Source of the DNA: Lacrimispora amygdalina
GTDB taxonomy: Bacteria; Bacillota; Clostridia; Lachnospirales; Lachnospiraceae
Direction of reading: 5' to 3'
DNA length: 64,000 bases
NCBI RefSeq assembly: GCF_003432035.1
Contig: NZ_QOHO01000023.1
Span: forward strand, 1-64,000
Shown here: in pieces, positions 1 through 64,000 of the stretch
Numbering within the stretch: position 1 is the stretch's first letter
Layout of the letters: each line of letters opens with the position of its first letter
The notes under the pieces: generated by a model
Seen by the model: only the letters and a program-made list of their open reading frames with translations
The model's database searches: none
What the model was told of the DNA's origin: nothing
Position numbers and translations under genes: made by a program

Positions 1-44
1 CTATTTATAGTTTGTCACCTCGTAATTATTCCGGTTTTGTTCGT

Positions 45-75
45 AGAAAAAGCCATAGCTTTACACTATGACTTC
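45..75 (-). terminator. Rho-independent terminator of the leftward operon
   Basis: Read leftward, a 9-bp stem (AAGTCATAG with CTATGGCTT, 50-58 and 66-74, one G-U or mismatch) is followed by a short T run. It lies 22 bases beyond the stop codon of the membrane protein gene, so it probably ends the operon that starts near 2.2 kb. Confidence 0.6.
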
Positions 76-96
76 TAAAAAGGCTGTAAAATAATA

Positions 97-897
97 TTAA
101 ACCGGCAAATATGTAATCAACATGCCTCCTAATATCAGACTGGCAGTATTGGCGATCATTACGTAAAATGCCGCACGCCTTTTCCTGTATTCCTTTATCA
201 AACTAAGATATGCAATCATCTCTACGATAAATACCACCATTTCACCAAATATATAACCAAGTATCCAGTAATTGCTTAAATTAGGGCCTGTAAGCATAGC
301 ATTTAATCCTGCCTGTGTAAGCAGATTGACCGATGCAAAGACAAGCCAGCTTCTCTTTTGCCGGTATCCAAAGAGAAAAAAGACAGCACCTTCAATAAGC
401 AGCGTCAGGATAACCCGCAAAGCCACCAGAGCAGGCACCCGTAAGGGAGACTGACCGACCGTAAGAGTTTCCGATTTCATATCAAGCGTTAAAATATTAT
501 TGTATTTGTCAAAGGTTCCTTTCGGAAGATTACACTGAAAGCTTTTACTGCTGCTTTGAACAATAAGTTTTATATCCTTTATATCCTCAATCTTCGGCGG
601 ATACACGCGGTAATGGAAATATACTTTATAGTACTTTTCCCAGCCTTTTTTTTCGCTCTCTCTGATTCTTAATTCGCTTAAACTGTCATTTGGCATTTGC
701 AGAGATAACGAAAGACTCTCTCTGGAATTCAATACGATTATGGTGAAACCGGGAGCTTCCGCTGAATTGGCAGATACTGAGGTATAAAACCACAGGCTCA
801 TCAGATGAGCAATGATTAATACGATACAGACAATACTGCCAGGCTTTCTATATCCCACTGTTTTTCGTACAATGGCCTTAGTATTCATATAATCCAT
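97..897 (-). CDS. Hypothetical five-span membrane protein
   Basis: I do not recognise the family. The 266-residue product has one N-terminal hydrophobic segment (about 20-43), an extracytoplasmic region of about 110 residues rich in polar and beta-prone stretches (44-152), and four closely packed C-terminal membrane segments (about 154-178, 183-203, 211-235, 242-264) ending almost at the C-terminus. The start is supported by GGAGG six bases upstream. It is the last gene of a leftward run of four genes that abuts the lanthipeptide locus. The layout, one exported domain plus a four-helix bundle, would fit a sensor or a transport accessory protein, but nothing in the sequence decides this. Confidence 0.7.
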   Translation of the reverse strand: MDYMNTKAIVRKTVGYRKPGSIVCIVLIIAHLMSLWFYTSVSANSAEAPGFTIIVLNSRESLSLSLQMPNDSLSELRIRESEKKGWEKYYKVYFHYRVYPPKIEDIKDIKLIVQSSSKSFQCNLPKGTFDKYNNILTLDMKSETLTVGQSPLRVPALVALRVILTLLIEGAVFFLFGYRQKRSWLVFASVNLLTQAGLNAMLTGPNLSNYWILGYIFGEMVVFIVEMIAYLSLIKEYRKRRAAFYVMIANTASLILGGMLITYLPV

Positions 898-916
898 ACA
901 TTACCTCCGAGTTTCA

Positions 917-1387
917 TCAGTCTATCTTTATAATATCAAATACAAAAGGGAACTTTTCTGCTGTTTTACTGTCGAAGTCAACTTTGTACCCAGTTCCATC
1001 TTTATAAAACAAGCCCTTCTTTAAATCCACTCTGACGTAACACATATTCTCATCATTCTCATCATTATGGACAAAATACCATGGTTCAAATATTTTAATG
1101 AGCTTTTCTCTGATTATAAGGTTTTCCTTTGACAATGGATGCCCGATATTGCGCGCAACTCCGTTGAAACGATACAGATCCTTACTTAATGCAACCACCG
1201 GATTATTCTCAATCTCTTTTACTTTTTGAGACTTACCATATGTGACTATATAAAATGCTCCACTATCATAGAAGGTATCAATAAACCTGACAGCCGGAAT
1301 ATTATCGTTTGATGTAGCCAGCGCAAATTGATAATCTCTCGCAAATAATGTTTCCAAAACCCCAAGTCCTTCTTCATACGCATTCAT
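917..1387 (-). CDS. Pyridoxamine 5'-phosphate oxidase-like FMN-binding protein
   Basis: A 156-residue protein of the split-barrel flavoprotein superfamily. Visible family features are the N-terminal helix, the 'FALATSNDNIPAVRFI' strand pair and 'IENNPVVALS'. These proteins bind FMN or related cofactors as dimers and often reduce or detoxify small molecules; the substrate cannot be read here. The start is preceded by GAGGG at suitable distance, and the gene lies 13 bases after the DUF2200 gene, so co-transcription is likely. A second member of the same superfamily (1786-2211) is in the same run, suggesting a small redox or stress operon. Confidence 0.75.
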   Translation of the reverse strand: MNAYEEGLGVLETLFARDYQFALATSNDNIPAVRFIDTFYDSGAFYIVTYGKSQKVKEIENNPVVALSKDLYRFNGVARNIGHPLSKENLIIREKLIKIFEPWYFVHNDENDENMCYVRVDLKKGLFYKDGTGYKVDFDSKTAEKFPFVFDIIKID

Positions 1388-1400
1388 TTCACTTTTCCCT

Positions 1401-1751
1401 CTATTTTCTTAATATTTTTTCCATTGCCTTACCTTTGGCCAGTTCATCAATTAATTTATCCAGATACCGGATCTTCCTCATCACTTCATCTTCGATCTCT
1501 TCCACCCGGTAGCCGCAGATAACCCCTTTAATCAGAGAAGCTTTGGGATTCAAAAGGGGCGCCTGATGAAAGAAGTCCTCCATACTTACTTCCTTCTCTA
1601 TCTGCTGCTGTAATGAACGCTCATCGTAGCCTGTCAGCCAGAAAATGATTTCATCTACTTCCTTTCTGGTTCTTCCTTTTTTCTCAGCTTTTTTTATATA
1701 AAGCGGATAGATATCGGAAAAGGGCATATGAAAGATTCGTTGTGTTTCCAT
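1401..1751 (-). CDS. DUF2200 family protein
   Basis: The 116-residue product matches the DUF2200 family as I remember it: an N-terminal '[20 protein letters not shown]', a central 'IIFWLTGYD', '[18 protein letters not shown]' and the C-terminal '[20 protein letters not shown]' helix. The family is small, cytoplasmic and of unknown function; it is common in clostridia and lactic acid bacteria. It sits between two pyridoxamine-oxidase-like genes on the same strand with short gaps, so it is probably in one operon with them. No enzyme motif is visible. Confidence 0.8.
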
Positions 1752-1785
1752 TAAAAGATCTCCTTTGCTTTATAGAATAATTTGT

Positions 1786-2211
1786 TTATAAGACCCCCTT
1801 GGCTTCCTTCCAGTCCACAAAAAGATTGTAGCGGGTTGTAGTAAAACGCAGAACACAGTAATTGGGATCATCAGGACCGCTGAAATGATTTTCAAGTCCA
1901 TGATACCACATTTCTTTTTTAATTTCAGGGTCTGTCAATACTTCTATTGTACCCACCAGTGTAATATTATGATTAACTGAATTAAAACAAACACTTGCTT
2001 TGCTGCATCTTTCAATTCTTTTGGTTTTATCACTGCCAAAACCTGTACAGAATGTAAGCCACTTTATACCGTCAGCTTTTGATACGGATATTGTTGAGGT
2101 TGTTGGATAGCCATCCATGTCGATTAATGTCAAAGCACAATATCCCTCATCTCCGCCTACAGCCTTTTCTTCAATTATCTTATTTGCTTTCGCGATTATT
2201 TCTGAATTCAT
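1786..2211 (-). CDS. Pyridoxamine 5'-phosphate oxidase family protein
   Basis: From the ATG at 2211 the product is 141 residues and reads as a split-barrel FMN-binding protein: 'EGYCALTLIDMDGYPTTSTIS' and 'KRIERCSKASVCFN' are typical strand and loop signatures, with an aromatic C-terminus ('TTRYNLFVDWKEAKGVL'). The reading frame stays open 25 codons further upstream, but the internal ATG is preferred because GGGAGG stands eight bases before it and the upstream part does not resemble the family. It is the first gene of the leftward run and is divergent from lanF, so the 147-base gap holds promoters for both directions. Confidence 0.75.
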   Translation of the reverse strand: MNSEIIAKANKIIEEKAVGGDEGYCALTLIDMDGYPTTSTISVSKADGIKWLTFCTGFGSDKTKRIERCSKASVCFNSVNHNITLVGTIEVLTDPEIKKEMWYHGLENHFSGPDDPNYCVLRFTTTRYNLFVDWKEAKGVL

Positions 2212-2358
2212 GTTATATTCCTCCCAATTAATTTTACCACAATTATAACATGTATAATGCGGCAGCTGTATGTCATGTTTTAACATAGTCCACTTCCTTA
2301 TAAAATCCTTAAAAATAGCTGTTACAATAGCAGTAAAAGGTTAAAAGGAGGTACCCCT

Positions 2359-3111
2359 ATGAAACAGACACTGTACAAAGCGGCTAATTGTGAAATGGAG
2401 GATGTTATGATGCATGAGTATATGATTAAAACCGATCATGTTTCCAAAAAATTTAAAAAGACATATGCAATTAATGATTTATCTATGTCTGTAAGGAAAA
2501 ATTCTGTCTATGGATTATTAGGACCTAACGGTGCTGGCAAATCAACATTACTGAAGATGATTACAGGTATTATCACCCCCACTTCCGGAGAAATATTATT
2601 CGATAATCACCCCTGGAGCAGAAAAGATCTATTAAGGATTGGTTCCCTTATTGAATCACCTCCTTTATATGAAAATTTAACAGCGTTTGAAAATTTAAAA
2701 GTACGGGCAACTCTTATGGGGATCTCAAACGATAAATGCATTGAAGTTTTAGAAAGAATGGACTTAATGGATACGGAAAATAAGCAGATCGCTGATTTTT
2801 CATTGGGAATGAAGCAAAGGCTGGGTATCGCATTAGCGCTTTTAAATGACCCTGAATTGTTAGTCTTAGATGAACCTACCAATGGGCTGGATCCTTTCGG
2901 AATGGAAGATTTAAGGAAAATGATCCGGACATTCGCAGTATCCGGGATTTCAGTCATTGTATCCAGTCATATCTTAAGCGAGATACAGCAGGTTGCCGAT
3001 GACATAGGCATTCTAAATAATGGGTCACTTCTATATCAGGATAAAATTGATGCCAATGAGAATCTGGAACAGTTGTTTATGGATATCATAAGAAAGGAGC
3101 GTGCTTCCTGA
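2359..3111 (+). CDS. lanF: Lantibiotic self-protection ABC transporter ATPase LanF
   Basis: ATP-binding subunit of a LanFEG transporter, which protects producers by expelling the lantibiotic from the membrane. Walker A GPNGAGKST is at about 55-63, signature SLGMKQ at 148-153 and Walker B with LDEPTNGLDP at 167-178. Instead of the Q-loop glutamine there is a glutamate (IESPPLYENL, E99), the 'E-loop' described as characteristic of LanF proteins. AGGAGG lies seven bases before this ATG; other starts at 2407 and 2410, also behind a GGAGG, would give a more usual length near 233 residues. The stop overlaps the lanE start by one base, so the three genes are surely co-transcribed. Confidence 0.9.
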   Translation: MKQTLYKAANCEMEDVMMHEYMIKTDHVSKKFKKTYAINDLSMSVRKNSVYGLLGPNGAGKSTLLKMITGIITPTSGEILFDNHPWSRKDLLRIGSLIESPPLYENLTAFENLKVRATLMGISNDKCIEVLERMDLMDTENKQIADFSLGMKQRLGIALALLNDPELLVLDEPTNGLDPFGMEDLRKMIRTFAVSGISVIVSSHILSEIQQVADDIGILNNGSLLYQDKIDANENLEQLFMDIIRKERAS

Positions 3112-3872
3112 TGTTACGAACCTATCTGGCAGCAGAAAACTTAAAATTTAAACGCACCCTGTTCCGGAAACTCATTTTATATATTCCGGCAGCCTTAATT
3201 TTAATAGCAGTTATATTTTTATCTGTGGGTATTGGTTTAGGTGGTTTTTCATGCTCCATCGTCTGCAATTGGTGTGTACCCATTGCGTCTTTATCCATTG
3301 TAATATTATGCCACTTAGTAAATAATAAGGAACAAAAACACAATTACCGGACTATTTACAGCCTGCCCATAGACTTAAAAAATACATTTATTTCTAAAAC
3401 AATTTTAATAGCACTTAATCTTTTGCTGATATCATTATTACTATCATTGATATCTATTATTTCAGAATACATGCAGTCAGGTGACTTAAGTGCATTCAAA
3501 TATACCGGATATTATGTTTTAGGATACTGCTTATTATGGCTGACTTTATTATGGCAGATCCCTTTCTGCTTGTTTTTGGATCAAAAAGCCGGATTCGTTG
3601 GTTCTATGATCATTAATCTGATTTTCACTGGATTTGGTGGTTTGTTTTTATCTCTGACTCCTATATTCTGGTTTTTTCCATATAGCTGGACCGCCAGGTT
3701 TATGATTACCTTATTCAGAGTTTTGCCAAACGGATTATTGGTTCAGGGAGGTACAAGACAGATTCTGAGTTTAGGCCAGAGTTCACTGCTGGTGGTTGTA
3801 AGCCTGCTCACTGCGGTCGTTCTTACATTTCTATTTGCACACTGGTACAGAGGGCAGGTGTATCGGAATTGA
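3111..3872 (+). CDS. lanE: Lantibiotic immunity ABC transporter permease LanE
   Basis: A 253-residue integral membrane protein with about six hydrophobic segments and almost no soluble domains, as expected for the LanE/MutE/EpiE family of immunity permeases (ABC-2 type). The first segment follows a basic N-terminus with 'AENLKFKRTLFRKL', a common opening of this family. It partners LanF and LanG to form the membrane part of the self-protection exporter. The ATG overlaps the lanF stop and the gene overlaps lanG by four bases, indicating translational coupling and fixed stoichiometry. Confidence 0.85.
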   Translation: MLRTYLAAENLKFKRTLFRKLILYIPAALILIAVIFLSVGIGLGGFSCSIVCNWCVPIASLSIVILCHLVNNKEQKHNYRTIYSLPIDLKNTFISKTILIALNLLLISLLLSLISIISEYMQSGDLSAFKYTGYYVLGYCLLWLTLLWQIPFCLFLDQKAGFVGSMIINLIFTGFGGLFLSLTPIFWFFPYSWTARFMITLFRVLPNGLLVQGGTRQILSLGQSSLLVVVSLLTAVVLTFLFAHWYRGQVYRN

Positions 3873-4600
3873 CAATTACAAGAGAGTTTTTCTCTAACTT
3901 TACAAAAATTAAACGAACTCCGCTTATACTATTGCATCTGCTGCCTCCTGTCGTAATTACAACATTATTTTTAGTTTATTACAATTCTGGAGGATACCGT
4001 ATTTTTTCTGATGTTCGGCTGTTTTTTATTTTGTTGCAAATATGCTATCCTATGTTTGTTAGTTTTGTTGTACCAATTTTTATTAATTTAGACCGCAATA
4101 TCAACAATGTCCAAAACGCTCTGGGAATTGTAGAATCCAGAAGAAGTGTTTATCTGGGTAAATTGTTCTTTCTGCTGTTTCTGTCTTCCACTAGTATCAT
4201 ACTATACGAGCTATGCTTTTATGCCGGAGTGAATTTTTTTCTAAATATGAACTTTATGGACTTTGGTTCCTATTTTTTCATATTCTGCTCATTTTTATTA
4301 AGTAACTTATTTTTATATGTTATACATGTACCCATTGCTTTTAAATTTGGTTTCAGTATCTCCGTTTTATCAGGAATAGCAGGTACAATTTTAGCTGGTT
4401 ACTTTGAAAATTCCATTGGTGATAAAATCTGGCCGGCTATTCCCTGGGAATGGGGTGTGCGGTTTTTAAAAGATTATTTTAACCTTACCAGTGGATCAGT
4501 TATTCCTGGAGTAATTTCTCTGATTATTATTACTTCGGCTGTTCTGGTTCTCACAATATTATGGTATAGTAGATGGGAAGGCAGAGTTATACAAGAGTAA
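3869..4600 (+). CDS. lanG: Lantibiotic immunity ABC transporter permease LanG
   Basis: A second six-segment permease (243 residues), similar in layout to LanE but with its own sequence; it opens with 'EFFSNFTKIKRTPLI', the usual LanG-type motif of a short cytoplasmic helix before the first membrane span. It starts with TTG at 3869, overlapping the lanE stop by four bases (AATTGA), with AGGTG upstream. With LanF and LanE it completes the immunity transporter. No lipoprotein LanI is seen nearby, so this transporter appears to be the only visible immunity system in the cluster. Confidence 0.85.
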   Translation: MTITREFFSNFTKIKRTPLILLHLLPPVVITTLFLVYYNSGGYRIFSDVRLFFILLQICYPMFVSFVVPIFINLDRNINNVQNALGIVESRRSVYLGKLFFLLFLSSTSIILYELCFYAGVNFFLNMNFMDFGSYFFIFCSFLLSNLFLYVIHVPIAFKFGFSISVLSGIAGTILAGYFENSIGDKIWPAIPWEWGVRFLKDYFNLTSGSVIPGVISLIIITSAVLVLTILWYSRWEGRVIQE

Positions 4601-4617
4601 GATAAGGAGGATAGTTT

Positions 4618-5292
4618 ATGCCAAAACTGTTAGTCATCGACGATGACCTGGATATGCTGGCTCTGGTACGCACTGCTCTGGAAAAAGATGGTTACCAGGT
4701 GGACACTGAAGCAAATGCTGCTTCCTTACAGCCTGCCAGATGCCGATTATACGATCTTTTGCTTCTTGATGTAATGATGCCCGGCGAGGATGGATTTTCC
4801 TTCTGCAGGCGGATCCGTACCGAAGTGGATTGCCCTATCCTGTTTTTAACCGCCAAGGCAGAAGATTCAGCTCTCGTCCAGGGCTTTGGCCTGGGAGCCG
4901 ATGATTACATTAAAAAGCCTTTCAGTATTGCAGAGCTGCGTGCCCGGGTAGGCGCTCATCTTCGGAGAGACGTGCGTCAGCCAACCCATATATTAAGACG
5001 AGGCAGCGTCCGCTTCGATATACAGGCAAAAACGGCATTTGCTGGTGAACACACACTGCCCTTCACCAAGGGCGAATATGCGATCTGTGAGCATCTGGCA
5101 CTTCACGCCGGGCAGGTGTATACCAAAGAGCAATTATACGAAGCCGTTTTCGGATATGACGCAGAGGGAGATTCGTCCGCTGTTGCAGAGCACATTAAAA
5201 ATATCCGTGCCAAGATGAAAGCTCACGGCATCAGTCCTATTGATACAATTTGGGGGGTGGGTTACAAATGGCGAAAAAACGAAGATCTGTAA
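4618..5292 (+). CDS. lanR: OmpR-family response regulator LanR
   Basis: A 224-residue response regulator. The receiver domain (1-115) has the acidic pocket D8/D9, the phospho-acceptor D51 (LLLLDVMMPGEDGF), the switch Thr in FLTAKA and the Lys in YIKKPF. The C-terminal winged-helix domain (about 130-224) ends 'VWGVGYKW'-like (IWGVGYKW). It lies 17 bases after lanG behind GGAGG and overlaps the kinase gene. In nisin and subtilin systems this regulator, phosphorylated by LanK after the extracellular peptide is sensed, activates the structural gene; the direct repeats upstream of the lanA promoter at 13345-13376 are its likely binding site. Confidence 0.9.
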   Translation: MPKLLVIDDDLDMLALVRTALEKDGYQVDTEANAASLQPARCRLYDLLLLDVMMPGEDGFSFCRRIRTEVDCPILFLTAKAEDSALVQGFGLGADDYIKKPFSIAELRARVGAHLRRDVRQPTHILRRGSVRFDIQAKTAFAGEHTLPFTKGEYAICEHLALHAGQVYTKEQLYEAVFGYDAEGDSSAVAEHIKNIRAKMKAHGISPIDTIWGVGYKWRKNEDL

Positions 5293-6623
5293 GTCTTTCC
5301 TTTGTCCTTTTACGCTTTGGCATTGTTATGCTTGGCTGCATGCTATTATGCTGCCTGTTATGGTATTGGTTATTTATCCGGCTTGTAAATACCGGCTTTT
5401 TCTATAAGTCCTATACTTCCACCCGGCAGGTAGAGCAAATGCTGGCTGGCGACCCGGAAACCTTCGTTTCTCCAAGTGATGATTTTTTGGCAGAGTACGC
5501 TTTATTTGACCGGAACGGTAAAGTTTTGGAAAGTAATACCAAAGGAAGAAAACTGAAAAAACTGAGTAGTCTTTTACAGGAAGATACATCTACTATGCGT
5601 GTTTCCAGACATACTTATAGAAATGGAAGCACGGTGATTATACGATATTATTACAGATCAGAGTTTGCAAATCCTGTTCTTCGAGGTGCTCTTCCCCCCT
5701 TTGAATATCTTTGGCTGTCATCGCTGGGAGCAGCATTGGTGTTTTGTCTGCTGTTTAACACCCTGTGGCTTCGTCAGCGTCTTGCTGCCAGGCTTAAGCT
5801 GTTTGGTGATGTTAGCCGGAAGGTAGGTGCCAAGGAACTGGATTTTACAATTCCACACGCAGGAATACGGGAATACGATCAGGCACTTGATGCAATGGAG
5901 CATATGAGAGATGCTTTGTACAATTCTTTGTCTTCCCAGTGGGCGGCACAGCAGGAACGGGAAGCAGAAATAGCCGCACTGGCCCATGATTTAAAAACTC
6001 CACTCACTCTGGTGGGCGGTAATGCTGAGCTGCTGCTTGATGAAGAACTCCCTGAAAGCAGCCGAAGAATGGTGGAAACAATTGCTGCCAGCAATCAACG
6101 TGCCAGGCAGTATGTAACAAGTTTCCTTGAATCCTCGGCAGGTGAGGAGGAGGCTTTTAAAAGCAACAGTCTGAATGCTCTGTTTGAACAACTGATCAGT
6201 AACACTACGGCTATTGCAGAAGCAAGGGGCGTAAGCATGAAAGTCCAGAACAGCCTTAACGGTTCTGCAAACGTCCAAAAGGATCATTTGCTTCGAGCCC
6301 TTGGAAATGTAGTACAAAATGCCATAGAGCATTCACCGGTTGGTGGAAACGTATATTTGACAGGCAGTATTGCAGATGGCGGCTGGCAGGTGACTGTCTG
6401 TGATGAAGGCCCTGGATTTAGTAAGGCGGCTTTACTACATGCAACGGAACGACTGTGGCGCGGAGATACGGCTCGTAGTGCAGACGGCCATAATGGTCTC
6501 GGGCTCTGGTTTGCTGCACAGGTAGTTAAAACCCACGAAGGTCAGCTTTATCTGAGTAACTCCAAGTCCGGAGGGGTTGTTACAATTAAATTCAGAGAGG
6601 GTGTCGCAAAATCACTAAAATAA
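5268..6623 (+). CDS. lanK: Sensor histidine kinase LanK
   Basis: A 451-residue membrane kinase with two spans (about 12-40 and 146-166) enclosing an extracytoplasmic sensor of about 105 residues, a HAMP-like linker, the H-box AHDLKTPLT with phospho-acceptor H240, the N-box NVVQNAIEHSP, and G-boxes DEGPGFS and GLGLWFA. The sensor size and order match NisK/SpaK-type kinases that detect the mature lantibiotic. ATG 5268 is chosen because of the strong GGGGGGTGG before it; it lies inside lanR, so the two are translationally coupled. The last codons form the left arm of the terminator that follows. Confidence 0.88.
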   Translation: MAKKRRSVSLSFVLLRFGIVMLGCMLLCCLLWYWLFIRLVNTGFFYKSYTSTRQVEQMLAGDPETFVSPSDDFLAEYALFDRNGKVLESNTKGRKLKKLSSLLQEDTSTMRVSRHTYRNGSTVIIRYYYRSEFANPVLRGALPPFEYLWLSSLGAALVFCLLFNTLWLRQRLAARLKLFGDVSRKVGAKELDFTIPHAGIREYDQALDAMEHMRDALYNSLSSQWAAQQEREAEIAALAHDLKTPLTLVGGNAELLLDEELPESSRRMVETIAASNQRARQYVTSFLESSAGEEEAFKSNSLNALFEQLISNTTAIAEARGVSMKVQNSLNGSANVQKDHLLRALGNVVQNAIEHSPVGGNVYLTGSIADGGWQVTVCDEGPGFSKAALLHATERLWRGDTARSADGHNGLGLWFAAQVVKTHEGQLYLSNSKSGGVVTIKFREGVAKSLK

Positions 6624-6646
6624 AGTGATGGAGTGACACCCTCTTT
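6596..6646 (+). terminator. Terminator overlapping the end of lanK
   Basis: AGAGGGTGTC (6596-6605) pairs perfectly with GACACCCTCT (6635-6644); ATCACT/AGTGAT forms an inner stem. A short T run follows. The stop codon of lanK (6621-6623) is in the loop region. It separates lanFEGRK from the convergent lanBTC unit. Confidence 0.8.
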
Positions 6647-6755
6647 CCATATAAAACAAATTTTAAAAGATTATTTTTATGTACACCACAAAACCATCTA
6701 TTAGTTAAAGTGGTTAGAATCCCGATAATTAAGTGACCAGATTTTAAAATCACCA

Positions 6756-8027
6756 TTATAATAAAAATATGGAATCCCATTGTGTCTTAACGGGTTGATA
6801 GCAAGATAAAATAGTCAGGATCACTCCACTGGTTCCTGTTAAGAGTCCTATTTCATCCTTATTTACGATATGCCCTTCCTCTATTTCTGTATCCTTAAAA
6901 CCAAATGGATATTGATCACTGTATGATTCCAGTAAATGATCCAATATTTTCATATGCACTTCATAAAAGAAGTCATCATCTGTGTATTCATAGAATTTTC
7001 TGGTCAGGCAGCACAAACCAGAAAGACCGTGACAAAAAGTAGGTGAGATAACATGCCGCATTCTTTTCAAAGATAACTTCATACTATCAATCGCAAGCTT
7101 ACCCATTTCATCATTATTAAGGATCTTTGAAGCAATCAATAATGAATACGCCACACCTGGAGTACCATAACACCATGCATCTCTGGATGGTACTGCTTTC
7201 CCCTGTTCCATCCCTATTATTTTTTGAGTTTCCCAATAAATATCATCACTGTCTTTTATACAGCTGCTAAAAATAAATTCTGACAGATATTTTATTGCTT
7301 CCAGCTGGTCTTGTACATATACTCCCGACTCATAGGACTTACATAATATTAAAAGTATGCCAGGGATCCCGTGCGCAACCCCTAAATTTATATATCGTAT
7401 CTCCTGACTATTTTCCAATGGAAACAATTGACTCTCATCTGACCGGATGGCAAACCGGGGGATATTGTTGTCCCCTGCTTTACAAATATCCGCTAAATAT
7501 TGCAAAATATGCAACAAAGTCTCTTTCACGTTCTGCTCGGATTTAAAATTCAACAGATAATTGGCTGTACCGGTTAATCCATACATAATATCATAAAGTA
7601 GTTCGTTTAATGGAAGTTCTTTGTACTTTTGGATATTATTTTCCGCGATATCAACAATATACTCGTTTAGACTCTTTATAAACGATTGATATCGTTTCCC
7701 ATGGTCTGACATACAATGTGCAGCAAACCCCACTCCGCATAGCCCATCAAACAGGGAAATATCATAGATGTTGTTTTTTCCCATATAATCGTTTATGATC
7801 TCCAGATATTTATGAGCATAATTATCAAAACCATAATCTGGGTAATTTAATTGAAGTTCCGAAAATAATATACATAATGCGGGATATGACACTGCTACTG
7901 AAGTACATCGATACTCAGTTTTATTTGAAGCAAATATCCCCTGAACATAATCTGCGTCAGATAATTTTTTTGATATATTTATTATGAAATTATCCAATTC
8001 ACGCTTTTTTTCATTCGGTAAATTCAT
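6756..8027 (-). CDS. lanC: Lanthionine synthetase cyclase LanC
   Basis: Zinc-dependent cyclase (423 residues) that adds cysteine thiols to dehydrated Ser/Thr to form lanthionine rings. The zinc ligands are visible as C286 in WCYGTPG and C332-H333 in FCHGLSG, and the catalytic histidine motif VAHGIPG lies near H219. The repeated Gly-rich 'GxxG' turns (GLCGVG, GLTGTA, GVAHGIPG, GTPGVA, GLSGLC, GTSGVI) of the alpha/alpha barrel are all present, so the enzyme looks intact. It is the last gene of the leftward lan unit, three bases after lanT, and converges on lanK. The length is typical for class I LanC proteins. Confidence 0.93.
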   Translation of the reverse strand: MNLPNEKKRELDNFIINISKKLSDADYVQGIFASNKTEYRCTSVAVSYPALCILFSELQLNYPDYGFDNYAHKYLEIINDYMGKNNIYDISLFDGLCGVGFAAHCMSDHGKRYQSFIKSLNEYIVDIAENNIQKYKELPLNELLYDIMYGLTGTANYLLNFKSEQNVKETLLHILQYLADICKAGDNNIPRFAIRSDESQLFPLENSQEIRYINLGVAHGIPGILLILCKSYESGVYVQDQLEAIKYLSEFIFSSCIKDSDDIYWETQKIIGMEQGKAVPSRDAWCYGTPGVAYSLLIASKILNNDEMGKLAIDSMKLSLKRMRHVISPTFCHGLSGLCCLTRKFYEYTDDDFFYEVHMKILDHLLESYSDQYPFGFKDTEIEEGHIVNKDEIGLLTGTSGVILTILSCYQPVKTQWDSIFLL

Positions 8028-8029
8028 AA

Positions 8030-9838
8030 TCAGCCTCCATTTTGGGGTATATCGAATTCCAGATCATAAATTTCTTTATAAGAGGGACATGTTTTTAATA
8101 ACTCTTCATGTGTACCTTCAGCAACGATCTTTCCTTCGTCCAGATAAATTATTTTATCAGCTAACATGACATGTGCAATTTTATGAGAAATAAATACACC
8201 TATTTTGTTTTTTGTAAGTTCAAAAAATGTGTTCATTATTTTTTTCTCACCCATTTTATCCAGCGCCGCATTGGGTTCATCCAAAATATACATTTGTGCT
8301 TTTTTGAAAAAGCACCTGGCCAGAGCTACTCTCTGCCACTGCCCACCAGATAACTGTGTTCCATCTGAAAACCATTTTCCCAGCTGCTGATTTAAATCAG
8401 GAGGAAGAAAGTCTATACTGGCTTCTTCCAGTGACTCTCTTATCTGGGCCTCATTATCGATTTCATCAATGTTACCGAAGCCTACATTATCCTTTACTGA
8501 AAGTTCATACTTGCAGAAATCCTGGAATAATACACCTGTTAATTTATGTAAGCTGTCAATATTAACTTTATTTAATGGAATTCCATTTATCTTAATTATA
8601 TCGTCTTCAACTAAATAATATCCCAGTAATAATTTTATTAATGTACTTTTACCTGATCCGTTTCTTCCGAACAATGCAACTCTTTGGTTTTTATCAATTT
8701 TTATGTTGATGTTCTGAAGAACTTTTTTATCTGTTTCCGGATATGCAAATGTTAGATTATTTATTTCAATCTGATTTAAATCGTTTAGTTTGTATGTTTC
8801 TTTACTATTCCCATTTCCAGTCTTATTAAGAAAATTAATCAGTTTTGACATATACAGACTGTTTTGATTTATGCTGTAAATAATATTCATAATACTGTTA
8901 AAGCTATCAAACATCATGTTTATAATTCTTAAAAGTGCAACAGCGTTACCAATTAGGATTTCACCTGCAATTACAGAGAATATGATTAAAATCATGAGTA
9001 CCGCCATACAGATCTGATCAACAAAATCAAATACAACAGATATAATCAGCCTTACTTTGGTATTGTACAAGTTTTCATTAATCACGCTTTGCTTTAAATC
9101 ATTATGTCTCTTTATAATATGCCTGGCTAAATTAAAAATTTTAACTTCTTTAAATGATTGATCCTTTGTAAGTAAAAATTCGTAATACCATATACTTCTG
9201 GCTTTCTTTGCATTTCTTTCTTCTGTCTGGAACTCTCTTTTACTTATGGATAAGTAGAATATTGAAAAGGCAAACGCCGGAACAATAATCAAAAATACCG
9301 ACAACGGCCGCCACATCAATATGATATATACAGATGAAAGTATGGTAGTAATGGAAGTTACAAGTGTCAATGTGGTTGTAAATATATTATAAGGCCTGAA
9401 TCCCACCTGGGAAAGGATATGCTGCAGCTGATCCTGTATATCAGAATTTTCAAATTCCTCCAAAGACATAATGGCGCATTTATCCAATAATCTGTTAATC
9501 AATTCATAATCCAACAAGAATTGAAATTTGGTAAATAAAAATGTTTTAATACTTATAATCATACCTGATACAAAACTTATCCCGATATAGATTGCTAATA
9601 CCTTCAGCGAGAGATTTAAGTCTTTCGCTGAAATAGCATTAATCAGGCTACCAAAAATATTAACGGAAATTACAGGAACAATACCCGCAATTATATTAAT
9701 AATGATGGTTAGTACAAATATTGGTTTGCTGGCCTGGAAGAATATTTTAATGGATTTTGGAATCACTTTTAAGGAAGAAAGCATTTCCTTTACTTCTGAA
9801 GTACTTAGTATTTTAAATTTCTGCATATTATTTATCAC
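8030..9838 (-). CDS. lanT: Lanthipeptide exporter LanT (ABC transporter, no C39 protease)
   Basis: A 602-residue half transporter with N-terminal membrane domain (about 40-330, five to six spans) and C-terminal ATPase: Walker A GRNGSGKST (391-399), Q439, signature LSGGQ (496-500), Walker B YILDEP (517-522), H-loop SHK. There is no N-terminal C39 peptidase domain, so it exports the modified precursor with its leader still attached, like NisT and SpaT. The gene begins 11 bases inside the end of lanB and ends three bases before lanC, as in a tightly coupled biosynthetic operon. A second in-frame ATG lies four codons downstream. Confidence 0.92.
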   Translation of the reverse strand: MINNMQKFKILSTSEVKEMLSSLKVIPKSIKIFFQASKPIFVLTIIINIIAGIVPVISVNIFGSLINAISAKDLNLSLKVLAIYIGISFVSGMIISIKTFLFTKFQFLLDYELINRLLDKCAIMSLEEFENSDIQDQLQHILSQVGFRPYNIFTTTLTLVTSITTILSSVYIILMWRPLSVFLIIVPAFAFSIFYLSISKREFQTEERNAKKARSIWYYEFLLTKDQSFKEVKIFNLARHIIKRHNDLKQSVINENLYNTKVRLIISVVFDFVDQICMAVLMILIIFSVIAGEILIGNAVALLRIINMMFDSFNSIMNIIYSINQNSLYMSKLINFLNKTGNGNSKETYKLNDLNQIEINNLTFAYPETDKKVLQNINIKIDKNQRVALFGRNGSGKSTLIKLLLGYYLVEDDIIKINGIPLNKVNIDSLHKLTGVLFQDFCKYELSVKDNVGFGNIDEIDNEAQIRESLEEASIDFLPPDLNQQLGKWFSDGTQLSGGQWQRVALARCFFKKAQMYILDEPNAALDKMGEKKIMNTFFELTKNKIGVFISHKIAHVMLADKIIYLDEGKIVAEGTHEELLKTCPSYKEIYDLEFDIPQNGG

Positions 9839-12800
9839 CCAGTATACCTATTTTTTTTCTGTTGTAAACACAGTAATATGTATGACGTGCTAAAGTTCTC
9901 ATCTTTTTTTCCAATTCCCTTTTGGGACCAAACAATCGATTCATGTTCATATGCAGCAGACTATCCAGTATGCTTAATTTTACAGCTTTGTTATCCGGAT
10001 AATTTTCTTCAATTCTATTTAAATATTCTTTCATTGATTGTTGTTTTACCGATAATATTTTCAAAATAAATTCAATCTCTGGATTTAAAGTTTCATGATT
10101 CAAATACTTTATTACGAAATCAACGTAAGTATCCTTATGTTCTCTGAATTCTTTTTGATAGTTCTTGGTAGGATTTTCACAATTGAGAAATACAAACATA
10201 TCCTCAAAACTCAAATTAAATGTTTGCATGTGAAAGAAAATTATCACTGATGCTAAAAGTTCATCTGGCACTTTTATATTATGATTATTTTTTTCATAAA
10301 TTATGGTTTGAATTGCTATGCTGTCTTTACAAAACACCTCATGGGCATAGTTCATCAAATCATATCCGCCATACCTCTCCAATTCTAGCTCATAACAATT
10401 TATACTATAATTTGAGATAAGAGATTTTTTCATAAGCTGGCTTAATATATCTAACATTTTAGGCAATACCATCATTAATTTAGTATTATCAGCTTTTAAT
10501 CTCAATCTCAGATGTAAATCAGGATCTTTATACTGAATAAAGAAATAGCTGTCAATTTCTTTGTTTTCAAGTAACTTCTGCAATGGAGCATACAGAGCTT
10601 CACCTAACAGATAATCTGCATATTCCTCAATACCGTATATTTTGAAATATAGCCACTCATCTAACGGCTCTTTATATCTGACATTACCATAATTCCTTGT
10701 AATGTCAAAATTATTGGCCTTATGGGGGGTAGCATCCTGAGCTAAAATTAATGGTATTACCAATTCACTGCAATAAGAACTGTCATTCAGTTTCACTGGA
10801 TGCTCTGATTCTATATTATATCTTTCCACAACAGTTTCTGATTTTTCCAGCAATTTCTGCAACACAGATAAACATCTGTCCTCTTTCAGATTTAACAGTA
10901 GTTTTTTGTCTGTATCTACAGCATCCACCCAAAGGGGTATTTTTCTTGAATTTATGTATTCGTTAAATTTATTTTTAAACTCAGCAAAATCATAATGTTT
11001 TGTTAAACCCAGATCGCCTATTTTAATAATCCATTTTTCCTGTTCCAATACGAAGTTTTTATATCGTATTGTTGGAAGATAGGCAAATTTCTCCAGTAAG
11101 TATTGCCATGGTTTATTATAAAACTTAATTCCATCAGAAGAAACTTCGTCAATTAATCGTAATATTCTGGGTTTTAACTGCGGATTAAACATATTGGTAG
11201 ATGTTGATATGATTCTTTTATTGTTAACCGCAGACTTTAAATATAATTTGTTGTTTTTAAATTCTACTAAAATATCACTTAGCTTAAGTATAAATGCCTG
11301 ATCTTTGGAATTTGTAGTCCCAAAACTTGATTCATAAGTGGAACCATGTATATTTCGAATTATGTTTGCATGCTTTAAAGTATCGGGTAAGTAGGTAAAT
11401 TCACAGACCTGGCATTTATCACCATAATTTTTATTTATTTCTTCAAAGAATTGTTTTGGATTCTTCATTAAGTGAGAAAATCTTCCAAATGTTTTTCCTG
11501 CATAAGTTGATCCAAATATATTACTTAAATAGTAAACATCCCTTCCATTTTCTTTCACATAATTAAAGTAGATTTCCATGGATTTGGGCAACTGATCCAG
11601 ATCAATAACTTCTGTTAAAAACATTCCCATATCTGCATCAGTAATCTCTATTTCCTGACCAAGTCTTATGGAATCAACATATTTTCTTTCAAAAAATCGT
11701 ATCCAGGGGTTGATATATTCTCCCAGATTATTTATGCCGGTTTTTCCATCATAATGGTCTGGAAAACCGATTCCTATATCAGGATCAATAAGTTCAATCA
11801 AAGGAACGCACCTGGAATGGCCATACTTTTCTAAAAATTTGCTCTTGTAATCATATAAATTATTGAAAGGCTCTTTGATATTAAATTGTATAAATAAATT
11901 GAGAAGCTTATTTATTTTTTTTATTTCATTTTGATTTAAGTTGCATTGGCTATAGGAGAAGGAGGAATCTATGGCCAGGTAGTTTTTTGAGTCGTGGATT
12001 CTCTTCATGTTTTTGAAAATCTGTGTCACGCTTTCGATGGTATTATTTATATGGCCATTGGAATATTCCTGAAATTTATTTTTTATGTCAATTAAGGAGC
12101 TTGTATTTATATCGTATTCCTGAAGTTTACAGATAAAGTATTCAAATTGGTCAACGATTGTTAATGGAGGACGAAGATCGGATATTAAATAACCTTCCTT
12201 TATGAGTGATTGGATATATGTATGAAATGTGTTTTCTTCCACATTCGGATATTCTTTTTTAAGGTTTTCTATAATATCAGAATAACTTACGTAATCTCCT
12301 GATATTTTCAAGACCACTTCAAATGCATTGGAGTACTTTACAGATTTTTTATTTACTTTTTCCCCATTGCTGTCTTTTGTGCAGTTAAATAAGATTGCTT
12401 TGTTTCTCTGAATAGCAACACTTTCATTGATTTTGTATCGGAGGAATTTTAAGTACTTGGATTCGTACATAAAAACCACCTGGTATAACCACTCTGAATC
12501 AATCAGGGGGTTCCTTTTTAATTCTGCACTGCTTAATTCAAATGATGTTCTTTCAGATGTAATATTACCAAATGCAACTGTTGAGAATAATCCAAATGGA
12601 GTACACCTGGAACAGCTTCTGCTAAAATATTTATAAATTGAATTCAACAAATAATTCGTATCTCTTGCTGTGCCCTCCTCTATATAGTGCTGCATAGATT
12701 CATATAAATCTTGGCTTGCCACAAATATAGCTTCATTAAACTGATCTTTGTATTGAGGAGAATCAAATAAAAACATAGTATGATCTATGTTTGTTTTATT

Positions 12801-12884
12801 TCCTATGTTATCTGTCAATAAATTGATTGGCAGACCCGGTGTTCTTATCATAAAGGAACCTATATCTTTGTATAAATCTTTCAT
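9828..12884 (-). CDS. lanB: Class I lanthipeptide dehydratase LanB
   Basis: Full-length LanB (1018 residues; NisB is about 990). The opening 'DIGSFMIRTPGLPIN' and the region with 'RSCSRCTPFGLFSTVAFG' are classical glutamylation-domain signatures; the C-terminal part from roughly residue 730, with 'SYFFIQYKDPDLHLRLRLK', is the SpaB_C glutamate-elimination domain. The enzyme uses glutamyl-tRNA to activate and dehydrate Ser/Thr of LanA. Its nearest SD-like run (AAGGGGG) is 13 bases from the ATG, longer than usual; the ATG also overlaps the stop of a 46-codon ORF, so translational coupling is possible. It belongs to the unit lanA-lanB-lanT-lanC. Confidence 0.93.
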   Translation of the reverse strand: MKDLYKDIGSFMIRTPGLPINLLTDNIGNKTNIDHTMFLFDSPQYKDQFNEAIFVASQDLYESMQHYIEEGTARDTNYLLNSIYKYFSRSCSRCTPFGLFSTVAFGNITSERTSFELSSAELKRNPLIDSEWLYQVVFMYESKYLKFLRYKINESVAIQRNKAILFNCTKDSNGEKVNKKSVKYSNAFEVVLKISGDYVSYSDIIENLKKEYPNVEENTFHTYIQSLIKEGYLISDLRPPLTIVDQFEYFICKLQEYDINTSSLIDIKNKFQEYSNGHINNTIESVTQIFKNMKRIHDSKNYLAIDSSFSYSQCNLNQNEIKKINKLLNLFIQFNIKEPFNNLYDYKSKFLEKYGHSRCVPLIELIDPDIGIGFPDHYDGKTGINNLGEYINPWIRFFERKYVDSIRLGQEIEITDADMGMFLTEVIDLDQLPKSMEIYFNYVKENGRDVYYLSNIFGSTYAGKTFGRFSHLMKNPKQFFEEINKNYGDKCQVCEFTYLPDTLKHANIIRNIHGSTYESSFGTTNSKDQAFILKLSDILVEFKNNKLYLKSAVNNKRIISTSTNMFNPQLKPRILRLIDEVSSDGIKFYNKPWQYLLEKFAYLPTIRYKNFVLEQEKWIIKIGDLGLTKHYDFAEFKNKFNEYINSRKIPLWVDAVDTDKKLLLNLKEDRCLSVLQKLLEKSETVVERYNIESEHPVKLNDSSYCSELVIPLILAQDATPHKANNFDITRNYGNVRYKEPLDEWLYFKIYGIEEYADYLLGEALYAPLQKLLENKEIDSYFFIQYKDPDLHLRLRLKADNTKLMMVLPKMLDILSQLMKKSLISNYSINCYELELERYGGYDLMNYAHEVFCKDSIAIQTIIYEKNNHNIKVPDELLASVIIFFHMQTFNLSFEDMFVFLNCENPTKNYQKEFREHKDTYVDFVIKYLNHETLNPEIEFILKILSVKQQSMKEYLNRIEENYPDNKAVKLSILDSLLHMNMNRLFGPKRELEKKMRTLARHTYYCVYNRKKIGILGDK

Positions 12885-13021
12885 ATTTTAACCGTATCCC
12901 CCTTGCTTAACTCTTGTATGCCTAACCAAAATAGAAACTTCATTTGTACCAGTAAATTACTTCCACAAAATGTAAACGTACATGCATTTTGTGAATCTTC
13001 TAAATGCATGTACGTTTGCAT
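12881..13021 (-). CDS. Possible 46-aa ORF coupled to lanB
   Basis: An open frame from ATG 13021 to a TGA that overlaps the lanB start as ATGA. The translated product is 46 residues, with a Trp/Phe-rich centre (QMKFLFWLGIQEL) and a polar end. A second in-frame ATG lies four codons later. No ribosome binding site is visible at either, and the first codons lie inside the lanA-lanB hairpin, so expression would need the stem to open. I do not recognise a family. It could be a real coupling peptide, a remnant, or chance. Confidence 0.25.
   Translation of the reverse strand: MQTYMHLEDSQNACTFTFCGSNLLVQMKFLFWLGIQELSKGDTVKI
12971..13020 (-). promoter_or_regulatory. Long hairpin between lanA and lanB
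   Basis: Arms 12971-12989 and 13002-13020 are complementary over 19 bp with one non-Watson-Crick position and a 12-base loop (core AAACGTACATGCATTT). No proper T run follows in the leftward transcript, only ACATTTTG. Its place, just after the lanA stop, matches the partial terminators or processing hairpins known between nisA and nisB, which let lanA be made in excess of the enzymes. Confidence 0.75.
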
Positions 13022-13043
13022 CGGGTTTAGTTTTGCGTGGACA

Positions 13044-13217
13044 TTAATAGCATAAAACTGTGTTTGTGCAGCTTCTTGTTATCCCACATTCACTTGTTTC
13101 ACAGGTTGTTCCTGTTAAACAACCAGATGTGCAATAAACAATACTTGCAATTTTTGATTCTCCTACATCTACTGAACCCTTGTCCATTTTAAGATCTAAA
13201 TCAAAATCTTTATTCAT
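13044..13217 (-). CDS. lanA: Nisin-like lanthipeptide precursor LanA
   Basis: A 57-residue precursor read directly from the sequence. The 22-residue leader begins MNKDFDLDL, a clear FNLD-box that LanB and LanC recognise (nisin has KDFNLDL), and ends GESK. The predicted 35-residue core begins IASIVYCTSGC, which aligns with nisin ITSISLCTPGC and with gallidermin, so rings A and B (S3-C7, T8-C11) that bind the lipid II pyrophosphate are conserved; position 9 is Ser instead of Pro. The rest holds Cys at core positions 17, 22, 28 and 34 and three further TxxC units. AAGGGGG stands eight bases before the ATG. It is transcribed ahead of lanBTC. Confidence 0.95.
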   Translation of the reverse strand: MNKDFDLDLKMDKGSVDVGESKIASIVYCTSGCLTGTTCETSECGITRSCTNTVLCY

Positions 13218-13278
13218 GTACTCGTCCCCCTTTCTATGTAGTTATATAATCTCAATCCGATCATATATAGTAAATGTG

Positions 13279-13293
13279 TAATGAATCACATTA
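13279..13293. repeat. Small inverted repeat in the lanA leader transcript
   Basis: TAATG and CATTA separated by five bases, within the predicted 5' untranslated region of lanA. It may be a weak stem or a protein site; five-base arms can also arise by chance. Confidence 0.3.
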
Positions 13294-13312
13294 CTACCAA
13301 ATTAATTCCCGT

Positions 13313-13341
13313 ATTATATCAAGAAATATACTCTATTTTAA
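13313..13341 (-). promoter_or_regulatory. Predicted lanA promoter
   Basis: On the reverse strand a perfect -10 TATAAT (13318-13313) with an upstream TGA triplet forms an extended -10 (TGnTATAAT). A weak -35 (TTAAAA, 13341-13336) is 17 bp away, as expected for an activator-dependent promoter. The start would be near 13306, giving a 5' leader of about 90 bases before lanA. Confidence 0.7.
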
Positions 13342-13344
13342 CTG

Positions 13345-13376
13345 CATGTAATTTTTACGACTCTACATGTAATTTT
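13345..13376 (-). promoter_or_regulatory. Predicted LanR operator: two 11-bp direct repeats
   Basis: AAAATTACATG occurs twice on the reverse strand (13355-13345 and 13376-13366), identical and 21 bp apart, two helical turns, so both copies face the same side of DNA. The proximal copy ends four bases from the -35 box. OmpR-type regulators bind such tandem repeats next to -35. The binding protein is inferred to be LanR because it is the only response regulator in the cluster. Confidence 0.7.
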
Positions 13377-13421
13377 CTATGATGTTGTTTATGATACGAG
13401 TCAAAATCTGCAAATATAGGC

Positions 13422-13472
13422 AAAAAATAGCTGTACACCAGCTCATTAAAATGCTGTGTGCAGCTATTTTTT
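13422..13472 (-). terminator. Terminator upstream of the lanA control region
   Basis: AAAAAATAGCTG...CAGCTATTTTTT arms (13422-13442 and 13453-13472) form a stem of about 20 bp with one bulge and one mismatch; T runs are present in both directions. It directly follows the hydrolase remnant and would shield the lanA promoter from read-through. Confidence 0.8.
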
Positions 13473-13475
13473 GCA

Positions 13476-13705
13476 TCAATTTTCAATTATATATTTTATT
13501 ATCTCCGCTAAATTAATCGGGTTTTCTATCATTGGCATATGACAGGCATTCTTAACAAATCGAAAACTTAAGAAAAATTTTCTGCTCTTTCTGTTAAAGA
13601 ATGTGGATACTCTACATATGTTATGTCATATTTTTCCATTTGGATCTGGAACTGTTTCCATATTTCAATTGTGCATTTAGCACCATATAAGGCTAAACCT
13701 TTCAT
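13476..13705 (-). pseudogene. Alpha/beta hydrolase remnant
   Basis: From an ATG at 13705, preceded by GGAGG, 45 codons read as the start of a small alpha/beta hydrolase (GLALYGAKCTIEIWKQF, DITYVEYPHSLTERA) and then hit TAA at 13568-13570. In another frame the last 24 codons before 13476 read as the end of such a protein, with the catalytic-His region NACHMPMIENP. About 170 central codons, including the nucleophile elbow, are missing, so an internal deletion with frameshift is the simplest explanation. It marks the right edge of the lanthipeptide region. Confidence 0.7.
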
Positions 13706-13883
13706 TTGATGTTACCTCCGGATTTTTCAATGTTGTTTTTTATATAATTCAACCATTTTGTTTATTTGTCTATATATGTATAAACATAATATTGTTTTAG
13801 TCCACGAATTATTCCAATACATATCTCCGCCGTTATAACCTCGATTCCGCTTGCGCTCCATCTCGGTCACGGGCTTCGCCCTA

Positions 13884-13950
13884 TAAAAATAAGCATCAGA
13901 AAGCCCGGTGGAGAGCAAGCTCTCCACCGGGCTTTCCGACACTTATTTTT
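13884..13950 (-). terminator. Strong bidirectional terminator after ppdK
   Basis: AAAGCCCGGTGGAGAGC (13900-13916) and its exact complement (13919-13935) form a 17-bp stem with a two-base loop, flanked by AAAAATAAG/CTTATTTTT extensions. It lies about 20 bases after the ppdK stop. A GGGCTTCGCCC mini-hairpin (13870-13880) is adjacent. The 13706-13883 stretch holds no other recognisable element. Confidence 0.9.
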
Positions 13951-13971
13951 GCACGGCTCATTGCCAACGCA

Positions 13972-16596
13972 TTAATTATTCAACGCTGCCTGTGCTGCCG
14001 CAAGTCTTGCGATCGGCACACGGAACGGGGAACAGGATACATAGTCAAGACCAATCTTATGGCAGAATTCTACGGAAGACGGATCTCCGCCGTGCTCGCC
14101 GCAGATACCTACATGCATATCAGGACGGACGCTCTTGCCTAACTTGATTGCAGTCTCCATCAGCTTGCCTACGCCGGTCTGATCCAGTTTTGCAAATGGA
14201 TCATTCTCAAAAATCTTGGTATCATAGTAAGCGTTTAAGAACTTACCTGCATCATCACGGGAGAAGCCATAGGTCATCTGAGTTAAGTCATTGGTACCGA
14301 AGCAGAAGAACTCCGCATCTTTTGCGATATCATCGGCTGTCAGTGCTGCTCTCGGAATCTCAATCATGGTTCCTACCTGATAGGTTAAGCTGCTGCCTGC
14401 TGCTGCAATCTCTGCATCTGCAGTCTCAACAACAATCTTTTTCACAAATCTTAATTCTTTCTCATCACAGATCAGAGGAATCATGATCTCAGGACATACA
14501 TTCCAGTCCGGATGTGCTTTCTGAACGTTGATTGCAGCACGGATCACTGCCTTTGTCTGCATTCTTGCAATCTCCGGATAGGTAACAGCAAGACGGCATC
14601 CTCTGTGTCCCATCATCGGATTGAATTCATGAAGAGAATCAATGATTGTTTTGATCTGCTCCACAGTCTTGCCCTGTGTATCAGCCAGCTTCCTGATATC
14701 ATCTTCCTCTGTAGGAACGAACTCATGAAGAGGCGGATCTAAGAAACGAATGGTAACAGGATTTCCTTCCAGAGCTTCATATAGAGCTTCAAAATCTCCC
14801 TGCTGTACCGGAAGTATCTTCTCCAGTGCTGCTTCTCTCTCTTCAACTGTATCGGAACAGATCATCTCACGGAATGCGTCAATTCTGTCGCCTTCAAAGA
14901 ACATATGCTCTGTACGGCAAAGACCGATACCTTCTGCGCCAAGCTCTCTGGCTTTTCTTGCATCAGCAGGTGTATCTGCATTGGTTCTGACTTTCAGCTT
15001 TCTGTATTTATCAGCCCACGCCATAATTCTTCCAAACTCACCGGCAACGGTTGCATCGACTGTCGGGATAATTCCGTCGTAAATCTTACCAGTTGATCCG
15101 TCCAGGGAAATCCAGTCTCCTTCGTGGTATTCCTTGCCTGCAAGTACAAATTTTTTCGCTGCCTCATTCATGGCAATTTCAGAACAGCCGGATACGCAGC
15201 AGGTTCCCATTCCTCTTGCAACTACAGCTGCATGGGAGGTCATTCCTCCTCTTACAGTCAGAATACCCTGAGCTGCCTTCATACCCTCAATATCTTCAGG
15301 AGAGGTTTCCAGACGGACTAAAACCACCTTTTCTCCTCTTTCCTTCCATGTCTTAGCATCATCTGCTGTGAAAACGATCTTACCGCAGGCAGCTCCCGGA
15401 GAAGCAGCAAGTGCCTTTCCAACCGGCTCTGTCTTCTTTAATACTTCTGCATCAAACTGAGGATGAAGCAGAGTGTCTAAGTTTCTCGGATCAATCATCT
15501 TAACTGCTTTTTCTTCTGTGATCATAAACTCGTCTACTAAATCACAGGCAATCTTTAAAGCAGCCTTCGCTGTTCTCTTACCATTACGGGTCTGAAGCAT
15601 ATAAAGCTTCTTGTCTTCAATGGTAAATTCCATATCCTGCATGTCTTTATAGTGATCCTCCAGGATACTGCAGATTCCCACAAATTTATGATAAACTTCC
15701 GGCATAACTTCTTTTAACTGCTCGATCTTCTGAGGAGTCCGCACACCGGCAACCACATCTTCACCCTGTGCATTCATCAGGAATTCACCCATAAGATGTT
15801 TTTCACCAGTTGCCGGATCACGGGTAAATGCCACACCCGTACCGGAAGTCTCACCCATGTTTCCAAATGCCATCATCTGAACATTGACAGCCGTTCCCCA
15901 GGAATAAGGAATATCGTTGTCACGGCGGTAAACATTGGCTCTTGGGTTGTCCCAGGAACGGAATACGGCCTTGATAGCCTCCATTAACTGCTCCTTAGGA
16001 TCAGTTGGGAAATCAGAACCGATTTTTTCCTTATATTCATCTTTAAACTGTCCTGCAAGCTCTTTTAAATCCTCTGCAGTCAGCTGCACATCCTCTGTAA
16101 CACCCTTTTTTTCTTTCATTTCATCAATCAGCTCTTCGAAGTACTTTTTACCCACTTCCATAACTACATCGGAGAACATCTGGATAAATCTTCTGTAGCA
16201 GTCCCACGCCCATCTCGGATTGCCTGATTTTTCTGCAAGCACTTCCACTACTTTCTCATTCAGTCCAAGATTTAAAATCGTATCCATCATACCAGGCATT
16301 GATGCCCGGGCTCCGGAACGAACGGAAACAAGAAGAGGATTTTCGTTATCACCAAATTTTTTGCCGGTGATTTTTTCCATCTTTTCGATATGATCCATGA
16401 TCTGCCCCATGATCTCGTCATTAATTGTTTCCCCATCTTCATAATACTGAGTACAAGCCTCAGTCGTAATTGTAAATCCCTGAGGAACCGGCAGACCTAA
16501 ATTGGTCATCTCTGCCAGATTCGCTCCTTTGCCACCTAACAGGTTTTTCATGTCTGCACTTCCCTCGGTGAACAAATAAACCCATTTTCTTGCCAT
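13972..16596 (-). CDS. ppdK: Pyruvate, phosphate dikinase
   Basis: Interconverts pyruvate, ATP and phosphate with phosphoenolpyruvate, AMP and pyrophosphate, a glycolytic or anaplerotic step in clostridia. The 874-residue length equals that of the well-studied C. symbiosum enzyme. Order: ATP-grasp domain (GGKGANLAEM, SVRSGARASMPGMMDT), swivelling phosphohistidine domain (GGMTSHAAVVARGMG, His near 456) and the PEP/pyruvate TIM barrel with catalytic Cys in ICGEHGGDP and the C-terminal SCSPFRVPIARLAAAQA. ATG 16596 follows AGGAGG; an in-frame ATG at 16650 adds 18 residues unlike the family. It is monocistronic between strong terminators and a promoter at about 16671-16699. Confidence 0.96.
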   Translation of the reverse strand: MARKWVYLFTEGSADMKNLLGGKGANLAEMTNLGLPVPQGFTITTEACTQYYEDGETINDEIMGQIMDHIEKMEKITGKKFGDNENPLLVSVRSGARASMPGMMDTILNLGLNEKVVEVLAEKSGNPRWAWDCYRRFIQMFSDVVMEVGKKYFEELIDEMKEKKGVTEDVQLTAEDLKELAGQFKDEYKEKIGSDFPTDPKEQLMEAIKAVFRSWDNPRANVYRRDNDIPYSWGTAVNVQMMAFGNMGETSGTGVAFTRDPATGEKHLMGEFLMNAQGEDVVAGVRTPQKIEQLKEVMPEVYHKFVGICSILEDHYKDMQDMEFTIEDKKLYMLQTRNGKRTAKAALKIACDLVDEFMITEEKAVKMIDPRNLDTLLHPQFDAEVLKKTEPVGKALAASPGAACGKIVFTADDAKTWKERGEKVVLVRLETSPEDIEGMKAAQGILTVRGGMTSHAAVVARGMGTCCVSGCSEIAMNEAAKKFVLAGKEYHEGDWISLDGSTGKIYDGIIPTVDATVAGEFGRIMAWADKYRKLKVRTNADTPADARKARELGAEGIGLCRTEHMFFEGDRIDAFREMICSDTVEEREAALEKILPVQQGDFEALYEALEGNPVTIRFLDPPLHEFVPTEEDDIRKLADTQGKTVEQIKTIIDSLHEFNPMMGHRGCRLAVTYPEIARMQTKAVIRAAINVQKAHPDWNVCPEIMIPLICDEKELRFVKKIVVETADAEIAAAGSSLTYQVGTMIEIPRAALTADDIAKDAEFFCFGTNDLTQMTYGFSRDDAGKFLNAYYDTKIFENDPFAKLDQTGVGKLMETAIKLGKSVRPDMHVGICGEHGGDPSSVEFCHKIGLDYVSCSPFRVPIARLAAAQAALNN

Positions 16597-16670
16597 AAGT
16601 AAAATCCTCCTCAAAATGTGAAAATTATGCTGCTCCCCCGCAGCTTTCATTGCGGAAAAGCCCTGAAAGT

Positions 16671-16699
16671 ATTATAGCACAATTAAAGGGGGAGTAAAG
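16671..16699 (-). promoter_or_regulatory. Predicted ppdK promoter
   Basis: Reverse strand TGCTATAAT, an extended -10 (TATAAT at 16676-16671), with a -35-like CTTTAC (16699-16694) at 17 bp. The start near 16664 leaves a leader of about 70 bases before ATG 16596. Confidence 0.6.
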
Positions 16700-16812
16700 A
16701 GGTTTTCATTGATTATTTGAAGTAATTTTCTCTTTTTTAAATACAATTGCATTGAAAGCACTTACAAAGTCTGTCTTTTTCCGATATGCGATTTGTGTTC
16801 GTATATACGAAA

Positions 16813-18135
16813 TTACCTTCGACAAATACTCTGTTTTTTTAACATAATTCGACATACAGCAAGAGTCAGCACTTCTGTCACCGGCATCACAGTCCAGATT
16901 CCCGTAACTCCCATAAACAATGGAAGAACAAAAACCAGAAGGCTGTTTAGAACGATCCCCCGAAGCAGGCAGATCCTCAAGGCATTTGCAGGTTCCATCA
17001 CTGACTGGAACCAGGTGGTGTAAAGCACATTCAGCCCCATTGCTGCAAAGGACAGAAAGTAAATCCTTACTGCTGGAACCGCCATAGTCAGAATTTCCTT
17101 ATCAGGTCTTACAAATGCTTCTGTTACAAGAGCCGGAAACAAAAGTCCCATCCCGGCAAACAGCACACCGGAAAGACAGGCTGTCCCCTCCGCCAGATGT
17201 CTTACCTCCTTTAACCTTTCCTTTTTTCCTGCACCGTAATTTGTTGCCAGAATCGGCTGTACTGCCTGGGATATTCCGTTATTGACTGACGATGCGATAT
17301 ATGCGCTGTTGGAAATAATACCATAAACCACCACTCCCAGTTCACCGGCGATGGAAAGAATCTGGCGGTTAAATAAGAAGGTGACGATTCCATTGCACAT
17401 ATCCAGTAAAAAGCTGGAGAATCCATTTTTCACCACATCTGCAGCCTGCTTCAAACGGATTCCTGTAACAAATCTTAATGTATTTTCTTTTGAAACCAGG
17501 TGGGTCAGCAATATAAAAAGAGTTACAAAACTGCCGATGACAGTGGCAGCAGCAGCCCCTTTCATACCCATCTGCATGGGAAACATCAGAATATAATCCA
17601 GGATAATGTTTAACACTCCTCCTGAAACCACTGCTGTCATGGCAAGCCTTGGCGCTTTATCATTGCGCACAAATACCTGATAAAAAGATGCAAATAAAAA
17701 AGCGGGGGCTCCTGATATCAGAATCCGTCCATACTCCTCCACATAAGGCGTCATATTTCCATTTCTCCCCAGAAATGCTGTAATGGGCAGAAAAAAAGCA
17801 TGGCCGAAAACGGTATAGGTAACGCTCATTCCTGCAGCCATTATAAATGCAGCTGTATAATACTGATTGGCAGCCAGACCGTCTTTTTTCCCTTTGCACA
17901 CAGATAAAAGGATTCCGCCTCCTGCCCCGAACAGCATGCCGGTTGCAAAGAACAGGCTGAACAGAGGCAGAAGTATATTCAGGGCAGCAATTCCGATCGC
18001 GCCCACTCCTCTTCCAATCATAAGAGTGTCTGCTAATATATAAATGGATGTAACCATTGTTGCACTAATTGACGGAAGAAGATATCCTGCGAATAATTTT
18101 TTAACAGGATCTTCCAGTAGATTTACTTTTTTCAT
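16813..18135 (-). CDS. MATE family efflux transporter
   Basis: A 440-residue protein with about twelve membrane spans in two related halves. N-terminal 'LLEDPVKKLFAGYLLPSISATMVTSIYILADTLMIGRGVG' and the repeat 'GISQAVQPILATNYGAGKKER' are hallmark MATE segments. These proteins export cationic drugs or metabolites with Na+ or H+ antiport; the substrate cannot be told. GGAGA stands nine bases before the ATG. It is divergent from the BMP operon; the 238-base gap between them holds promoters for both. Confidence 0.9.
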   Translation of the reverse strand: MKKVNLLEDPVKKLFAGYLLPSISATMVTSIYILADTLMIGRGVGAIGIAALNILLPLFSLFFATGMLFGAGGGILLSVCKGKKDGLAANQYYTAAFIMAAGMSVTYTVFGHAFFLPITAFLGRNGNMTPYVEEYGRILISGAPAFLFASFYQVFVRNDKAPRLAMTAVVSGGVLNIILDYILMFPMQMGMKGAAAATVIGSFVTLFILLTHLVSKENTLRFVTGIRLKQAADVVKNGFSSFLLDMCNGIVTFLFNRQILSIAGELGVVVYGIISNSAYIASSVNNGISQAVQPILATNYGAGKKERLKEVRHLAEGTACLSGVLFAGMGLLFPALVTEAFVRPDKEILTMAVPAVRIYFLSFAAMGLNVLYTTWFQSVMEPANALRICLLRGIVLNSLLVFVLPLFMGVTGIWTVMPVTEVLTLAVCRIMLKKQSICRR

Positions 18136-18297
18136 AATTAAGTCTCCTTTTTTAAGTCTTAAAATAGTTTAACATAATTTAATTAAATAACAAGGAAAAG
18201 AAAGAAAGGGGGATTTAACATATAAAAGTCAGTGCATATGGTTTAAAAAGACAGATTTTTTTATCTTAGTTTTTATGCAAAATATCATCAATTAAGA

Positions 18298-18326
18298 TTG
18301 TTTCCAGCGCTGAAATATGATACATT
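18298..18326 (+). promoter_or_regulatory. Predicted promoter of the BMP transporter operon
   Basis: TTGTTT (18298-18303), 17 bp, TACATT (18321-18326); AGGAGG at 18356-18361 precedes ATG 18374. Transcription would start near 18333 with a 40-base leader, too short for a riboswitch of known purine type. Confidence 0.55.
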
Positions 18327-18373
18327 AGTGTTATCTCTGAAAATATATAAATAACAGGAGGAAAGATCGTATT

Positions 18374-19549
18374 ATGAAAAAAAGAGCTCTCGCATTAGCT
18401 ATGGCAGTCATGATGGCTGCAACACTCAGCGCATGTGGTTCTTCCAATTCCGGAACAGCAACTACTGCAGCTTCATCAGCAGAAACCACAACTGCAGCTG
18501 AAAAAACTGCTGAAACTACCGGTGCAACATCCGTCAAGTCTGATTCATCAAACGGATATGAACTGGCGCTGGTTACAGACCTTGGTACCATTGATGACAA
18601 ATCATTTAACCAGGGTGCATGGGAAGGTATGAAGAAGTACGCAGAAGAGAACAAGATCTCCTACAAGTACTATCAGCCGCAGGAAGGTACCACAGATTCT
18701 TATCTGGAGACCATCGGACTTGCGATTGAAGGCGGCGCAAAATTAGTCGTATGTCCAGGTTTCTTATTTGAAGAACCGGTATTCCTTGCTCAGGAACAGT
18801 ATAAGGATGTTCACTTCATTCTTCTTGACGGAGTTCCTCATAATGCAGATTACTCCGAATATAAGACAGAAGCCAACGTTATGCCAATCCTGTTCCAGGA
18901 AGACGAGCCTGGTTTCTTAGCCGGCTATGCAGCAGTAAAAGACGGTTATACAAAGCTTGGTTTCTTAGGCGGTATGGCAGTTCCTGCAGTTATCCGTTAT
19001 GGTTACGGATTTGCTGAGGGCGCCGATTACGCTGCTAAGGAAATGGGCATTGACAACATTGAAATTATGTACAACTATACAGGTGCTTTCGCTGCAACTC
19101 CGGAAGCCCAGTCTATGGCAGCATCCTGGTATCAGAACGGAACCGAAGTAATCTTCGGCTGCGGCGGTGCTGTTGGCAACTCTGTTATGGCTGCAGCTCA
19201 GGAAAAGGGCAAAAAAGTAATCGGTGTTGACGTTGACCAGAGCTTTGAATCTGAAACAGTCATCACTTCTGCCATGAAGCAGCTTTCCGTATCTGTATAC
19301 GATGGTGTAAAAGATTTCTATGACAACAAGTTCCCAGGCGGCGAGACAAGCATTTTCTCAGCTAAGAATGATGGTATCGGTCTTCCTATGGAAACTTCCA
19401 AGTTTACTAAATTCACAAAAGAAGATTATGAAAAAATCTTTACTGAATTAAAGGATGGCAAGGTAACTCTGGTACAGCCTTCTCAGGATAATAACGATCC
19501 GAACAAAGACTTAAAGCTTGAAAAAACAAAAATTAACTTTGTAGAATAA
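18374..19549 (+). CDS. BMP family ABC transporter substrate-binding lipoprotein
   Basis: A 391-residue lipoprotein: basic start, hydrophobic core and lipobox LSAC with lipidated C21, then a Ser/Thr/Ala-rich linker (to about 55) and the BMP/TmpC/Med fold ('LALVTDLGTIDDKSFNQGAWEGM', 'IFGCGGAVGNSVMAAAQEKGKKVIGVDVDQS'). Proteins of this family bind nucleosides or purines and pass them to RbsA-like ABC transporters; the three following genes supply exactly that. The codon usage is that of a highly expressed gene. A hairpin series after the stop suggests that it is produced in excess over the membrane components. Confidence 0.93.
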   Translation: MKKRALALAMAVMMAATLSACGSSNSGTATTAASSAETTTAAEKTAETTGATSVKSDSSNGYELALVTDLGTIDDKSFNQGAWEGMKKYAEENKISYKYYQPQEGTTDSYLETIGLAIEGGAKLVVCPGFLFEEPVFLAQEQYKDVHFILLDGVPHNADYSEYKTEANVMPILFQEDEPGFLAGYAAVKDGYTKLGFLGGMAVPAVIRYGYGFAEGADYAAKEMGIDNIEIMYNYTGAFAATPEAQSMAASWYQNGTEVIFGCGGAVGNSVMAAAQEKGKKVIGVDVDQSFESETVITSAMKQLSVSVYDGVKDFYDNKFPGGETSIFSAKNDGIGLPMETSKFTKFTKEDYEKIFTELKDGKVTLVQPSQDNNDPNKDLKLEKTKINFVE

Positions 19550-19556
19550 TCCGAAG

Positions 19557-19580
19557 GGGTATTGCCCTTTCGGGCATACC
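19557..19580 (+). promoter_or_regulatory. First intercistronic hairpin of the BMP operon
   Basis: GGTATTGCCC and GGGCATACC pair around a TTTC loop eight bases after the lipoprotein stop. No T run follows, so it is more likely a 3' stabiliser of the lipoprotein mRNA than a terminator. Confidence 0.5.
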
Positions 19581-19614
19581 ACAATGTCAGTATTCTGACA
19601 TAAAAAAGGAAAGG

Positions 19615-19672
19615 AGATGCCGTTTGATTCACCAGTCATAACAGATCTGGTCTCTTACGGCATCTTCTTTTT
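19615..19672 (+). terminator. Attenuator-like terminator before the BMP ATPase
   Basis: AGATGCCGT (19615-19623) pairs with ACGGCATCT (19657-19665), with an inner ACCAG/CTGGT stem, followed by TTCTTTTT. It lies between the binding protein and the ATPase gene and would let only part of transcription reach the permeases. Confidence 0.65.
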
Positions 19673-19736
19673 GGTTTAAAACTTTATTAACCTGGTACCG
19701 GGTCCCATAGATAGGTACCGAAGTAAGGGGGATTTT

Positions 19737-21272
19737 ATGGACTACATTATTGAGATGCTTCATATCACAAAAGAATTTCCCGGTATCATCGCCAATGATG
19801 ACATTACACTTCAGCTGAAAAAAGGCGAGATACACGCCCTCCTGGGAGAAAACGGAGCAGGCAAATCCACTCTCATGAGTGTTTTATTCGGATTATACCA
19901 GCCGGAGAAAGGCTCAATCCGGGTTCGTGGTAATGAAGAAAAAATTACAGGTCCGCTGGATGCCAATGCTCTTGGTATCGGTATGGTGCATCAGCATTTC
20001 AAGCTGGTGGAGAATTTCACGGTTTTACAAAATATTGTTCTGGGCATGGAAACCACCAGACATGGATTTTTAAAGATGGATGATGCCCGGAAAAAAGTAA
20101 TGGAATTAAGTGAAAAATACAAACTGTTCGTAGACCCTGATGCACTGATATCAGATATTACCGTTGGAATGCAGCAAAGGGTTGAAATCTTAAAAATGCT
20201 TTATCGTGATAATGAAATCATGATATTTGATGAACCCACCGCAGTTTTGACCCCTCAGGAAATTGATGAACTGATGCAGATCATGCGGGATCTGGTAAAG
20301 GAAGGTAAATCCATCCTGTTCATCACACATAAGCTCAACGAAATCAAGGCGGTAGCAGACCGCTGTTCCGTTCTGCGCCGCGGTAAATATATTGGAACTG
20401 TAGATGTTGCTGATACCACACGGGAAGAGATGTCAGAGATGATGGTTGGCCGGAAGGTGAACTTAACCATTAATAAAAAGGCTGCAGCCCCCGGTGAAGT
20501 GGTTCTTGAAGTAAAGAACTTATCCGTAGAGGCCAAACATAAGGGACAGACCAAAAAGCTGGTTCATGATGTATCCTTCCAGGTAAGAAGAGGCGAAATT
20601 GTCTGTATCGCCGGTATTGACGGCAATGGGCAGACTGAGCTGATTCATGCAATTACCGGCATTTCAGACCCAAACTCCGGTACGGTCTCCATTAACGGTG
20701 AGGATATGACGAAAAAAAGTATCCGCTACAAAAATACCCACGGCCTCTCCCACATTCCGGAAGACCGGCATAAGCATGGTCTGGTGCTGGAATATAACCT
20801 GGCATACAATCTGGTTCTTCAGCAGTACTTTGACAAGGAATTCCAGAGCGGTACATTTTTAAAGAATGACCAGATCTATGATTATGCACAGAAGCTGATT
20901 GAAAATTATGATATCCGGAGCAGCGAAGGAGCATTTACCACTACCCGCAGCATGTCCGGCGGTAACCAGCAGAAGGCAATCGTAGCCAGAGAGATCTCAA
21001 AAGGGCCGGATATTTTACTTGCAGTACAGCCTACCAGAGGACTGGATGTGGGGGCCATCGAATACATTCACAACCAGCTGGTAAAGCAGCGTGATGCAGG
21101 CGCCGCAATTTTACTGGTATCACTGGAATTAGATGAAGTTATGAATTTAAGCGACCGGATTTTAGTCATGTTTGAAGGCGGAATCGTTGCCGACTTAGAC
21201 CCTGAGAACATTAACGTTCAGGAATTAGGTCTTTATATGGCAGGCGCTAAGAAAGAAGGTGGCACACTATGA
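19737..21272 (+). CDS. Nucleoside/sugar ABC transporter ATPase (two NBDs)
   Basis: A 511-residue RbsA/YufO-type ATPase with two nucleotide-binding domains. NBD1 has Walker A GENGAGKST (about 36-44) and Walker B MIFDEPTAVLTP; NBD2 has the degenerate Walker A GIDGNGQTE, signature MSGGNQQK and LAVQPTRGLDVGA, the usual asymmetry of this class. It energises the nucleoside importer together with the two permeases that follow. GGGGG stands before ATG 19737; the end overlaps the first permease by four bases. Confidence 0.93.
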   Translation: MDYIIEMLHITKEFPGIIANDDITLQLKKGEIHALLGENGAGKSTLMSVLFGLYQPEKGSIRVRGNEEKITGPLDANALGIGMVHQHFKLVENFTVLQNIVLGMETTRHGFLKMDDARKKVMELSEKYKLFVDPDALISDITVGMQQRVEILKMLYRDNEIMIFDEPTAVLTPQEIDELMQIMRDLVKEGKSILFITHKLNEIKAVADRCSVLRRGKYIGTVDVADTTREEMSEMMVGRKVNLTINKKAAAPGEVVLEVKNLSVEAKHKGQTKKLVHDVSFQVRRGEIVCIAGIDGNGQTELIHAITGISDPNSGTVSINGEDMTKKSIRYKNTHGLSHIPEDRHKHGLVLEYNLAYNLVLQQYFDKEFQSGTFLKNDQIYDYAQKLIENYDIRSSEGAFTTTRSMSGGNQQKAIVAREISKGPDILLAVQPTRGLDVGAIEYIHNQLVKQRDAGAAILLVSLELDEVMNLSDRILVMFEGGIVADLDPENINVQELGLYMAGAKKEGGTL

Positions 21273-22378
21273 AACCGAAACAGATAAAAGATCATACAGG
21301 CATTCTCTCTTCCGTTTTCGCCATAATTCTGGGACTGATTGTGGGACTGATTATCTTGTTTCTGTGCAATCCGGTGCAGGCACTTCCCGGATTTGCTACC
21401 ATTTTAACAGGAGCCTTTACCCACGGCGCCAAAGGCGTAGGCCAGGTATTTTATTATGCCACACCCATTATTCTCACCGGTCTTTCCGTAGGATTTGCAT
21501 TTAAAACCGGACTCTTTAACATCGGTACTCCGGGTCAGTTTATCGTGGGCGGCTTTGGAGCCGTCTATGTGGGCATTCTCTGGACATCACTGGGACCGGC
21601 CCACTGGATTATAGCCCTGGCGGCAAGCGTAATCCTGGGCGCATTGTGGGGACTGGTGCCGGGTATATTAAAAGCCTACTACAACGTGAATGAAGTGATT
21701 GCTTCTATTATGATGAACTACATCGGCATGTACCTGGTAAACTGGATTACAAAAAGCTACAAGCCGCTGTTTAACAATCTGCGCAACGAATCCAAGAACG
21801 TGGCTGCTACCGCAAATATCCCGAAGATGGGTCTGGACAGGCTTTTCCCGGGATCCAGTGTCAACGGAGGAATTATTATCGCCATTCTGGTTGTAATCCT
21901 CATATGGGTTATTTTAAATAAGACCACATTCGGCTATGAGCTGAAGGCCGTTGGATTCAACCGGGATGCCAGCAAATATGCGGGTATCAATGAAAAGAAA
22001 AGCATTATTCTTTCCATGGTAATCGCAGGTGCCATTGCAGGTCTTGCAGGAGGTCTCTTATTCCTTGCAGGAACCGGTAAGCATATTGAGATTAAAGATG
22101 TGCTGCCTTCCGAAGGCTTTACCGGTATTTCCGTTGCACTCCTTGGCTTAAACAATCCCATCGGTGTACTGTTCTCCGGTATTTTCATCGCATACTTAAC
22201 CGCAGGGGGCTTTTATTTACAGCTGTTTGAGTTTTCTACGGAAATTATTGATATTATCGTAGCAGTCATTATCTATTTCAGTGCATTTGCCCTTATGGTG
22301 AAGATTATTATATCAAAGATTATGGGACAGAAAAATGCAAAGTCAGGCGAAACTGAGAAAGGAGGAACGAAATCATGA
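21269..22378 (+). CDS. BMP-type ABC transporter permease 1
   Basis: A 369-residue BPD_transp_2 permease with about ten hydrophobic segments; 'ATPIILTGLSVGFAFKTGLFNIGTPGQF' and 'NEVIASIMMNYIGMYLVNW' are family hallmarks of YufP/NupP-like nucleoside permeases. It overlaps the ATPase gene and the second permease by four bases each, so the three membrane-complex genes are translationally coupled. The C-terminus is a short Lys/Glu-rich tail in the cytoplasm. Confidence 0.92.
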   Translation: MKPKQIKDHTGILSSVFAIILGLIVGLIILFLCNPVQALPGFATILTGAFTHGAKGVGQVFYYATPIILTGLSVGFAFKTGLFNIGTPGQFIVGGFGAVYVGILWTSLGPAHWIIALAASVILGALWGLVPGILKAYYNVNEVIASIMMNYIGMYLVNWITKSYKPLFNNLRNESKNVAATANIPKMGLDRLFPGSSVNGGIIIAILVVILIWVILNKTTFGYELKAVGFNRDASKYAGINEKKSIILSMVIAGAIAGLAGGLLFLAGTGKHIEIKDVLPSEGFTGISVALLGLNNPIGVLFSGIFIAYLTAGGFYLQLFEFSTEIIDIIVAVIIYFSAFALMVKIIISKIMGQKNAKSGETEKGGTKS

Positions 22379-23328
22379 GTGTTATTTATTTCATTTTTCA
22401 GCAGACCATGTATTTTATGATTCCTCTCATGATCGTTGCTCTTGGAGCCATGTTCTCGGAGCGAAGCGGCATTATTAACATCGCTCTGGAAGGTATTATG
22501 ACCATGGGAGCATTTACCGGAATCCTGTTTCTTAATTTTACAGGCAGCAGTATGAGCGGACAGCTGCAGCTGATTATTGCCATATTAATATCCATGGGTA
22601 CCGGAATGGTATTCTCACTGTTCCATGCTTATGCATCCATCAACATGAAATCAAACCAGGTAATCAGCGGTACTGCTTTAAACATGTTCGCACCTGCATT
22701 TGCCATTTTCGTTGCCCGTGTTATCCAGGGTGTGCAGCAGGTTCCGTTTAACAATACCTTCCGTATCATCTCGGTACCTGTTCTGGGAAGCATTCCGTTT
22801 ATCGGACCCCTTTTATTCCAGAACGCCTATATTACCACATACGTGGGAATCTTAATCTTTATTTTATCAGCCGTTGTGCTTTACCGCACCCGATTCGGTT
22901 TAAGACTTCGTGCATGCGGAGAACACCCCCAGGCAGCAGATTCTGCAGGAATTAATGTTTACAAGATGCAGTATGCGGGAGTTTTAATTTCAGGAGCTTT
23001 AGGCGGTCTTGGAGGTCTGGTATTTGTAGTTCCCACCTCCACTAACTTTAATGCCGATGTGGCAGGATACGGATTCCTGGCTCTTGCGGTATTAATCTTC
23101 GGTCAGTGGAAACCGGTAAATATCATGCTCTGCTCTCTCTTCTTCGGACTGATGAAAGCGGTGGCTTCCTCATATTCCGGAATTCCGTTCTTAAGTGCCC
23201 TTGGAATTCCCAGCTATTTCTACAAAATGGTTCCTTATATCATCACTTTAATCGTACTTGTCTTTACTTCAAGAAATTCCCAGGCTCCAAAAGCGGAGGG
23301 AATTCCATACGACAAAGGACAGAGATAA
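22375..23328 (+). CDS. BMP-type ABC transporter permease 2
   Basis: A 317-residue permease, smaller partner of the preceding one, with 'LGAMFSERSGIINIALEGIMTMGAF' and 'GEHPQAADSAGINVYKMQY', features of the YufQ/NupQ group. Pairing of one long and one short permease with a double ATPase and a BMP lipoprotein is the standard nucleoside importer, likely serving purine salvage. GGAGG is ten bases before the ATG. The operon ends at the hairpin that starts eight bases after its stop. Confidence 0.92.
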   Translation: MSVIYFIFQQTMYFMIPLMIVALGAMFSERSGIINIALEGIMTMGAFTGILFLNFTGSSMSGQLQLIIAILISMGTGMVFSLFHAYASINMKSNQVISGTALNMFAPAFAIFVARVIQGVQQVPFNNTFRIISVPVLGSIPFIGPLLFQNAYITTYVGILIFILSAVVLYRTRFGLRLRACGEHPQAADSAGINVYKMQYAGVLISGALGGLGGLVFVVPTSTNFNADVAGYGFLALAVLIFGQWKPVNIMLCSLFFGLMKAVASSYSGIPFLSALGIPSYFYKMVPYIITLIVLVFTSRNSQAPKAEGIPYDKGQR

Positions 23329-23335
23329 CGAAACT

Positions 23336-23383
23336 GCCGCAGGGCCGGATGATCCGACTGGATTTTCCTCCTGCGGCTTTTTT
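23336..23383 (+). terminator. Terminator of the BMP operon
   Basis: GCCGCAGG (23336-23343) pairs with CCTGCGGC (23370-23377), followed directly by TTTTTT. The loop is 26 bases. Confidence 0.85.
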
Positions 23384-23462
23384 GTTTCTCTGATCCTGTT
23401 GTCACTTAACAATATCGTACCATATGATATATTACAGCATACTAGAAAAGAGTGATCCCATA

Positions 23463-23927
23463 ATGTCTGACTGTAATTTCATATGCAATTTCACCTGTCA
23501 TCACAGCTCCTACTATTCCTGGGATGCCAATGACTACGGACCTTCCCCTCTCATTCTTAATATCAATCATGATACTTTAAGAAATCCTTCCTTCCGGACA
23601 ACAAGATGGACAGGAAAACATATGCAGCTTACTTTAATGAGTATTCCTGCAGGTTATGAAGTAGGTGTGGAAAATCACCCGAATGAAGATCAGTATATCT
23701 GTGTTACAGACGGAGATGGTATGATCTGTATGGGTAACAGTCCGTATGACCTTCTTTATACCAAATCCGTAGACAATGGCTGTGCCATTTTGATTCCTGC
23801 CAACACATGGCATAATCTGATCAATACCGGAGACCGCCCTCTGAAAATCTATTGTATCTATGCTCCGGTTGTCCACCAGCCGGATACAGTTCACTGGACG
23901 AAAAGAGATTCTGATAAGCAGAACTAG
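23463..23927 (+). CDS. Cupin domain protein
   Basis: A 154-residue single-domain cupin. 'GVENHPNEDQYICVTDGDG' is cupin motif 1 and 'PANTWHNLINTGDRPLKIYCIYAP' is motif 2; metal ligands would be the His and Gln/Asp of motif 1 and the His of TWHN. The enzymatic role is unknown; related clostridial proteins are annotated only as cupins. The N-terminus has an unusual Cys/His cluster (CNFICNFTCHHSSYY) that might bind metal. The frame is open 13 codons earlier (23424), but ATG 23463 has a better upstream GAGTG. Confidence 0.8.
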   Translation: MSDCNFICNFTCHHSSYYSWDANDYGPSPLILNINHDTLRNPSFRTTRWTGKHMQLTLMSIPAGYEVGVENHPNEDQYICVTDGDGMICMGNSPYDLLYTKSVDNGCAILIPANTWHNLINTGDRPLKIYCIYAPVVHQPDTVHWTKRDSDKQN

Positions 23928-23945
23928 CGACAGCAATTCATATAA

Positions 23946-23995
23946 AAAATCCGGAAGAAAATCTCATCATAGATTCTCTCCCGGATTCTGTTTTT
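23946..23995 (-). terminator. Bidirectional terminator between cupin gene and glyS
   Basis: Arms AATCCGG...AATC and GATT...CCCGGATT with a small loop; T runs occur on both sides (TTTTTT leftward, GTTTTTA rightward). It serves the two convergent genes. Confidence 0.75.
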
Positions 23996-25382
23996 AGAAA
24001 TGGAACTTATCTTCGAAGTAGCTCTTAAGTTCTGCAATCGGAACTCTGACCTGATCCATGGTATCACGGTCACGGACTGTTACTGCGTGATCTTCTTCTG
24101 AATCAAAATCATAGGTAATGCAGAACGGAGTACCAATCTCATCCTGTCTTCTGTAACGCTTTCCAATGTTTCCTCTGTCATCAAATTCACAGTTATAATA
24201 TCTGCGCAGCTCGTCAAATACTTTCTCTGCGCCTTCATTTAATTTCTTGGATAATGGAAGAACACCAATCTTTACCGGAGCAATAGCCGGGTGGAAATGA
24301 AGAACTGTACGTACATCACCCTCTGCGATCTCTTCCTCATCGTATGCAGCACAAAGGAACGCAAGCGTCACACGGTCAGCTCCCAGAGAAGGCTCGATTA
24401 CATATGGAATATAACGCTCCTTCTTATCGTCATCAAAATAGGTTAAGTCCTGACCGGAAGTATTCTGATGCTGGGTTAAGTCATAATCGGTTCTGTCTGC
24501 AATTCCCCATAATTCACCCCAGCCGAAGGGGAATAAAAATTCAATATCAGAGGTTGCCTTGCTGTAGAAGGAAAGTTCTTCCTTCTCATGGTCTCTGACG
24601 CGCATCTCATCATCTTTGATGCCTAAATTCTTCAACCAGCTGATGCAGAACTCTTTCCAGTAAGCAAACCACTCTAAATCTGTATCCGGTTCACAGAAGA
24701 ATTCCAGCTCCATCTGCTCAAATTCTCTGGTACGGAAGGTAAAGTTTCCAGGAGTGATCTCATTACGGAAAGACTTACCAATCTGTCCGATGCCAAAAGG
24801 AATCTTCTTACGGGAGGTTCTTTGAACATTCTTAAAGTTTACGAAGATACCCTGAGCTGTCTCAGGTCTTAAATAAACAGTATTCTTTGCATCCTCAGTA
24901 ACTCCCTGAAAGGTCTTGAACATTAAGTTAAACTGGCGGATATCGGTAAAGTCATGCTTTCCGCAGCTTGGGCAGCAGATATTTTTTTCATCGATGTACT
25001 TTTTCATCTCTTCCTGAGACCATGCGTCTACGGAGCCTTCGATGGTAATTCCATGTTCACCCATATAATCTTCAATCAGCTTATCTGCGCGGAAACGTTC
25101 CTTACATGCCTTACAGTCCATAAGAGGATCGGAAAATCCGCCTAAGTGGCCGGAAGCGATCCAGGTCTGGGAATTCATCAGGATTGCGCAGTCCACACCT
25201 ACGTTATAGGGACTTTCCTGAATAAATTTCTGCCACCAGGCTTTCTTTACGTTATTCTTTAATTCCACTCCCAGATTGCCGTAATCCCAGGTATTTGCAA
25301 GACCTCCGTAAATTTCAGAGCCTGGATATACGAATCCCCTTGACTTTGCCAGTCCCACTATCTTTTCCATTGTCTTTTCCAT
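23994..25382 (-). CDS. glyS: Glycine--tRNA ligase (homodimeric)
   Basis: Charges tRNA-Gly. The 462-residue protein is the alpha2 type, not the alpha2beta2 type of many bacteria. Class II motif 2 is seen in '[31 protein letters not shown]' and motif 3 in '[14 protein letters not shown]'; the anticodon-binding domain is C-terminal (about 355-462). A Cys cluster (CKAC, CCPSC) at about 85-140 is a zinc-like insert common in this form. It lies 14 bases after the lipoprotein gene, with GAGAGG before the ATG, and no T-box leader is visible in that gap. Confidence 0.95.
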
Positions 25383-25396
25383 GATCTTAACCTCTC

Positions 25397-26023
25397 TTAT
25401 TTAAAAATAATGTAGCTTTTTCCCTTTGTTGTCTGTACAGTATGACTGTCCTTTATCACCACATTGTCTGAAACAAACAGAATCCTTCCCTGGGTCTGTA
25501 TGGTTACGGGATTGGCTGATGTTACAACAACCGTCTGGCTCTCTCCTCTTTTGGATACTGCCTTTTGATCCGCTTTTTTACCATCTGCTTTTATAAAGGT
25601 CACTCCCTCTGATTCACTCTGGCCATAAACTTCAGACAGTTTATCGACTGCAATGGACTCTACCTGATTTTCTTTGTCTTCATACTGGGTTGTAAATCCA
25701 ATCAGTGCATCCGGAGATGCATAATGGAACATCATTTTGGCTGTTCCGTTATCCAGTGTGCAGGAGTCTAAGGTTACCTGGTTCTGCCCGTTTGCCCCGT
25801 TATATTGAGAAACTGCTTCTTCCAGAAATGTTTTCAGTTCATCCCCATTGTAATAATCCTGCTGTACATAAGATTCCACCGTAGCAGTCTGAAATGTCCC
25901 TTCTTCTGTTACATAGATTCTGCTGCTCTCTGAATTCAAGGTGCTGCCGCCGCCATTCCCAAGACATCCTGTCAGCATGCCTGCTGCCAGCAGGGCAGTC
26001 AGAACCGCTTTCCATTTTTTCAT
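25397..26023 (-). CDS. Putative lipoprotein between recO and glyS
   Basis: A 208-residue lipoprotein of unknown function: [20 protein letters not shown] gives a clear lipobox (LTGC, C20). The mature part is polar with alternating beta-type segments and no recognised enzyme motif; clostridial homologues next to glyS or recO are annotated as hypothetical. ATG 26023 is chosen because AGGAGG precedes it; the frame extends 19 codons further without a signal-like start. It lies 53 bases after recO. Confidence 0.75.
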
Positions 26024-26076
26024 CCAAATTCCTCCTGCATTGGCACATATGAGAGCATTATACCAAATGCTGCCTG

Positions 26077-26742
26077 TCATTTCAATACTTTACTCCCCAT
26101 CATCGTCTTCAAAATCTCCAGAGAATGAAACTCACGGTCTACGTACCGCTTTTTATTGATTTCCACACAACGGGAGAATTCTATTAGCACCGGTTCCGTT
26201 AAGGTAAAGGTATATAAATGCTCTATGGGGGAACCGATCACATACTCCCAGGCATAATTAGCCGAGTCACTGACCTGCCGCGGCGGCCTCTCGGTATATT
26301 CCCCATTTAATACCATGGCTTTCAGTTCAAATATCCGTAAAACCATCTGGTTATTTAAAGCAGGCTTTAAAAGAGCCCTTACTGACTGGTATAAAAGCTT
26401 TAACAGTCCGGTCCCTTCCATGTTTTCCCTGGAATAGTAATCGGCAAATTCCAGAAAATAGGAGCCATAGCAGGTACATTCCATATCTGCCGCCAGTTCA
26501 TCAAAGTAATTGGAAATCTCCGCAGACTGCAGTGTATAGGAATCCCTTCCGGCGTAAAGGGAAAACTGGCCGAAGGCAAAGGGCCTGCTCACCGCCATGA
26601 ACGGATTGCCGGGCCTTCTTGCACCTCTGGCAAATGCGGTGATCTTCCCTCTTTCCCTGGTCAGTATCACAAGACGCTTATCCATCTCTCCTACCGGAGA
26701 TACCTTAATTACCATCCCCGTCAGTTTCTCTGTTTCCCTCAA
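26077..26742 (-). CDS. recO: DNA repair protein RecO
   Basis: Recombination mediator that loads RecA with RecR. The N-terminal OB fold is visible in 'GMVIKVSPVGEMDKRLVILTRERGKITAFARGARRP', followed by the helical domain. At 221 residues it is slightly short for the family (about 240-250) and no zinc-binding Cys4 is seen. The start is TTG, with GGTGG upstream; no ATG is available at the conserved N-terminus. It follows era by 15 bases, the usual clostridial pair. Confidence 0.9.
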   Translation of the reverse strand: MRETEKLTGMVIKVSPVGEMDKRLVILTRERGKITAFARGARRPGNPFMAVSRPFAFGQFSLYAGRDSYTLQSAEISNYFDELAADMECTCYGSYFLEFADYYSRENMEGTGLLKLLYQSVRALLKPALNNQMVLRIFELKAMVLNGEYTERPPRQVSDSANYAWEYVIGSPIEHLYTFTLTEPVLIEFSRCVEINKKRYVDREFHSLEILKTMMGSKVLK

Positions 26743-26757
26743 TGTTAACCACCGCTT

Positions 26758-27663
26758 TTAAATATCCTTCTGGCTATACCCATAATTTTTCATATACAGT
26801 TCACTGTCACGCCACTCTTTGCGGACCTTGACCCAAAGCTGTAAATTCACCTTCATCTCCAGCTGATCTTCAATTTCCCTTCGTGCCGCGCTTCCGATCT
26901 TCTTTAGCATTGATCCGCCTTTTCCGATGATGATTCCCTTGTGGGATTCCCGCTCACAGATAATATTGGCTTCAATATCCATAATTTTGTTGTCCCGTTC
27001 CTTCATCTTTTCCACTGTGACGGCGATTCCGTGAGGGATCTCATCGTTTAAAAGCCGGAGCGCCTTTTCTCTGATCAGCTCTGCAGATATCTGGCGCATA
27101 GGCTGGTCTGTCACGGTATCTTCATCGTAATACTGGGGGCCTTCCGGAAGATATTTATAAATCAGCTCCAGCATTAAATCCGTATTTTTATCCTTTAAGG
27201 CGGATACCGGAACGATTTCCGCAAACTTGCAGATATCCTTATACGCGTTTATGAACGTGAGTATCTCTTCCTGGTTTTTTACCGTATCAATCTTATTGAT
27301 GACCAGAATTACCGGTGTTTTTACCTGATTTAACTGCTCTGCTATATGCTGTTCTCCGGCACCGATAAAGGTGGTAGGTTCTACCAGCCACAGAACTACG
27401 TCCACTTCCTTTAACGTGTGCTCTGCCACATTTACCATATATTCTCCCAGCTTGTTTTTTGCCTTGTGGATGCCCGGAGTATCAAGGAATATAATCTGTC
27501 CCCTGTCATCCGTATAAACGGTCTGAATCTTGTTTCTTGTTGTCTGCGGCTTGTCAGAGGTAATGGCAATCTTCTGCCCGATTAAATGATTCATCAGGGT
27601 AGATTTTCCCACGTTTGGGCGCCCGATTAAAGAAACGAAGCCAGATTTATAATTATGATCCAT
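26758..27663 (-). CDS. era: GTPase Era
   Basis: Ribosome-associated GTPase for 30S maturation and 16S rRNA 3' processing. G1 GRPNVGKST (about 14-22), G2 region with PQTTRN, G3 DTPG, G4 NKID, G5 VSALK; the C-terminal KH domain has IIIGKGGSMLKKIG. Length 301 is typical. AAAGGAG precedes the ATG. It is in a leftward group with the M16C peptidase gene (17-base gap) and recO. Confidence 0.97.
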   Translation of the reverse strand: MDHNYKSGFVSLIGRPNVGKSTLMNHLIGQKIAITSDKPQTTRNKIQTVYTDDRGQIIFLDTPGIHKAKNKLGEYMVNVAEHTLKEVDVVLWLVEPTTFIGAGEQHIAEQLNQVKTPVILVINKIDTVKNQEEILTFINAYKDICKFAEIVPVSALKDKNTDLMLELIYKYLPEGPQYYDEDTVTDQPMRQISAELIREKALRLLNDEIPHGIAVTVEKMKERDNKIMDIEANIICERESHKGIIIGKGGSMLKKIGSAARREIEDQLEMKVNLQLWVKVRKEWRDSELYMKNYGYSQKDI

Positions 27664-27680
27664 ATAGATTCTCCTTTGTG

Positions 27681-30605
27681 TTATGAGTGGAACAAGTTCT
27701 TTGTCTCTGCAAACATGGAACTTTCCGCTGTGATTTTTTCTTCATTGCCGATGACACAGAGACTGCCGGTACTTAATACCGCTTTTACAATAGGAGCCAG
27801 GTTTCTGATGTCTTCCTGTGTTGCGTTTAATACTTCTTCCCGCTCTTTTTCCATCATCTCTCTGCTCACATTTGATAAATAGGCGGACAGACCGCGGTTT
27901 CCTTTGGTAGACGGCGGATAAGGCACATCCATGTCACTGATGGTTCCGATTACGTATTTGGTCATATCCCGGTCTTCCACCTGGAAGTTTTCCAAATATT
28001 CCACAACGCCTTCATAGATCCGTTTTGTCTCTTTTAAATTAGGATCCCGGTAGGAAGCAAAATACCCTTCGCCAGAGCGTCCGAATCCGCTCATACAGCC
28101 ATAAGCTCCTCCCTTGACACGCAGATTAATCCAAAGGTAATCATAGCTTAAAATGACTTTTAATATCTTTAATGCTCCTGTATATTCCAATCCTGTACCA
28201 GCAAAGGTTCCGCACCTTGCCACATAGTTAACCTGAGACGCGGTTGTAAAACCTTCGTTTCTGTTACCTGACGGATATATGAAAGAATACCGCTTATCGT
28301 CTCCTGCAGGCAGTCCATCCGTCAGCTTTTTCATCGCATCGGGAAGAAGGGAATAGCCTTCCTGATCTGCCGTATAGCTTACCAGCATATTGCCTGTAGT
28401 GAAGAGTTTTTTCACCACAGACTGAAATCTGGCAATAAACGTTTTCTTATCAGCCGCATACTCCTTCTCCAGTTTTTCTAAAAACTCATAATAACCGATT
28501 CCGCCTGTCATATCATTAAAATAAGCAGCAGGAGAAAAGTAGGATGTGGCTCTCGCCACTGCTGCCGAGTGGCAGGCACCCTCCAGTTTCATTCTTGCCC
28601 TGGATCTGGTTTCACTGATTACCTCTCCCACCCTCTTTTCGTCATCTAAGAGAGAACGGGTCAGGATTTCATTTAAAATAGAGAATCCAAAATCAATCTT
28701 ATCATAGAGTACTCTGGCACTTGCCATAAAATAACCTTTAAACTGGCCTCTGTTCTTAAAATCAGGATAAGAGGTGACACTAAAGCTGACACCGCCGCTG
28801 TTTAAATGAATCTCACTGGCTAAATCTCCGTAAGTATAGTTTTCAGTGTTAACATATCCAAGCAGAGATTTTAAAAATCCCACATAAGGCAGGTCCTCCA
28901 TGGGAAGAACCGACGTATCAAACAGCACTTTTAAGTAGCCGATTCCGGAACTGAACATCTCATGATGAATTACCTTAACTCCATGGACTTCCTTTTCTTC
29001 CCAGATAATCTCCTCCGGTTCTCTGCTGATATCCTCTCTGGAGAGCATGGGAATCTTTTCTAAATCTTCCTGTGGAGACGGGTTTTCCTGATATTCTCTT
29101 AATGCTTTTGTCTGGTCAATAAAACGGGTGATCTCCTCTTCTGAAAGAGAATCCTTATATGCTGCAAGCTTTCTGGCTGTCTTTGCATCTTCCTCTGCTG
29201 TCAAGTTCTTTTTCGGGCTGACAGTCAGTACTGCTTCAAACGGATTATCAAGCAAATACTCTCTGATCAGCTGTTCAAAATAGCCGTCATCCACAACCTT
29301 TTTTAGATAATCAAAGGTCGCCTGGTACTGTAAGTGCATCATGGGATCACCGTCGTAAAGCCAGCTGTCCATGCACTGAAGACCATACATCAGTCCCTTT
29401 GGTGCCGAACCGTAATCTGCTTCCCGATAACGGAATTCGTAATAATTCATACCAGCCTTTAAACTCTTTTTGTTAATGCCTTCATCGGCAAGTTTTCTCA
29501 AAGTTCCCTTCACAACTGCAAGGAACTCTCCCAGCTGCTCTCTGTTTGCATTTTTAGCAATTACCGTAAAATATGGCTGCAAAATGCCGCTGTCATAACC
29601 GCCAAGGATATCCTGACCGATTCCAGCATCAATAAGCGCCTGTTTTAATGGGGCTCCCGGCGCATCAAGAAGCGTGTACTCAAGAATCTGGAATGCTATA
29701 TACAGTTTGGGATCCAGATCAGTTCCTACCACGGTATTAATGGAAAGATAAGTGGCGTTCTCTTCCGATTCTCCTTCTGTTATGGAATAGTAAGTCTCAT
29801 CCTGCACCGGATGTTCAAACGGTTTCTGTCTCACAATCCTGGAATCAACCTCTGTCTGGTCATAATGGCTTAAATACGTTTCATCCAGCCATATAAGTTT
29901 TTCTTCCATATCCATATCACCGTATAGATAGATATAGCTGTTAGAAGGGTGGTAATACTTTCTGTGAAAATTCAAAAAATCCTCATAGGTTAAGTCAGGG
30001 ATAAAAGCTGGATCTCCGCCAGATTCCTGGCCATAGCAGTTATCCGGGAAAAGCACCTTTCTGGTAAAACGGTCAAGAACCTCTTCCGGTGAGGAAAAAG
30101 CACCCTTCATTTCATTGTAAACCACTCCGTTATAGATTAAATCGGAGTCTTTATCTTCCAGCTCATAATGCCAGCCTTCCTGCATAAAGATTTTCTCTTC
30201 TTTATAAATATTTGGATGAAGTACCGCATCCATATAAACATTCATCAGGTTATGAAAATCCTTTTCATTGCAGCTGGCAACCGGGTATACGGTTTTATCC
30301 GGATAAGTCATGGCATTTAAGAATGTGTTAAGGGAGCCTTTTACCAACTCCACAAAGGGGTCCTTAACAGGAAACTTGTCGGAGCCGCATAAAACACTGT
30401 GTTCCAGAATGTGTGCCACTCCTGTGCTGTCCCTGGGTGGAGTCCTGAATCCAATGTTAAATACCTTGTTCTCGTCGTCACAAGGTATGATGAAAATTCT
30501 GGCTCCGCTTTTTTTATGATGAAGTACGCACCCGGTCGCGTTTAACTCCACAATTTCTTTTTCCTCCACAACCTCATAGGCTGCAAGTTTTTTTAATTGA
30601 TTCAT
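27681..30605 (-). CDS. M16C family (presequence protease-like) metallopeptidase
   Basis: A 974-residue insulinase-superfamily peptidase. The inverted zinc motif HILEH (HxxEH) lies near residue 65-69, with the downstream Glu expected in 'NEMKGAFSSPEEV'. The C-terminal half is the inactive M16 repeat, so both halves form the closed chamber that degrades unfolded peptides. Domain order (M16, M16C-associated, M16) and length match bacterial homologues of the mitochondrial presequence protease; it has no signal peptide and is probably cytoplasmic. Strong GGAGG before the ATG. Confidence 0.92.
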   Translation of the reverse strand: MNQLKKLAAYEVVEEKEIVELNATGCVLHHKKSGARIFIIPCDDENKVFNIGFRTPPRDSTGVAHILEHSVLCGSDKFPVKDPFVELVKGSLNTFLNAMTYPDKTVYPVASCNEKDFHNLMNVYMDAVLHPNIYKEEKIFMQEGWHYELEDKDSDLIYNGVVYNEMKGAFSSPEEVLDRFTRKVLFPDNCYGQESGGDPAFIPDLTYEDFLNFHRKYYHPSNSYIYLYGDMDMEEKLIWLDETYLSHYDQTEVDSRIVRQKPFEHPVQDETYYSITEGESEENATYLSINTVVGTDLDPKLYIAFQILEYTLLDAPGAPLKQALIDAGIGQDILGGYDSGILQPYFTVIAKNANREQLGEFLAVVKGTLRKLADEGINKKSLKAGMNYYEFRYREADYGSAPKGLMYGLQCMDSWLYDGDPMMHLQYQATFDYLKKVVDDGYFEQLIREYLLDNPFEAVLTVSPKKNLTAEEDAKTARKLAAYKDSLSEEEITRFIDQTKALREYQENPSPQEDLEKIPMLSREDISREPEEIIWEEKEVHGVKVIHHEMFSSGIGYLKVLFDTSVLPMEDLPYVGFLKSLLGYVNTENYTYGDLASEIHLNSGGVSFSVTSYPDFKNRGQFKGYFMASARVLYDKIDFGFSILNEILTRSLLDDEKRVGEVISETRSRARMKLEGACHSAAVARATSYFSPAAYFNDMTGGIGYYEFLEKLEKEYAADKKTFIARFQSVVKKLFTTGNMLVSYTADQEGYSLLPDAMKKLTDGLPAGDDKRYSFIYPSGNRNEGFTTASQVNYVARCGTFAGTGLEYTGALKILKVILSYDYLWINLRVKGGAYGCMSGFGRSGEGYFASYRDPNLKETKRIYEGVVEYLENFQVEDRDMTKYVIGTISDMDVPYPPSTKGNRGLSAYLSNVSREMMEKEREEVLNATQEDIRNLAPIVKAVLSTGSLCVIGNEEKITAESSMFAETKNLFHS

Positions 30606-30639
30606 ATATTGTTTCTTCCTCCTGCAAATTCTGTATTAA

Positions 30640-31464
30640 TTACATATTGCCCACTAATTTATCTTTTAATATAGCCGCGCATTCCCTGACGCAAAAATGT
30701 ATAAAAAGAACGGGATCTGACCCGCAGGATATCCCATAAATATCAGGAATTCCCCACTTTTTAGCAATCTGCTGTGCACGGAATACATGAAAATCACTGG
30801 TCAGTACCCCAACTCTTATAGGTTTATCCGGTACCTCTTCAAATGCCCCCGGAACCACAATTCCCGGACTGTTCAGCCTGCGGGCTTTTTTCTTTGCCTG
30901 ATCCTCTTCAATGGCTACCCGGCTGTAAGCAATATTCTCTACTGTACTGTGGGAACGGGTCTCCAAAATAAGCTGTTCTTCCCTTACGCCGTTATAAACC
31001 AGATAATCCCTCATGGCCTCGGCCTCGGCAACCGGCTCATCTTCTCCCCTGGCACCGGATAAAACAAGAATCGTTCCCGGATTTTTATCTACATATTCCA
31101 CTGCCTTATCCAGGCGTTTTTTTAAGGATTTTGTGATCCCTGTTTCCTTTACTTTCGCCCCAAGAACAATCACATAGTCCAGATTCGATGTGTCACCGGC
31201 AGCCACTCCTGTAAATACCAGGATCTCAACCACTGCAAACACCAGGATTCCGGTGCAGCACATGGTTACAACGGAAACCGGAACCCACAAAGGGACTTTA
31301 TCCTTATGCCTTATATAGGCTTCCCAACCACCTGTCAAAATCATGCATAGAGCTGCAATAAACAGCCAGATCAGGGAAAAAGAAGTGGCTAAGCCTGAAT
31401 AAACAGCAATGATAATATAATAAACCACACATAAAACAGCTGTGAGCCACAAAATCCATATCAT
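30640..31464 (-). CDS. YdcF/ElyC/SanA family membrane protein
   Basis: A 274-residue protein with three hydrophobic segments (about 2-20, 26-46, 58-88) and an external DUF218 domain: 'DYVIVLGAKVKETGITKSLKKRLDKAVEYV', 'LVLSGARGEDEPVAEAEAMRDYLV' and 'LTSDFHVFRAQQIAKKWG'. Family members such as ElyC and SanA act in envelope or peptidoglycan precursor homeostasis, but the reaction is unknown. GGAGG is before the ATG. It is separated from the U32 gene by 172 bases including a terminator. Confidence 0.85.
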   Translation of the reverse strand: MIWILWLTAVLCVVYYIIIAVYSGLATSFSLIWLFIAALCMILTGGWEAYIRHKDKVPLWVPVSVVTMCCTGILVFAVVEILVFTGVAAGDTSNLDYVIVLGAKVKETGITKSLKKRLDKAVEYVDKNPGTILVLSGARGEDEPVAEAEAMRDYLVYNGVREEQLILETRSHSTVENIAYSRVAIEEDQAKKKARRLNSPGIVVPGAFEEVPDKPIRVGVLTSDFHVFRAQQIAKKWGIPDIYGISCGSDPVLFIHFCVRECAAILKDKLVGNM

Positions 31465-31566
31465 AAGTAAGCCTCCGCTCTGCTAACTTCTAAATTTGTG
31501 TTTCTGTACGTCCATTTTATAGCATACCACAATATGGCAGTTTCTACAACAACCACCAGATTTAGC

Positions 31567-31611
31567 CGGAAAAGAAAAACACCATCCGGCTGCTTAACCT
31601 GCCATGCCGGA
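31567..31611 (-). terminator. Terminator after the U32 peptidase gene
   Basis: In the leftward transcript TCCGGC (31611-31606) pairs with GCCGGA (31590-31585, loop ATGGC..AAGCA) and is followed by a T-rich run TTTTTCTTTT; a second possible pairing with AGCCGGA/TCCGGCT lies downstream. Confidence 0.55.
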
Positions 31612-31636
31612 CAGTGCTTAAAATCTCACAATCAAT

Positions 31637-32866
31637 CTATTCTATTTCACTTCTGCGCAGAATGTCGTATGGTTCCACCTCAGCATCAAGATGGACAAAA
31701 AGAATCTGCCTGGAGTGAGGTGCACTTTCCTGTGCTTCTCCATCTTCATTCCATATGCCTTTGACTTTTACTTCCAGATTACTTCCGTCAGGCTTCATGA
31801 CCTCAATGGTCTCTCCCACCGTGAATTTGTTCTTCTGCTCGATTCTTGCATACCCTCTCTCATCAGCAGCCTCTACCGTTCCCAAATAGGTGTAATTTTT
31901 TACATAGGTATTATTGTCGTAGATCTGAGTCGTCTCATCAGGCTTTCCAAAATAAAATCCGGTTGTAAACTCCCTGTAGGTACATTTTCCGATTTCAGAC
32001 CGGTACCAGTCCATATTTGCTTTATAAAGCTCAGGATCTTTGTTATAATCATCAATGGCTTTCCGGTAGGTTCTCGCCACCGTCGCCACATAAAGAGCCG
32101 TTTTCATACGTCCTTCGATCTTAAAGCTGTCGATCCCCGCATCCATCATCTCCGGAATATGCTCAATCATGCACAAATCCTTGGAATTAAAGATGTATGT
32201 CCCCCGCTCATTTTCATAAACCGGCATATATTCACCCGGACGTTTTTCTTCTACTAGGGAGTATTTCCATCTGCAGGGATGGGTGCAGGCGCCCTGGTTT
32301 GCATCTCTTCCCGTCATAAAATTGCTCAGTAAGCAGCGGCCGGAATAGGACATGCACATGGCTCCGTGTATAAAGCTTTCAATTTCCAGATCTTCAGGAA
32401 TTTTTTCCCGGATTTCCTTAATCTCAGCAAGGGAAAGCTCCCTGGCTGATACCACACGTTTTGCTCCCAGCTGGTGCCAGAACAGATAGGTTCCGTAATT
32501 TGTGTTGTTCGCCTGGGTACTGATGTGAAGTTCCATATCAGGAATTACCCGTTTTGCAATAGCGAATACACCCGGATCGGAAATAATCACCGCATCCGGT
32601 CTGATTTCCTTTAATTCGTTAAAATATTCCTCTACTCCGGAAAGATCATCGTTATGTGCCAGAATATTGGCTGTGATATAGACTTTTACCCCGCGGTCGT
32701 GGGCAAAGGCAATTCCTTCCCGGATATCGTCATTTGTGAAGTTTTTTGCCTTGGCACGCAGTCCAAAGGCTTCTCCTCCGATATAGACAGCATCTGCACC
32801 GTAAACCACTGCGGTTTTTAACACTTCCAGGCTGCCTGCCGGAATCAAAAGTTCGGTCTTTCTCAT
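31637..32866 (-). CDS. U32 peptidase-like tRNA hydroxylation protein (TrhP-like)
   Basis: A 409-residue U32 family protein: TIM-barrel start 'ELLIPAGSLEVLKTAVVYGADAVYIGG' and the Cys-rich motif 'GAMCMSYSGRCLLSNFMTGRDANQGACTHPCRW' that binds an Fe-S cluster. Members called TrhP make 5-hydroxyuridine at the tRNA wobble position. In Bacillus, yrrN/yrrO genes lie directly after yrrM (trmR) and an mltG-like gene; the same order is here, with four-base overlaps, so a wobble-uridine role is the best inference. Only one U32 gene is present instead of two. Confidence 0.88.
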   Translation of the reverse strand: MRKTELLIPAGSLEVLKTAVVYGADAVYIGGEAFGLRAKAKNFTNDDIREGIAFAHDRGVKVYITANILAHNDDLSGVEEYFNELKEIRPDAVIISDPGVFAIAKRVIPDMELHISTQANNTNYGTYLFWHQLGAKRVVSARELSLAEIKEIREKIPEDLEIESFIHGAMCMSYSGRCLLSNFMTGRDANQGACTHPCRWKYSLVEEKRPGEYMPVYENERGTYIFNSKDLCMIEHIPEMMDAGIDSFKIEGRMKTALYVATVARTYRKAIDDYNKDPELYKANMDWYRSEIGKCTYREFTTGFYFGKPDETTQIYDNNTYVKNYTYLGTVEAADERGYARIEQKNKFTVGETIEVMKPDGSNLEVKVKGIWNEDGEAQESAPHSRQILFVHLDAEVEPYDILRRSEIE

Positions 32867-33528
32867 GAAACTCCTCTCTCGTACTTCTCTTTTAAAATGC
32901 TGACAGTAATTCCGTCTCCAATTGGAACCACCGATGTAATAAGCTGGTCACAATGCTTTAACTCAAACAAATATTCCCGCATCCGCCCATGAATGGTCCG
33001 GTTGCGCCGATCCACTGCATAGCGGGATTCTATAATATCACCGTCCTGGAGAACATTGTCTGAAATCAGCATTCCGCCCGGCCTTAAAAGTTCAAGAATT
33101 CTTGGTAGCCAGACTAAATACTGACCCTTGGCGGCATCTAAAAAGACAAGGTCAAAGGGGCCGCTAAGCCCCTCTAATACCTCCTCGGCATCCCCTTCGT
33201 ACAGGGTAATGCGATCCGTTTCTCCGGCTCTTTCAAAGTTAGACTTCGCTTCCGGAATTCTCTTCTCATATTTTTCTATAGTAGTAATATGGCAGTTACG
33301 GGGCATGACCCCGGCCATCAGAAGGGCAGAATAGCCAACGGCTGTTCCTACCTCTAAAATCGCCTGAGGCTGCATGGCGGCAGTCATTGTCTGTAAAAAG
33401 GCTGCGGTCTCTTCTCTTATGACCGGAACCCCGTTTTTTCTTGCCCTTTCTCCAATCTCTGTAAGAAGTCCGTTCCGGTCCGTCTCCAGAGATTTAATAT
33501 ATTCCGTTATCCTGTCGTTAACAATCAT
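32863..33528 (-). CDS. trmR: O-methyltransferase, likely tRNA 5-hydroxyuridine methyltransferase
   Basis: A 221-residue class I SAM-dependent methyltransferase (PF01596 type). The SAM motif is 'ILEVGTAVGYSALLMAG', followed by the acidic 'TIEKYEKR' and 'DLVFLDAAKGQY'. Homology and position next to a U32 gene match Bacillus TrmR (YrrM), which methylates ho5U34 to mo5U34 in tRNA. The gene overlaps the MltG-like gene before it and the U32 gene after it by four bases each. A catechol-type small-molecule methyltransferase cannot be excluded from sequence alone. Confidence 0.85.
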   Translation of the reverse strand: MIVNDRITEYIKSLETDRNGLLTEIGERARKNGVPVIREETAAFLQTMTAAMQPQAILEVGTAVGYSALLMAGVMPRNCHITTIEKYEKRIPEAKSNFERAGETDRITLYEGDAEEVLEGLSGPFDLVFLDAAKGQYLVWLPRILELLRPGGMLISDNVLQDGDIIESRYAVDRRNRTIHGRMREYLFELKHCDQLITSVVPIGDGITVSILKEKYERGVS

Positions 33529-33920
33529 TGTTTCTCTTTCTTTTCCCCGGTATTATCATTCATCATCTGAAGGATCTCCTTGGAGGTCATGGAAGTGTTA
33601 AATGTATAGATTCCCGGATTTACTTTATAATCAAAGAACTCAGCCTGAATGATAAAGGAATATTCATTGGCAATTAAGCCGCTGCCCTTTAAAAGCCTGG
33701 CTACCTGGACGGCTGATGCCCCTTTTTCCACCGTGATACTCTTATCCTGCCCTGGACTTTGTTCCATTGCGGATGCATAGAATATCTCATGCCCAAACTC
33801 ATAGCCTCTGGTCACTCCTTCATACAGCAGCAGTATAACCAGCGCAAAAATAATAAGTCTGGAAGAGATGGCAATAATCGCTCCTGTTATTTTGTTTATC
33901 TCATTGGTTGTCCGGCTCAT
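33525..33920 (-). CDS. Short MltG-like membrane protein without catalytic domain
   Basis: A 131-residue protein with a single membrane span (about 16-36) and a short outer domain resembling the N-terminal LysM-like part of MltG ('ITVEKGASAVQVARLLKGSGLIANEYSF', 'PGIYTFNTSMTSKEILQMM'). The roughly 200-residue catalytic part of MltG, including the active-site Glu, is missing and the gene ends naturally in an overlap with trmR. Bacillus has the full mltG (yrrL) at this place. It may be a binding or regulatory relic of MltG; no lytic activity is expected. Confidence 0.75.
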   Translation of the reverse strand: MSRTTNEINKITGAIIAISSRLIIFALVILLLYEGVTRGYEFGHEIFYASAMEQSPGQDKSITVEKGASAVQVARLLKGSGLIANEYSFIIQAEFFDYKVNPGIYTFNTSMTSKEILQMMNDNTGEKKEKQ

Positions 33921-33967
33921 AACAATCCATTCCTTTCGCCTTAAAGGCAGGAGTTAATGAAAAACTC

Positions 33968-35635
33968 CTAAACCTCCATAATAATCGGCAGAATCATGGG
34001 ATTACGTTTCATGCGCTTCCAGAGGAAATCGCTTAAGCTGTCCCGGATGATATTCTTAATTTTACCCCAGTCGTTAATCTTGCGTTCCAGGCAGTCCTGT
34101 ACTGCATCATTCACAATGGTTCTCGCCTCTTCCATCAGATCCTCAGATTCTCTTACATATACAAATCCTCTGGATACGATGTCAGGTCCTGCAAGAAGCT
34201 GATTGGAATACTTTTCTAAAGTCAGCACTACCACAATAATTCCGTTCTGAGCCAGATTCTGTCTGTCTCTTAAAACGATATTGCCTACGTCACCAACACC
34301 AAGTCCATCCACCAGAATGCCTCCGGACTGGACATGATCCACGATTTTGCAGGATTCCTGTCCCAGCTCCACCACATCTCCCGATGACATGATGACGATA
34401 TTTTCTTTGGGAATTCCCATAGCCTGAACCAGATTTTTCTGTGCCATAAGGTGACGATATTCTCCATGTACCGGAATTGCGTATTGGGGACGTACCAGGG
34501 CATACATCAGTTTAATTTCCTCCTGGCACGCATGCCCGGAAACATGTGTATCTTCACAAATAACCTCTGCGCCTTTCATGGACAGTTCGTTCACTACCTT
34601 AGAGACCGCTTTTTCGTTACCAGGTATAGGATGGGAACTTAAAATGATCACATCATTCGGTTTAATTGAAATCTTCTTATGGGTACTGCCTGCCATTCGT
34701 GAAAGAGCTGCCATGGATTCGCCCTGACTTCCGGTGGTAATGAGCACGGTCTGCTCATCCGGATAATTTTTCAGCTGGTCAATATCAATCAGGGTTCCTT
34801 CCGGTATATTAATATATCCCAGTTCACTTGCAGTACCAATTACATTAACCATACTGCGGCCTTCCACAACAACCTTACGTCCGTATTTTGCAGCCGAATT
34901 GATAACCTGCTGCACTCTGTCTACATTGGAAGCAAAGGTTGCTACAATGATACGGTTGTTCTTATGATCAGCGAATATGTTATCAAAAGACTTTCCTACG
35001 GTCTTCTCAGATGGCGTAAATCCTGGTCTGATTGCATTGGTACTGTCACAAAGCATAGCCAGAACACCCTTTTTCCCCAGCTCTGCAAACCGCTCCAGAT
35101 CAGCAGGCTCTCCAAATACAGGTGTGTAATCAATCTTAAAATCACCGGTGTGTAAAATTACTCCTGCCGGAGAGAATATGGCAAGGGCGGAAGCATCGGC
35201 GATGCTGTGGTTCGTCTTTATGAACTCAATGCGGAAACATCCCAGGTTAATGGACTGTCCGTGTTTGATCACTTTTCTCTTTGTGTTTTTTAACAGGTTA
35301 TGCTCTTTTAGCTTATTGTCAATAAGTCCTATCGTCAGCTTTGTTCCGTATACAGGTACATTGATATCCCTTAAAATATATGGCAGGGCCCCAATATGAT
35401 CCTCATGTCCATGGGTGATGACAAATCCCTTAACTTTGTTTATATTCTGTTTTAAATAGGAAACATCCGGGATTACCAGGTCGATTCCAAGCATATCATC
35501 AGTAGGGAATGCCAGTCCGCAGTCCACAACAATGATGCTGTCCTCGTATTCAAAAGCAGTGATATTCATACCAATCTGCTCCATTCCTCCTAAGGGAATG
35601 ATTTTTACTTTCGCGTTGCTGTCTTGTTTCTTCAA
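33968..35635 (-). CDS. rnj: Ribonuclease J
   Basis: A 555-residue metallo-beta-lactamase/beta-CASP nuclease with 5'-3' exo- and endonuclease activity in mRNA decay and rRNA maturation. The metal motif HGHEDH is at H75-H80; 'GDFKIDYTP', 'SNVDRVQQVI' and the beta-CASP 'SSHPIPGNE' with 'VSGHACQEE' follow. The C-terminal domain is present. The start is TTG at 35635, seven bases after GGAGG; no ATG fits. Whether it is J1 or J2 cannot be decided here. Confidence 0.94.
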   Translation of the reverse strand: MKKQDSNAKVKIIPLGGMEQIGMNITAFEYEDSIIVVDCGLAFPTDDMLGIDLVIPDVSYLKQNINKVKGFVITHGHEDHIGALPYILRDINVPVYGTKLTIGLIDNKLKEHNLLKNTKRKVIKHGQSINLGCFRIEFIKTNHSIADASALAIFSPAGVILHTGDFKIDYTPVFGEPADLERFAELGKKGVLAMLCDSTNAIRPGFTPSEKTVGKSFDNIFADHKNNRIIVATFASNVDRVQQVINSAAKYGRKVVVEGRSMVNVIGTASELGYINIPEGTLIDIDQLKNYPDEQTVLITTGSQGESMAALSRMAGSTHKKISIKPNDVIILSSHPIPGNEKAVSKVVNELSMKGAEVICEDTHVSGHACQEEIKLMYALVRPQYAIPVHGEYRHLMAQKNLVQAMGIPKENIVIMSSGDVVELGQESCKIVDHVQSGGILVDGLGVGDVGNIVLRDRQNLAQNGIIVVVLTLEKYSNQLLAGPDIVSRGFVYVRESEDLMEEARTIVNDAVQDCLERKINDWGKIKNIIRDSLSDFLWKRMKRNPMILPIIMEV

Positions 35636-35653
35636 TCTTTTACCTCCGTTTTA

Positions 35654-36118
35654 TTATTTCCCGTCCTGATCTTCTTCCATTTTCTCCCGGCATTCCCTGC
35701 AGTACCCGTGAAGTTTCACTTCATGATCTGTTACCATAAACCCCTCTGTATCAAGAAGTGCCTGTTCCAGAGTATCTAAAAGGTCGCCTTTAAAAGAAAA
35801 TACTTTTTGGCATCGGCTGCAAATGGCATGGTGGTGGTGGTGTCCGGACTCACGATTAAAGCCCCCCAGTTCATAGCGGGCAAATCCATCGTCAAAGCTG
35901 ACCTTATCTATCACTGATAAATCCACCAGCACCTGTACAGTTCTGTAAATCGTGGCAAGTCCTATCTCCGGACAGCTCTGTCTGGCCAGATCATAGATCT
36001 CCTCTGCAGTCAGATGTTCTCCCGGACGCTCAGCCATGAGTTCCAGTACCAGCATGCGCTGATTGGTCACCTTGAGTCCTTTTTTTCGAAGCATATCTTT
36101 AAAAACTTCCTGTTCCAT
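35654..36118 (-). CDS. Fur family metalloregulator
   Basis: A 154-residue Fur-type regulator: winged helix (about 12-85, 'TNQRMLVLELM...LATIYRTVQVL') and a dimerisation domain with a run of five His (93-97) and structural-zinc pairs C100/C103 and C140/C143. The His-rich hinge fits a Fur or Zur function better than PerR, but this is a guess. ATG 36118 is preferred because GAGGG precedes it and the family begins there; the frame is open 19 codons further. It belongs to the conserved ireB-ruvX-DUF1292-fur run. Confidence 0.9.
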   Translation of the reverse strand: MEQEVFKDMLRKKGLKVTNQRMLVLELMAERPGEHLTAEEIYDLARQSCPEIGLATIYRTVQVLVDLSVIDKVSFDDGFARYELGGFNRESGHHHHHAICSRCQKVFSFKGDLLDTLEQALLDTEGFMVTDHEVKLHGYCRECREKMEEDQDGK

Positions 36119-36143
36119 ATAACAGTCCCTCAACCACTTACCA

Positions 36144-36425
36144 TCATTTTTCAATATCCACATCCGCTCCGTCAAGCAGTTCGGAAAATATTTTAAATAA
36201 ATAATCTATCTCGTTATCATCCTCAACAAATTCATACAAAGCTTCTTCTTCATTCTGCTTTGACATGTCTTTTAAGATGTAACATTCTCCTTCTTCATCC
36301 TCATCTGTGGAATCAGTTACCAACAGATAATTCATACCATTAATTCTGGTTTCTTCTAAAACATATAAAACAATTTCTTCCCCTTCGTCATTGGTCAGGG
36401 TAATTTTTCTCTCTTCACTGTTCAT
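36144..36425 (-). CDS. DUF1292 family protein (YrzB-like)
   Basis: A 93-residue very acidic protein. The beginning '[29 protein letters not shown]' is the DUF1292 signature. The function is unknown; the gene is nearly always next to ruvX and ireB in Firmicutes, as here, where it overlaps ruvX by 11 bases. The C-terminal third is a Glu/Asp-rich helix. Confidence 0.88.
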
Positions 36426-36855
36426 TGCCTGTCTCCCGTTTTAAACTGTCTAAATAGCCCTGCAGGATCAGTCCTGCTGCCACCTTATCAATCACGGCTT
36501 TCCGGTTTTCCCGTCTCACACCGCTTTCCATTAAAATTCTCTCAGAAGCGGCCGTAGTCAGTCTCTCGTCCCACAAAATTACAGGAAGCCCTGTCCGGCG
36601 GGTAAGCATATCCTTAAATTCTTCTGTCTTTTTTGCTCTGTCGCCAGCCGTATTATTCATATTCTTAGGATAACCCAAAACAATTGTTTCAATCTCATAT
36701 TCCTGAATCAGTTCTTCGATCCGGGCACAGGTTCTTCTCAGTTTATTTTCTTCTTCTCTCGTAATTGTCTCCACGCCCTGGGCGGTTATACCCAGTAAGT
36801 CGGAAACTGCAACTCCCACAGTTTTAGAACCGTAATCAAGTCCCATGATCCTCAT
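36415..36855 (-). CDS. ruvX: Putative Holliday junction resolvase / pre-16S rRNA nuclease YqgF
   Basis: A 146-residue RNase H-fold protein: '[16 protein letters not shown]' holds the first catalytic Asp, '[15 protein letters not shown]' and '[13 protein letters not shown]' supply the other acidic residues. It matures the 16S rRNA 5' end or resolves junctions. ATG 36855 follows AGAGG; the frame runs 24 codons further upstream without family similarity. It is followed by DUF1292 with overlap and preceded by ireB. Confidence 0.92.
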
Positions 36856-37059
36856 AATTACCTCTTTCTTGTCCATGCTTTTTGGACATAAAGGTATGTC
36901 CTTAGGAAAAAATATGCAGCAAAACAAAGCTGGTTCGCAGCCAACTAGATAAAAAACTAACTGTCAGACTCCGCCTCTTTCCACTTCATCTGACAGCTGT
37001 AACGCATTGCAAAGGTCTTATAGAGTTGATACCTGACCGACTGACGTCTAACGGCGTCA

Positions 37060-37320
37060 TTACTTTAACATCGTGTCAATATATACCCGCATCAGTTCTT
37101 CCAGAATCTCGTCCCGCTCCACTTTCATGATCAGACTTCTGGCATTCTTATGGCTGGTGATATAGGTAGGATCACCTGACATAATATACCCCACAATCTG
37201 GTTAACCGGATTATAGCCTTTTTCTGTGAGGGCAATATAAACCTGTTCCAGTACCTGACTTACGTCCAGCTTATTTTCCTGGACTGCTTTAAAAAATTGT
37301 GTATTATGAATATCGCCCAT
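37060..37320 (-). CDS. ireB: IreB family regulatory phosphoprotein
   Basis: An 86-residue protein of the UPF0297/IreB family ('VLEQVYIALTEKGYNPVNQIVGYIMSGDPTYITSHKNARSLI'). In Enterococcus, IreB is phosphorylated by the IreK Ser/Thr kinase and modulates cephalosporin tolerance. The ATG at 37320 has AAGGA upstream; a GTG three codons earlier (37329) is less likely since it would be too close to the SD. About 200 bases with a possible ten-base hairpin (around 36961-36996) separate it from ruvX. Confidence 0.9.
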   Translation of the reverse strand: MGDIHNTQFFKAVQENKLDVSQVLEQVYIALTEKGYNPVNQIVGYIMSGDPTYITSHKNARSLIMKVERDEILEELMRVYIDTMLK

Positions 37321-37400
37321 GTTTCTCACGTCCTTTAACTGTTCTCCTTTATTTTAAACCATAATCATGGATTCGGCAAGACAAAAATAATTTTTGTCTC

Positions 37401-38720
37401 TTAACATTTTAAAAATATAACCTCATCTGTCAGCATTTTCCATAAAGTTCCCTTTACCACCTTGCCTTTTATGCCTTCTTCAAAAGGGACTGCTGCTTTT
37501 ATATATTCTTTCGTATGACCGATAATATAGCGCTTTCCATCCGTCTCATATTCCTCTTCCATCAGCACTTCAGTCTGGCTGCCCAGATGGGATTTCCGGT
37601 AGGAAAGTGACATCTCCTGTTCCAGAGAAAGAAGTTCACTGCTTCGCTCCGCCTTCACAGATTCCGGGATCTGGTCCGGCATATCTGCAGCTCTGGTTCC
37701 ATTCCTGACAGAATATTTAAACACATGCATTTCGTAAAACTGCAGCTTTTTTAAATACTCTCTGGTTGTTTCAAACTCTTCTTTGGTTTCTCCTGGAAAC
37801 CCTACTATGATATCGGTTGTAATCGCAGGATTCTTAAATGCACTGCGGAGCAGTTCACAGCCCTTTAAATATTCTTTCGTCGTATATTTCCGGTTCATGC
37901 GCTTTAAAGTCGCATCACAGCCGCTTTGCAGTGACAAATGAAAATGAGGGCAGATTTTTTCAAGACCTGCAAGAGTACCTGCAAATTCTTCCGTTATAAT
38001 CCTTGGCTCCAGAGAACCCAGGCGGATCCGTCTGATTTGCGGAATCTCATGTACCTTTATAATTAAATCCAGCAGGCCGATTCGCTCCTGTTCCGGAAAA
38101 TCCATGCCGTAAGAGCTTAAATGGATTCCGGTTAAAACAGCTTCCTCATATCCAAGGGCTGCCAGCCTTCTGATCTCTTCCACCACTTCCTGGGGTTTTC
38201 TGCTTCTGACGCGGCCTCTGGTGAAGGGAATGATACAATAACTGCAAAACTGGTTGCATCCGTCCTGTACCTTCACAAATGCCCTTGTGTGATCGCCCGG
38301 CCGGCTGATGGAAAGGTTCTCATATTCAGTGGTATGGCTGATGTCAATTACCGTTTCTTCCTCCGCCGCTTTATTCTGTGCAAAGTAATCTTCCAGAATG
38401 GATACCAGCTCTGTCTTCTTATTATTTCCTATCACTAAATCCACAGCTTCATCTTTTTTCAGTTCTTCACCCGCTGCCTGGACATAACAGCCGGCTGCAA
38501 CAACAACTGCGCCGGGATTCATCTTCTTGGCCCGGTGCAGCATCTGTCTTGATTTCCGGTCTGCAATGTTTGTAACAGAGCAGGTATTGATAATATAAAC
38601 GTCTGCTCCCTCTGCAAACGGAACAATCTCATAGCCTGCGCTTTCCAAAAGCTGCTGCATCGCTTCTGTTTCATATGAATTTACCTTGCATCCAAGGTTA
38701 TGCAGGGCTGCCTTTCTCAT
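37401..38720 (-). CDS. mtaB: tRNA (t6A37) methylthiotransferase MtaB
   Basis: Radical SAM enzyme that converts t6A37 to ms2t6A37 in ANN-decoding tRNAs. The N-terminal UPF0004 domain has cluster cysteines C10 (NLGCKVN), C47 (NTCSVT) and C77 (AAGCYVQ); the radical SAM motif is CNQFCSYC near 154-161; a TRAM domain follows. The 439-residue length is typical. AGGAG precedes the ATG. It is divergent from the HPr-like gene. Confidence 0.95.
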   Translation of the reverse strand: MRKAALHNLGCKVNSYETEAMQQLLESAGYEIVPFAEGADVYIINTCSVTNIADRKSRQMLHRAKKMNPGAVVVAAGCYVQAAGEELKKDEAVDLVIGNNKKTELVSILEDYFAQNKAAEEETVIDISHTTEYENLSISRPGDHTRAFVKVQDGCNQFCSYCIIPFTRGRVRSRKPQEVVEEIRRLAALGYEEAVLTGIHLSSYGMDFPEQERIGLLDLIIKVHEIPQIRRIRLGSLEPRIITEEFAGTLAGLEKICPHFHLSLQSGCDATLKRMNRKYTTKEYLKGCELLRSAFKNPAITTDIIVGFPGETKEEFETTREYLKKLQFYEMHVFKYSVRNGTRAADMPDQIPESVKAERSSELLSLEQEMSLSYRKSHLGSQTEVLMEEEYETDGKRYIIGHTKEYIKAAVPFEEGIKGKVVKGTLWKMLTDEVIFLKC

Positions 38721-38779
38721 TTTATTTTCTCCTATCTAAATAATGCTTAAATTTTCAGTATTTTCATGTAAAATTACCA

Positions 38780-38808
38780 TTGACTTTTATACAATAAATC
38801 AGTAGTAT
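38780..38808 (+). promoter_or_regulatory. Predicted promoter of the HPr-like gene
   Basis: TTGACT (38780-38785), 17 bp, TAGTAT (38803-38808). Transcription would start near 38815, with AAGGAGG before ATG 38871. Confidence 0.65.
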
Positions 38809-38870
38809 TGAAGTGAAAAAGGGGGCGGTTCCCTGATTAATAAAAGAGCTCACGCAAGGAGGTTTTTCAC

Positions 38871-39104
38871 ATGAAAACAGTTCGTATATCTTTAAATTCC
38901 ATCGACAAAGTAAAATCTTTCGTAAATGATCTGACAAAATTTGATACAGACTTTGATCTTGTTTCCGGCAGATATGTGATTGATGCAAAATCTATTATGG
39001 GTATTTTCAGCCTGGATTTATCCAAGCCGATTGATTTAAACATTCATTCCGAAAGTGCTGTCGATGAAATCTTAAACATTTTATCTCCATATATTGTAGA
39101 TTAA
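38871..39104 (+). CDS. HPr-like protein lacking the phosphorylatable His
   Basis: A 77-residue protein with the HPr fold pattern. The segment 'VIDAKSIMGIFSLDLSKPIDLNIHSESAVDEIL' matches HPr around the regulatory Ser (S41 corresponds to HPr Ser46) and the C-terminal helix, but the N-terminal 'GLHARPA' with His15 is absent; the region reads 'NSIDKVKSFVND'. It cannot serve as a PTS phosphocarrier. A regulatory role like Crh (which also lacks His15 but keeps Ser46) is possible. AAGGAGG is in front; it is a single gene with its own promoter and terminator, not in a PTS operon. Confidence 0.82.
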   Translation: MKTVRISLNSIDKVKSFVNDLTKFDTDFDLVSGRYVIDAKSIMGIFSLDLSKPIDLNIHSESAVDEILNILSPYIVD

Positions 39105-39128
39105 CTGGATTAAGAACTATGTTAGAAA

Positions 39129-39172
39129 TGGGATCCGTCCTTTTAAAAAGGAGCCGGACCCCATTTTTTTCT
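39129..39172 (+). terminator. Terminator of the HPr-like gene
   Basis: Nested stem GGGATCCG/CGGACCCC around TCCTTTT/AAAAGGA, then ATTTTTTT. It also ends directly before the convergent thiI stop. Confidence 0.85.
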
Positions 39173-40351
39173 TTAACACCAGACTTTTTCTACAGTGCGA
39201 ATGGCCGTCTCAACCAGCTCATCAATCTTTTCTTCCAGTTTTTCCTCTGACCGCTCAATCATCTTAATGCTGGGCTTCGTAACAGGATGTTTTGCAACAA
39301 AGATGGTACAGCAGTCTTCAAAAGGAAGCACTGAGGTCTCGTAAGTTCCGATCTTTTCCGATACATCAACAATCTCCTGTTTATCAAAACCAATTACCGG
39401 ACGGAATACAGGGATCGTGCAGGCTGCGTCAGTGGCTGCCAGGGACTGCATGGTCTGAGAAGCCACCTGGCCGATACTTTCTCCTGTAATCAGTGCCTGG
39501 GCTCCGGCTTCTCCTGCCAGATGCTCTGCAATCCGCATCATATACCGTCTCATGATGATCGTAAGTTCCTCGTGAGGGCATTTATCATAAATATAAAGCT
39601 GAATGTCAGTAAAATTCACAATATGAAGGTGAACAGGTCCTGAATACCTTGATACCAGCTTTGCAAGGTCAATTACCTTTTCCTTCGCCCGTTCGCTGGT
39701 ATATGGCGGAGCATGGAAATAGACGGCGTCAATTTTGACACCTCTCTTGGCAATCATATAACCGGCTACCGGACTGTCAATGCCTCCTGATAACAGAAGC
39801 ATGGCTTTTCCGTTGGTTCCTACCGGCATTCCTCCCGGTCCTGGAATGATTTTGGAATATATATTAATTTTATTTCTGACTTCTACATGAAGCATAACTT
39901 CCGGTTTATGAACATCAACCTTCGTCTCCGGGAATGTATGAAGAATCACTTCCCCCAAATCCCGGTTAATCTGTTCTGAGTTCACCGGATATCGTTTATT
40001 TCCTCTTCTTGCATTCACTTTAAATGTGAATTGCTTATCCTCATAATACTGGTCCACATAAGATAAAACCTGCTGCTTCAAATCTTCATAACCGTTATCT
40101 TCCACCTGAACCATAGGGCAGATCGCTGCGATACCGAATATACGGCTCAGCGATTCAACGACTTCATCAAAATCATATTCTGATTCTGCTGTGGCATAGA
40201 TACGTCCGGATTCCTTTGAAACAATAAAATCTCCATCCAGTCTCTTTAAAGCGTGACGGATGTGTGCCACAAGGGCATCCTCAAATAAGAAACGGTTTTT
40301 TCCCTTCACACCGATTTCTGCATATTTAATTAAAAATGATTGATATTGCAT
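39173..40351 (-). CDS. thiI: tRNA 4-thiouridine synthetase ThiI
   Basis: A 392-residue enzyme that thiolates U8 in tRNA and, in some bacteria, supplies sulphur for thiamine. Order: ferredoxin-like and THUMP domains (about 1-165), PP-loop ATPase with 'LLSGGIDSPVAGYM' near 184-197. The C-terminal rhodanese domain of the E. coli protein is absent, as usual in Firmicutes; the 'DCCTIFVAKHPVTKP' cysteines may take part in sulphur transfer. The gene follows the cysteine desulfurase by 28 bases, a functional pair. Confidence 0.95.
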   Translation of the reverse strand: MQYQSFLIKYAEIGVKGKNRFLFEDALVAHIRHALKRLDGDFIVSKESGRIYATAESEYDFDEVVESLSRIFGIAAICPMVQVEDNGYEDLKQQVLSYVDQYYEDKQFTFKVNARRGNKRYPVNSEQINRDLGEVILHTFPETKVDVHKPEVMLHVEVRNKINIYSKIIPGPGGMPVGTNGKAMLLLSGGIDSPVAGYMIAKRGVKIDAVYFHAPPYTSERAKEKVIDLAKLVSRYSGPVHLHIVNFTDIQLYIYDKCPHEELTIIMRRYMMRIAEHLAGEAGAQALITGESIGQVASQTMQSLAATDAACTIPVFRPVIGFDKQEIVDVSEKIGTYETSVLPFEDCCTIFVAKHPVTKPSIKMIERSEEKLEEKIDELVETAIRTVEKVWC

Positions 40352-40379
40352 CTGTTGTCCTTTCTTTGTAAAAACCCAT

Positions 40380-41534
40380 CTAACCTCTCTGATACCGTCT
40401 GAGTACAGGCAGCAACTCCTTTAAGGTTTCGATGCAGTAGTCCACTTCTTCCCTTGTATTAAAAATTCCGAAGCTGAATCTTAAAGTGGAATCAAGAAGC
40501 TCTTGTCTTAAGCCTATCCCTTTTAAGGTTCCGCTGACAGCCGTATGATTGGAGGAACAGGCGGACCCGGAAGATACATAGATCTCTTTCTCTTCCAGTG
40601 CATGAAGGAGTACTTCACTGCGGATGCCCATAAAACTTGCGCTGACAATCTGAGGTGCCGACAATTCTCCTTTTAAGCTGTTTATGGTTACTCCCTCTAT
40701 TTCTGACAGTCTGTCAATCATATAATCCTTAAGCTCTATGATTCCCCGGATTTTCTCCCTGTGACTGGTATACATATAGTTTGCTGCAGCAGCTAAACCG
40801 GCAATACCGGGTACATTCTCAGTACCGGAGCGCATTCCTCTCTGCTGTCCTCCGCCATAAATCATAGGTATTATCCTGACCTTCTTGTCAATGTATAAAA
40901 AACCGATCCCTTTCGGGCCATGAATTTTATGGGCACTTACAGAAAGCAGATCAATCCCCTGGCTTTTTGGCCGGATTAAAAGCTTTCCATAAGCCTGTAT
41001 GGCATCTACATGAAATAAAATATTGGGGTTTTTCTTCTTTATAATTTTGGAAATGGCTTCCACTGGTTCAATGGCACCGATTTCATTGTTTACATACATG
41101 ATGGAAACCAGAATTGTCTCAGGGCAGATTGCTTCTTCCAGTTCTTCTAAGTTAATATGTCCCTGTCCGTCAACAGAAAGATAGGTCACCCGAAATCCCT
41201 GCGCTTCCAGAAAGGCAAGTGGATTGTATACGGAAGCGTGTTCAATCCCAGTACTGATAATATGGTTTCCTGCCCGTTTATTGGCCATAGCAGTCGCAAT
41301 AATAGCCATATTGTTGGACTCGGAACCACCGGATGTAAAAACAATCTCCTTTGCAGCTACCTTTAAAGTTCCCGCTATGGTTTCAGCCGCTTCTTTGATA
41401 TACCGTTCCGCATCCAGTCCTTTTTTATGCTTGGAAGATGGATTTCCATAATCCTCCATCATTGTTTTTATTACAATTTCTTTTACCGGCTCCAGAACTT
41501 TAGTCGTAGCCGAATTATCAAAATATGCTTCCAT
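40380..41534 (-). CDS. Cysteine desulfurase (NifS/IscS-like, ThiI partner)
   Basis: A 384-residue PLP-dependent enzyme converting cysteine to alanine plus protein-bound persulphide. The opening 'AYFDNSATTKVLEPV', the PLP lysine in 'SVSAHKIHGPKGIGFLY' and the catalytic Cys loop 'SSGSACSSNHTAVSGTLKGIG' are clear; the short loop around that Cys resembles the NifZ type, which feeds ThiI in Bacillus. The neighbouring thiI gene agrees with this role. Confidence 0.94.
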   Translation of the reverse strand: MEAYFDNSATTKVLEPVKEIVIKTMMEDYGNPSSKHKKGLDAERYIKEAAETIAGTLKVAAKEIVFTSGGSESNNMAIIATAMANKRAGNHIISTGIEHASVYNPLAFLEAQGFRVTYLSVDGQGHINLEELEEAICPETILVSIMYVNNEIGAIEPVEAISKIIKKKNPNILFHVDAIQAYGKLLIRPKSQGIDLLSVSAHKIHGPKGIGFLYIDKKVRIIPMIYGGGQQRGMRSGTENVPGIAGLAAAANYMYTSHREKIRGIIELKDYMIDRLSEIEGVTINSLKGELSAPQIVSASFMGIRSEVLLHALEEKEIYVSSGSACSSNHTAVSGTLKGIGLRQELLDSTLRFSFGIFNTREEVDYCIETLKELLPVLRRYQRG

Positions 41535-41547
41535 TTAGATCATCTCC

Positions 41548-42288
41548 CTAAACGCTTTCCAACTGAAACGCAAGTACGGAAAGAACAAAAAGTCCCGCTG
41601 TTTCCGTCCGTAAGATGCGTTTACCCAGTGTGATTGTATTGGCGCCGTATGTTTCTCCAAGTTCCACTTCTCCGTCTTCAAATCCGCCTTCCGGCCCGAT
41701 AAAAATCCCGACTTTCATTCCCGGTTTTATGCAGGAAAAAATCTCCCGGGTCTGCATCATGCCTTCAGCATGTTCAAAGGGAAGCAACAGTACGTCAAAA
41801 TCCTTTGCATATTCAAACGCCTCCCGAAGAGTCTTTACGCCTGTCACTTCCGGTATCAAAAGCCGTTTGGACTGTTTGGCTGCGCTTTCTGAAACAGCCG
41901 TCCAGCGTTTAATTTTCGATTCTTCTTTCTTTTTATCCAGCTTCACTACAGCACGCTTTGTTTCAACCGGAATAATCTGATACACTCCCAGTTCAACCGC
42001 TTTCTGTATAATCAGTTCCATCTTATCACTTTTTGGAAGTCCCTGAAATAAATAAAGCTTTACAGGCAGCTCTGAGCCGCCTTCCCTGACCTCCAATATC
42101 TTCGCTGTAACTTCATCAGAAGAAATGGTCTGGATCTCACACAAATAATCTTTATCCACTCCGTTGCTAAGCAGGATTTCCTCCCCCGGTCCCATACGCA
42201 GGACATTTTTTATATGATTTACATCCGTTCCTGCGATCCTGACCGTGGTCTCTCCGATCTGATCCTGCTGCACAAAAAAATGATACAT
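41548..42288 (-). CDS. rsmE: 16S rRNA m3U1498 methyltransferase RsmE
   Basis: A 246-residue SPOUT methyltransferase. A PUA-like N-terminal domain is followed by the knotted SAM site 'IFIGPEGGFEDGEVELGE' and 'ITLGKRILRTETAG'. ATG 42288 is chosen since GAGGA precedes it and the family starts 'MYHFFV'; an upstream extension is shared with the prmA stop region. It lies 23 bases after prmA, the usual pair. Confidence 0.93.
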   Translation of the reverse strand: MYHFFVQQDQIGETTVRIAGTDVNHIKNVLRMGPGEEILLSNGVDKDYLCEIQTISSDEVTAKILEVREGGSELPVKLYLFQGLPKSDKMELIIQKAVELGVYQIIPVETKRAVVKLDKKKEESKIKRWTAVSESAAKQSKRLLIPEVTGVKTLREAFEYAKDFDVLLLPFEHAEGMMQTREIFSCIKPGMKVGIFIGPEGGFEDGEVELGETYGANTITLGKRILRTETAGLFVLSVLAFQLESV

Positions 42289-42311
42289 GGTTTCCTCTTT
42301 GCTCCTCTTTC

Positions 42312-43274
42312 CTATTTCTTTCTGACGGTCACAGAAACCCACTCTCCCTGATAAGTAATCTCCAGAAGTTCAAAGGCATCGTTATCAGCAAACGCCTGTT
42401 TTACCGCTTCCTCTTTCATATTAATGATGCCGGAGGTAATAAATACAGCGCCCTTCTTCATATGAACCGGAATTTCTTTCTGCAATGGAATAATTACATC
42501 AGCCAGTATGTTTGCAACTACAACATCATATTTTTCAAAGCCTGCAGCTTCTTTTACTTCCTTATCATCTATGATATTTCCTTTTAAAACTTTAAATTTG
42601 GCGGGATCAATGTGATTGGACTCCATATTTTCCATTACGGCAACAATGGCATTTTCATCCAGATCTGTTCCGAAAACCTCCCTGGCTCCCAGCTTTAATG
42701 CTGTGATTCCCAGAATTCCGCTTCCGGTTCCCACATCAAGAACAAGGGTATCCGGCGTCACATACTTTTTCAGCTGGCGGATGCAAAGCTGAGTGGTCTC
42801 ATGCTGGCCTGTCCCAAAGGCAGTTCCCGGATCAATCTCGATTAAAAGCTTGTCTTTATGCTCTTTTGGAATTGCCTCCCAGGTCGGTTTAATTAAAATA
42901 TCATCAACTGTAAATGGTTTAAAATACTGCTTCCAGTTGTTAATCCAGTCTTTATCCTCTGTCTCGCTGGTCTCAATGGTACGGGCTCCTAAATCAGTAA
43001 ACATGGAAAGCTCGTTAAGTCCCTCTTCCACCTTTTTTAACATCCCATCTATATCCGCATCAGAGTCAGGATCCAGATAAAAGCTGACTCTTGCAATTCC
43101 TTCATCCGGCGGAAGTTCCGGTAGAATATCAATAAACATCCCCTTTGTTTCCGCTTCAGTAAGAGGAATGTTGTCTTCTATTTCAATTCCTTCAATTCCA
43201 ATTTCATCAAACATGCTGCTGACCAGATCAACAGCCTCTGTGGTTGTAGTAAGAGTAAATTTCTTCCATTTCAT
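42312..43274 (-). CDS. prmA: Ribosomal protein L11 methyltransferase PrmA
   Basis: A 320-residue enzyme that methylates L11. The N-terminal substrate-recognition domain (1-about 100) is followed by the class I SAM fold with 'VLDVGTGSGILGITALKLGA', 'GTDLDENAIV' and 'DVVVANILADVI' (the NILA motif). Position near dnaJ and rsmE is conserved in many Firmicutes. AGGG before the ATG. Confidence 0.95.
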   Translation of the reverse strand: MKWKKFTLTTTTEAVDLVSSMFDEIGIEGIEIEDNIPLTEAETKGMFIDILPELPPDEGIARVSFYLDPDSDADIDGMLKKVEEGLNELSMFTDLGARTIETSETEDKDWINNWKQYFKPFTVDDILIKPTWEAIPKEHKDKLLIEIDPGTAFGTGQHETTQLCIRQLKKYVTPDTLVLDVGTGSGILGITALKLGAREVFGTDLDENAIVAVMENMESNHIDPAKFKVLKGNIIDDKEVKEAAGFEKYDVVVANILADVIIPLQKEIPVHMKKGAVFITSGIINMKEEAVKQAFADNDAFELLEITYQGEWVSVTVRKK

Positions 43275-43283
43275 AATAATTCC

Positions 43284-44033
43284 CTATCCTTTTATTATTT
43301 TCACAAATAGACACAGCAGAACTACAAGTACGACGGGGCGGACAATCTTAAGCCCATTCTTCACCACAAGTCCTGAACCGATATAATGTCCGGCTATACA
43401 GAATACACCGGCAGCAAGGCCAAGGGGTATTAATACTTTTCCATTTATTAAAAATGTTGTAAGAGCTGCAATATTGGATGACAAATTAATGACCTTCGTT
43501 GTACCGGAAGCGCTTCTGATATCCATTCCTGCAAGTCCGGTCAGCACAAGAAGCAGAAATGTTCCCGTTCCAGGTCCATAAAAACCGTCATAGCATCCGA
43601 TCACCAGGGCTGCTCCCATGGTGACCAGAAACATCTTCTTCTCTGATACTTCTTTTTTATATTCCCGCTCTCCCAAATCTTTATTCTTCAAAACATAGAA
43701 CGCAACAACCGGCAGTGCCACTAACATCATGGTTTTTAACACCAGTTCACTGGCAAGCATGGATAAATGGGCTCCGATTACAGAACCGCCCATTGCCAGA
43801 AGTGCTGCGCACAAAGACAGTTTCACTTTAATATAACCATTTTTTGCAAACCGTGCCGTAGAAACCACTGTCCCCATGGCAGATCCCATCTTATTGGTTC
43901 CAATAGCAAGATGAGGCGGTATTCCTGCAGCGAGATAGGCAGGCAGTGAGATGAGTCCTCCCCCGCCGGCGATCGAGTCAATAAGACCAGCCAGAAAAAC
44001 AAGAGGGCATACAATTAAATATTGAACCATCAT
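43284..44033 (-). CDS. TauE/SafE family permease
   Basis: A 249-residue membrane protein with about eight spans. 'FLAGLIDSIAGGGGLISLPAYLAAGIPPHLAIGTNKMGSAMGT' is the repeat-1 signature of TauE/SafE sulphite or organic-anion exporters; the second repeat has 'CYDGFYGPGTGTFLLLVLTGLAG'. Substrate unknown. ATG 44033 follows AAAGG; the frame is open 31 codons further without a good SD. A promoter TTGCAA-17-TATGAT lies at 44098-44126. It inserts between prmA and the cell-wall protein gene. Confidence 0.85.
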   Translation of the reverse strand: MMVQYLIVCPLVFLAGLIDSIAGGGGLISLPAYLAAGIPPHLAIGTNKMGSAMGTVVSTARFAKNGYIKVKLSLCAALLAMGGSVIGAHLSMLASELVLKTMMLVALPVVAFYVLKNKDLGEREYKKEVSEKKMFLVTMGAALVIGCYDGFYGPGTGTFLLLVLTGLAGMDIRSASGTTKVINLSSNIAALTTFLINGKVLIPLGLAAGVFCIAGHYIGSGLVVKNGLKIVRPVVLVVLLCLFVKIIKG

Positions 44034-44097
44034 CTGTTTCCTTTCTTTTGTACATTCCTTTTCCAATAAAAATCCTTCATAAGGAAAACCACATGAT

Positions 44098-44126
44098 ATC
44101 ATAACATACAATGATAAGGGTTGCAA
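44098..44126 (-). promoter_or_regulatory. Predicted promoter of the TauE/SafE gene
   Basis: Reverse strand TTGCAA (44126-44121), 17 bp, TATGAT (44103-44098). The start near 44091 leaves about 58 bases of leader. The stretch 44127-44410 is AT-rich with long A/T runs and no gene that I can see. Confidence 0.65.
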
Positions 44127-44410
44127 GCGCAGAAAATCAGGCTTTCTCTCATATTTTCCGGGAAAAAAATATTTTTTTTAAATTTTTTTAAAAAGTTTGC
44201 AATAAAAATTCTTCCTGGTGCATTAACTAATTGAACGGATGAAAAAGACTTTTGTTCCGTACCGGATGTAAGGGCAAAAAAAAACATATCAAGTAAACGA
44301 AATTCCTTGATGCATTACACCCCATCACACCCGCCTGAGTGTCCGGGACCGGAACAGAATCTTTTTTACAAAATTACAATCTAAAGGCAATTAGAATTTG
44401 TAATGAAAAA

Positions 44411-44473
44411 CAGGAGCAATTTGGAACGGCTGATGATTCAGTCATCTCAAATGTCTCCTGTTTTTTTTTATCC
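44411..44473 (-). terminator. Terminator of the cell-wall-binding protein gene
   Basis: ACAGGAG (44411-) and CTCCTGT enclose about 40 bases with an inner GATGA/TCATC stem; a run of nine T follows in + direction and TTTTT in the leftward direction. It lies ten bases after the stop of the leftward gene. Confidence 0.65.
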
Positions 44474-44483
44474 AAAAAGATTC

Positions 44484-45044
44484 TTACTGAACCCATGCCC
44501 CGTCAGCTCCAACCTTATATCCATCAGGTGTGACCGTATTAAGAAGAAGTCTGCCCAGTGTTCCGTCAGACATGGTGTTAAAATAATATGCCTTTTTGTC
44601 AATCAGCTGCCAGCCGGTTCTCATGGCGCCAAGCATTCCGTCATCAACCGGATTTAAATAATACTTCCCGCCGTTCTGGTCCGTATACCAGCCTGTAACC
44701 ATGTGTCCCCCCTGATCAAAACGGTACCATCTGCCGTCTATATATTTCCAGCAGTCAGAAGGCCATGTACCGTCACTGTACTGAAACCACCAGCCTGCAG
44801 GGCTGTAGTACCACCCTCTTCCTGAGCTTCGGTTTCCCGGGCCATCATCGTCCTCCTCCTCGTCATCCCAGAAATCAAAATAATCACTGGAATTACCAGG
44901 TCCGCCAATTGTCGTACCGGAACCATTCCAGCCCGGAAAATTTCTGGCGGTCTGTCCATTATCTGCCAATGCATTCATGGACAGCAGGATTATCATTCCT
45001 GACAAGGCCGCTGCCCATAAAAGTTTTTTACTTACCCCGTTCAT
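44484..45044 (-). CDS. Secreted protein with cell-wall-binding repeats
   Basis: A 186-residue exported protein: signal peptide (about 1-28, 'ALADNG' cleavage), an acidic Gly/Asn/Asp linker with a DDEEEDDDG stretch, then three to four Trp/Tyr-rich cell-wall-binding (CW_1, choline-binding-like) repeats such as 'GWYYSPAGWWFQYSDG' and 'WYTDQNGGKYYLNP'. No catalytic domain is present, so it is a wall-attached or decoy protein. ATG 45044 follows GGGGG. The same repeat class ends the amidase at 58.3-59.2 kb. Confidence 0.85.
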   Translation of the reverse strand: MNGVSKKLLWAAALSGMIILLSMNALADNGQTARNFPGWNGSGTTIGGPGNSSDYFDFWDDEEEDDDGPGNRSSGRGWYYSPAGWWFQYSDGTWPSDCWKYIDGRWYRFDQGGHMVTGWYTDQNGGKYYLNPVDDGMLGAMRTGWQLIDKKAYYFNTMSDGTLGRLLLNTVTPDGYKVGADGAWVQ

Positions 45045-45082
45045 ACCTTCCCCCTTCTCTGAGACATGTACTTTCAAAGGCT

Positions 45083-46216
45083 TTATTTGAAAAGTCCCTT
45101 CTTTTTATGTTTATCACTGTCTGCATTACCATTCATTGCATCATCAAAATTCTTCAATGCTTCTTTTTGTGTCTCAGTCAGGCGCTCAGGGACTGAAACA
45201 ACAAGTGTGACATAGTGATCACCTCTGACAGCACGGTTACGCAGGGTAGGAACACCCTTTCCTTTTAAGCGCACCTTGGTATCTGTCTGGGTTCCTGCTT
45301 TTACTTCGTATTCCACATCGCCGTCTACCGTTTTTATCAGAATGGTGCCGCCAAGCGCCGCTTTTGCAAAAGAAATGGGTACAGTTGAAAAAATGCTGGT
45401 ATCCTGACGTTTAAATATGGGGTGATTGGATACCACTGCCTCAACCAGAAGGTCTCCCCTCTCTCCGCCGTTGCTTCCAGGCTCACCTGCTCCCGCCAGA
45501 CGGACAGACTGTCCGTTGTCAATTCCTGCCGGAACGGTAACCTTAATTTTCTTTCTTCTGGTAATATATCCTGTTCCATAGCAGTCCGGGCACTTCTCCT
45601 TAATGACCTTGCCGGTACCGCCGCAGTCCGGGCAGGTCTGTACATTCTGTATCTGACCAAAGAAAGACTGCTGGGTGTACATGATCTTGCCTTTTCCGTT
45701 ACATTTGGGGCAGGTTACCGGTGATGTTCCCGCTTTTGCACCGCTTCCATGACAGGAAGCGCACTCTTCCTTAAAATTGATCTCAATCTCCCGCTCGCAG
45801 CCGAAAATTGCTTCTTCGAAGCTGATACGGATACTGGTTCTTAAGTTGGCTCCCTTTAATGGACCGTTATACTGGGCGCTTCTTCTTCCGCCGCCAAAGA
45901 TATCTCCGAAAATATCCCCGAAAATATCCCCCATATCCGAACCATTAAAATCGAAGCCGCCAAAACCGCCTGCTCCGCCGGTTCCGTCAAATGCAGCAGA
46001 ACCAAACTGGTCATACTGACGTCTCTTATCCGGATCACTTAAAACACTGTAAGCTTCGGAGGCCTGTTTGAATTTTTCAGCAGCGGCAGCATCTCCAGGG
46101 TTCGTATCCGGATGGTATTTTTTAGCCAATGCGCGATAGGCCTTCTTAAGTGCTGCATCATCTGCATCTTTGGAAACGCCAAGGATTTCATAATAATCTT
46201 TTTTACTTTCTGCCAT
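45083..46216 (-). CDS. dnaJ: Chaperone DnaJ
   Basis: DnaK co-chaperone of 377 residues. J domain with HPD ('[11 protein letters not shown]', about 35), Gly/Phe-rich linker (about 75-115), four CxxCxGxG zinc repeats ([32 protein letters not shown]) and the C-terminal substrate domain. ATG 46216 with AGAGG is chosen over the one six codons upstream. It is last in the hrcA-grpE-dnaK-dnaJ operon, 99 bases after dnaK. Confidence 0.97.
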
Positions 46217-46315
46217 CTTAGGTCTACCTCTCATAATTGTAAGGAATTTATTCCTGCGGAAAAAGTGCTGTATTCCTACAACACTTTCTCCAAAGTCCTG
46301 TCAACCGACTTATTA

Positions 46316-48193
<1,878 letters not shown>

Positions 48194-48235
48194 CTATTTT
48201 ATAAACAAAATTGTGAGAGTTTCTGATTTATTTTA

Positions 48236-48892
48236 TTAATTAGCTACCTGAACCATGGAGTGCCTTACCACGGTATCCCGATAGGTATAACCTTTTTGAA
48301 GTTCCTGGGAAACTACATTCTCACCAAGAGAATCATCTTCCACATGCATTACCGCATTGTGGTAGTTTGGGTCAAAGGGCATTCCAACCGCTTCAATCGG
48401 CTTAACCCCTGCCTCTTCCAGTGTTTTCATCAGCTGTTTATAGATCTTCTCCATTCCGTCGGCGAAAGGTGATTCCTTTTCTTCTTCCGGAATTGCTGCG
48501 AGGCCCCGTTCAAAATTATCAACTATGGGAAGGATTCTCTCTATAATATCCTTTGCCCCGATTTCAAACATGGCGGATTTTTCTTTTTCGGTACGTTTTC
48601 TAAAATTATCAAATTCAGCCATGGATCTTTGAAGACGGTCTGTGAGTTCCTCTATCTTCTCGTCCTTTGGATCCTTCTTTTCTTTCTTTTTACCGAAGAA
48701 GCCCTTTTTGCCCGGTTCTTCTTTTGCATCGTCCTCAGACTGTGTCACCTCATCTGATTCCTGTTCTTCCTGTGAAGATTCTTCATTACAGCCGCAAGTT
48801 TCTTCTATCTCTTTTTCAGAGGAAACGCCGTCTTCCTGATTCATCGTTTCTTCTGTCAGCTTCCCGTCTGTTTTAACATCTTCCATGCTCAA
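48236..48892 (-). CDS. grpE: Nucleotide exchange factor GrpE
   Basis: Releases ADP from DnaK. The long acidic N-terminus (about 1-75, many Glu/Gln/Ser and a Lys-rich stretch) precedes the coiled-coil 'LQRSMAEFDNFRKRTEKEKS' and the C-terminal 'FDPNYHNAVMHVEDDSLGENVVSQELQKGY' beta domain. The start is unsure: TTG 48892 has AAGGG at good distance, ATG 48886 is two codons on, and GTG 48907 overlaps the hrcA stop by four bases (GTGA). Confidence 0.92.
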   Translation of the reverse strand: MSMEDVKTDGKLTEETMNQEDGVSSEKEIEETCGCNEESSQEEQESDEVTQSEDDAKEEPGKKGFFGKKKEKKDPKDEKIEELTDRLQRSMAEFDNFRKRTEKEKSAMFEIGAKDIIERILPIVDNFERGLAAIPEEEKESPFADGMEKIYKQLMKTLEEAGVKPIEAVGMPFDPNYHNAVMHVEDDSLGENVVSQELQKGYTYRDTVVRHSMVQVAN

Positions 48893-48903
48893 TATTCTAC
48901 CCT

Positions 48904-49953
48904 TCACCTTTCATCTTTTTTCAAAATGGTATCCAGCTGGGTCATTAAGTTTCTCAGCGTATTCAATACCTTTTCATAATCCATTCGCTTGGGGCCGATA
49001 ATGCCAATGGTTCCCCTTAAGCCTTCCCCAAGTTCATAGTTAGCGGTAACAATGCTGCAGTCCTTCATCGTCTGAACAGGTGCTTCATCTCCGATGTACA
49101 CCTGGATTCCGGAACTGCTTTCCGAATTATTTACATCATCCACCAGTTCCTGAAGAAGCTCCTTCTGCTCCAGCGCACCAATTAACTGACTTGCTTTTTC
49201 CCCGTCACTTAACTCAGGGTATTTGAAAATGTTGGTTGCACCGCTGGTATAAATCTGAAGATCTTCATCATCGGCTCTTATGGCTGCCGCCACCTCCGAT
49301 AAAACCCGGTCAACCACTTCACTGTGGGGACCTGCCTGGGTCTTCAGTCTGCTGATCACTTCTAAGTTAATTTCTTCTATTGAAAGCCCGTTTAAAGCAT
49401 TATTTAATAGAATGTTAAGATTCAAAAGCCCTTCGTCATTCAGTTCCGAACGAATAGGGATTATGGTGTTCTTTATGATATTGCCTTCCACCACAATTAC
49501 CACAAGCAGTTTTCCCTCATCAACCTTGGACAGCTGGATAAACTTTAACTTGTTATGATGGTACTGGGGCGCACTGATCATGGCTGCATAATTGGTATTC
49601 TGGGCAAGCAGCTTTGCTACCTGCTTGAGGAGAAGCTCTACCCTGTCCACACGCTTTAACATTAAATCCTTAATCTCTGTAAACTCATCTTCCTTTTCCT
49701 GAAGAATCTTATTCACGTAGAAGCGGTATCCCTTGTCGGATGGTATCCTTCCTGCAGAAGTATGGGGCTGCATAATGTAACCCATCTCTTCCAGATCAGA
49801 CATCTCATTGCGGATGGTGGCGGAACTTAAATTCAAGTCCGTATATTTAGAAATCGTACGGGAACCTACCGGCTCTCCTGTTTCCAGATAAGTTTTAATA
49901 ATTGCTTTTAAAATAATGATCTTCCGCTCATCAAGCTGATCCTTATCATCCAA
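48904..49953 (-). CDS. hrcA: Heat-inducible transcription repressor HrcA
   Basis: A 349-residue repressor of class I heat-shock genes: winged helix ('LDERKIIILKAIIKTYLETGEPVGSRTISKY...LSSATIRNEMSDLEEMGYI') and a GAF-like domain. It binds the CIRCE element found just upstream of its own gene and needs GroEL for activity. The start is TTG at 49953, nine bases from AAGGAG. Confidence 0.95.
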   Translation of the reverse strand: MDDKDQLDERKIIILKAIIKTYLETGEPVGSRTISKYTDLNLSSATIRNEMSDLEEMGYIMQPHTSAGRIPSDKGYRFYVNKILQEKEDEFTEIKDLMLKRVDRVELLLKQVAKLLAQNTNYAAMISAPQYHHNKLKFIQLSKVDEGKLLVVIVVEGNIIKNTIIPIRSELNDEGLLNLNILLNNALNGLSIEEINLEVISRLKTQAGPHSEVVDRVLSEVAAAIRADDEDLQIYTSGATNIFKYPELSDGEKASQLIGALEQKELLQELVDDVNNSESSSGIQVYIGDEAPVQTMKDCSIVTANYELGEGLRGTIGIIGPKRMDYEKVLNTLRNLMTQLDTILKKDER

Positions 49954-49981
49954 ACTGCCACGCTCCTTTCAGAGGTATTTG

Positions 49982-50008
49982 TTAGCACTCAACGTTTAGG
50001 AGTGCTAA
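49982..50008. promoter_or_regulatory. CIRCE operator (HrcA binding site)
   Basis: TTAGCACTC, nine bases, GAGTGCTAA: a perfect consensus CIRCE inverted repeat. It lies eight bases after the predicted transcription start of the hrcA operon, in the 5' untranslated region. Confidence 0.98.
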
Positions 50009-50022
50009 CATCTTCTTTTCAT

Positions 50023-50051
50023 AATATATTCTTTTTTTCTACATTTGTCAA
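50023..50051 (-). promoter_or_regulatory. Sigma-A promoter of the hrcA-grpE-dnaK-dnaJ operon
   Basis: Reverse strand TTGACA (50051-50046), 17 bp, TATATT (50028-50023). It is directly upstream of the CIRCE element. Confidence 0.85.
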
Positions 50052-50149
50052 TACATTCCTGAAAATTTTTAAATGAAGTTTTTGTTACCTGCATGTACAT
50101 TTTATATCAATTTTCTATCAAATATTACAAAGCCTGTGACATTTTTTTC

Positions 50150-50177
50150 TTGACTTTTAACACTTTTGTAATATAAT
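50150..50177 (+). promoter_or_regulatory. Predicted promoter of the first 3D-domain gene
   Basis: TTGACT (50150-50155), 16 bp, TATAAT (50172-50177); GCGAGG-like SD before ATG 50219. Confidence 0.75.
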
Positions 50178-50218
50178 GGTAATTGATACACCATAACAAC
50201 ACGATTGCGAGGTAAATC

Positions 50219-50791
50219 ATGATTAGTTTTTTAAGACGAATTCAGGTCACTGGATTTCTGACACTCCTTTGTATTCTGCTGTTATCCACTACTGCAATGG
50301 CTGCCCAGACGGCTGAAAGCCAAGGTACAGCAAACCAACAGTCCTGGAGTGTTGAAACGGATAACCAAATGAAAAAGAACGGCACCGGAACGGTTGCTAC
50401 TGCAAGCGAAGCCACGATGAGTGACGAGGTAGGACCGGGCATAGAGAAGAAAGTACAGCCACAGCCAGAAGAAAAAGCACCCACAGGTCCTGTTTACGAA
50501 AGAGGCGCATCTCTCGGAATATTCTCTGCAACAGCCTACTGCCCCAGCAGCTCAGGAAGACAGCAGAAGACTTACTCCGGCACGATCCCACAGCCGCTGC
50601 ACACACTGTCTGCAGATCTTACTATTCTGCCACTTGGAACAAAAGTCATGATTGACGGAGTTATTTATACTGTAGAAGATACCGGAAGCGGTATCAGAGG
50701 AAAGAAAGTGGATATCTATTTTGGAAGCCGTGGTGAAGCTCTGGCTTTTGGAAGACAGTCAAAAGAGATATTTGCTGTAGTAGAGAGATAA
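50219..50791 (+). CDS. Secreted 3D-domain protein 1
   Basis: A 190-residue exported protein: signal peptide (about 1-29, 'AMAAQ'), a low-complexity linker (30-95) and a C-terminal 3D domain (about 98-190) with the three Asp in 'SADLTILPLG', 'TVEDTGSGI' and 'KKVDIYF'. 3D domains are the double-psi barrels of MltA and of Firmicute YocH/YuiC-like muralytic or resuscitation proteins, so cell-wall cleavage is likely. It has no LysM or SH3 domain. Own promoter and terminator; a related protein follows. Confidence 0.85.
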   Translation: MISFLRRIQVTGFLTLLCILLLSTTAMAAQTAESQGTANQQSWSVETDNQMKKNGTGTVATASEATMSDEVGPGIEKKVQPQPEEKAPTGPVYERGASLGIFSATAYCPSSSGRQQKTYSGTIPQPLHTLSADLTILPLGTKVMIDGVIYTVEDTGSGIRGKKVDIYFGSRGEALAFGRQSKEIFAVVER

Positions 50792-50810
50792 TAAAAACCA
50801 TCCATATACA

Positions 50811-50850
50811 CTGCCGGAAAGCGGAAGAACCGCTTTCCGGCAGTTTTTTT
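50811..50850 (+). terminator. Terminator of 3D-domain gene 1
   Basis: CTGCCGGAAAGCGG and CCGCTTTCCGGCAG form a perfect 14-bp stem with a five-base loop, followed by seven T. Confidence 0.95.
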
Positions 50851-50891
50851 GTGCAGCGAAAGGTGTGGCGGGACGAAATCGCCATAAAAAC

Positions 50892-50919
50892 TTGACAAAT
50901 ATGGAAAAAAGTGTAAAAT
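50892..50919 (+). promoter_or_regulatory. Predicted promoter of the second 3D-domain gene
   Basis: TTGACA (50892-50897), 16 bp, TAAAAT (50914-50919). The leader to ATG 51018 is about 90 bases, AT-rich, without a known riboswitch fold that I can recognise. Confidence 0.7.
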
Positions 50920-51017
50920 AATTACTTGTACCTCATTTATTACAAATCTGTTACATATATTTATATTGTATTAAATTGTATGTACTTTTTGTAAAAAAGA
51001 AAGGAAGGAATTATTAC

Positions 51018-51728
51018 ATGATAAGAACAAAGGAAATCCAATGGTTCTTCGGAACATTACTAATGATAGCATTACTTACAGCAGCACCCACCCCTGTTCT
51101 TGCCGGACAGACTCCGGGAATTATAGACGGTGCAGATGAAACCAGTGTCAGGGGCTGGGCATGGAACAGCTCTGATCCGTCTTCTACGGAAGAGGTGAAA
51201 GTCATCATTACAAGCCAGACAGCCGGAACTGTTGTAGGCGAGCTGACCACTTCTGCTTCGAAATACAGAAAGGATTTAGCTGATCAGGGCACAGGCACAG
51301 GAAATTATGGCTTTGAAGTATCTGTACCCTGGAGCAGCTACGGCGACGGCTCTTATCTTGTAGAAGCTTATGCCGGCGGACAGAAACTTTCCGGTTCCAG
51401 AGTATACGGTACTGGTTCCTTTGCTTCCGCGACAGGTCTTCGTTCCCTTGGAATTTTCAGAACCACCGCCTACTGCCCCTGCAGAAGCTGTTCCGGAAGA
51501 TGGGGAGGACGCACCAGCACCGGTACGGTGGCAACGGCAGGACATACCATTTCCGTTGATCCCAGAGTGATTCCTTATGGAACCCGTCTCATGATCGGCG
51601 GAGTGATTTACACGGCGGAGGACTGCGGAGGCGGTGTAAAAGGGAATCATATCGATATCTTCTTCAATACCCATGGAGAGACCCGTGCTTATGGAACCAG
51701 AAATATGGAGGTTTTTCTGGTTCAGTAA
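51018..51728 (+). CDS. Secreted 3D-domain protein 2
   Basis: A 236-residue exported protein: signal peptide (about 1-30, 'VLAGQ'), a beta-sandwich-like domain of about 95 residues ('GIIDGADETSVRGWAWNSSDP...YLVEAYAGGQ') and a C-terminal 3D domain with Asp in 'SVDPRVIPYG', 'TAEDCGGGV' and 'NHIDIFF' and an extra CPCRSC pair. Probably a muralytic enzyme. ATG 51018 follows AAGGAAGG; the frame is open 14 codons further. Two adjacent 3D genes with separate promoters suggest duplication with different regulation. Confidence 0.85.
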   Translation: MIRTKEIQWFFGTLLMIALLTAAPTPVLAGQTPGIIDGADETSVRGWAWNSSDPSSTEEVKVIITSQTAGTVVGELTTSASKYRKDLADQGTGTGNYGFEVSVPWSSYGDGSYLVEAYAGGQKLSGSRVYGTGSFASATGLRSLGIFRTTAYCPCRSCSGRWGGRTSTGTVATAGHTISVDPRVIPYGTRLMIGGVIYTAEDCGGGVKGNHIDIFFNTHGETRAYGTRNMEVFLVQ

Positions 51729-51754
51729 CAAAATCCCTGATGTGGTACAAAAAA

Positions 51755-51796
51755 GGTCTGCAAAGAGAGAATAAATTCCTACTCTCCTTGCAGACC
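51755..51796 (-). terminator. Bidirectional terminator between 3D gene 2 and hemW
   Basis: GGTCTGCAAaGAGAG and CTCTCcTTGCAGACC pair over about 15 bp; leftward it is followed by TTTTTT, the best T run, so it mainly ends hemW. Confidence 0.85.
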
Positions 51797-51802
51797 CTTC
51801 TG

Positions 51803-53017
51803 TTACATCAAAAACTGACTCATAACGTAATTACTGATATCAATACCCCGTTCCGTCAGCCGGTAGAATCCTTCTTTCAACTCCAGCAGGCCTTCCCGCT
51901 CCAGTTTATCAAGAACAGGTCCATACACATGACGAATATTCTGACCGAAGCTGCTGACAAATCCGTGGGCAGATACCCCTTCTATCAGACGGAGTCCCAG
52001 AAACATATACTCTTCCATCTTTTCTTCCATGGTAAGCCGTTCAAACTCCTGCCTTAAAAGTTTGTCAAATTCTTCTTTTCTTTCAAATCCGCCATTTTTA
52101 TACTCCTGATAACTGGCTGTATTGTGAAAACGGCAGCCATTCATATAGGAAGAAGAACCAAGCCCCAGACCTAAGTATTCGGTTCCCGTCCAGTAGCCGA
52201 TATTATGCCTGCACTCATATCCCTTTCTGGAATAATTGGATATTTCGTACCGCTCATATCCCTGTTCTTTTAAAAACTCTCTGGTCAGGTAATACATCTC
52301 CCTCTCCAGGTCCTCGTCAGGGAGGTCCGGAAGAGACATGAGACGCCTCCGTTCCTCTCTTGTCATGGAATCATTGTCCATTTCCACATGCTCTCCGTAA
52401 CGGTCATAAAAAGGAGTTCCCTCCTCTACAATGAGGCTGTAAGCCGATATGTGCTCCGGCTTTAACATGGTAACCTTCTTTAAGGTGTTCTTCCATGATT
52501 CCACCGTCTGTCCCGGAATTGCTGAAATCAAATCCACATTTACATTGTCAAAACCCGCCATGCGGACTCTCTGATAGCTTTTTAAGAATTCATCGTAGGT
52601 GTGTATTCTGCCCAGATAGTTCAGTTCCTTATCATCAGCGGACTGAAGTCCCATACTGATCCGGTTCACTCCCTCACTTTTATACTGAACAAGTGCCTCA
52701 GAAGTGACCGTTCCCGGATTGGCCTCCAATGTAATTTCCGCTTCCGGCTGGATATCAAACTGACTGTTTAATGCTTCGAGAATAGCGGTCATCTGATTTA
52801 TTTCCAGAATAGAGGGCGTCCCGCCCCCGATAAAAATACTGATGACCTGGTATTCTCCGGCGTATGCACTCTGGTATTTTATCTCTTCCAGCAGCTTTTG
52901 CGTATATTCCTGCTGCATCTGTCTGTTTCCGGGAAACGATAAGAAATCACAGTAAGCGCATTTACGTGCACAAAATGGAATATGCACATAAATCTCCAAA
53001 TTTTTTTTATTCATCAT
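51803..53017 (-). CDS. hemW: Radical SAM heme chaperone HemW
   Basis: A 404-residue radical SAM protein with CxxxCxxC in '[12 protein letters not shown]' (about 16-23), '[12 protein letters not shown]' and the C-terminal HemN-like domain. HemW binds heme and inserts it into respiratory enzymes; it is not the coproporphyrinogen oxidase with which it is confused. It overlaps the end of lepA by 11 bases, a common order in Firmicutes. Start at 53017 or the next ATG. Confidence 0.93.
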
Positions 53018-54821
53018 CTAATTTCAGTACGCTCATAAATGCCTTCTGCGGTATCTCAACGTTACCGACCTGGCGCATACGTTTTTTACCTTCTTTCTGC
53101 TTTTCAAGAAGTTTCTTCTTACGTGAAATATCACCGCCGTAGCATTTGGCAAGTACATCTTTTCTCATGGCTTTTACTGTCTCACGGGCAATGATCTTGC
53201 CTCCGATGGCTGCCTGTATGGGAATTTCAAAGAGCTGTCTGGGAATCTCATCCTTTAGCTTCTCACACATTCTTCTGCCGCGTTCATAGGCGGATTCTGC
53301 ATGGACAATAAAGGAAAGGGCATCCACTTCTTCTTTGTTGACTAAAATGTCCAGCTTCACTAACTCAGACTTCTCATAGCCTTTCAGTTCGTAGTCAAAG
53401 GATGCATATCCTCTGGATCGGGATTTGAGCGCATCAAAGAAGTCATAAATGATTTCATTCAGCGGAAGCTCATATTTTAACAATGCTCTGGTAGCTTCCA
53501 TATATTCCATTCCAAGATAAACACCCCGGCGTTCCTGACAAAGCTTCATAATGGCTCCTACAAACTCAGTAGTCACCATAATCTCTGCGCTGACAATGGG
53601 CTCTTCCATATATTCAATCTCAGTCGGATCAGGCAGATTAGAGGGATTGGTCAGTTCCAGCTTCTCCCCGTTCTTTTTGTATACATGATAGACCACGCCA
53701 GGAGCAGTGGTCACAAGATCTAAATTATATTCCCGTTCGAGACGCTCCTGAATTACCTCCAGGTGAAGAAGTCCTAAAAATCCGCAGCGGAAACCAAAGC
53801 CAAGGGCGAGTGACGTCTCCGGTTCAAAGAATAAGGAAGCGTCGTTAAGCTGAAGCTTCTCTAACGCATCTCGCAGGTCATTATAACGGGCTCCGTCTGC
53901 CGGATACAAACCGCAGTACACCATAGAGGTTACTTTTTTATAACCTGGCAGAGCCGATTTGCATGGCCTGTCTGCATGGGTAATGGTATCACCCACTGCT
54001 GTATCCTTCACGTTCTTGATGCTGGCGGTTAAATATCCAACCATACCGGCAGATAATTCTTCACAGGGTAAAAACTGGCCTGCACCGAAATATCCGACTT
54101 CCACCACCTCTTCCACCGCACCGGTGGCCATCATGCGTACTTTATCCCCTTTTCGTACCGTTCCTTCCTTAACACGGAAAAATACGATAACGCCCTTGTA
54201 GGAATCGTAAAGGGAATCAAAGATCAGGGCCTGGAGCGGAGCGTCCGGATCGCCGGCAGGAGCCGGAATTTTCTCAACGATTGCTTCCAGCACCGCTTCT
54301 ACATTCAGCCCGGTCTTGGCTGAGATTCTGGGTGCATCATGGGCTTCAATGCCGATAACATCTTCAATCTCCTCAACCACACGTTCCGGCTCTGCACTGG
54401 GAAGGTCGATTTTATTCAGAACCGGAAATACATCCAGATCGTGGTCCAGTGCCATATAAACGTTTGCAAGTGTCTGGGCCTCAATTCCCTGGGAGGCATC
54501 CACTACCAAAACAGCGCCGTCACACGCTGCCAGACTTCTTGAAACTTCATAATTAAAGTCAACATGACCCGGTGTATCAATCATGTTAAATATATATTCC
54601 TGTCCGTCATTTGCCTTATAAACAGTACGAACTGCCTGGGCCTTGATGGTAATCCCACGCTCCCGTTCAAGATCCATATTATCAAGGACCTGCGCCTGCA
54701 TCTCTCTGCTGGTAAGAAGCCCTGTTTTCTCTATAATCCGGTCTGCAAGTGTCGATTTTCCATGATCAATATGCGCAATAATGCAAAAATTACGTATTCT
54801 ATTCTGCTGGGCAGCTGCCAT
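53007..54821 (-). CDS. lepA: Elongation factor 4 (LepA)
   Basis: Ribosomal back-translocase/initiation GTPase of 604 residues. G1 AHIDHGKST (about 17-25), '[10 protein letters not shown]' G2, DTPGHVD G3, NKIDLP G4, and the LepA-specific C-terminal domain ending in '[27 protein letters not shown]'. Adjacent to hemW as usual. Confidence 0.97.
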
Positions 54822-54932
54822 AAAGTATAATCCTCTTTTCTGATGTTTCTAATGTCTTCAAATATACCATTAAAATTACCGGTTGTCCACCGGGAAAGCG
54901 TTGAATTACCTTAATCATATTACTATTTTCGC

Positions 54933-54961
54933 TTGCAAATACAGTAAATATGTATTAGAAT
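54933..54961 (+). promoter_or_regulatory. Promoter of a putative antisense (antitoxin) RNA
   Basis: TTGCAA (54933-54938), 17 bp, TAGAAT (54956-54961), pointing towards the 3' end of the opposing 27-codon gene. Transcription would start near 54968. Confidence 0.55.
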
Positions 54962-54967
54962 AATAGT

Positions 54968-55065
54968 AAAGAAACAACCGCCCCAATACAAGGGGTTGGC
55001 CAATAACGATGATAGAAATCCATCCTTGCTACCGTCCAAAGTATACAAGGGTGGTTTTTCTATGC
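54968..55065 (+). ncRNA. Putative type I antitoxin RNA
   Basis: A predicted transcript of about 95 bases starting from the promoter above. It holds a small GC stem (CAAC-CCC/GGG-GTTG, 54975-54998) and a long hairpin (55012-55028 with 55046-55063) followed by the T-rich arm GGTTTTTCTAT. It is complementary to the 3' untranslated part of the toxin mRNA transcribed from the other strand, as in TxpA/RatA-like pairs. Expression is inferred only. Confidence 0.4.
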
Positions 55066-55092
55066 CTGTTTCCAGGTCTTTATAGAAAAACG

Positions 55093-55176
55093 CTACTTAC
55101 AATTATAAAAAATAAAGGTAAGCAATGCTAAAATGAATGTACCAAAGGCCATAAGGTCTTTAAAGTCATATTTCAT
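55093..55176 (-). CDS. Putative holin-like type I toxin (27 aa)
   Basis: A 27-residue hydrophobic peptide starting MKYDFKDLMAFGTF and containing one membrane span (about 9-23) with a short polar tail. GGAGG lies eight bases before ATG 55176 (another ATG at 55182 is too close). The pattern 'MAFGTFILALLTFIF' matches the small 'putative holin-like toxin' family of Firmicutes (AFGTLIVALLTLV-like), which are type I toxins. A promoter-like TTGCGT-17-TACCAT is upstream on the same strand near 55250-55279, and the opposing RNA is described separately. It is too short to appear in usual gene calling. Confidence 0.6.
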   Translation of the reverse strand: MKYDFKDLMAFGTFILALLTFIFYNCK

Positions 55177-55382
55177 TTGCATCACCTCCCATCTATGTAA
55201 TGATGGAAGGCCAACGCCCCTGCAGTGACACGATTGTTCCTTGTACCTATGGTAACATATTCCATTTTACCACGCAATTGTTTTTGTTCTCTTAAGATCA
55301 CATTTGTATAAAAGACTCAAAGCTGGATAAACCTGATAAATAACGGGTTCCCAGCTTTTTTAGTTACCAATATGTATTCTGT

Positions 55383-56768
55383 TTAGTTCCCTTTTAAGAC
55401 CATATCCAAAACCTCTGACAGAGGTTCCATTGCATTTAATGCCTCCTGATAGGAATTGGTCTGGGCACCTACTTCAATTAAGGAAGACCTGGCTCTTAAG
55501 TGCTGGTTATAACGAAGTCCTTTTATGTAAATCTTACGGGTGAGACCGGGAAAATAGGCTGCGCTGTCCAGCTGCATCTGAAAGCTGAAGGCGAGATTCT
55601 TCTCTCTGTAAGGATTTGGCAGATACTCAATGGGGCCTTCCGGAGTCTGGCAGACTCCATTAAAAAACATAACAGGCGCAGTCATTTTTCCATTGACTTT
55701 ATTGACCATATGCAGATCACTGTTTACTCCATCCCGGTGAATATCCAGGATGACTTCGATAGAAGGGTTTTCCTGGAGAATTTTTGTAATGCCGTCGAGA
55801 GCGTAGGTATAGGCTTTGTTTCTGTCCAGTTTTCCATTCTGCAAGTCATATACGGAAGTGTCATGAATGACGTTGTAACCCTTAGCGGTTAACAATTTTG
55901 TTAAATAGGTTCCGATACCCACTACGGTTGCTTCTTTATTATTCTGAGTCCTGAAATCGGAATATTCTTCCTGGGAATGGGTGTGGTAGATTAAAATCTG
56001 GGGTTTGTCATTACCTCCTTCCAGAGTAAATTTCTCCGAAAGGAACTGATCGGCTTTCATCAGATCCCGCCCTGCAGTCGTGGAGGTATGAACGCTGTAA
56101 AAATGCTTCATCATATAATCATAATCTGCCAGCTGTTCCTTCCGGTATGTAGTTCCCACAATTGGCCAGATATTGCTTGATGCACAGGTCATTGCAGACT
56201 TTTTTTCTGTCCCCCCAGGCATGGGCTGCTGTATCTCCTGGCTCACCTCTGGTTTTTGCGTTTGTGCTGCCGCCTGGCTTTCCTGTGTCCCCGGCTGTAT
56301 CTTAGGTGCCCCGGCATTTACGCTACCGTCTTCCCCGCTCTCTTCTCCTCCATCATATAGAAGAAAGCTGTGCTCTTCATAAAACTTCCCGCTTTCTAAA
56401 TAACTCCTGTATGCCGGATCATTTTCTCCGTAATAGCCGGCTTTTGTGTTACTTTTTCCCATATAACGGGATAAGGGGGAATGGCTGAAGAAAAACCCGC
56501 AAAAAAGGCTTCCGAGAGAATCTTTCTGATAAAGCGCTTTTCCCTCTTCCCCCTCCTGGTCCCAGACAGCAGCAGGATACTGGTATCGCCAGATAAAGGA
56601 GACGCTATCTGCAACTCCCTCTCCCATCCAGTTTTGTATCTCCTTTAAATCCAGTCTGCCTGCTGCCTGGGAAGCTTCTTTAAAACTAAAAAAAACGGCC
56701 AGAATCAGGCTTACTGCAATCATTAAATTTTTAATTAACCGGTTCAATCGTTCACTGCTCTGTTTCAT
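55383..56768 (-). CDS. spoIIP: Stage II sporulation protein P
   Basis: Peptidoglycan amidase/endopeptidase of the SpoIIDMP complex, which drives membrane migration during engulfment. The 461-residue protein has an N-terminal membrane anchor (about 15-35), a low-complexity Gln/Glu/Pro linker and the SpoIIP domain with 'ILIYHTHSQEEY' (His metal ligand) and 'VILDIHRDGVN' (second set). Start 56768 is preferred as AGGAAGG precedes it; the frame is open nine codons further. It follows gpr by 56 bases, a conserved sporulation pair. Confidence 0.94.
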   Translation of the reverse strand: MKQSSERLNRLIKNLMIAVSLILAVFFSFKEASQAAGRLDLKEIQNWMGEGVADSVSFIWRYQYPAAVWDQEGEEGKALYQKDSLGSLFCGFFFSHSPLSRYMGKSNTKAGYYGENDPAYRSYLESGKFYEEHSFLLYDGGEESGEDGSVNAGAPKIQPGTQESQAAAQTQKPEVSQEIQQPMPGGTEKKSAMTCASSNIWPIVGTTYRKEQLADYDYMMKHFYSVHTSTTAGRDLMKADQFLSEKFTLEGGNDKPQILIYHTHSQEEYSDFRTQNNKEATVVGIGTYLTKLLTAKGYNVIHDTSVYDLQNGKLDRNKAYTYALDGITKILQENPSIEVILDIHRDGVNSDLHMVNKVNGKMTAPVMFFNGVCQTPEGPIEYLPNPYREKNLAFSFQMQLDSAAYFPGLTRKIYIKGLRYNQHLRARSSLIEVGAQTNSYQEALNAMEPLSEVLDMVLKGN

Positions 56769-56824
56769 AGCCGCCTTCCTGCATTCTTGATTCATAATAT
56801 ACTATGCAGAAAGCCGGCTGTTTA

Positions 56825-57802
56825 CTACGAAACTTCCTGTCCCAGAAAGGTCATATGGATTCCCTCTGAGATGGTGAAACTCAATTCTTTCACGGTTTCG
56901 TCAATATCGGGAGGAGTCACATAAAGTGGTCCGAACTCCGGCTCTAAAAGTTCCCGTATGAGATCATACTGCTCATCAGAATTAAGATTTTCCATAAAAT
57001 CTCCCATACCCTTGGTCTCCATATTTTCTGACAAAGCTCTGATTAAGGTTCTGACTGTATCGTGTACGATGGCAGCCGCCCCTACCACGGTGGGGACGCC
57101 AATTGCCATAACCGGGACCCCTAAGCTTTCTTTTGTTAAGCTGTGGCGGTGATTTCCCACTCCGGAACCTGGATGGATTCCGGTATCCGTCAGCTGTATG
57201 GTGGTTCCGAGACGTTTTACACTTCTTGCAGCCAGAGCATCAATTGCAATAATGAGATCCGGTTTTGTTTCTTTAATAATTCCTTTTAGTATTTCGGCTG
57301 TTTCCATTCCGGTCTGAGCCATAACACCAGGTGCAATTCCGCTGATCACCGGCATGGTTTTTCCCCGCCAGAAATCTTCCCCATACTGAACTTTTAAATG
57401 TCTGGTGACCTGAAGGTTTTTCAGAACTCTCGGCCCCAAAGAGTCCGGAGTTACGGAAGAATTGCCAAGTCCTGCCACCAATACGTGAAAATCCGGTTTT
57501 CTGAAATCTTTCCCTTCCAGCAGCTTGGAGATCTGGGCTGAAAGCTCTTCGGACACCTCCCTGTGATAATCCTCATCTTTTAAAGACAGCTGGTCTGCTT
57601 CCAGGGTGATATAGGTTCCAATGGGCTTTCCCATGGCTTTTGATCCTTTTTCATCAAGAATTTTTACCTCTGTCATTTTAATCCGGCTGTCGGACCGGTG
57701 CCATTCCCTTAAGGATACTCCTGATATTTCTCCGCCGTCACCGGGAAAGCTTTCTTTTTCTTCAACAGCAAGGTCTGTACGAACTTCAAATGTGTTTTCC
57801 AT
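56825..57802 (-). CDS. gpr: Germination protease GPR
   Basis: Degrades small acid-soluble spore proteins when spores germinate. The 325-residue zymogen begins MENTFEVRTDLAVEE, a motif typical of the autoprocessing region, and has the A25-family domain ('LVAGLGNSSVTPDSLGPRV', 'IAIDALAARS', 'GVGNHRHSLTKESLGVPVMAIGVPTVV'). ATG 57802 follows AAAGGAGG; the frame is open 16 codons further. Divergent from rpsT; the 178-base gap holds both promoters. Confidence 0.95.
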   Translation of the reverse strand: MENTFEVRTDLAVEEKESFPGDGGEISGVSLREWHRSDSRIKMTEVKILDEKGSKAMGKPIGTYITLEADQLSLKDEDYHREVSEELSAQISKLLEGKDFRKPDFHVLVAGLGNSSVTPDSLGPRVLKNLQVTRHLKVQYGEDFWRGKTMPVISGIAPGVMAQTGMETAEILKGIIKETKPDLIIAIDALAARSVKRLGTTIQLTDTGIHPGSGVGNHRHSLTKESLGVPVMAIGVPTVVGAAAIVHDTVRTLIRALSENMETKGMGDFMENLNSDEQYDLIRELLEPEFGPLYVTPPDIDETVKELSFTISEGIHMTFLGQEVS

Positions 57803-57980
57803 TTCTTCCTCCTTTCCAGCATTTCTAAGGTATTTTCTGCAAAAAAGCAAGAATTATGTATTGACATATGTATCGAAATTCGCTAAAATATAAAAGTATG
57901 TTTACATTGAACTGTCCGTGTCCAGGCTTTGATGCAAAACAAAGAATAAATCATATTACATTTTATTGGAGGTGTACAGA

Positions 57981-58244
57981 TTGGCTAACATTAAATCTGC
58001 AAAGAAAAGAATCTTAGTTAACGAAACTAAGGCTGCTAGAAACAAAGCGATCAGATCCAAAGTGAAAACATCCATTAAGAAAGTGGAATCTGCTATTACT
58101 GCCGGTGACAAGGCTGCTGCCCAGGCATTATTAGTAAATGCTATTACAGAGATCGACAAAGCTGCTACCAAAGGCGTATATCATAAGAATAACGCTTCCA
58201 GAAAAGTATCCAGAATCTCTAAAGCTGTTAACGCAATGGCTTAA
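57981..58244 (+). CDS. rpsT: 30S ribosomal protein S20
   Basis: An 87-residue three-helix ribosomal protein, Lys/Ala rich: 'ANIKSAKKRILVNETKAARNKAIRSKVKT' is a perfect S20 start. It begins with TTG at 57981, with GGAGG ten bases before; no ATG is near. TTG/GUG starts are common for rpsT, which is autoregulated at initiation. It ends with a strong terminator. Confidence 0.97.
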   Translation: MANIKSAKKRILVNETKAARNKAIRSKVKTSIKKVESAITAGDKAAAQALLVNAITEIDKAATKGVYHKNNASRKVSRISKAVNAMA

Positions 58245-58260
58245 TTCATAAACGATATTT

Positions 58261-58297
58261 ATCCCATTCAGACTAACCCGCTGAATGGGATTTTTTG
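58261..58297 (+). terminator. Terminator of rpsT
   Basis: ATCCCATTCAG (58261-58271) and CTGAATGGGAT (58281-58291) pair perfectly, loop of nine bases, then TTTTTT. Confidence 0.95.
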
Positions 58298-58336
58298 GTT
58301 TGGCGGAATCTCTTTTTATTGGATCCCGCCAGGTTC

Positions 58337-59167
58337 TTATAAAATTTGAAGTGCACCGTTTTTATCCGTATTAAGGCGCAGCTCCCCTTCATACATACTT
58401 CCGTCAGATGTTAACCGGTAAAGCTCATTTTTCCAGATCACCCACTGGTCTTTTGCCATTTTTCCGTCAATGTCTAAATAATACCATTTTCCGTCACTTC
58501 CGGTTTTCCAGGTGTCTTTTACCATATATCCGGCTTCATCAAACCAGTACCAGGTTTCTCCGTCCTGATACCAGTTGTTTTTCACATAATCTCCTGTATT
58601 TCCCAAATAAAATCTCCATCCGTTTTCATCTTCCACCCATCCGGATTTTACTTCCGCTGCTGATAAAAGTGAATCTTTAAAATCATCCCATGTATGGCTG
58701 GTGTGGTTATATACAAATGGATTGGGGCAGATTTTACCGGTTACGTCGTAGTGGCGGATTACGTGGTCTTCTCTGATCCCGTATTGTTCCATAAGATGCT
58801 TTGTCAGTGTTTTTGCTGAAGCGACAGTTGCATCTTCAAAATACCAGTCTCTGCTTGTATCGGACTGACTGCCTTTATTTCTGACGCATAGTTCTATGCC
58901 GATACTGTTGCTGTTGCGGCATTCGGGATGGATGTAGGTCCTGGCTCCGCAGTGCCATGCGATATTTTTGTCCTCTACGGACTGCCAGATCTCTCCGGAA
59001 AAGCCCACAAAGTAGTGGGCGCTGGCGCCTACGTACTGGGAAGCATAGTATTTGCAGTTTGCTTCTGCCCCTCCCAGCGCCCCTACGTAATGAATGACAA
59101 TATATTTAATACGGCTTAGTTCGCCGTTGCTGTAATTGTATGGGGTTAGAAGTTTGTTTATTTCCAC
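58337..59167 (-). CDS. N-acetylmuramoyl-L-alanine amidase with cell-wall-binding repeats (endolysin-like)
   Basis: A 276-residue lysin. Amidase_2 domain (about 20-165) with zinc ligands in 'YIVIHYVGA', 'HCGARTY' and the distal 'HYDVTGKICPNPF', then about four CW_1 repeats (170-260, 'GWVEDENGWRFYLGNTGDYVKNNW'). No signal peptide, as in phage endolysins that need a holin. The start is GTG at 59167, which overlaps the stop of the 51-aa gene (TAAGTG) and follows GGGAGGGG. It is the last gene of a holin-endolysin cassette. Confidence 0.9.
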   Translation of the reverse strand: MEINKLLTPYNYSNGELSRIKYIVIHYVGALGGAEANCKYYASQYVGASAHYFVGFSGEIWQSVEDKNIAWHCGARTYIHPECRNSNSIGIELCVRNKGSQSDTSRDWYFEDATVASAKTLTKHLMEQYGIREDHVIRHYDVTGKICPNPFVYNHTSHTWDDFKDSLLSAAEVKSGWVEDENGWRFYLGNTGDYVKNNWYQDGETWYWFDEAGYMVKDTWKTGSDGKWYYLDIDGKMAKDQWVIWKNELYRLTSDGSMYEGELRLNTDKNGALQIL

Positions 59168-59323
59168 TTAAATCCCCTCCCTTCTTCCCGAGAATCCCAT
59201 GTCATCTGCATCAAAGGATTCCCGGAAGCGTTCGATTTCTGTATAATCGGAATTTTTTAAATTTTCCTGTATTCCAAGTAATTCTATGCGGGTCATGTCT
59301 TCTGTTGCTTCGCTTTTTACCAT
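59168..59323 (-). CDS. Hypothetical 51-aa protein in the lysis cassette
   Basis: A short acidic protein (starts MVKSEATEDMTRIELLG, includes 'RFRESFDADDMGF'), probably helical. ATG 59323 follows AAGGTG; the frame is open 29 codons upstream without an SD. It sits between holin (103 bases away) and amidase (directly adjoining), where phage lysis modules may carry accessory proteins. No family recognised. Confidence 0.55.
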   Translation of the reverse strand: MVKSEATEDMTRIELLGIQENLKNSDYTEIERFRESFDADDMGFSGRREGI

Positions 59324-59425
59324 AGATATCACCTTGTCCCTTTTTATTAATATATGAAGGACAGGTGAAAGATGTACCGGATAAATTATGGCTTTCTTTT
59401 CAAATGACACCCAAAAGAGAACTTT

Positions 59426-59842
59426 TTAAGACGGTTGTGATTTCTGGTTCAACAAGTCTATCGCCTTCGTCAGAACAGAGGGCAGCGGTATTCCCATTAG
59501 CCCGGCATTCTCTACTATGGAAATCAGCTCATTTGCCATAAAACCAATTACTACAGTATCTCGTATGTATGTTGTTCCAATGGACAAATCTAGTCGATAA
59601 GCAATCAGAACAAACAGAAGAGTCATAGACTTTCTACATAAGCCTTTCCAGCCTGCTTTTGATTCCAAAGTCCCTGTTTCTGTTTTTTTACTATTATGAA
59701 AAATAGCAGCTACTGCTATCCCAGATATGAAGTCTATTGCCATGAACAGGACCAAAGTGGCAATTCCAGTATCCCAACCTCCTAATAAAGTTGTAATAAT
59801 ACTGCCGACTATACCGGTTAAGGTACACAAGGTGTTTTTCAT
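59426..59842 (-). CDS. Phage holin family protein (Bacteriophage_holin_4 / TcdE-like)
   Basis: A 138-residue holin with three to four membrane segments; 'LGGWDTGIATLVLFMAIDFISGIAVAA' and 'VVIGFMANELISIVENAGLMGIPLPSVLTKAIDLL' are signatures of the TcdE/UtxA holin group. Such holins let endolysins or toxins leave the cell. ATG 59842 follows GAGGAG. The gene stands 38 bases after the small XRE regulator gene, with a 19-bp operator-like dyad at 59883-59901 directly in its upstream region. Confidence 0.9.
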   Translation of the reverse strand: MKNTLCTLTGIVGSIITTLLGGWDTGIATLVLFMAIDFISGIAVAAIFHNSKKTETGTLESKAGWKGLCRKSMTLLFVLIAYRLDLSIGTTYIRDTVVIGFMANELISIVENAGLMGIPLPSVLTKAIDLLNQKSQPS

Positions 59843-59879
59843 TTTGTCTCTCCTCAAATATAATTTCTGCTAAATAGCA

Positions 59880-60110
59880 TTATGTAGTCTTTTCGTCTAC
59901 ATCATCATTAAAAAAAATACCACTTATCTCCTCCAACGACACAATCCCAAGCAACTCACACAGCATTTTAATCTCACCCGCCTTAAACTGACTCTTATTC
60001 CAAAGTTTCCTCCGAAACCCATAACTGGATAAGTGAAGTCTGTCTGCAATCCACCCCTTTTTCAGCCCGAATTTTTTAATTCGCTCATTTAACCGAACCG
60101 TATTTGTCAT
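59880..60110 (-). CDS. Small XRE-like DNA-binding protein
   Basis: A 76-residue protein with a helix-turn-helix pattern ('LNERIKKFGLKKGWIADRLHLSSYGFRRKL'), about the size of phage Cro or excisionase-like proteins. Strong AGGAGG before ATG 60110. It is divergent from the CI-like gene at 60246 and upstream of the holin. Its last codons (DDVDEKTT) are encoded by the third operator-like dyad (59883-59901). Cro-like function is inferred from size and position. Confidence 0.8.
   Translation of the reverse strand: MTNTVRLNERIKKFGLKKGWIADRLHLSSYGFRRKLWNKSQFKAGEIKMLCELLGIVSLEEISGIFFNDDVDEKTT
59883..59901. promoter_or_regulatory. Operator-like dyad O1 (holin side)
   Basis: TGTAG TCTTTTCGT CTACA: perfect five-base arms with a nine-base centre, overlapping the end of the small regulator gene and 41 bases before the holin ATG. 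On the reverse strand it covers a -35-like TAGACG with TATTTA 17 bp downstream. Confidence 0.65.
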
Positions 60111-60125
60111 TCCCTCCTCCTTTCT

Positions 60126-60144
60126 TGTAGTCTTTTTGTCTACA
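60126..60144. promoter_or_regulatory. Operator-like dyad O2
   Basis: TGTAG TCTTTTTGT CTACA: the same 19-bp pattern as O1 with one base changed, just downstream (leftward) of the -10 of the leftward promoter and 16 bases before the small regulator gene start. Confidence 0.7.
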
Positions 60145-60148
60145 TCAT

Positions 60149-60225
60149 CATCATACTCTGTTGTTTCCTTTTTGTCAACACCTTTCTCAATTTTTGTTGA
60201 AAGTAATTCTACTACATGTTATAAT
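60149..60225. promoter_or_regulatory. Divergent promoters with operator-like dyad O3
   Basis: Rightward: TTGAAA (60197-60202), 17 bp, extended -10 TGTTATAAT (TATAAT 60220-60225), then GGAGG and ATG 60246. Leftward: TTGACA, 17 bp, TATGAT (about 60179-60151). O3, TGTTT CCTTTTTGT CAACA (60162-60180), shares the 5-9-5 layout of O1 and O2 and covers the leftward -35; it lies 36 bp from O2. Confidence 0.7.
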
Positions 60226-60245
60226 ACTGTCATGGAGGTGGTCCT

Positions 60246-60728
60246 ATGGATATCGGTCAGATCATAAAACAAAGACGAGAAGAACTGGGAATGTCCCAGG
60301 AAGAGCTTGCGCGAAAGGCGGGTTACAAATCCCGTTCTTCTATTAATAAGATAGAAGTAGATGGCAGAGGTCTTCCCCAGTCAAAAATTACTGCAATCGC
60401 AAAAGCGCTGAGAACAACTCCCGCTTCCCTCATGGGCTGGGAGGAAACAGAGAGTTTTGCACTGGATCATGTGAACAGCTGTTTTGGAGAGTCTGCCAGA
60501 GAAATGTTAAGTAACTTTCAAAAGCTCAATGAAAACGGACAGAAAGAGGCGCTAAAAAGGGTCAGTGAGATGGTACACATCCCCCAATATACAAAAGCAG
60601 ACCCGGTTGTCCAGCCTTTGCATCCGGATTCCAGATCTTATTTACAGCCGGTAGCGGCTCATGAGCGGACAGATATTGAAGTGACTGAGGAAATGAGACA
60701 GCATGATGATGCCTTTTTCGATGAATAA
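60246..60728 (+). CDS. XRE-family CI-like repressor
   Basis: A 160-residue regulator with N-terminal XRE helix-turn-helix ('IKQRREELGMSQEELARKAGYKSRSSINKIEVDGR', about 7-42) followed by a helical region; no LexA/S24 peptidase domain is seen in the C-terminal part. GGAGG before the ATG. It is followed 18-27 bases later by an ImmA/IrrE-type gene, the usual pair in which the protease-like protein inactivates the repressor. Likely represses the divergent small XRE gene and the lysis cassette through the dyads. Confidence 0.88.
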   Translation: MDIGQIIKQRREELGMSQEELARKAGYKSRSSINKIEVDGRGLPQSKITAIAKALRTTPASLMGWEETESFALDHVNSCFGESAREMLSNFQKLNENGQKEALKRVSEMVHIPQYTKADPVVQPLHPDSRSYLQPVAAHERTDIEVTEEMRQHDDAFFDE

Positions 60729-60755
60729 GGAATAAAATTCGTTGAGGTGATTTAT

Positions 60756-61211
60756 TTGAATTATGACATATTATTAAAGGAAGCAGACTCTGACGGAATC
60801 ATGATTAAAGAAAAACCATTAGTTGCAAACGATGGGCGGATCAGGGGCGATCAGATTCTCATCCGGCAGAACATGTCCGGCTGCCAGAAGGCCTGCGTAC
60901 TGGCAGAAGAGCTTGGGCATTACTACACCACTGCCGGAGATATACTGGATCAGTCCAATGTTTCAAACAGAAAGCAGGAACGCACTGCACGCTTATGGGC
61001 ATATAACAAGATGATTACATTGGAGAAGCTGGTTGCAGCGAAAGAGGCCGGCTGCAGAAACAGCTTTGAAATCGCGGAACATTTAGAGGTTACGGAAGAG
61101 TTTTTATTGGAAGCGCTGGAATGCTATCGGACAAAGTATGAGAAGGGGCTGCAAAAGGACAACTATTTAATTCTTTTTGAACCATTTAATATATATAAAA
61201 TGGCAGAATAA
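60756..61211 (+). CDS. ImmA/IrrE family metallo-endopeptidase-like protein
   Basis: A 151-residue ImmA/IrrE-type protein. The expected HExxH is 'AEELGHYYT', where the first His is replaced by Glu (ExxxH with one His), a form frequent in clostridial prophage members; 'IRGDQILIRQNMSGCQKACVLAEELGHYY' is otherwise typical. It probably acts on the repressor just upstream. TTG 60756, six bases after GAGGTG, is preferred over GTG 60747. Confidence 0.82.
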   Translation: MNYDILLKEADSDGIMIKEKPLVANDGRIRGDQILIRQNMSGCQKACVLAEELGHYYTTAGDILDQSNVSNRKQERTARLWAYNKMITLEKLVAAKEAGCRNSFEIAEHLEVTEEFLLEALECYRTKYEKGLQKDNYLILFEPFNIYKMAE

Positions 61212-61269
61212 TTTTTTTGTTATCTTAATGTCGGCTGTACTCTCATATACTATCCAGAGGTGATGAACT

Positions 61270-61473
61270 ATGCAGTCCTGTGAACTGGTAACACTGGTGT
61301 CATCCATTGCCTGCTGTCTTGCAAAAGACCGCACAGCCGAGGAAATTGCTCTGCTCAGCTGTGTTTTCAACCAGCTGGGTGACACTCTGGAAACAATTGC
61401 AGCCCATCGGGTACTTTGTTGCAGCGATGATAAGAATGGCAATATCGATGATGATATATTTTTCCGCTTTTAA
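61270..61473 (+). CDS. Small conserved clostridial protein (DUF6774-like)
   Basis: A 67-residue Cys-rich protein: 'SCELVTLVSSIACCLAKDRTAEEIALLSCVFNQLGDTLETIAAHR'. It resembles a small Lachnospiraceae family of unknown function that I recall as DUF6774. GAGGTG before the ATG. It follows the ImmA-like gene but may belong to the host locus rather than the phage module. A long hairpin lies three bases after its stop. Confidence 0.65.
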   Translation: MQSCELVTLVSSIACCLAKDRTAEEIALLSCVFNQLGDTLETIAAHRVLCCSDDKNGNIDDDIFFRF

Positions 61474-61475
61474 AG

Positions 61476-61536
61476 AGAAAGAAACCGGTAGCCATAAGGA
61501 TCTGTTCATTAGTTCCTTATGGCTGCCGGTTTCTGA
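61476..61536 (-). terminator. Terminator between the small gene and holA
   Basis: GAAACCGGTAGCCATAAGGA pairs with TCCTTATGGCTGCCGGTTTC over 20 bp with one mismatch. A T-rich tail (TTTCTTTCTCTTT) is present in the leftward direction, so it mainly ends holA; it also closes the convergent gene. Confidence 0.8.
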
Positions 61537-61554
61537 CTCAGACAACCCGTTGCT

Positions 61555-62526
61555 TTAATACTTCGCAGTCAGCAGAAGCTCCACTGCCATACGGTCCGAA
61601 AGCCTTCCGGTTTTTACCGCTTCTTCCGCTTCAACACAGGAATTTACATAAGAAAGAATCTGCTCTTTTGAAAAAGTTTTTGCCTGAGGCATCAGCTTAC
61701 CGGCAGCAAAAGGCGGAATTTTAAGTTTTGCCGCGATTCCCCCTTTATCCATTCCCTTCCCCATCAGTTCCTTCACCTGGAGCAGCTGATTAAACTGCCT
61801 GGCTATGAGAAACATAATTCTCATAGGCGGTTCCTTTAAAGTAAGTAAATCTTCATAAAGATCAAGCGCCTTTTTTGTCTGACGGTTCACAATTGATGTA
61901 ACCATGTCAAAGATCTTATTGGCTGTGCGTTCCGTACAGATGGCCGTCACATCCTCATCTGTTATCACTTCTCTTCCCAATGTGAAACTGATAAGTTTTT
62001 CCAGCTCCATGCGGATGTTTTCCATGTCATCTCCGGTCATGCTTAAGAAAAGCTCCATGGTCTGCCCGGTCACCTTCTTCCCTTCTCTGGCAAGCAGAGT
62101 TCCCGCCCACCTGGCAAGCTGGCTCATATCCTGACGCTCCATTTCAGCAGCATATCCCAGTTCCTTTATCTTTTTAAACATTTTACTTCTTTTATCTACT
62201 TCTGATTCCACAAACACCATGCAGGTTGTATCCGGCATCTGGGGAAGATAGGCAGCCAGTTCCTCTGCCGCCGATTTAAAAAAGCCGCTGTCTTCTACCA
62301 GAATCATTCGCTTCTCAGCAAAAAAAGGCATGGTATCAGCAAGGCTTATCAGTTCCTTTACATCAATGGACTTTCCGTTAAACTGATTGAAATTCATGGT
62401 ATCGCCCTGGGTTATGGCCGATTTCATCTGATTTTTATAGCTGTTTTTTAAAAAGGCTTCTTCCCCAAATAAGAGGTAAACCGGCTTAAAACTATTATTT
62501 TTTATATCCTGATTCAGGGTCTGCAT
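61555..62526 (-). CDS. holA: DNA polymerase III delta subunit
   Basis: Clamp-loader subunit of 323 residues that opens the beta clamp. The start 'LNQDIKNNSFKPVYLLFGEEAFLKNSYKNQM' and the C-terminal 'GRLSDRMAVELLLTAKY' are classical HolA. ATG 62526 fits the family start; a GTG at 62538 overlaps the comEC stop by four bases. The gene is the normal neighbour of comEC and rpsT. Confidence 0.93.
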   Translation of the reverse strand: MQTLNQDIKNNSFKPVYLLFGEEAFLKNSYKNQMKSAITQGDTMNFNQFNGKSIDVKELISLADTMPFFAEKRMILVEDSGFFKSAAEELAAYLPQMPDTTCMVFVESEVDKRSKMFKKIKELGYAAEMERQDMSQLARWAGTLLAREGKKVTGQTMELFLSMTGDDMENIRMELEKLISFTLGREVITDEDVTAICTERTANKIFDMVTSIVNRQTKKALDLYEDLLTLKEPPMRIMFLIARQFNQLLQVKELMGKGMDKGGIAAKLKIPPFAAGKLMPQAKTFSKEQILSYVNSCVEAEEAVKTGRLSDRMAVELLLTAKY

Positions 62527-62534
62527 AACATGGT

Positions 62535-64000
62535 TCACTCCTTTTCCTTCCCTTCATTATACCCATGGTTCTGATTTCCGTCAACGAAAGTTGAAAAACG
62601 GATCCTGGTTCCATCCGTTTCCAGTCTGACCGCTCCGCTTTTTCCAGTCTGAAAGACCGTAACATTCCGTTCTTTTAAACGGTCTAAAACTTCTTTATGA
62701 GGATGCCCGTAGGAATTCCCCTGTCCATAGGAAATCACAGCCCAGGCCGGGGAAACTGCGTCAAGGAACGGTTCACTGGATGAAAATCTGGAGCCGTGAT
62801 GAGCGGTTTTTAAAACATTTACTTCGCCAAGAAAATGATAATCCGTTTTCCCAAGAAGCCGCTGTTCCTCCGCCTCTCCCATATCTCCGGTAAACAGCAT
62901 ATGACAATCACCATAATCCATTTTAAGCACCTGTGATTCTCCATTAACATCACCCGGAACATCTTCTTTGCCGGGATAAAGGCAGGTAATGGAAAGTGTG
63001 CCTATTTTCATAAAATCTCCTCCTGTTAAATACCTCACGCAGGTCCCCCGTTTGCTTCCCAGCTCTTTAAGTGACTGAATTGATTCATCCTCCCTCCCAT
63101 GATAGGGGAGAAACAGATTCTTAATCTGAATATCCTCACAGCTTTCCAGTAAGTATTTCACCCCGCTTAAATGATCCTGGTCCCCATGGCTGACAAATGC
63201 ATAATCAATTTCGGAAATACCAAGGGATTTAAGACAGGGAGACAGTGTGTATTCTCCCAGAGACTTATTCGACGAACTGCCTCCATCAACCAGTATGGCT
63301 TCTCCCTCTGTTCTCAGTAAAATCCCATCTCCCTGCCCCACATCAAGAAACCATGCATCCAGCCCTCTTACTGGCTTGGGTAAAAAAAGCAGTATGGACA
63401 AGAGATAGAAGCCTGCTAAAAAAAGAAGCTTTCCACCATATGGAATCCTCCCTGCATTTTTATCCTTTCTCTCTTTTGGGAGATCTGCTTCCTTCTTCTC
63501 TCCATTCTCCCATTTCCCCAACATTTTAATGAACAGCATACCAGCAGTCAAAAGTAAAGCATAAGCGGCAAGAACAAGAATATCCGGCCTTCCCAGGATA
63601 ATATTATGTCCTGGTATCTGCCCGGCCGTTTTTAGCAGAACTTCATACAAAGACAGAATATAATGCCCGGTGCCAGCTGCCGCAGTTCCTAAAACAGAAT
63701 TTATGGCTCCAAAGGCAATCACTCCCATACCCGAACAGAGTACTCCTCCCATAAGAGGAATGACCAGAAGATTTAGCACCAGACCATAAGGAGGCATTTG
63801 ATAAAAATGAAATGCCGTTACAGGCAACGTCATCATCTGAACAGCAAAGCAGGCAGAAATACTCCCGGCAAACAGATGATCTTTCCCCAGCCAGCCCCGG
63901 ATGACCGGTGCCAGTCCTCCGATCGCAAACACAGCGCCAAAGGAAAGCTGGACTCCTCCCTGCATGATGAGAAACGGGGAATGAAAACTGAGAAGAAGTA
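62535..64000 (-). CDS. comEC: DNA uptake channel protein ComEC/Rec2 (3' part; 5' end outside window)
   Basis: The frame stays open to the window edge, so the N-terminal part is missing. Visible are the last competence-domain membrane segments ('MQGGVQLSFGAVFAIGG' onwards) and the C-terminal metallo-beta-lactamase domain with 'FLDVGQGDGILL', 'VDGGSSSN' and 'VSHGDQDHLSG', then 'FTGDMGEAEE' and 'KTAHHGSRFSSS'. It forms the channel for single-stranded DNA during transformation. It overlaps or abuts holA. Confidence 0.93.
   Translation of the reverse strand, partial: LLLSFHSPFLIMQGGVQLSFGAVFAIGGLAPVIRGWLGKDHLFAGSISACFAVQMMTLPVTAFHFYQMPPYGLVLNLLVIPLMGGVLCSGMGVIAFGAINSVLGTAAAGTGHYILSLYEVLLKTAGQIPGHNIILGRPDILVLAAYALLLTAGMLFIKMLGKWENGEKKEADLPKERKDKNAGRIPYGGKLLFLAGFYLLSILLFLPKPVRGLDAWFLDVGQGDGILLRTEGEAILVDGGSSSNKSLGEYTLSPCLKSLGISEIDYAFVSHGDQDHLSGVKYLLESCEDIQIKNLFLPYHGREDESIQSLKELGSKRGTCVRYLTGGDFMKIGTLSITCLYPGKEDVPGDVNGESQVLKMDYGDCHMLFTGDMGEAEEQRLLGKTDYHFLGEVNVLKTAHHGSRFSSSEPFLDAVSPAWAVISYGQGNSYGHPHKEVLDRLKERNVTVFQTGKSGAVRLETDGTRIRFSTFVDGNQNHGYNEGKEKE

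Follow-up and report, generated by a model that had tools for sequence, protein, structure and literature searches.

The 64,000-nucleotide stretch of Lacrimispora amygdalina DNA analysed here (hereafter the window) carries a lanthipeptide cluster whose product is, judging from the sequence, quite probably a lipid II-binding bacteriocin of the class I gallidermin/nisin family, built as a ladder of six rings and not expected to form nisin-type pores.

A nisin-family precursor with a regular second half

The cluster (2359-13217) is laid out as lanA-B-T-C on the minus strand and lanFEG-RK on the plus strand, so that biosynthetic, immunity and regulatory genes surround the precursor gene. All nine genes are open frames:

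13044..13217, minus strand: lanA, 57-aa precursor, above the TIGR03731 cut-off and ungapped in seven genomes
9828..12884, minus strand: lanB, dehydratase, 1018 aa
8030..9838, minus strand: lanT, ABC exporter, 602 aa, with no peptidase domain match
6756..8027, minus strand: lanC, cyclase, 423 aa, with WCYG and FCHG motifs
2359..3111, plus strand: lanF, lantibiotic protection ABC ATPase (TIGR03740, 348.4 bits, cut-off 309.75)
3111..3872, plus strand: lanE, immunity permease of the MutE/EpiE family (TIGR03732, 175 bits, cut-off 145.2)
3869..4600, plus strand: lanG, immunity permease of the MutG family (TIGR03733, 133.1 bits, cut-off 117.2)
4618..5292, plus strand: lanR, OmpR-type response regulator, profile matches
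5250..6623, plus strand: lanK, sensor histidine kinase, profile matches

LanA is MNKDFDLDLKMDKGSVDVGESK / IASIVYCTSGCLTGTTCETSECGITRSCTNTVLCY, where the slash marks the inferred cleavage site; the plus strand of 13044-13217 is interrupted by stops. The precursor scores 37.2 bits against TIGR03731, the NCBI gallidermin/nisin model (cut-off 29.3, E = 2.2e-9), and keeps a gap-free frame of 57 columns in seven genomes, in agreement with the family assignment made by a sequence-only reading of the same DNA. No match to Pfam models was obtained for LanA at E up to 0.1. The leader (residues 1-22, ending ...VGESK) contains an FDLDL box that is identical in all seven precursors and is of the FxLD type of class I lanthipeptides, and the core (residues 23-57) would start at Ile23.

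The core contains six Cys (core positions 7, 11, 17, 22, 28 and 34) and no Lys, both as previously read, with one Arg and two Glu giving a simple net charge of -1; the sister cores described below have a net charge of 0. Ser or Thr occupies positions 3, 8, 9, 13, 15, 16, 19, 20, 25, 27, 29 and 31. The sequence-only reading had also described four TxxC units repeated about every six residues. The four units are there (TSGC at T8, TSEC at T19, TRSC at T25 and TVLC at T31), but their spacing is not regular, with steps of 11, 6 and 6. The missing rung is T13-GTT-C17, a TxxxC unit, and it is thus the threonines that recur, exactly six residues apart at positions 13, 19, 25 and 31, followed by Cys at +4 (T13) or +3 (T19, T25 and T31).

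Given that each of these four threonines has its own Cys and that rings A and B lie in the nisin register, a point on which the earlier reading was right, the six rings probably do not overlap. We infer the pairs S3-C7, T8-C11, T13-C17, T19-C22, T25-C28 and T31-C34. Alternative partners are available in T15, T16, S20 and T29, and the C-terminal rings may be intertwined in the manner of geobacillin I. The layout departs from that of the nisin group, as there are six Cys without the CxC pair for intertwined rings D/E, and nothing hinge-like separates the third Cys from the fourth in the window or sister precursors. It also departs from geobacillin I and maddinglicin, both of which have seven Cys.

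Modification, export and maturation

LanB is full-length, with both the N- and C-terminal dehydratase domains found in class I enzymes. Among solved structures, its closest match is MadB (573.8 bits, versus 275.2 for NisB), and that of LanC is MadC (279.1 bits, versus 91.9 for NisC); here we take LanB entries 9g04 and 9g05 to be MadB, and LanC entry 8byk to be MadC. The WCYG and FCHG motifs of LanC, presumably its zinc-ligand sites, align to MadC, and the cyclase is a separate protein, as in class I systems. Moreover, the nine LanB residues that PMC12241602 lists as essential are all present by manual reading of the alignment (R89, R93, T95, D129, D306, R468, R795, R837 and H978).

With these enzymes, LanB, guided by the FDLDL leader, would dehydrate core Ser and Thr residues, and LanC would close six thioether rings: A and B in the nisin register, then C to F consecutively, with neither overlap nor hinge. 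LanT would export the modified precursor, and LanFEG would serve in self-protection.

Neither lanP nor lanI was recognised in the cluster (2359-13217), and the gap of ~130 bp between lanC and lanK is too small for another gene. The leader would be cut after Lys22 by a trypsin-like protease from outside the cluster, either cell-associated or environmental. Lys at -1 is also found in another precursor of the genus, that of genome G728 (...AESK/IRSKSLCTPGC). The genome has 27 S8 peptidase matches, none of them on the window's contig (C92), and a dedicated, unlinked LanP is therefore possible. Since Arg26 is inside a predicted ring, a trypsin-like protease might cut the core too.

Between lanC and lanK, three of the six sister loci carry a lipoprotein-like gene (regions 3418-5359 of L067, 15161-17145 of L065 and 2807-3697 of L066). 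A gene with a phage-lysozyme domain (Pfam) comes after it in L067, and a similar one occurs in L065; the window has neither kind of gene.

Expression signals around lanA

Four candidate signals flank lanA:

13226..13233, minus strand: strong, purine-rich ribosome-binding site with a GGGGG run, just upstream of lanA, identical in all seven aligned upstream regions
13313..13318, minus strand: TATAAT, -10-like hexamer matching the consensus, putative lanA promoter, identical in all seven
13342..13376, minus strand: candidate LanR-binding site made up of two direct repeats, AAAATTACATGCAG and AAAATTACATGTAG, that lie 21 bp apart
12974..13017, minus strand: hairpin with a 16-bp perfect stem between lanA and lanB, candidate partial terminator or processing site

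The second repeat copy is identical in the seven loci; in the first, the final G of the window copy is replaced by A in all six sisters, and L037 shows one additional change. The motif, derived from its own two copies upstream of lanA, has no further exact match in the window, and with up to three mismatches it gave 52 matches versus 38.9 expected. No match was found upstream of lanF (2287-2358, up to three mismatches). LanRK, probably sensing the product, would drive lanA from this direct-repeat promoter.

Hairpins between lanA and lanB are common in lantibiotic operons and permit more lanA than lanB to be made. The 84-nt stretch containing this one folds at -27.9 kcal/mol (z -5.5), and its stem and loop are identical in the seven loci; an invariant stem thus provides no covariation to support it. 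Rfam models gave no match at gathering scores in positions 1-20000.

Conservation of the ring residues in sister genomes

The search for LanB relatives, run on one genome per species with patterns from two LanBs, returned seven loci, six of them at 83-92% identity (best segment) and one, from Velocimicrobium porci, at 31%. Of the six, referred to here as sisters, two come from records named Lacrimispora xylanisolvens and one from L. defluvii; the other three are from MAGs, one Hungatella and two with the label Paenibacillaceae. Their lanB is one frame in five cases and two frames in the sixth, L041 (CP070896 assembly). Both lanB (6998-10057) and ppdK (2314-4835) are split in L041, which suggests assembly indels and not real decay.

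Within the genus, the ladder precursor is found in 7 of 25 genomes, including that of the window, and a canonical nisin-type precursor in two (G728 and G722); 16 have no match. One of these 16, G727, has lanF-, lanE- and lanG-like genes at a contig end and may hold a broken-off copy.

In the alignment of the seven precursors, the 12 Ser, Thr and Cys residues of the predicted rings are identical throughout. The sister core reads IASVAYCTPGCLTG(T/S)TCGTSECG(M/L)TRNCTNTWLCY, and the ring A/B motif is CTSGC in the window versus CTPGC in all six sisters. The replacement of Pro9 by Ser, given by the sequence-only reading as a trait of the peptide, is thus real in the window genome but does not extend to the product family, in which Pro9 prevails, Ser9 being private to the window genome.

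The window core shares 28 of 35 positions with that of L042, the seven amino-acid changes including P9S, while L042 differs from the other five sisters by at most two core changes. None of these seven changes falls on the 16 Ser/Thr/Cys positions shared by the two cores, an outcome with a chance of 0.0075, or on any of the 12 predicted ring sites, for which the chance is 0.036. Comparison with L038, L039 and L040 adds an eighth change, in which Ser and Thr are exchanged at position 15, likewise outside the 12. P9S and N27S add serines that the sisters lack, so that the modification pattern could change in the window genome alone.

Selection was estimated between the window and five of the six sisters, L041 being left out because of its split lanB. 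Over the 35 codons of the core, dN is 0.11-0.13 and dS 0.22-0.31, giving a dN/dS of 0.43-0.57; the ratio is 0.15-0.19 for lanB, 0.05-0.08 for lanT and 0.12-0.19 for lanC. The leader is unchanged in four of the five comparisons and differs by a single codon in the remaining one. Such a pattern, small as the numbers are, would be expected of a peptide in use, with constraint on its ring skeleton but not on its faces.

A probable cassette at two positions around one gene block

2293..13390, no strand assigned: whole cassette, 11 kb, shared with the sister genomes as one block

Compared with four of the six sisters and with G727, the cassette DNA is 90-95% identical, with 93-95% in the lanA-C half and 90-92% in the immunity/regulation half. 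The corresponding values for the flanks are 72-74% (membrane gene), 80-86% (PNPOx block) and 89-90% (ppdK and MATE genes, barely below the second half of the cassette). The window has the cassette between ppdK and a PNPOx-DUF2200-PNPOx block (917-2286); in all six sisters, it lies on the opposite side of that block, adjoining a relative of the 266-aa membrane gene (loci L037-L042, L064-L069, L082 and L083). In G728, ppdK, the PNPOx block and the membrane gene are consecutive, without the cassette. The nearest relative over 17-2283 is G715 (91%), which keeps the block and the membrane gene together, carries a serine recombinase gene beside the PNPOx block and has no precursor match in its genome. 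From the two cassette positions and the cassette-free G728 and G715, repeated gain or movement of the cassette at this site is probable, or else its exchange among species.

When the cassette ends were compared (2151-2430 with 13301-13560), only one 12-nt word and single 9-mers were shared, within the range of shuffled sequences, and no clear terminal repeat was seen. Immediately downstream of ppdK is a 39-nt inverted repeat (13878-13957, 85% complementary), a portion of which has matches, in both orientations, close to the ppdK of three sisters.

Wider distribution

The TIGR03731 cut-off was exceeded in 2 of 397 family genomes, 2 of 381 class genomes and 2 of 373 phylum genomes, samples that were taken from larger groups and partly overlap; the window genome was one of the two each time. 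In the other members, from G363, G1072 and G1242, and in the precursors of G702, G706, G722 and G728, the second half is of the nisin type, canonical or shortened, and forms no ladder. Weak matches were also seen in C124 and C152, as were one match in G095 and TIGR03731 matches below the cut-off.

Plasmids and phages gave no match to the precursor. LanB relatives occur in 105 plasmid records, all below 60% identity, the ten listed being at 27-29%. A single relative among viral contigs (L036 and L086, the same contig) was discarded; it is the start of a 779-aa open reading frame that shares MNKDFDLD, apparently by chance.

In a LanB tree of 15 sequences, L041 not among them, to which long-branch warnings apply, the ladder LanBs, six in number, group together (100/100) at the end of a long branch. 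The LanBs of the canonical clusters join those of genus g394 apart from this group, at 90/91, below the tool's own mark. The LanBs of the canonical nisin-type clusters in G728 and G722 (L062 and L063) fall outside the ladder group, and with these beside the ladder clusters, the genus holds two nisin-family systems.

Four genomes of g394, a genus of the same taxonomic order (G470, G548, G561 and G567; L023, L025, L024 and L026), carry class I precursors made of YTSTC/YTSSC-like repeats, adjoining lanB. Their Cys ladder is more regular than that of the window, without a nisin head, and a literature search by the guessed genus name found no description of them. They resemble the window system in having a class I cluster and a ladder of TSTC-like units, with FDLE in the leader, and differ in the missing nisin A/B motif, a five-residue period, a LanB of 26-28% identity and a separate place in the tree. 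The LanB tree thus neither supports nor firmly disproves shared ancestry of the two ladders.

Comparison with known lanthipeptides

For comparison, we drew on PMC10877564, PMC12506125, PMC13289728, PMC9889658, PMC12241602, PMC11251773, PMC6031655 and PMC10804407. Maddinglicin (MadA, from Clostridium sp. Maddingley) is described there as a seven-Cys peptide with seven predicted rings, the four C-terminal ones intertwined, without hinge or lanI, and pore formation is judged unlikely. The window peptide is like it in its FDLD leader, nisin-like rings A/B, more than five predicted rings, and the lack of both hinge and lanI; it is unlike it in having six Cys and a predicted short, non-overlapping ladder, and the two precursors align weakly (E 0.001). 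Geobacillin I, compared by its published description only and reported as close in sequence to MadA, has seven intertwined rings determined by tandem MS and NMR; extra C-terminal rings are predicted here as well, but with six Cys and in a ladder.

The leader box, the ring A/B register and the types of cluster genes are those of nisin A, blauticin, nisin O and nisin VP. Nisin is described with five rings and a hinge, which separates ring C from ring D, and the nisin VP core has a charge of +2, against -1 or 0 here; the LanB of the nisin VP producer, V. porci, was the only one outside the ladder group in the LanB search. Natural loss of Pro9 in ring B is reported for rombocin A and cesin A, which have Ala there where the window has Ser and which, unlike the window peptide, are short and without C-terminal rings. 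In the rombocin report, 'the P/A mutant' lowered activity, and Pro9 is stated to be otherwise kept in known class I lanthipeptides except cesin A; by analogy, Ser9 may weaken lipid II binding. For nisin O, the source describes no protease gene and activity of the producer only with trypsin. The absence of lanI and hinge parallels maddinglicin, and that of a protease gene parallels nisin O.

PMC12506125 lists CTPGC and CTAGC among 164 nisin-like cores, and in open-licence literature 'CTSGC' together with 'lantibiotic' retrieved no paper. Searching that literature with six stretches taken from the window and sister precursors likewise retrieved none, although a sister core may be in Table S2 of PMC12506125. 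The same paper describes a Lacrimispora peptide, nisin RL8var. Its identity with the window peptide was considered and rejected: going by Table 1 of that paper, its unmodified ion would be ~3324, versus ~3652-3684 for the ladder cores. Nor does that ion fit either canonical core of the genus, at 3407 and 3258. As a control on the masses, the nisin VP core from G706 comes to ~3,100 with nine dehydrations, as published.

The proposal that a ring ladder replaces the nisin hinge is plausible and partly precedented. The second half is indeed ladder-like without a nisin hinge; in principle, this is not new, given maddinglicin and geobacillin I. What looks new is the arrangement in detail, namely Thr 13, 19, 25 and 31 each with its own Cys in a neutral or slightly anionic core.

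Mode of action and alternative readings

In the reading we favour, rings A and B of the mature peptide would bind the lipid II pyrophosphate and so stop cell-wall synthesis. With no hinge and no cationic tail, pores of the nisin type are improbable.

The ring topology could be that of geobacillin or maddinglicin instead, with six rings of which the C-terminal ones are intertwined through, for example, T15, T16, S20 or T29 and non-adjacent Cys. The closeness of LanB and LanC to the Mad enzymes, whose product is described with four intertwined C-terminal rings, speaks for this topology, but for each of Thr 13, 19, 25 and 31 a separate Cys already stands at +3 or +4, which gives rings of usual size, and MadA has seven Cys to the six found here; we therefore regard it as rather unlikely. 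That the peptide is a signalling or lantibiotic-sensing molecule acting mainly on LanK would agree with the dedicated LanRK, the low charge and the need for an outside protease. Yet three immunity transporter genes above their family cut-offs would be superfluous for a pure signal, and the lipid II motif is kept in all six sisters, which makes this role very improbable.

The window copy might also be degenerating, with Ser9 (and Glu18) weakening lipid II binding in a decaying or re-purposed allele and the CTPGC peptide of the sisters remaining active. Seven core changes from L042, including P9S, where L042 and the other sisters are at most two apart, point in that direction, as does the reported importance of position 9 in a nisin relative. 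Against decay stand nine open lan genes, the 12 retained ring residues, the hairpin and promoter block, both kept, and the dN/dS ratios of the core (0.43-0.57) and lanB (0.15-0.19); on balance, we hold degeneration to be unlikely.

Returning to the six-ring bacteriocin, a further and more tentative possibility, which we put at less than even, is that it represents a new nisin subgroup: a lipid II head (rings A/B) followed by four separate six-residue ring modules that make up a rigid ladder, anionic or without charge, the whole carried among Lacrimispora on a mobile cassette, and the window allele having a previously undescribed lipid II ring with Ser9 (possibly dehydroalanine-9). If so, it would add a modular, hinge-less C-terminal half of low charge to the nisin family. 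It would also offer a natural test of what the tail does in addition to binding lipid II, and a basis from which ring modules could be engineered. Between near-identical peptides, Ser9 versus Pro9 provides a natural experiment bearing on the lipid II ring.
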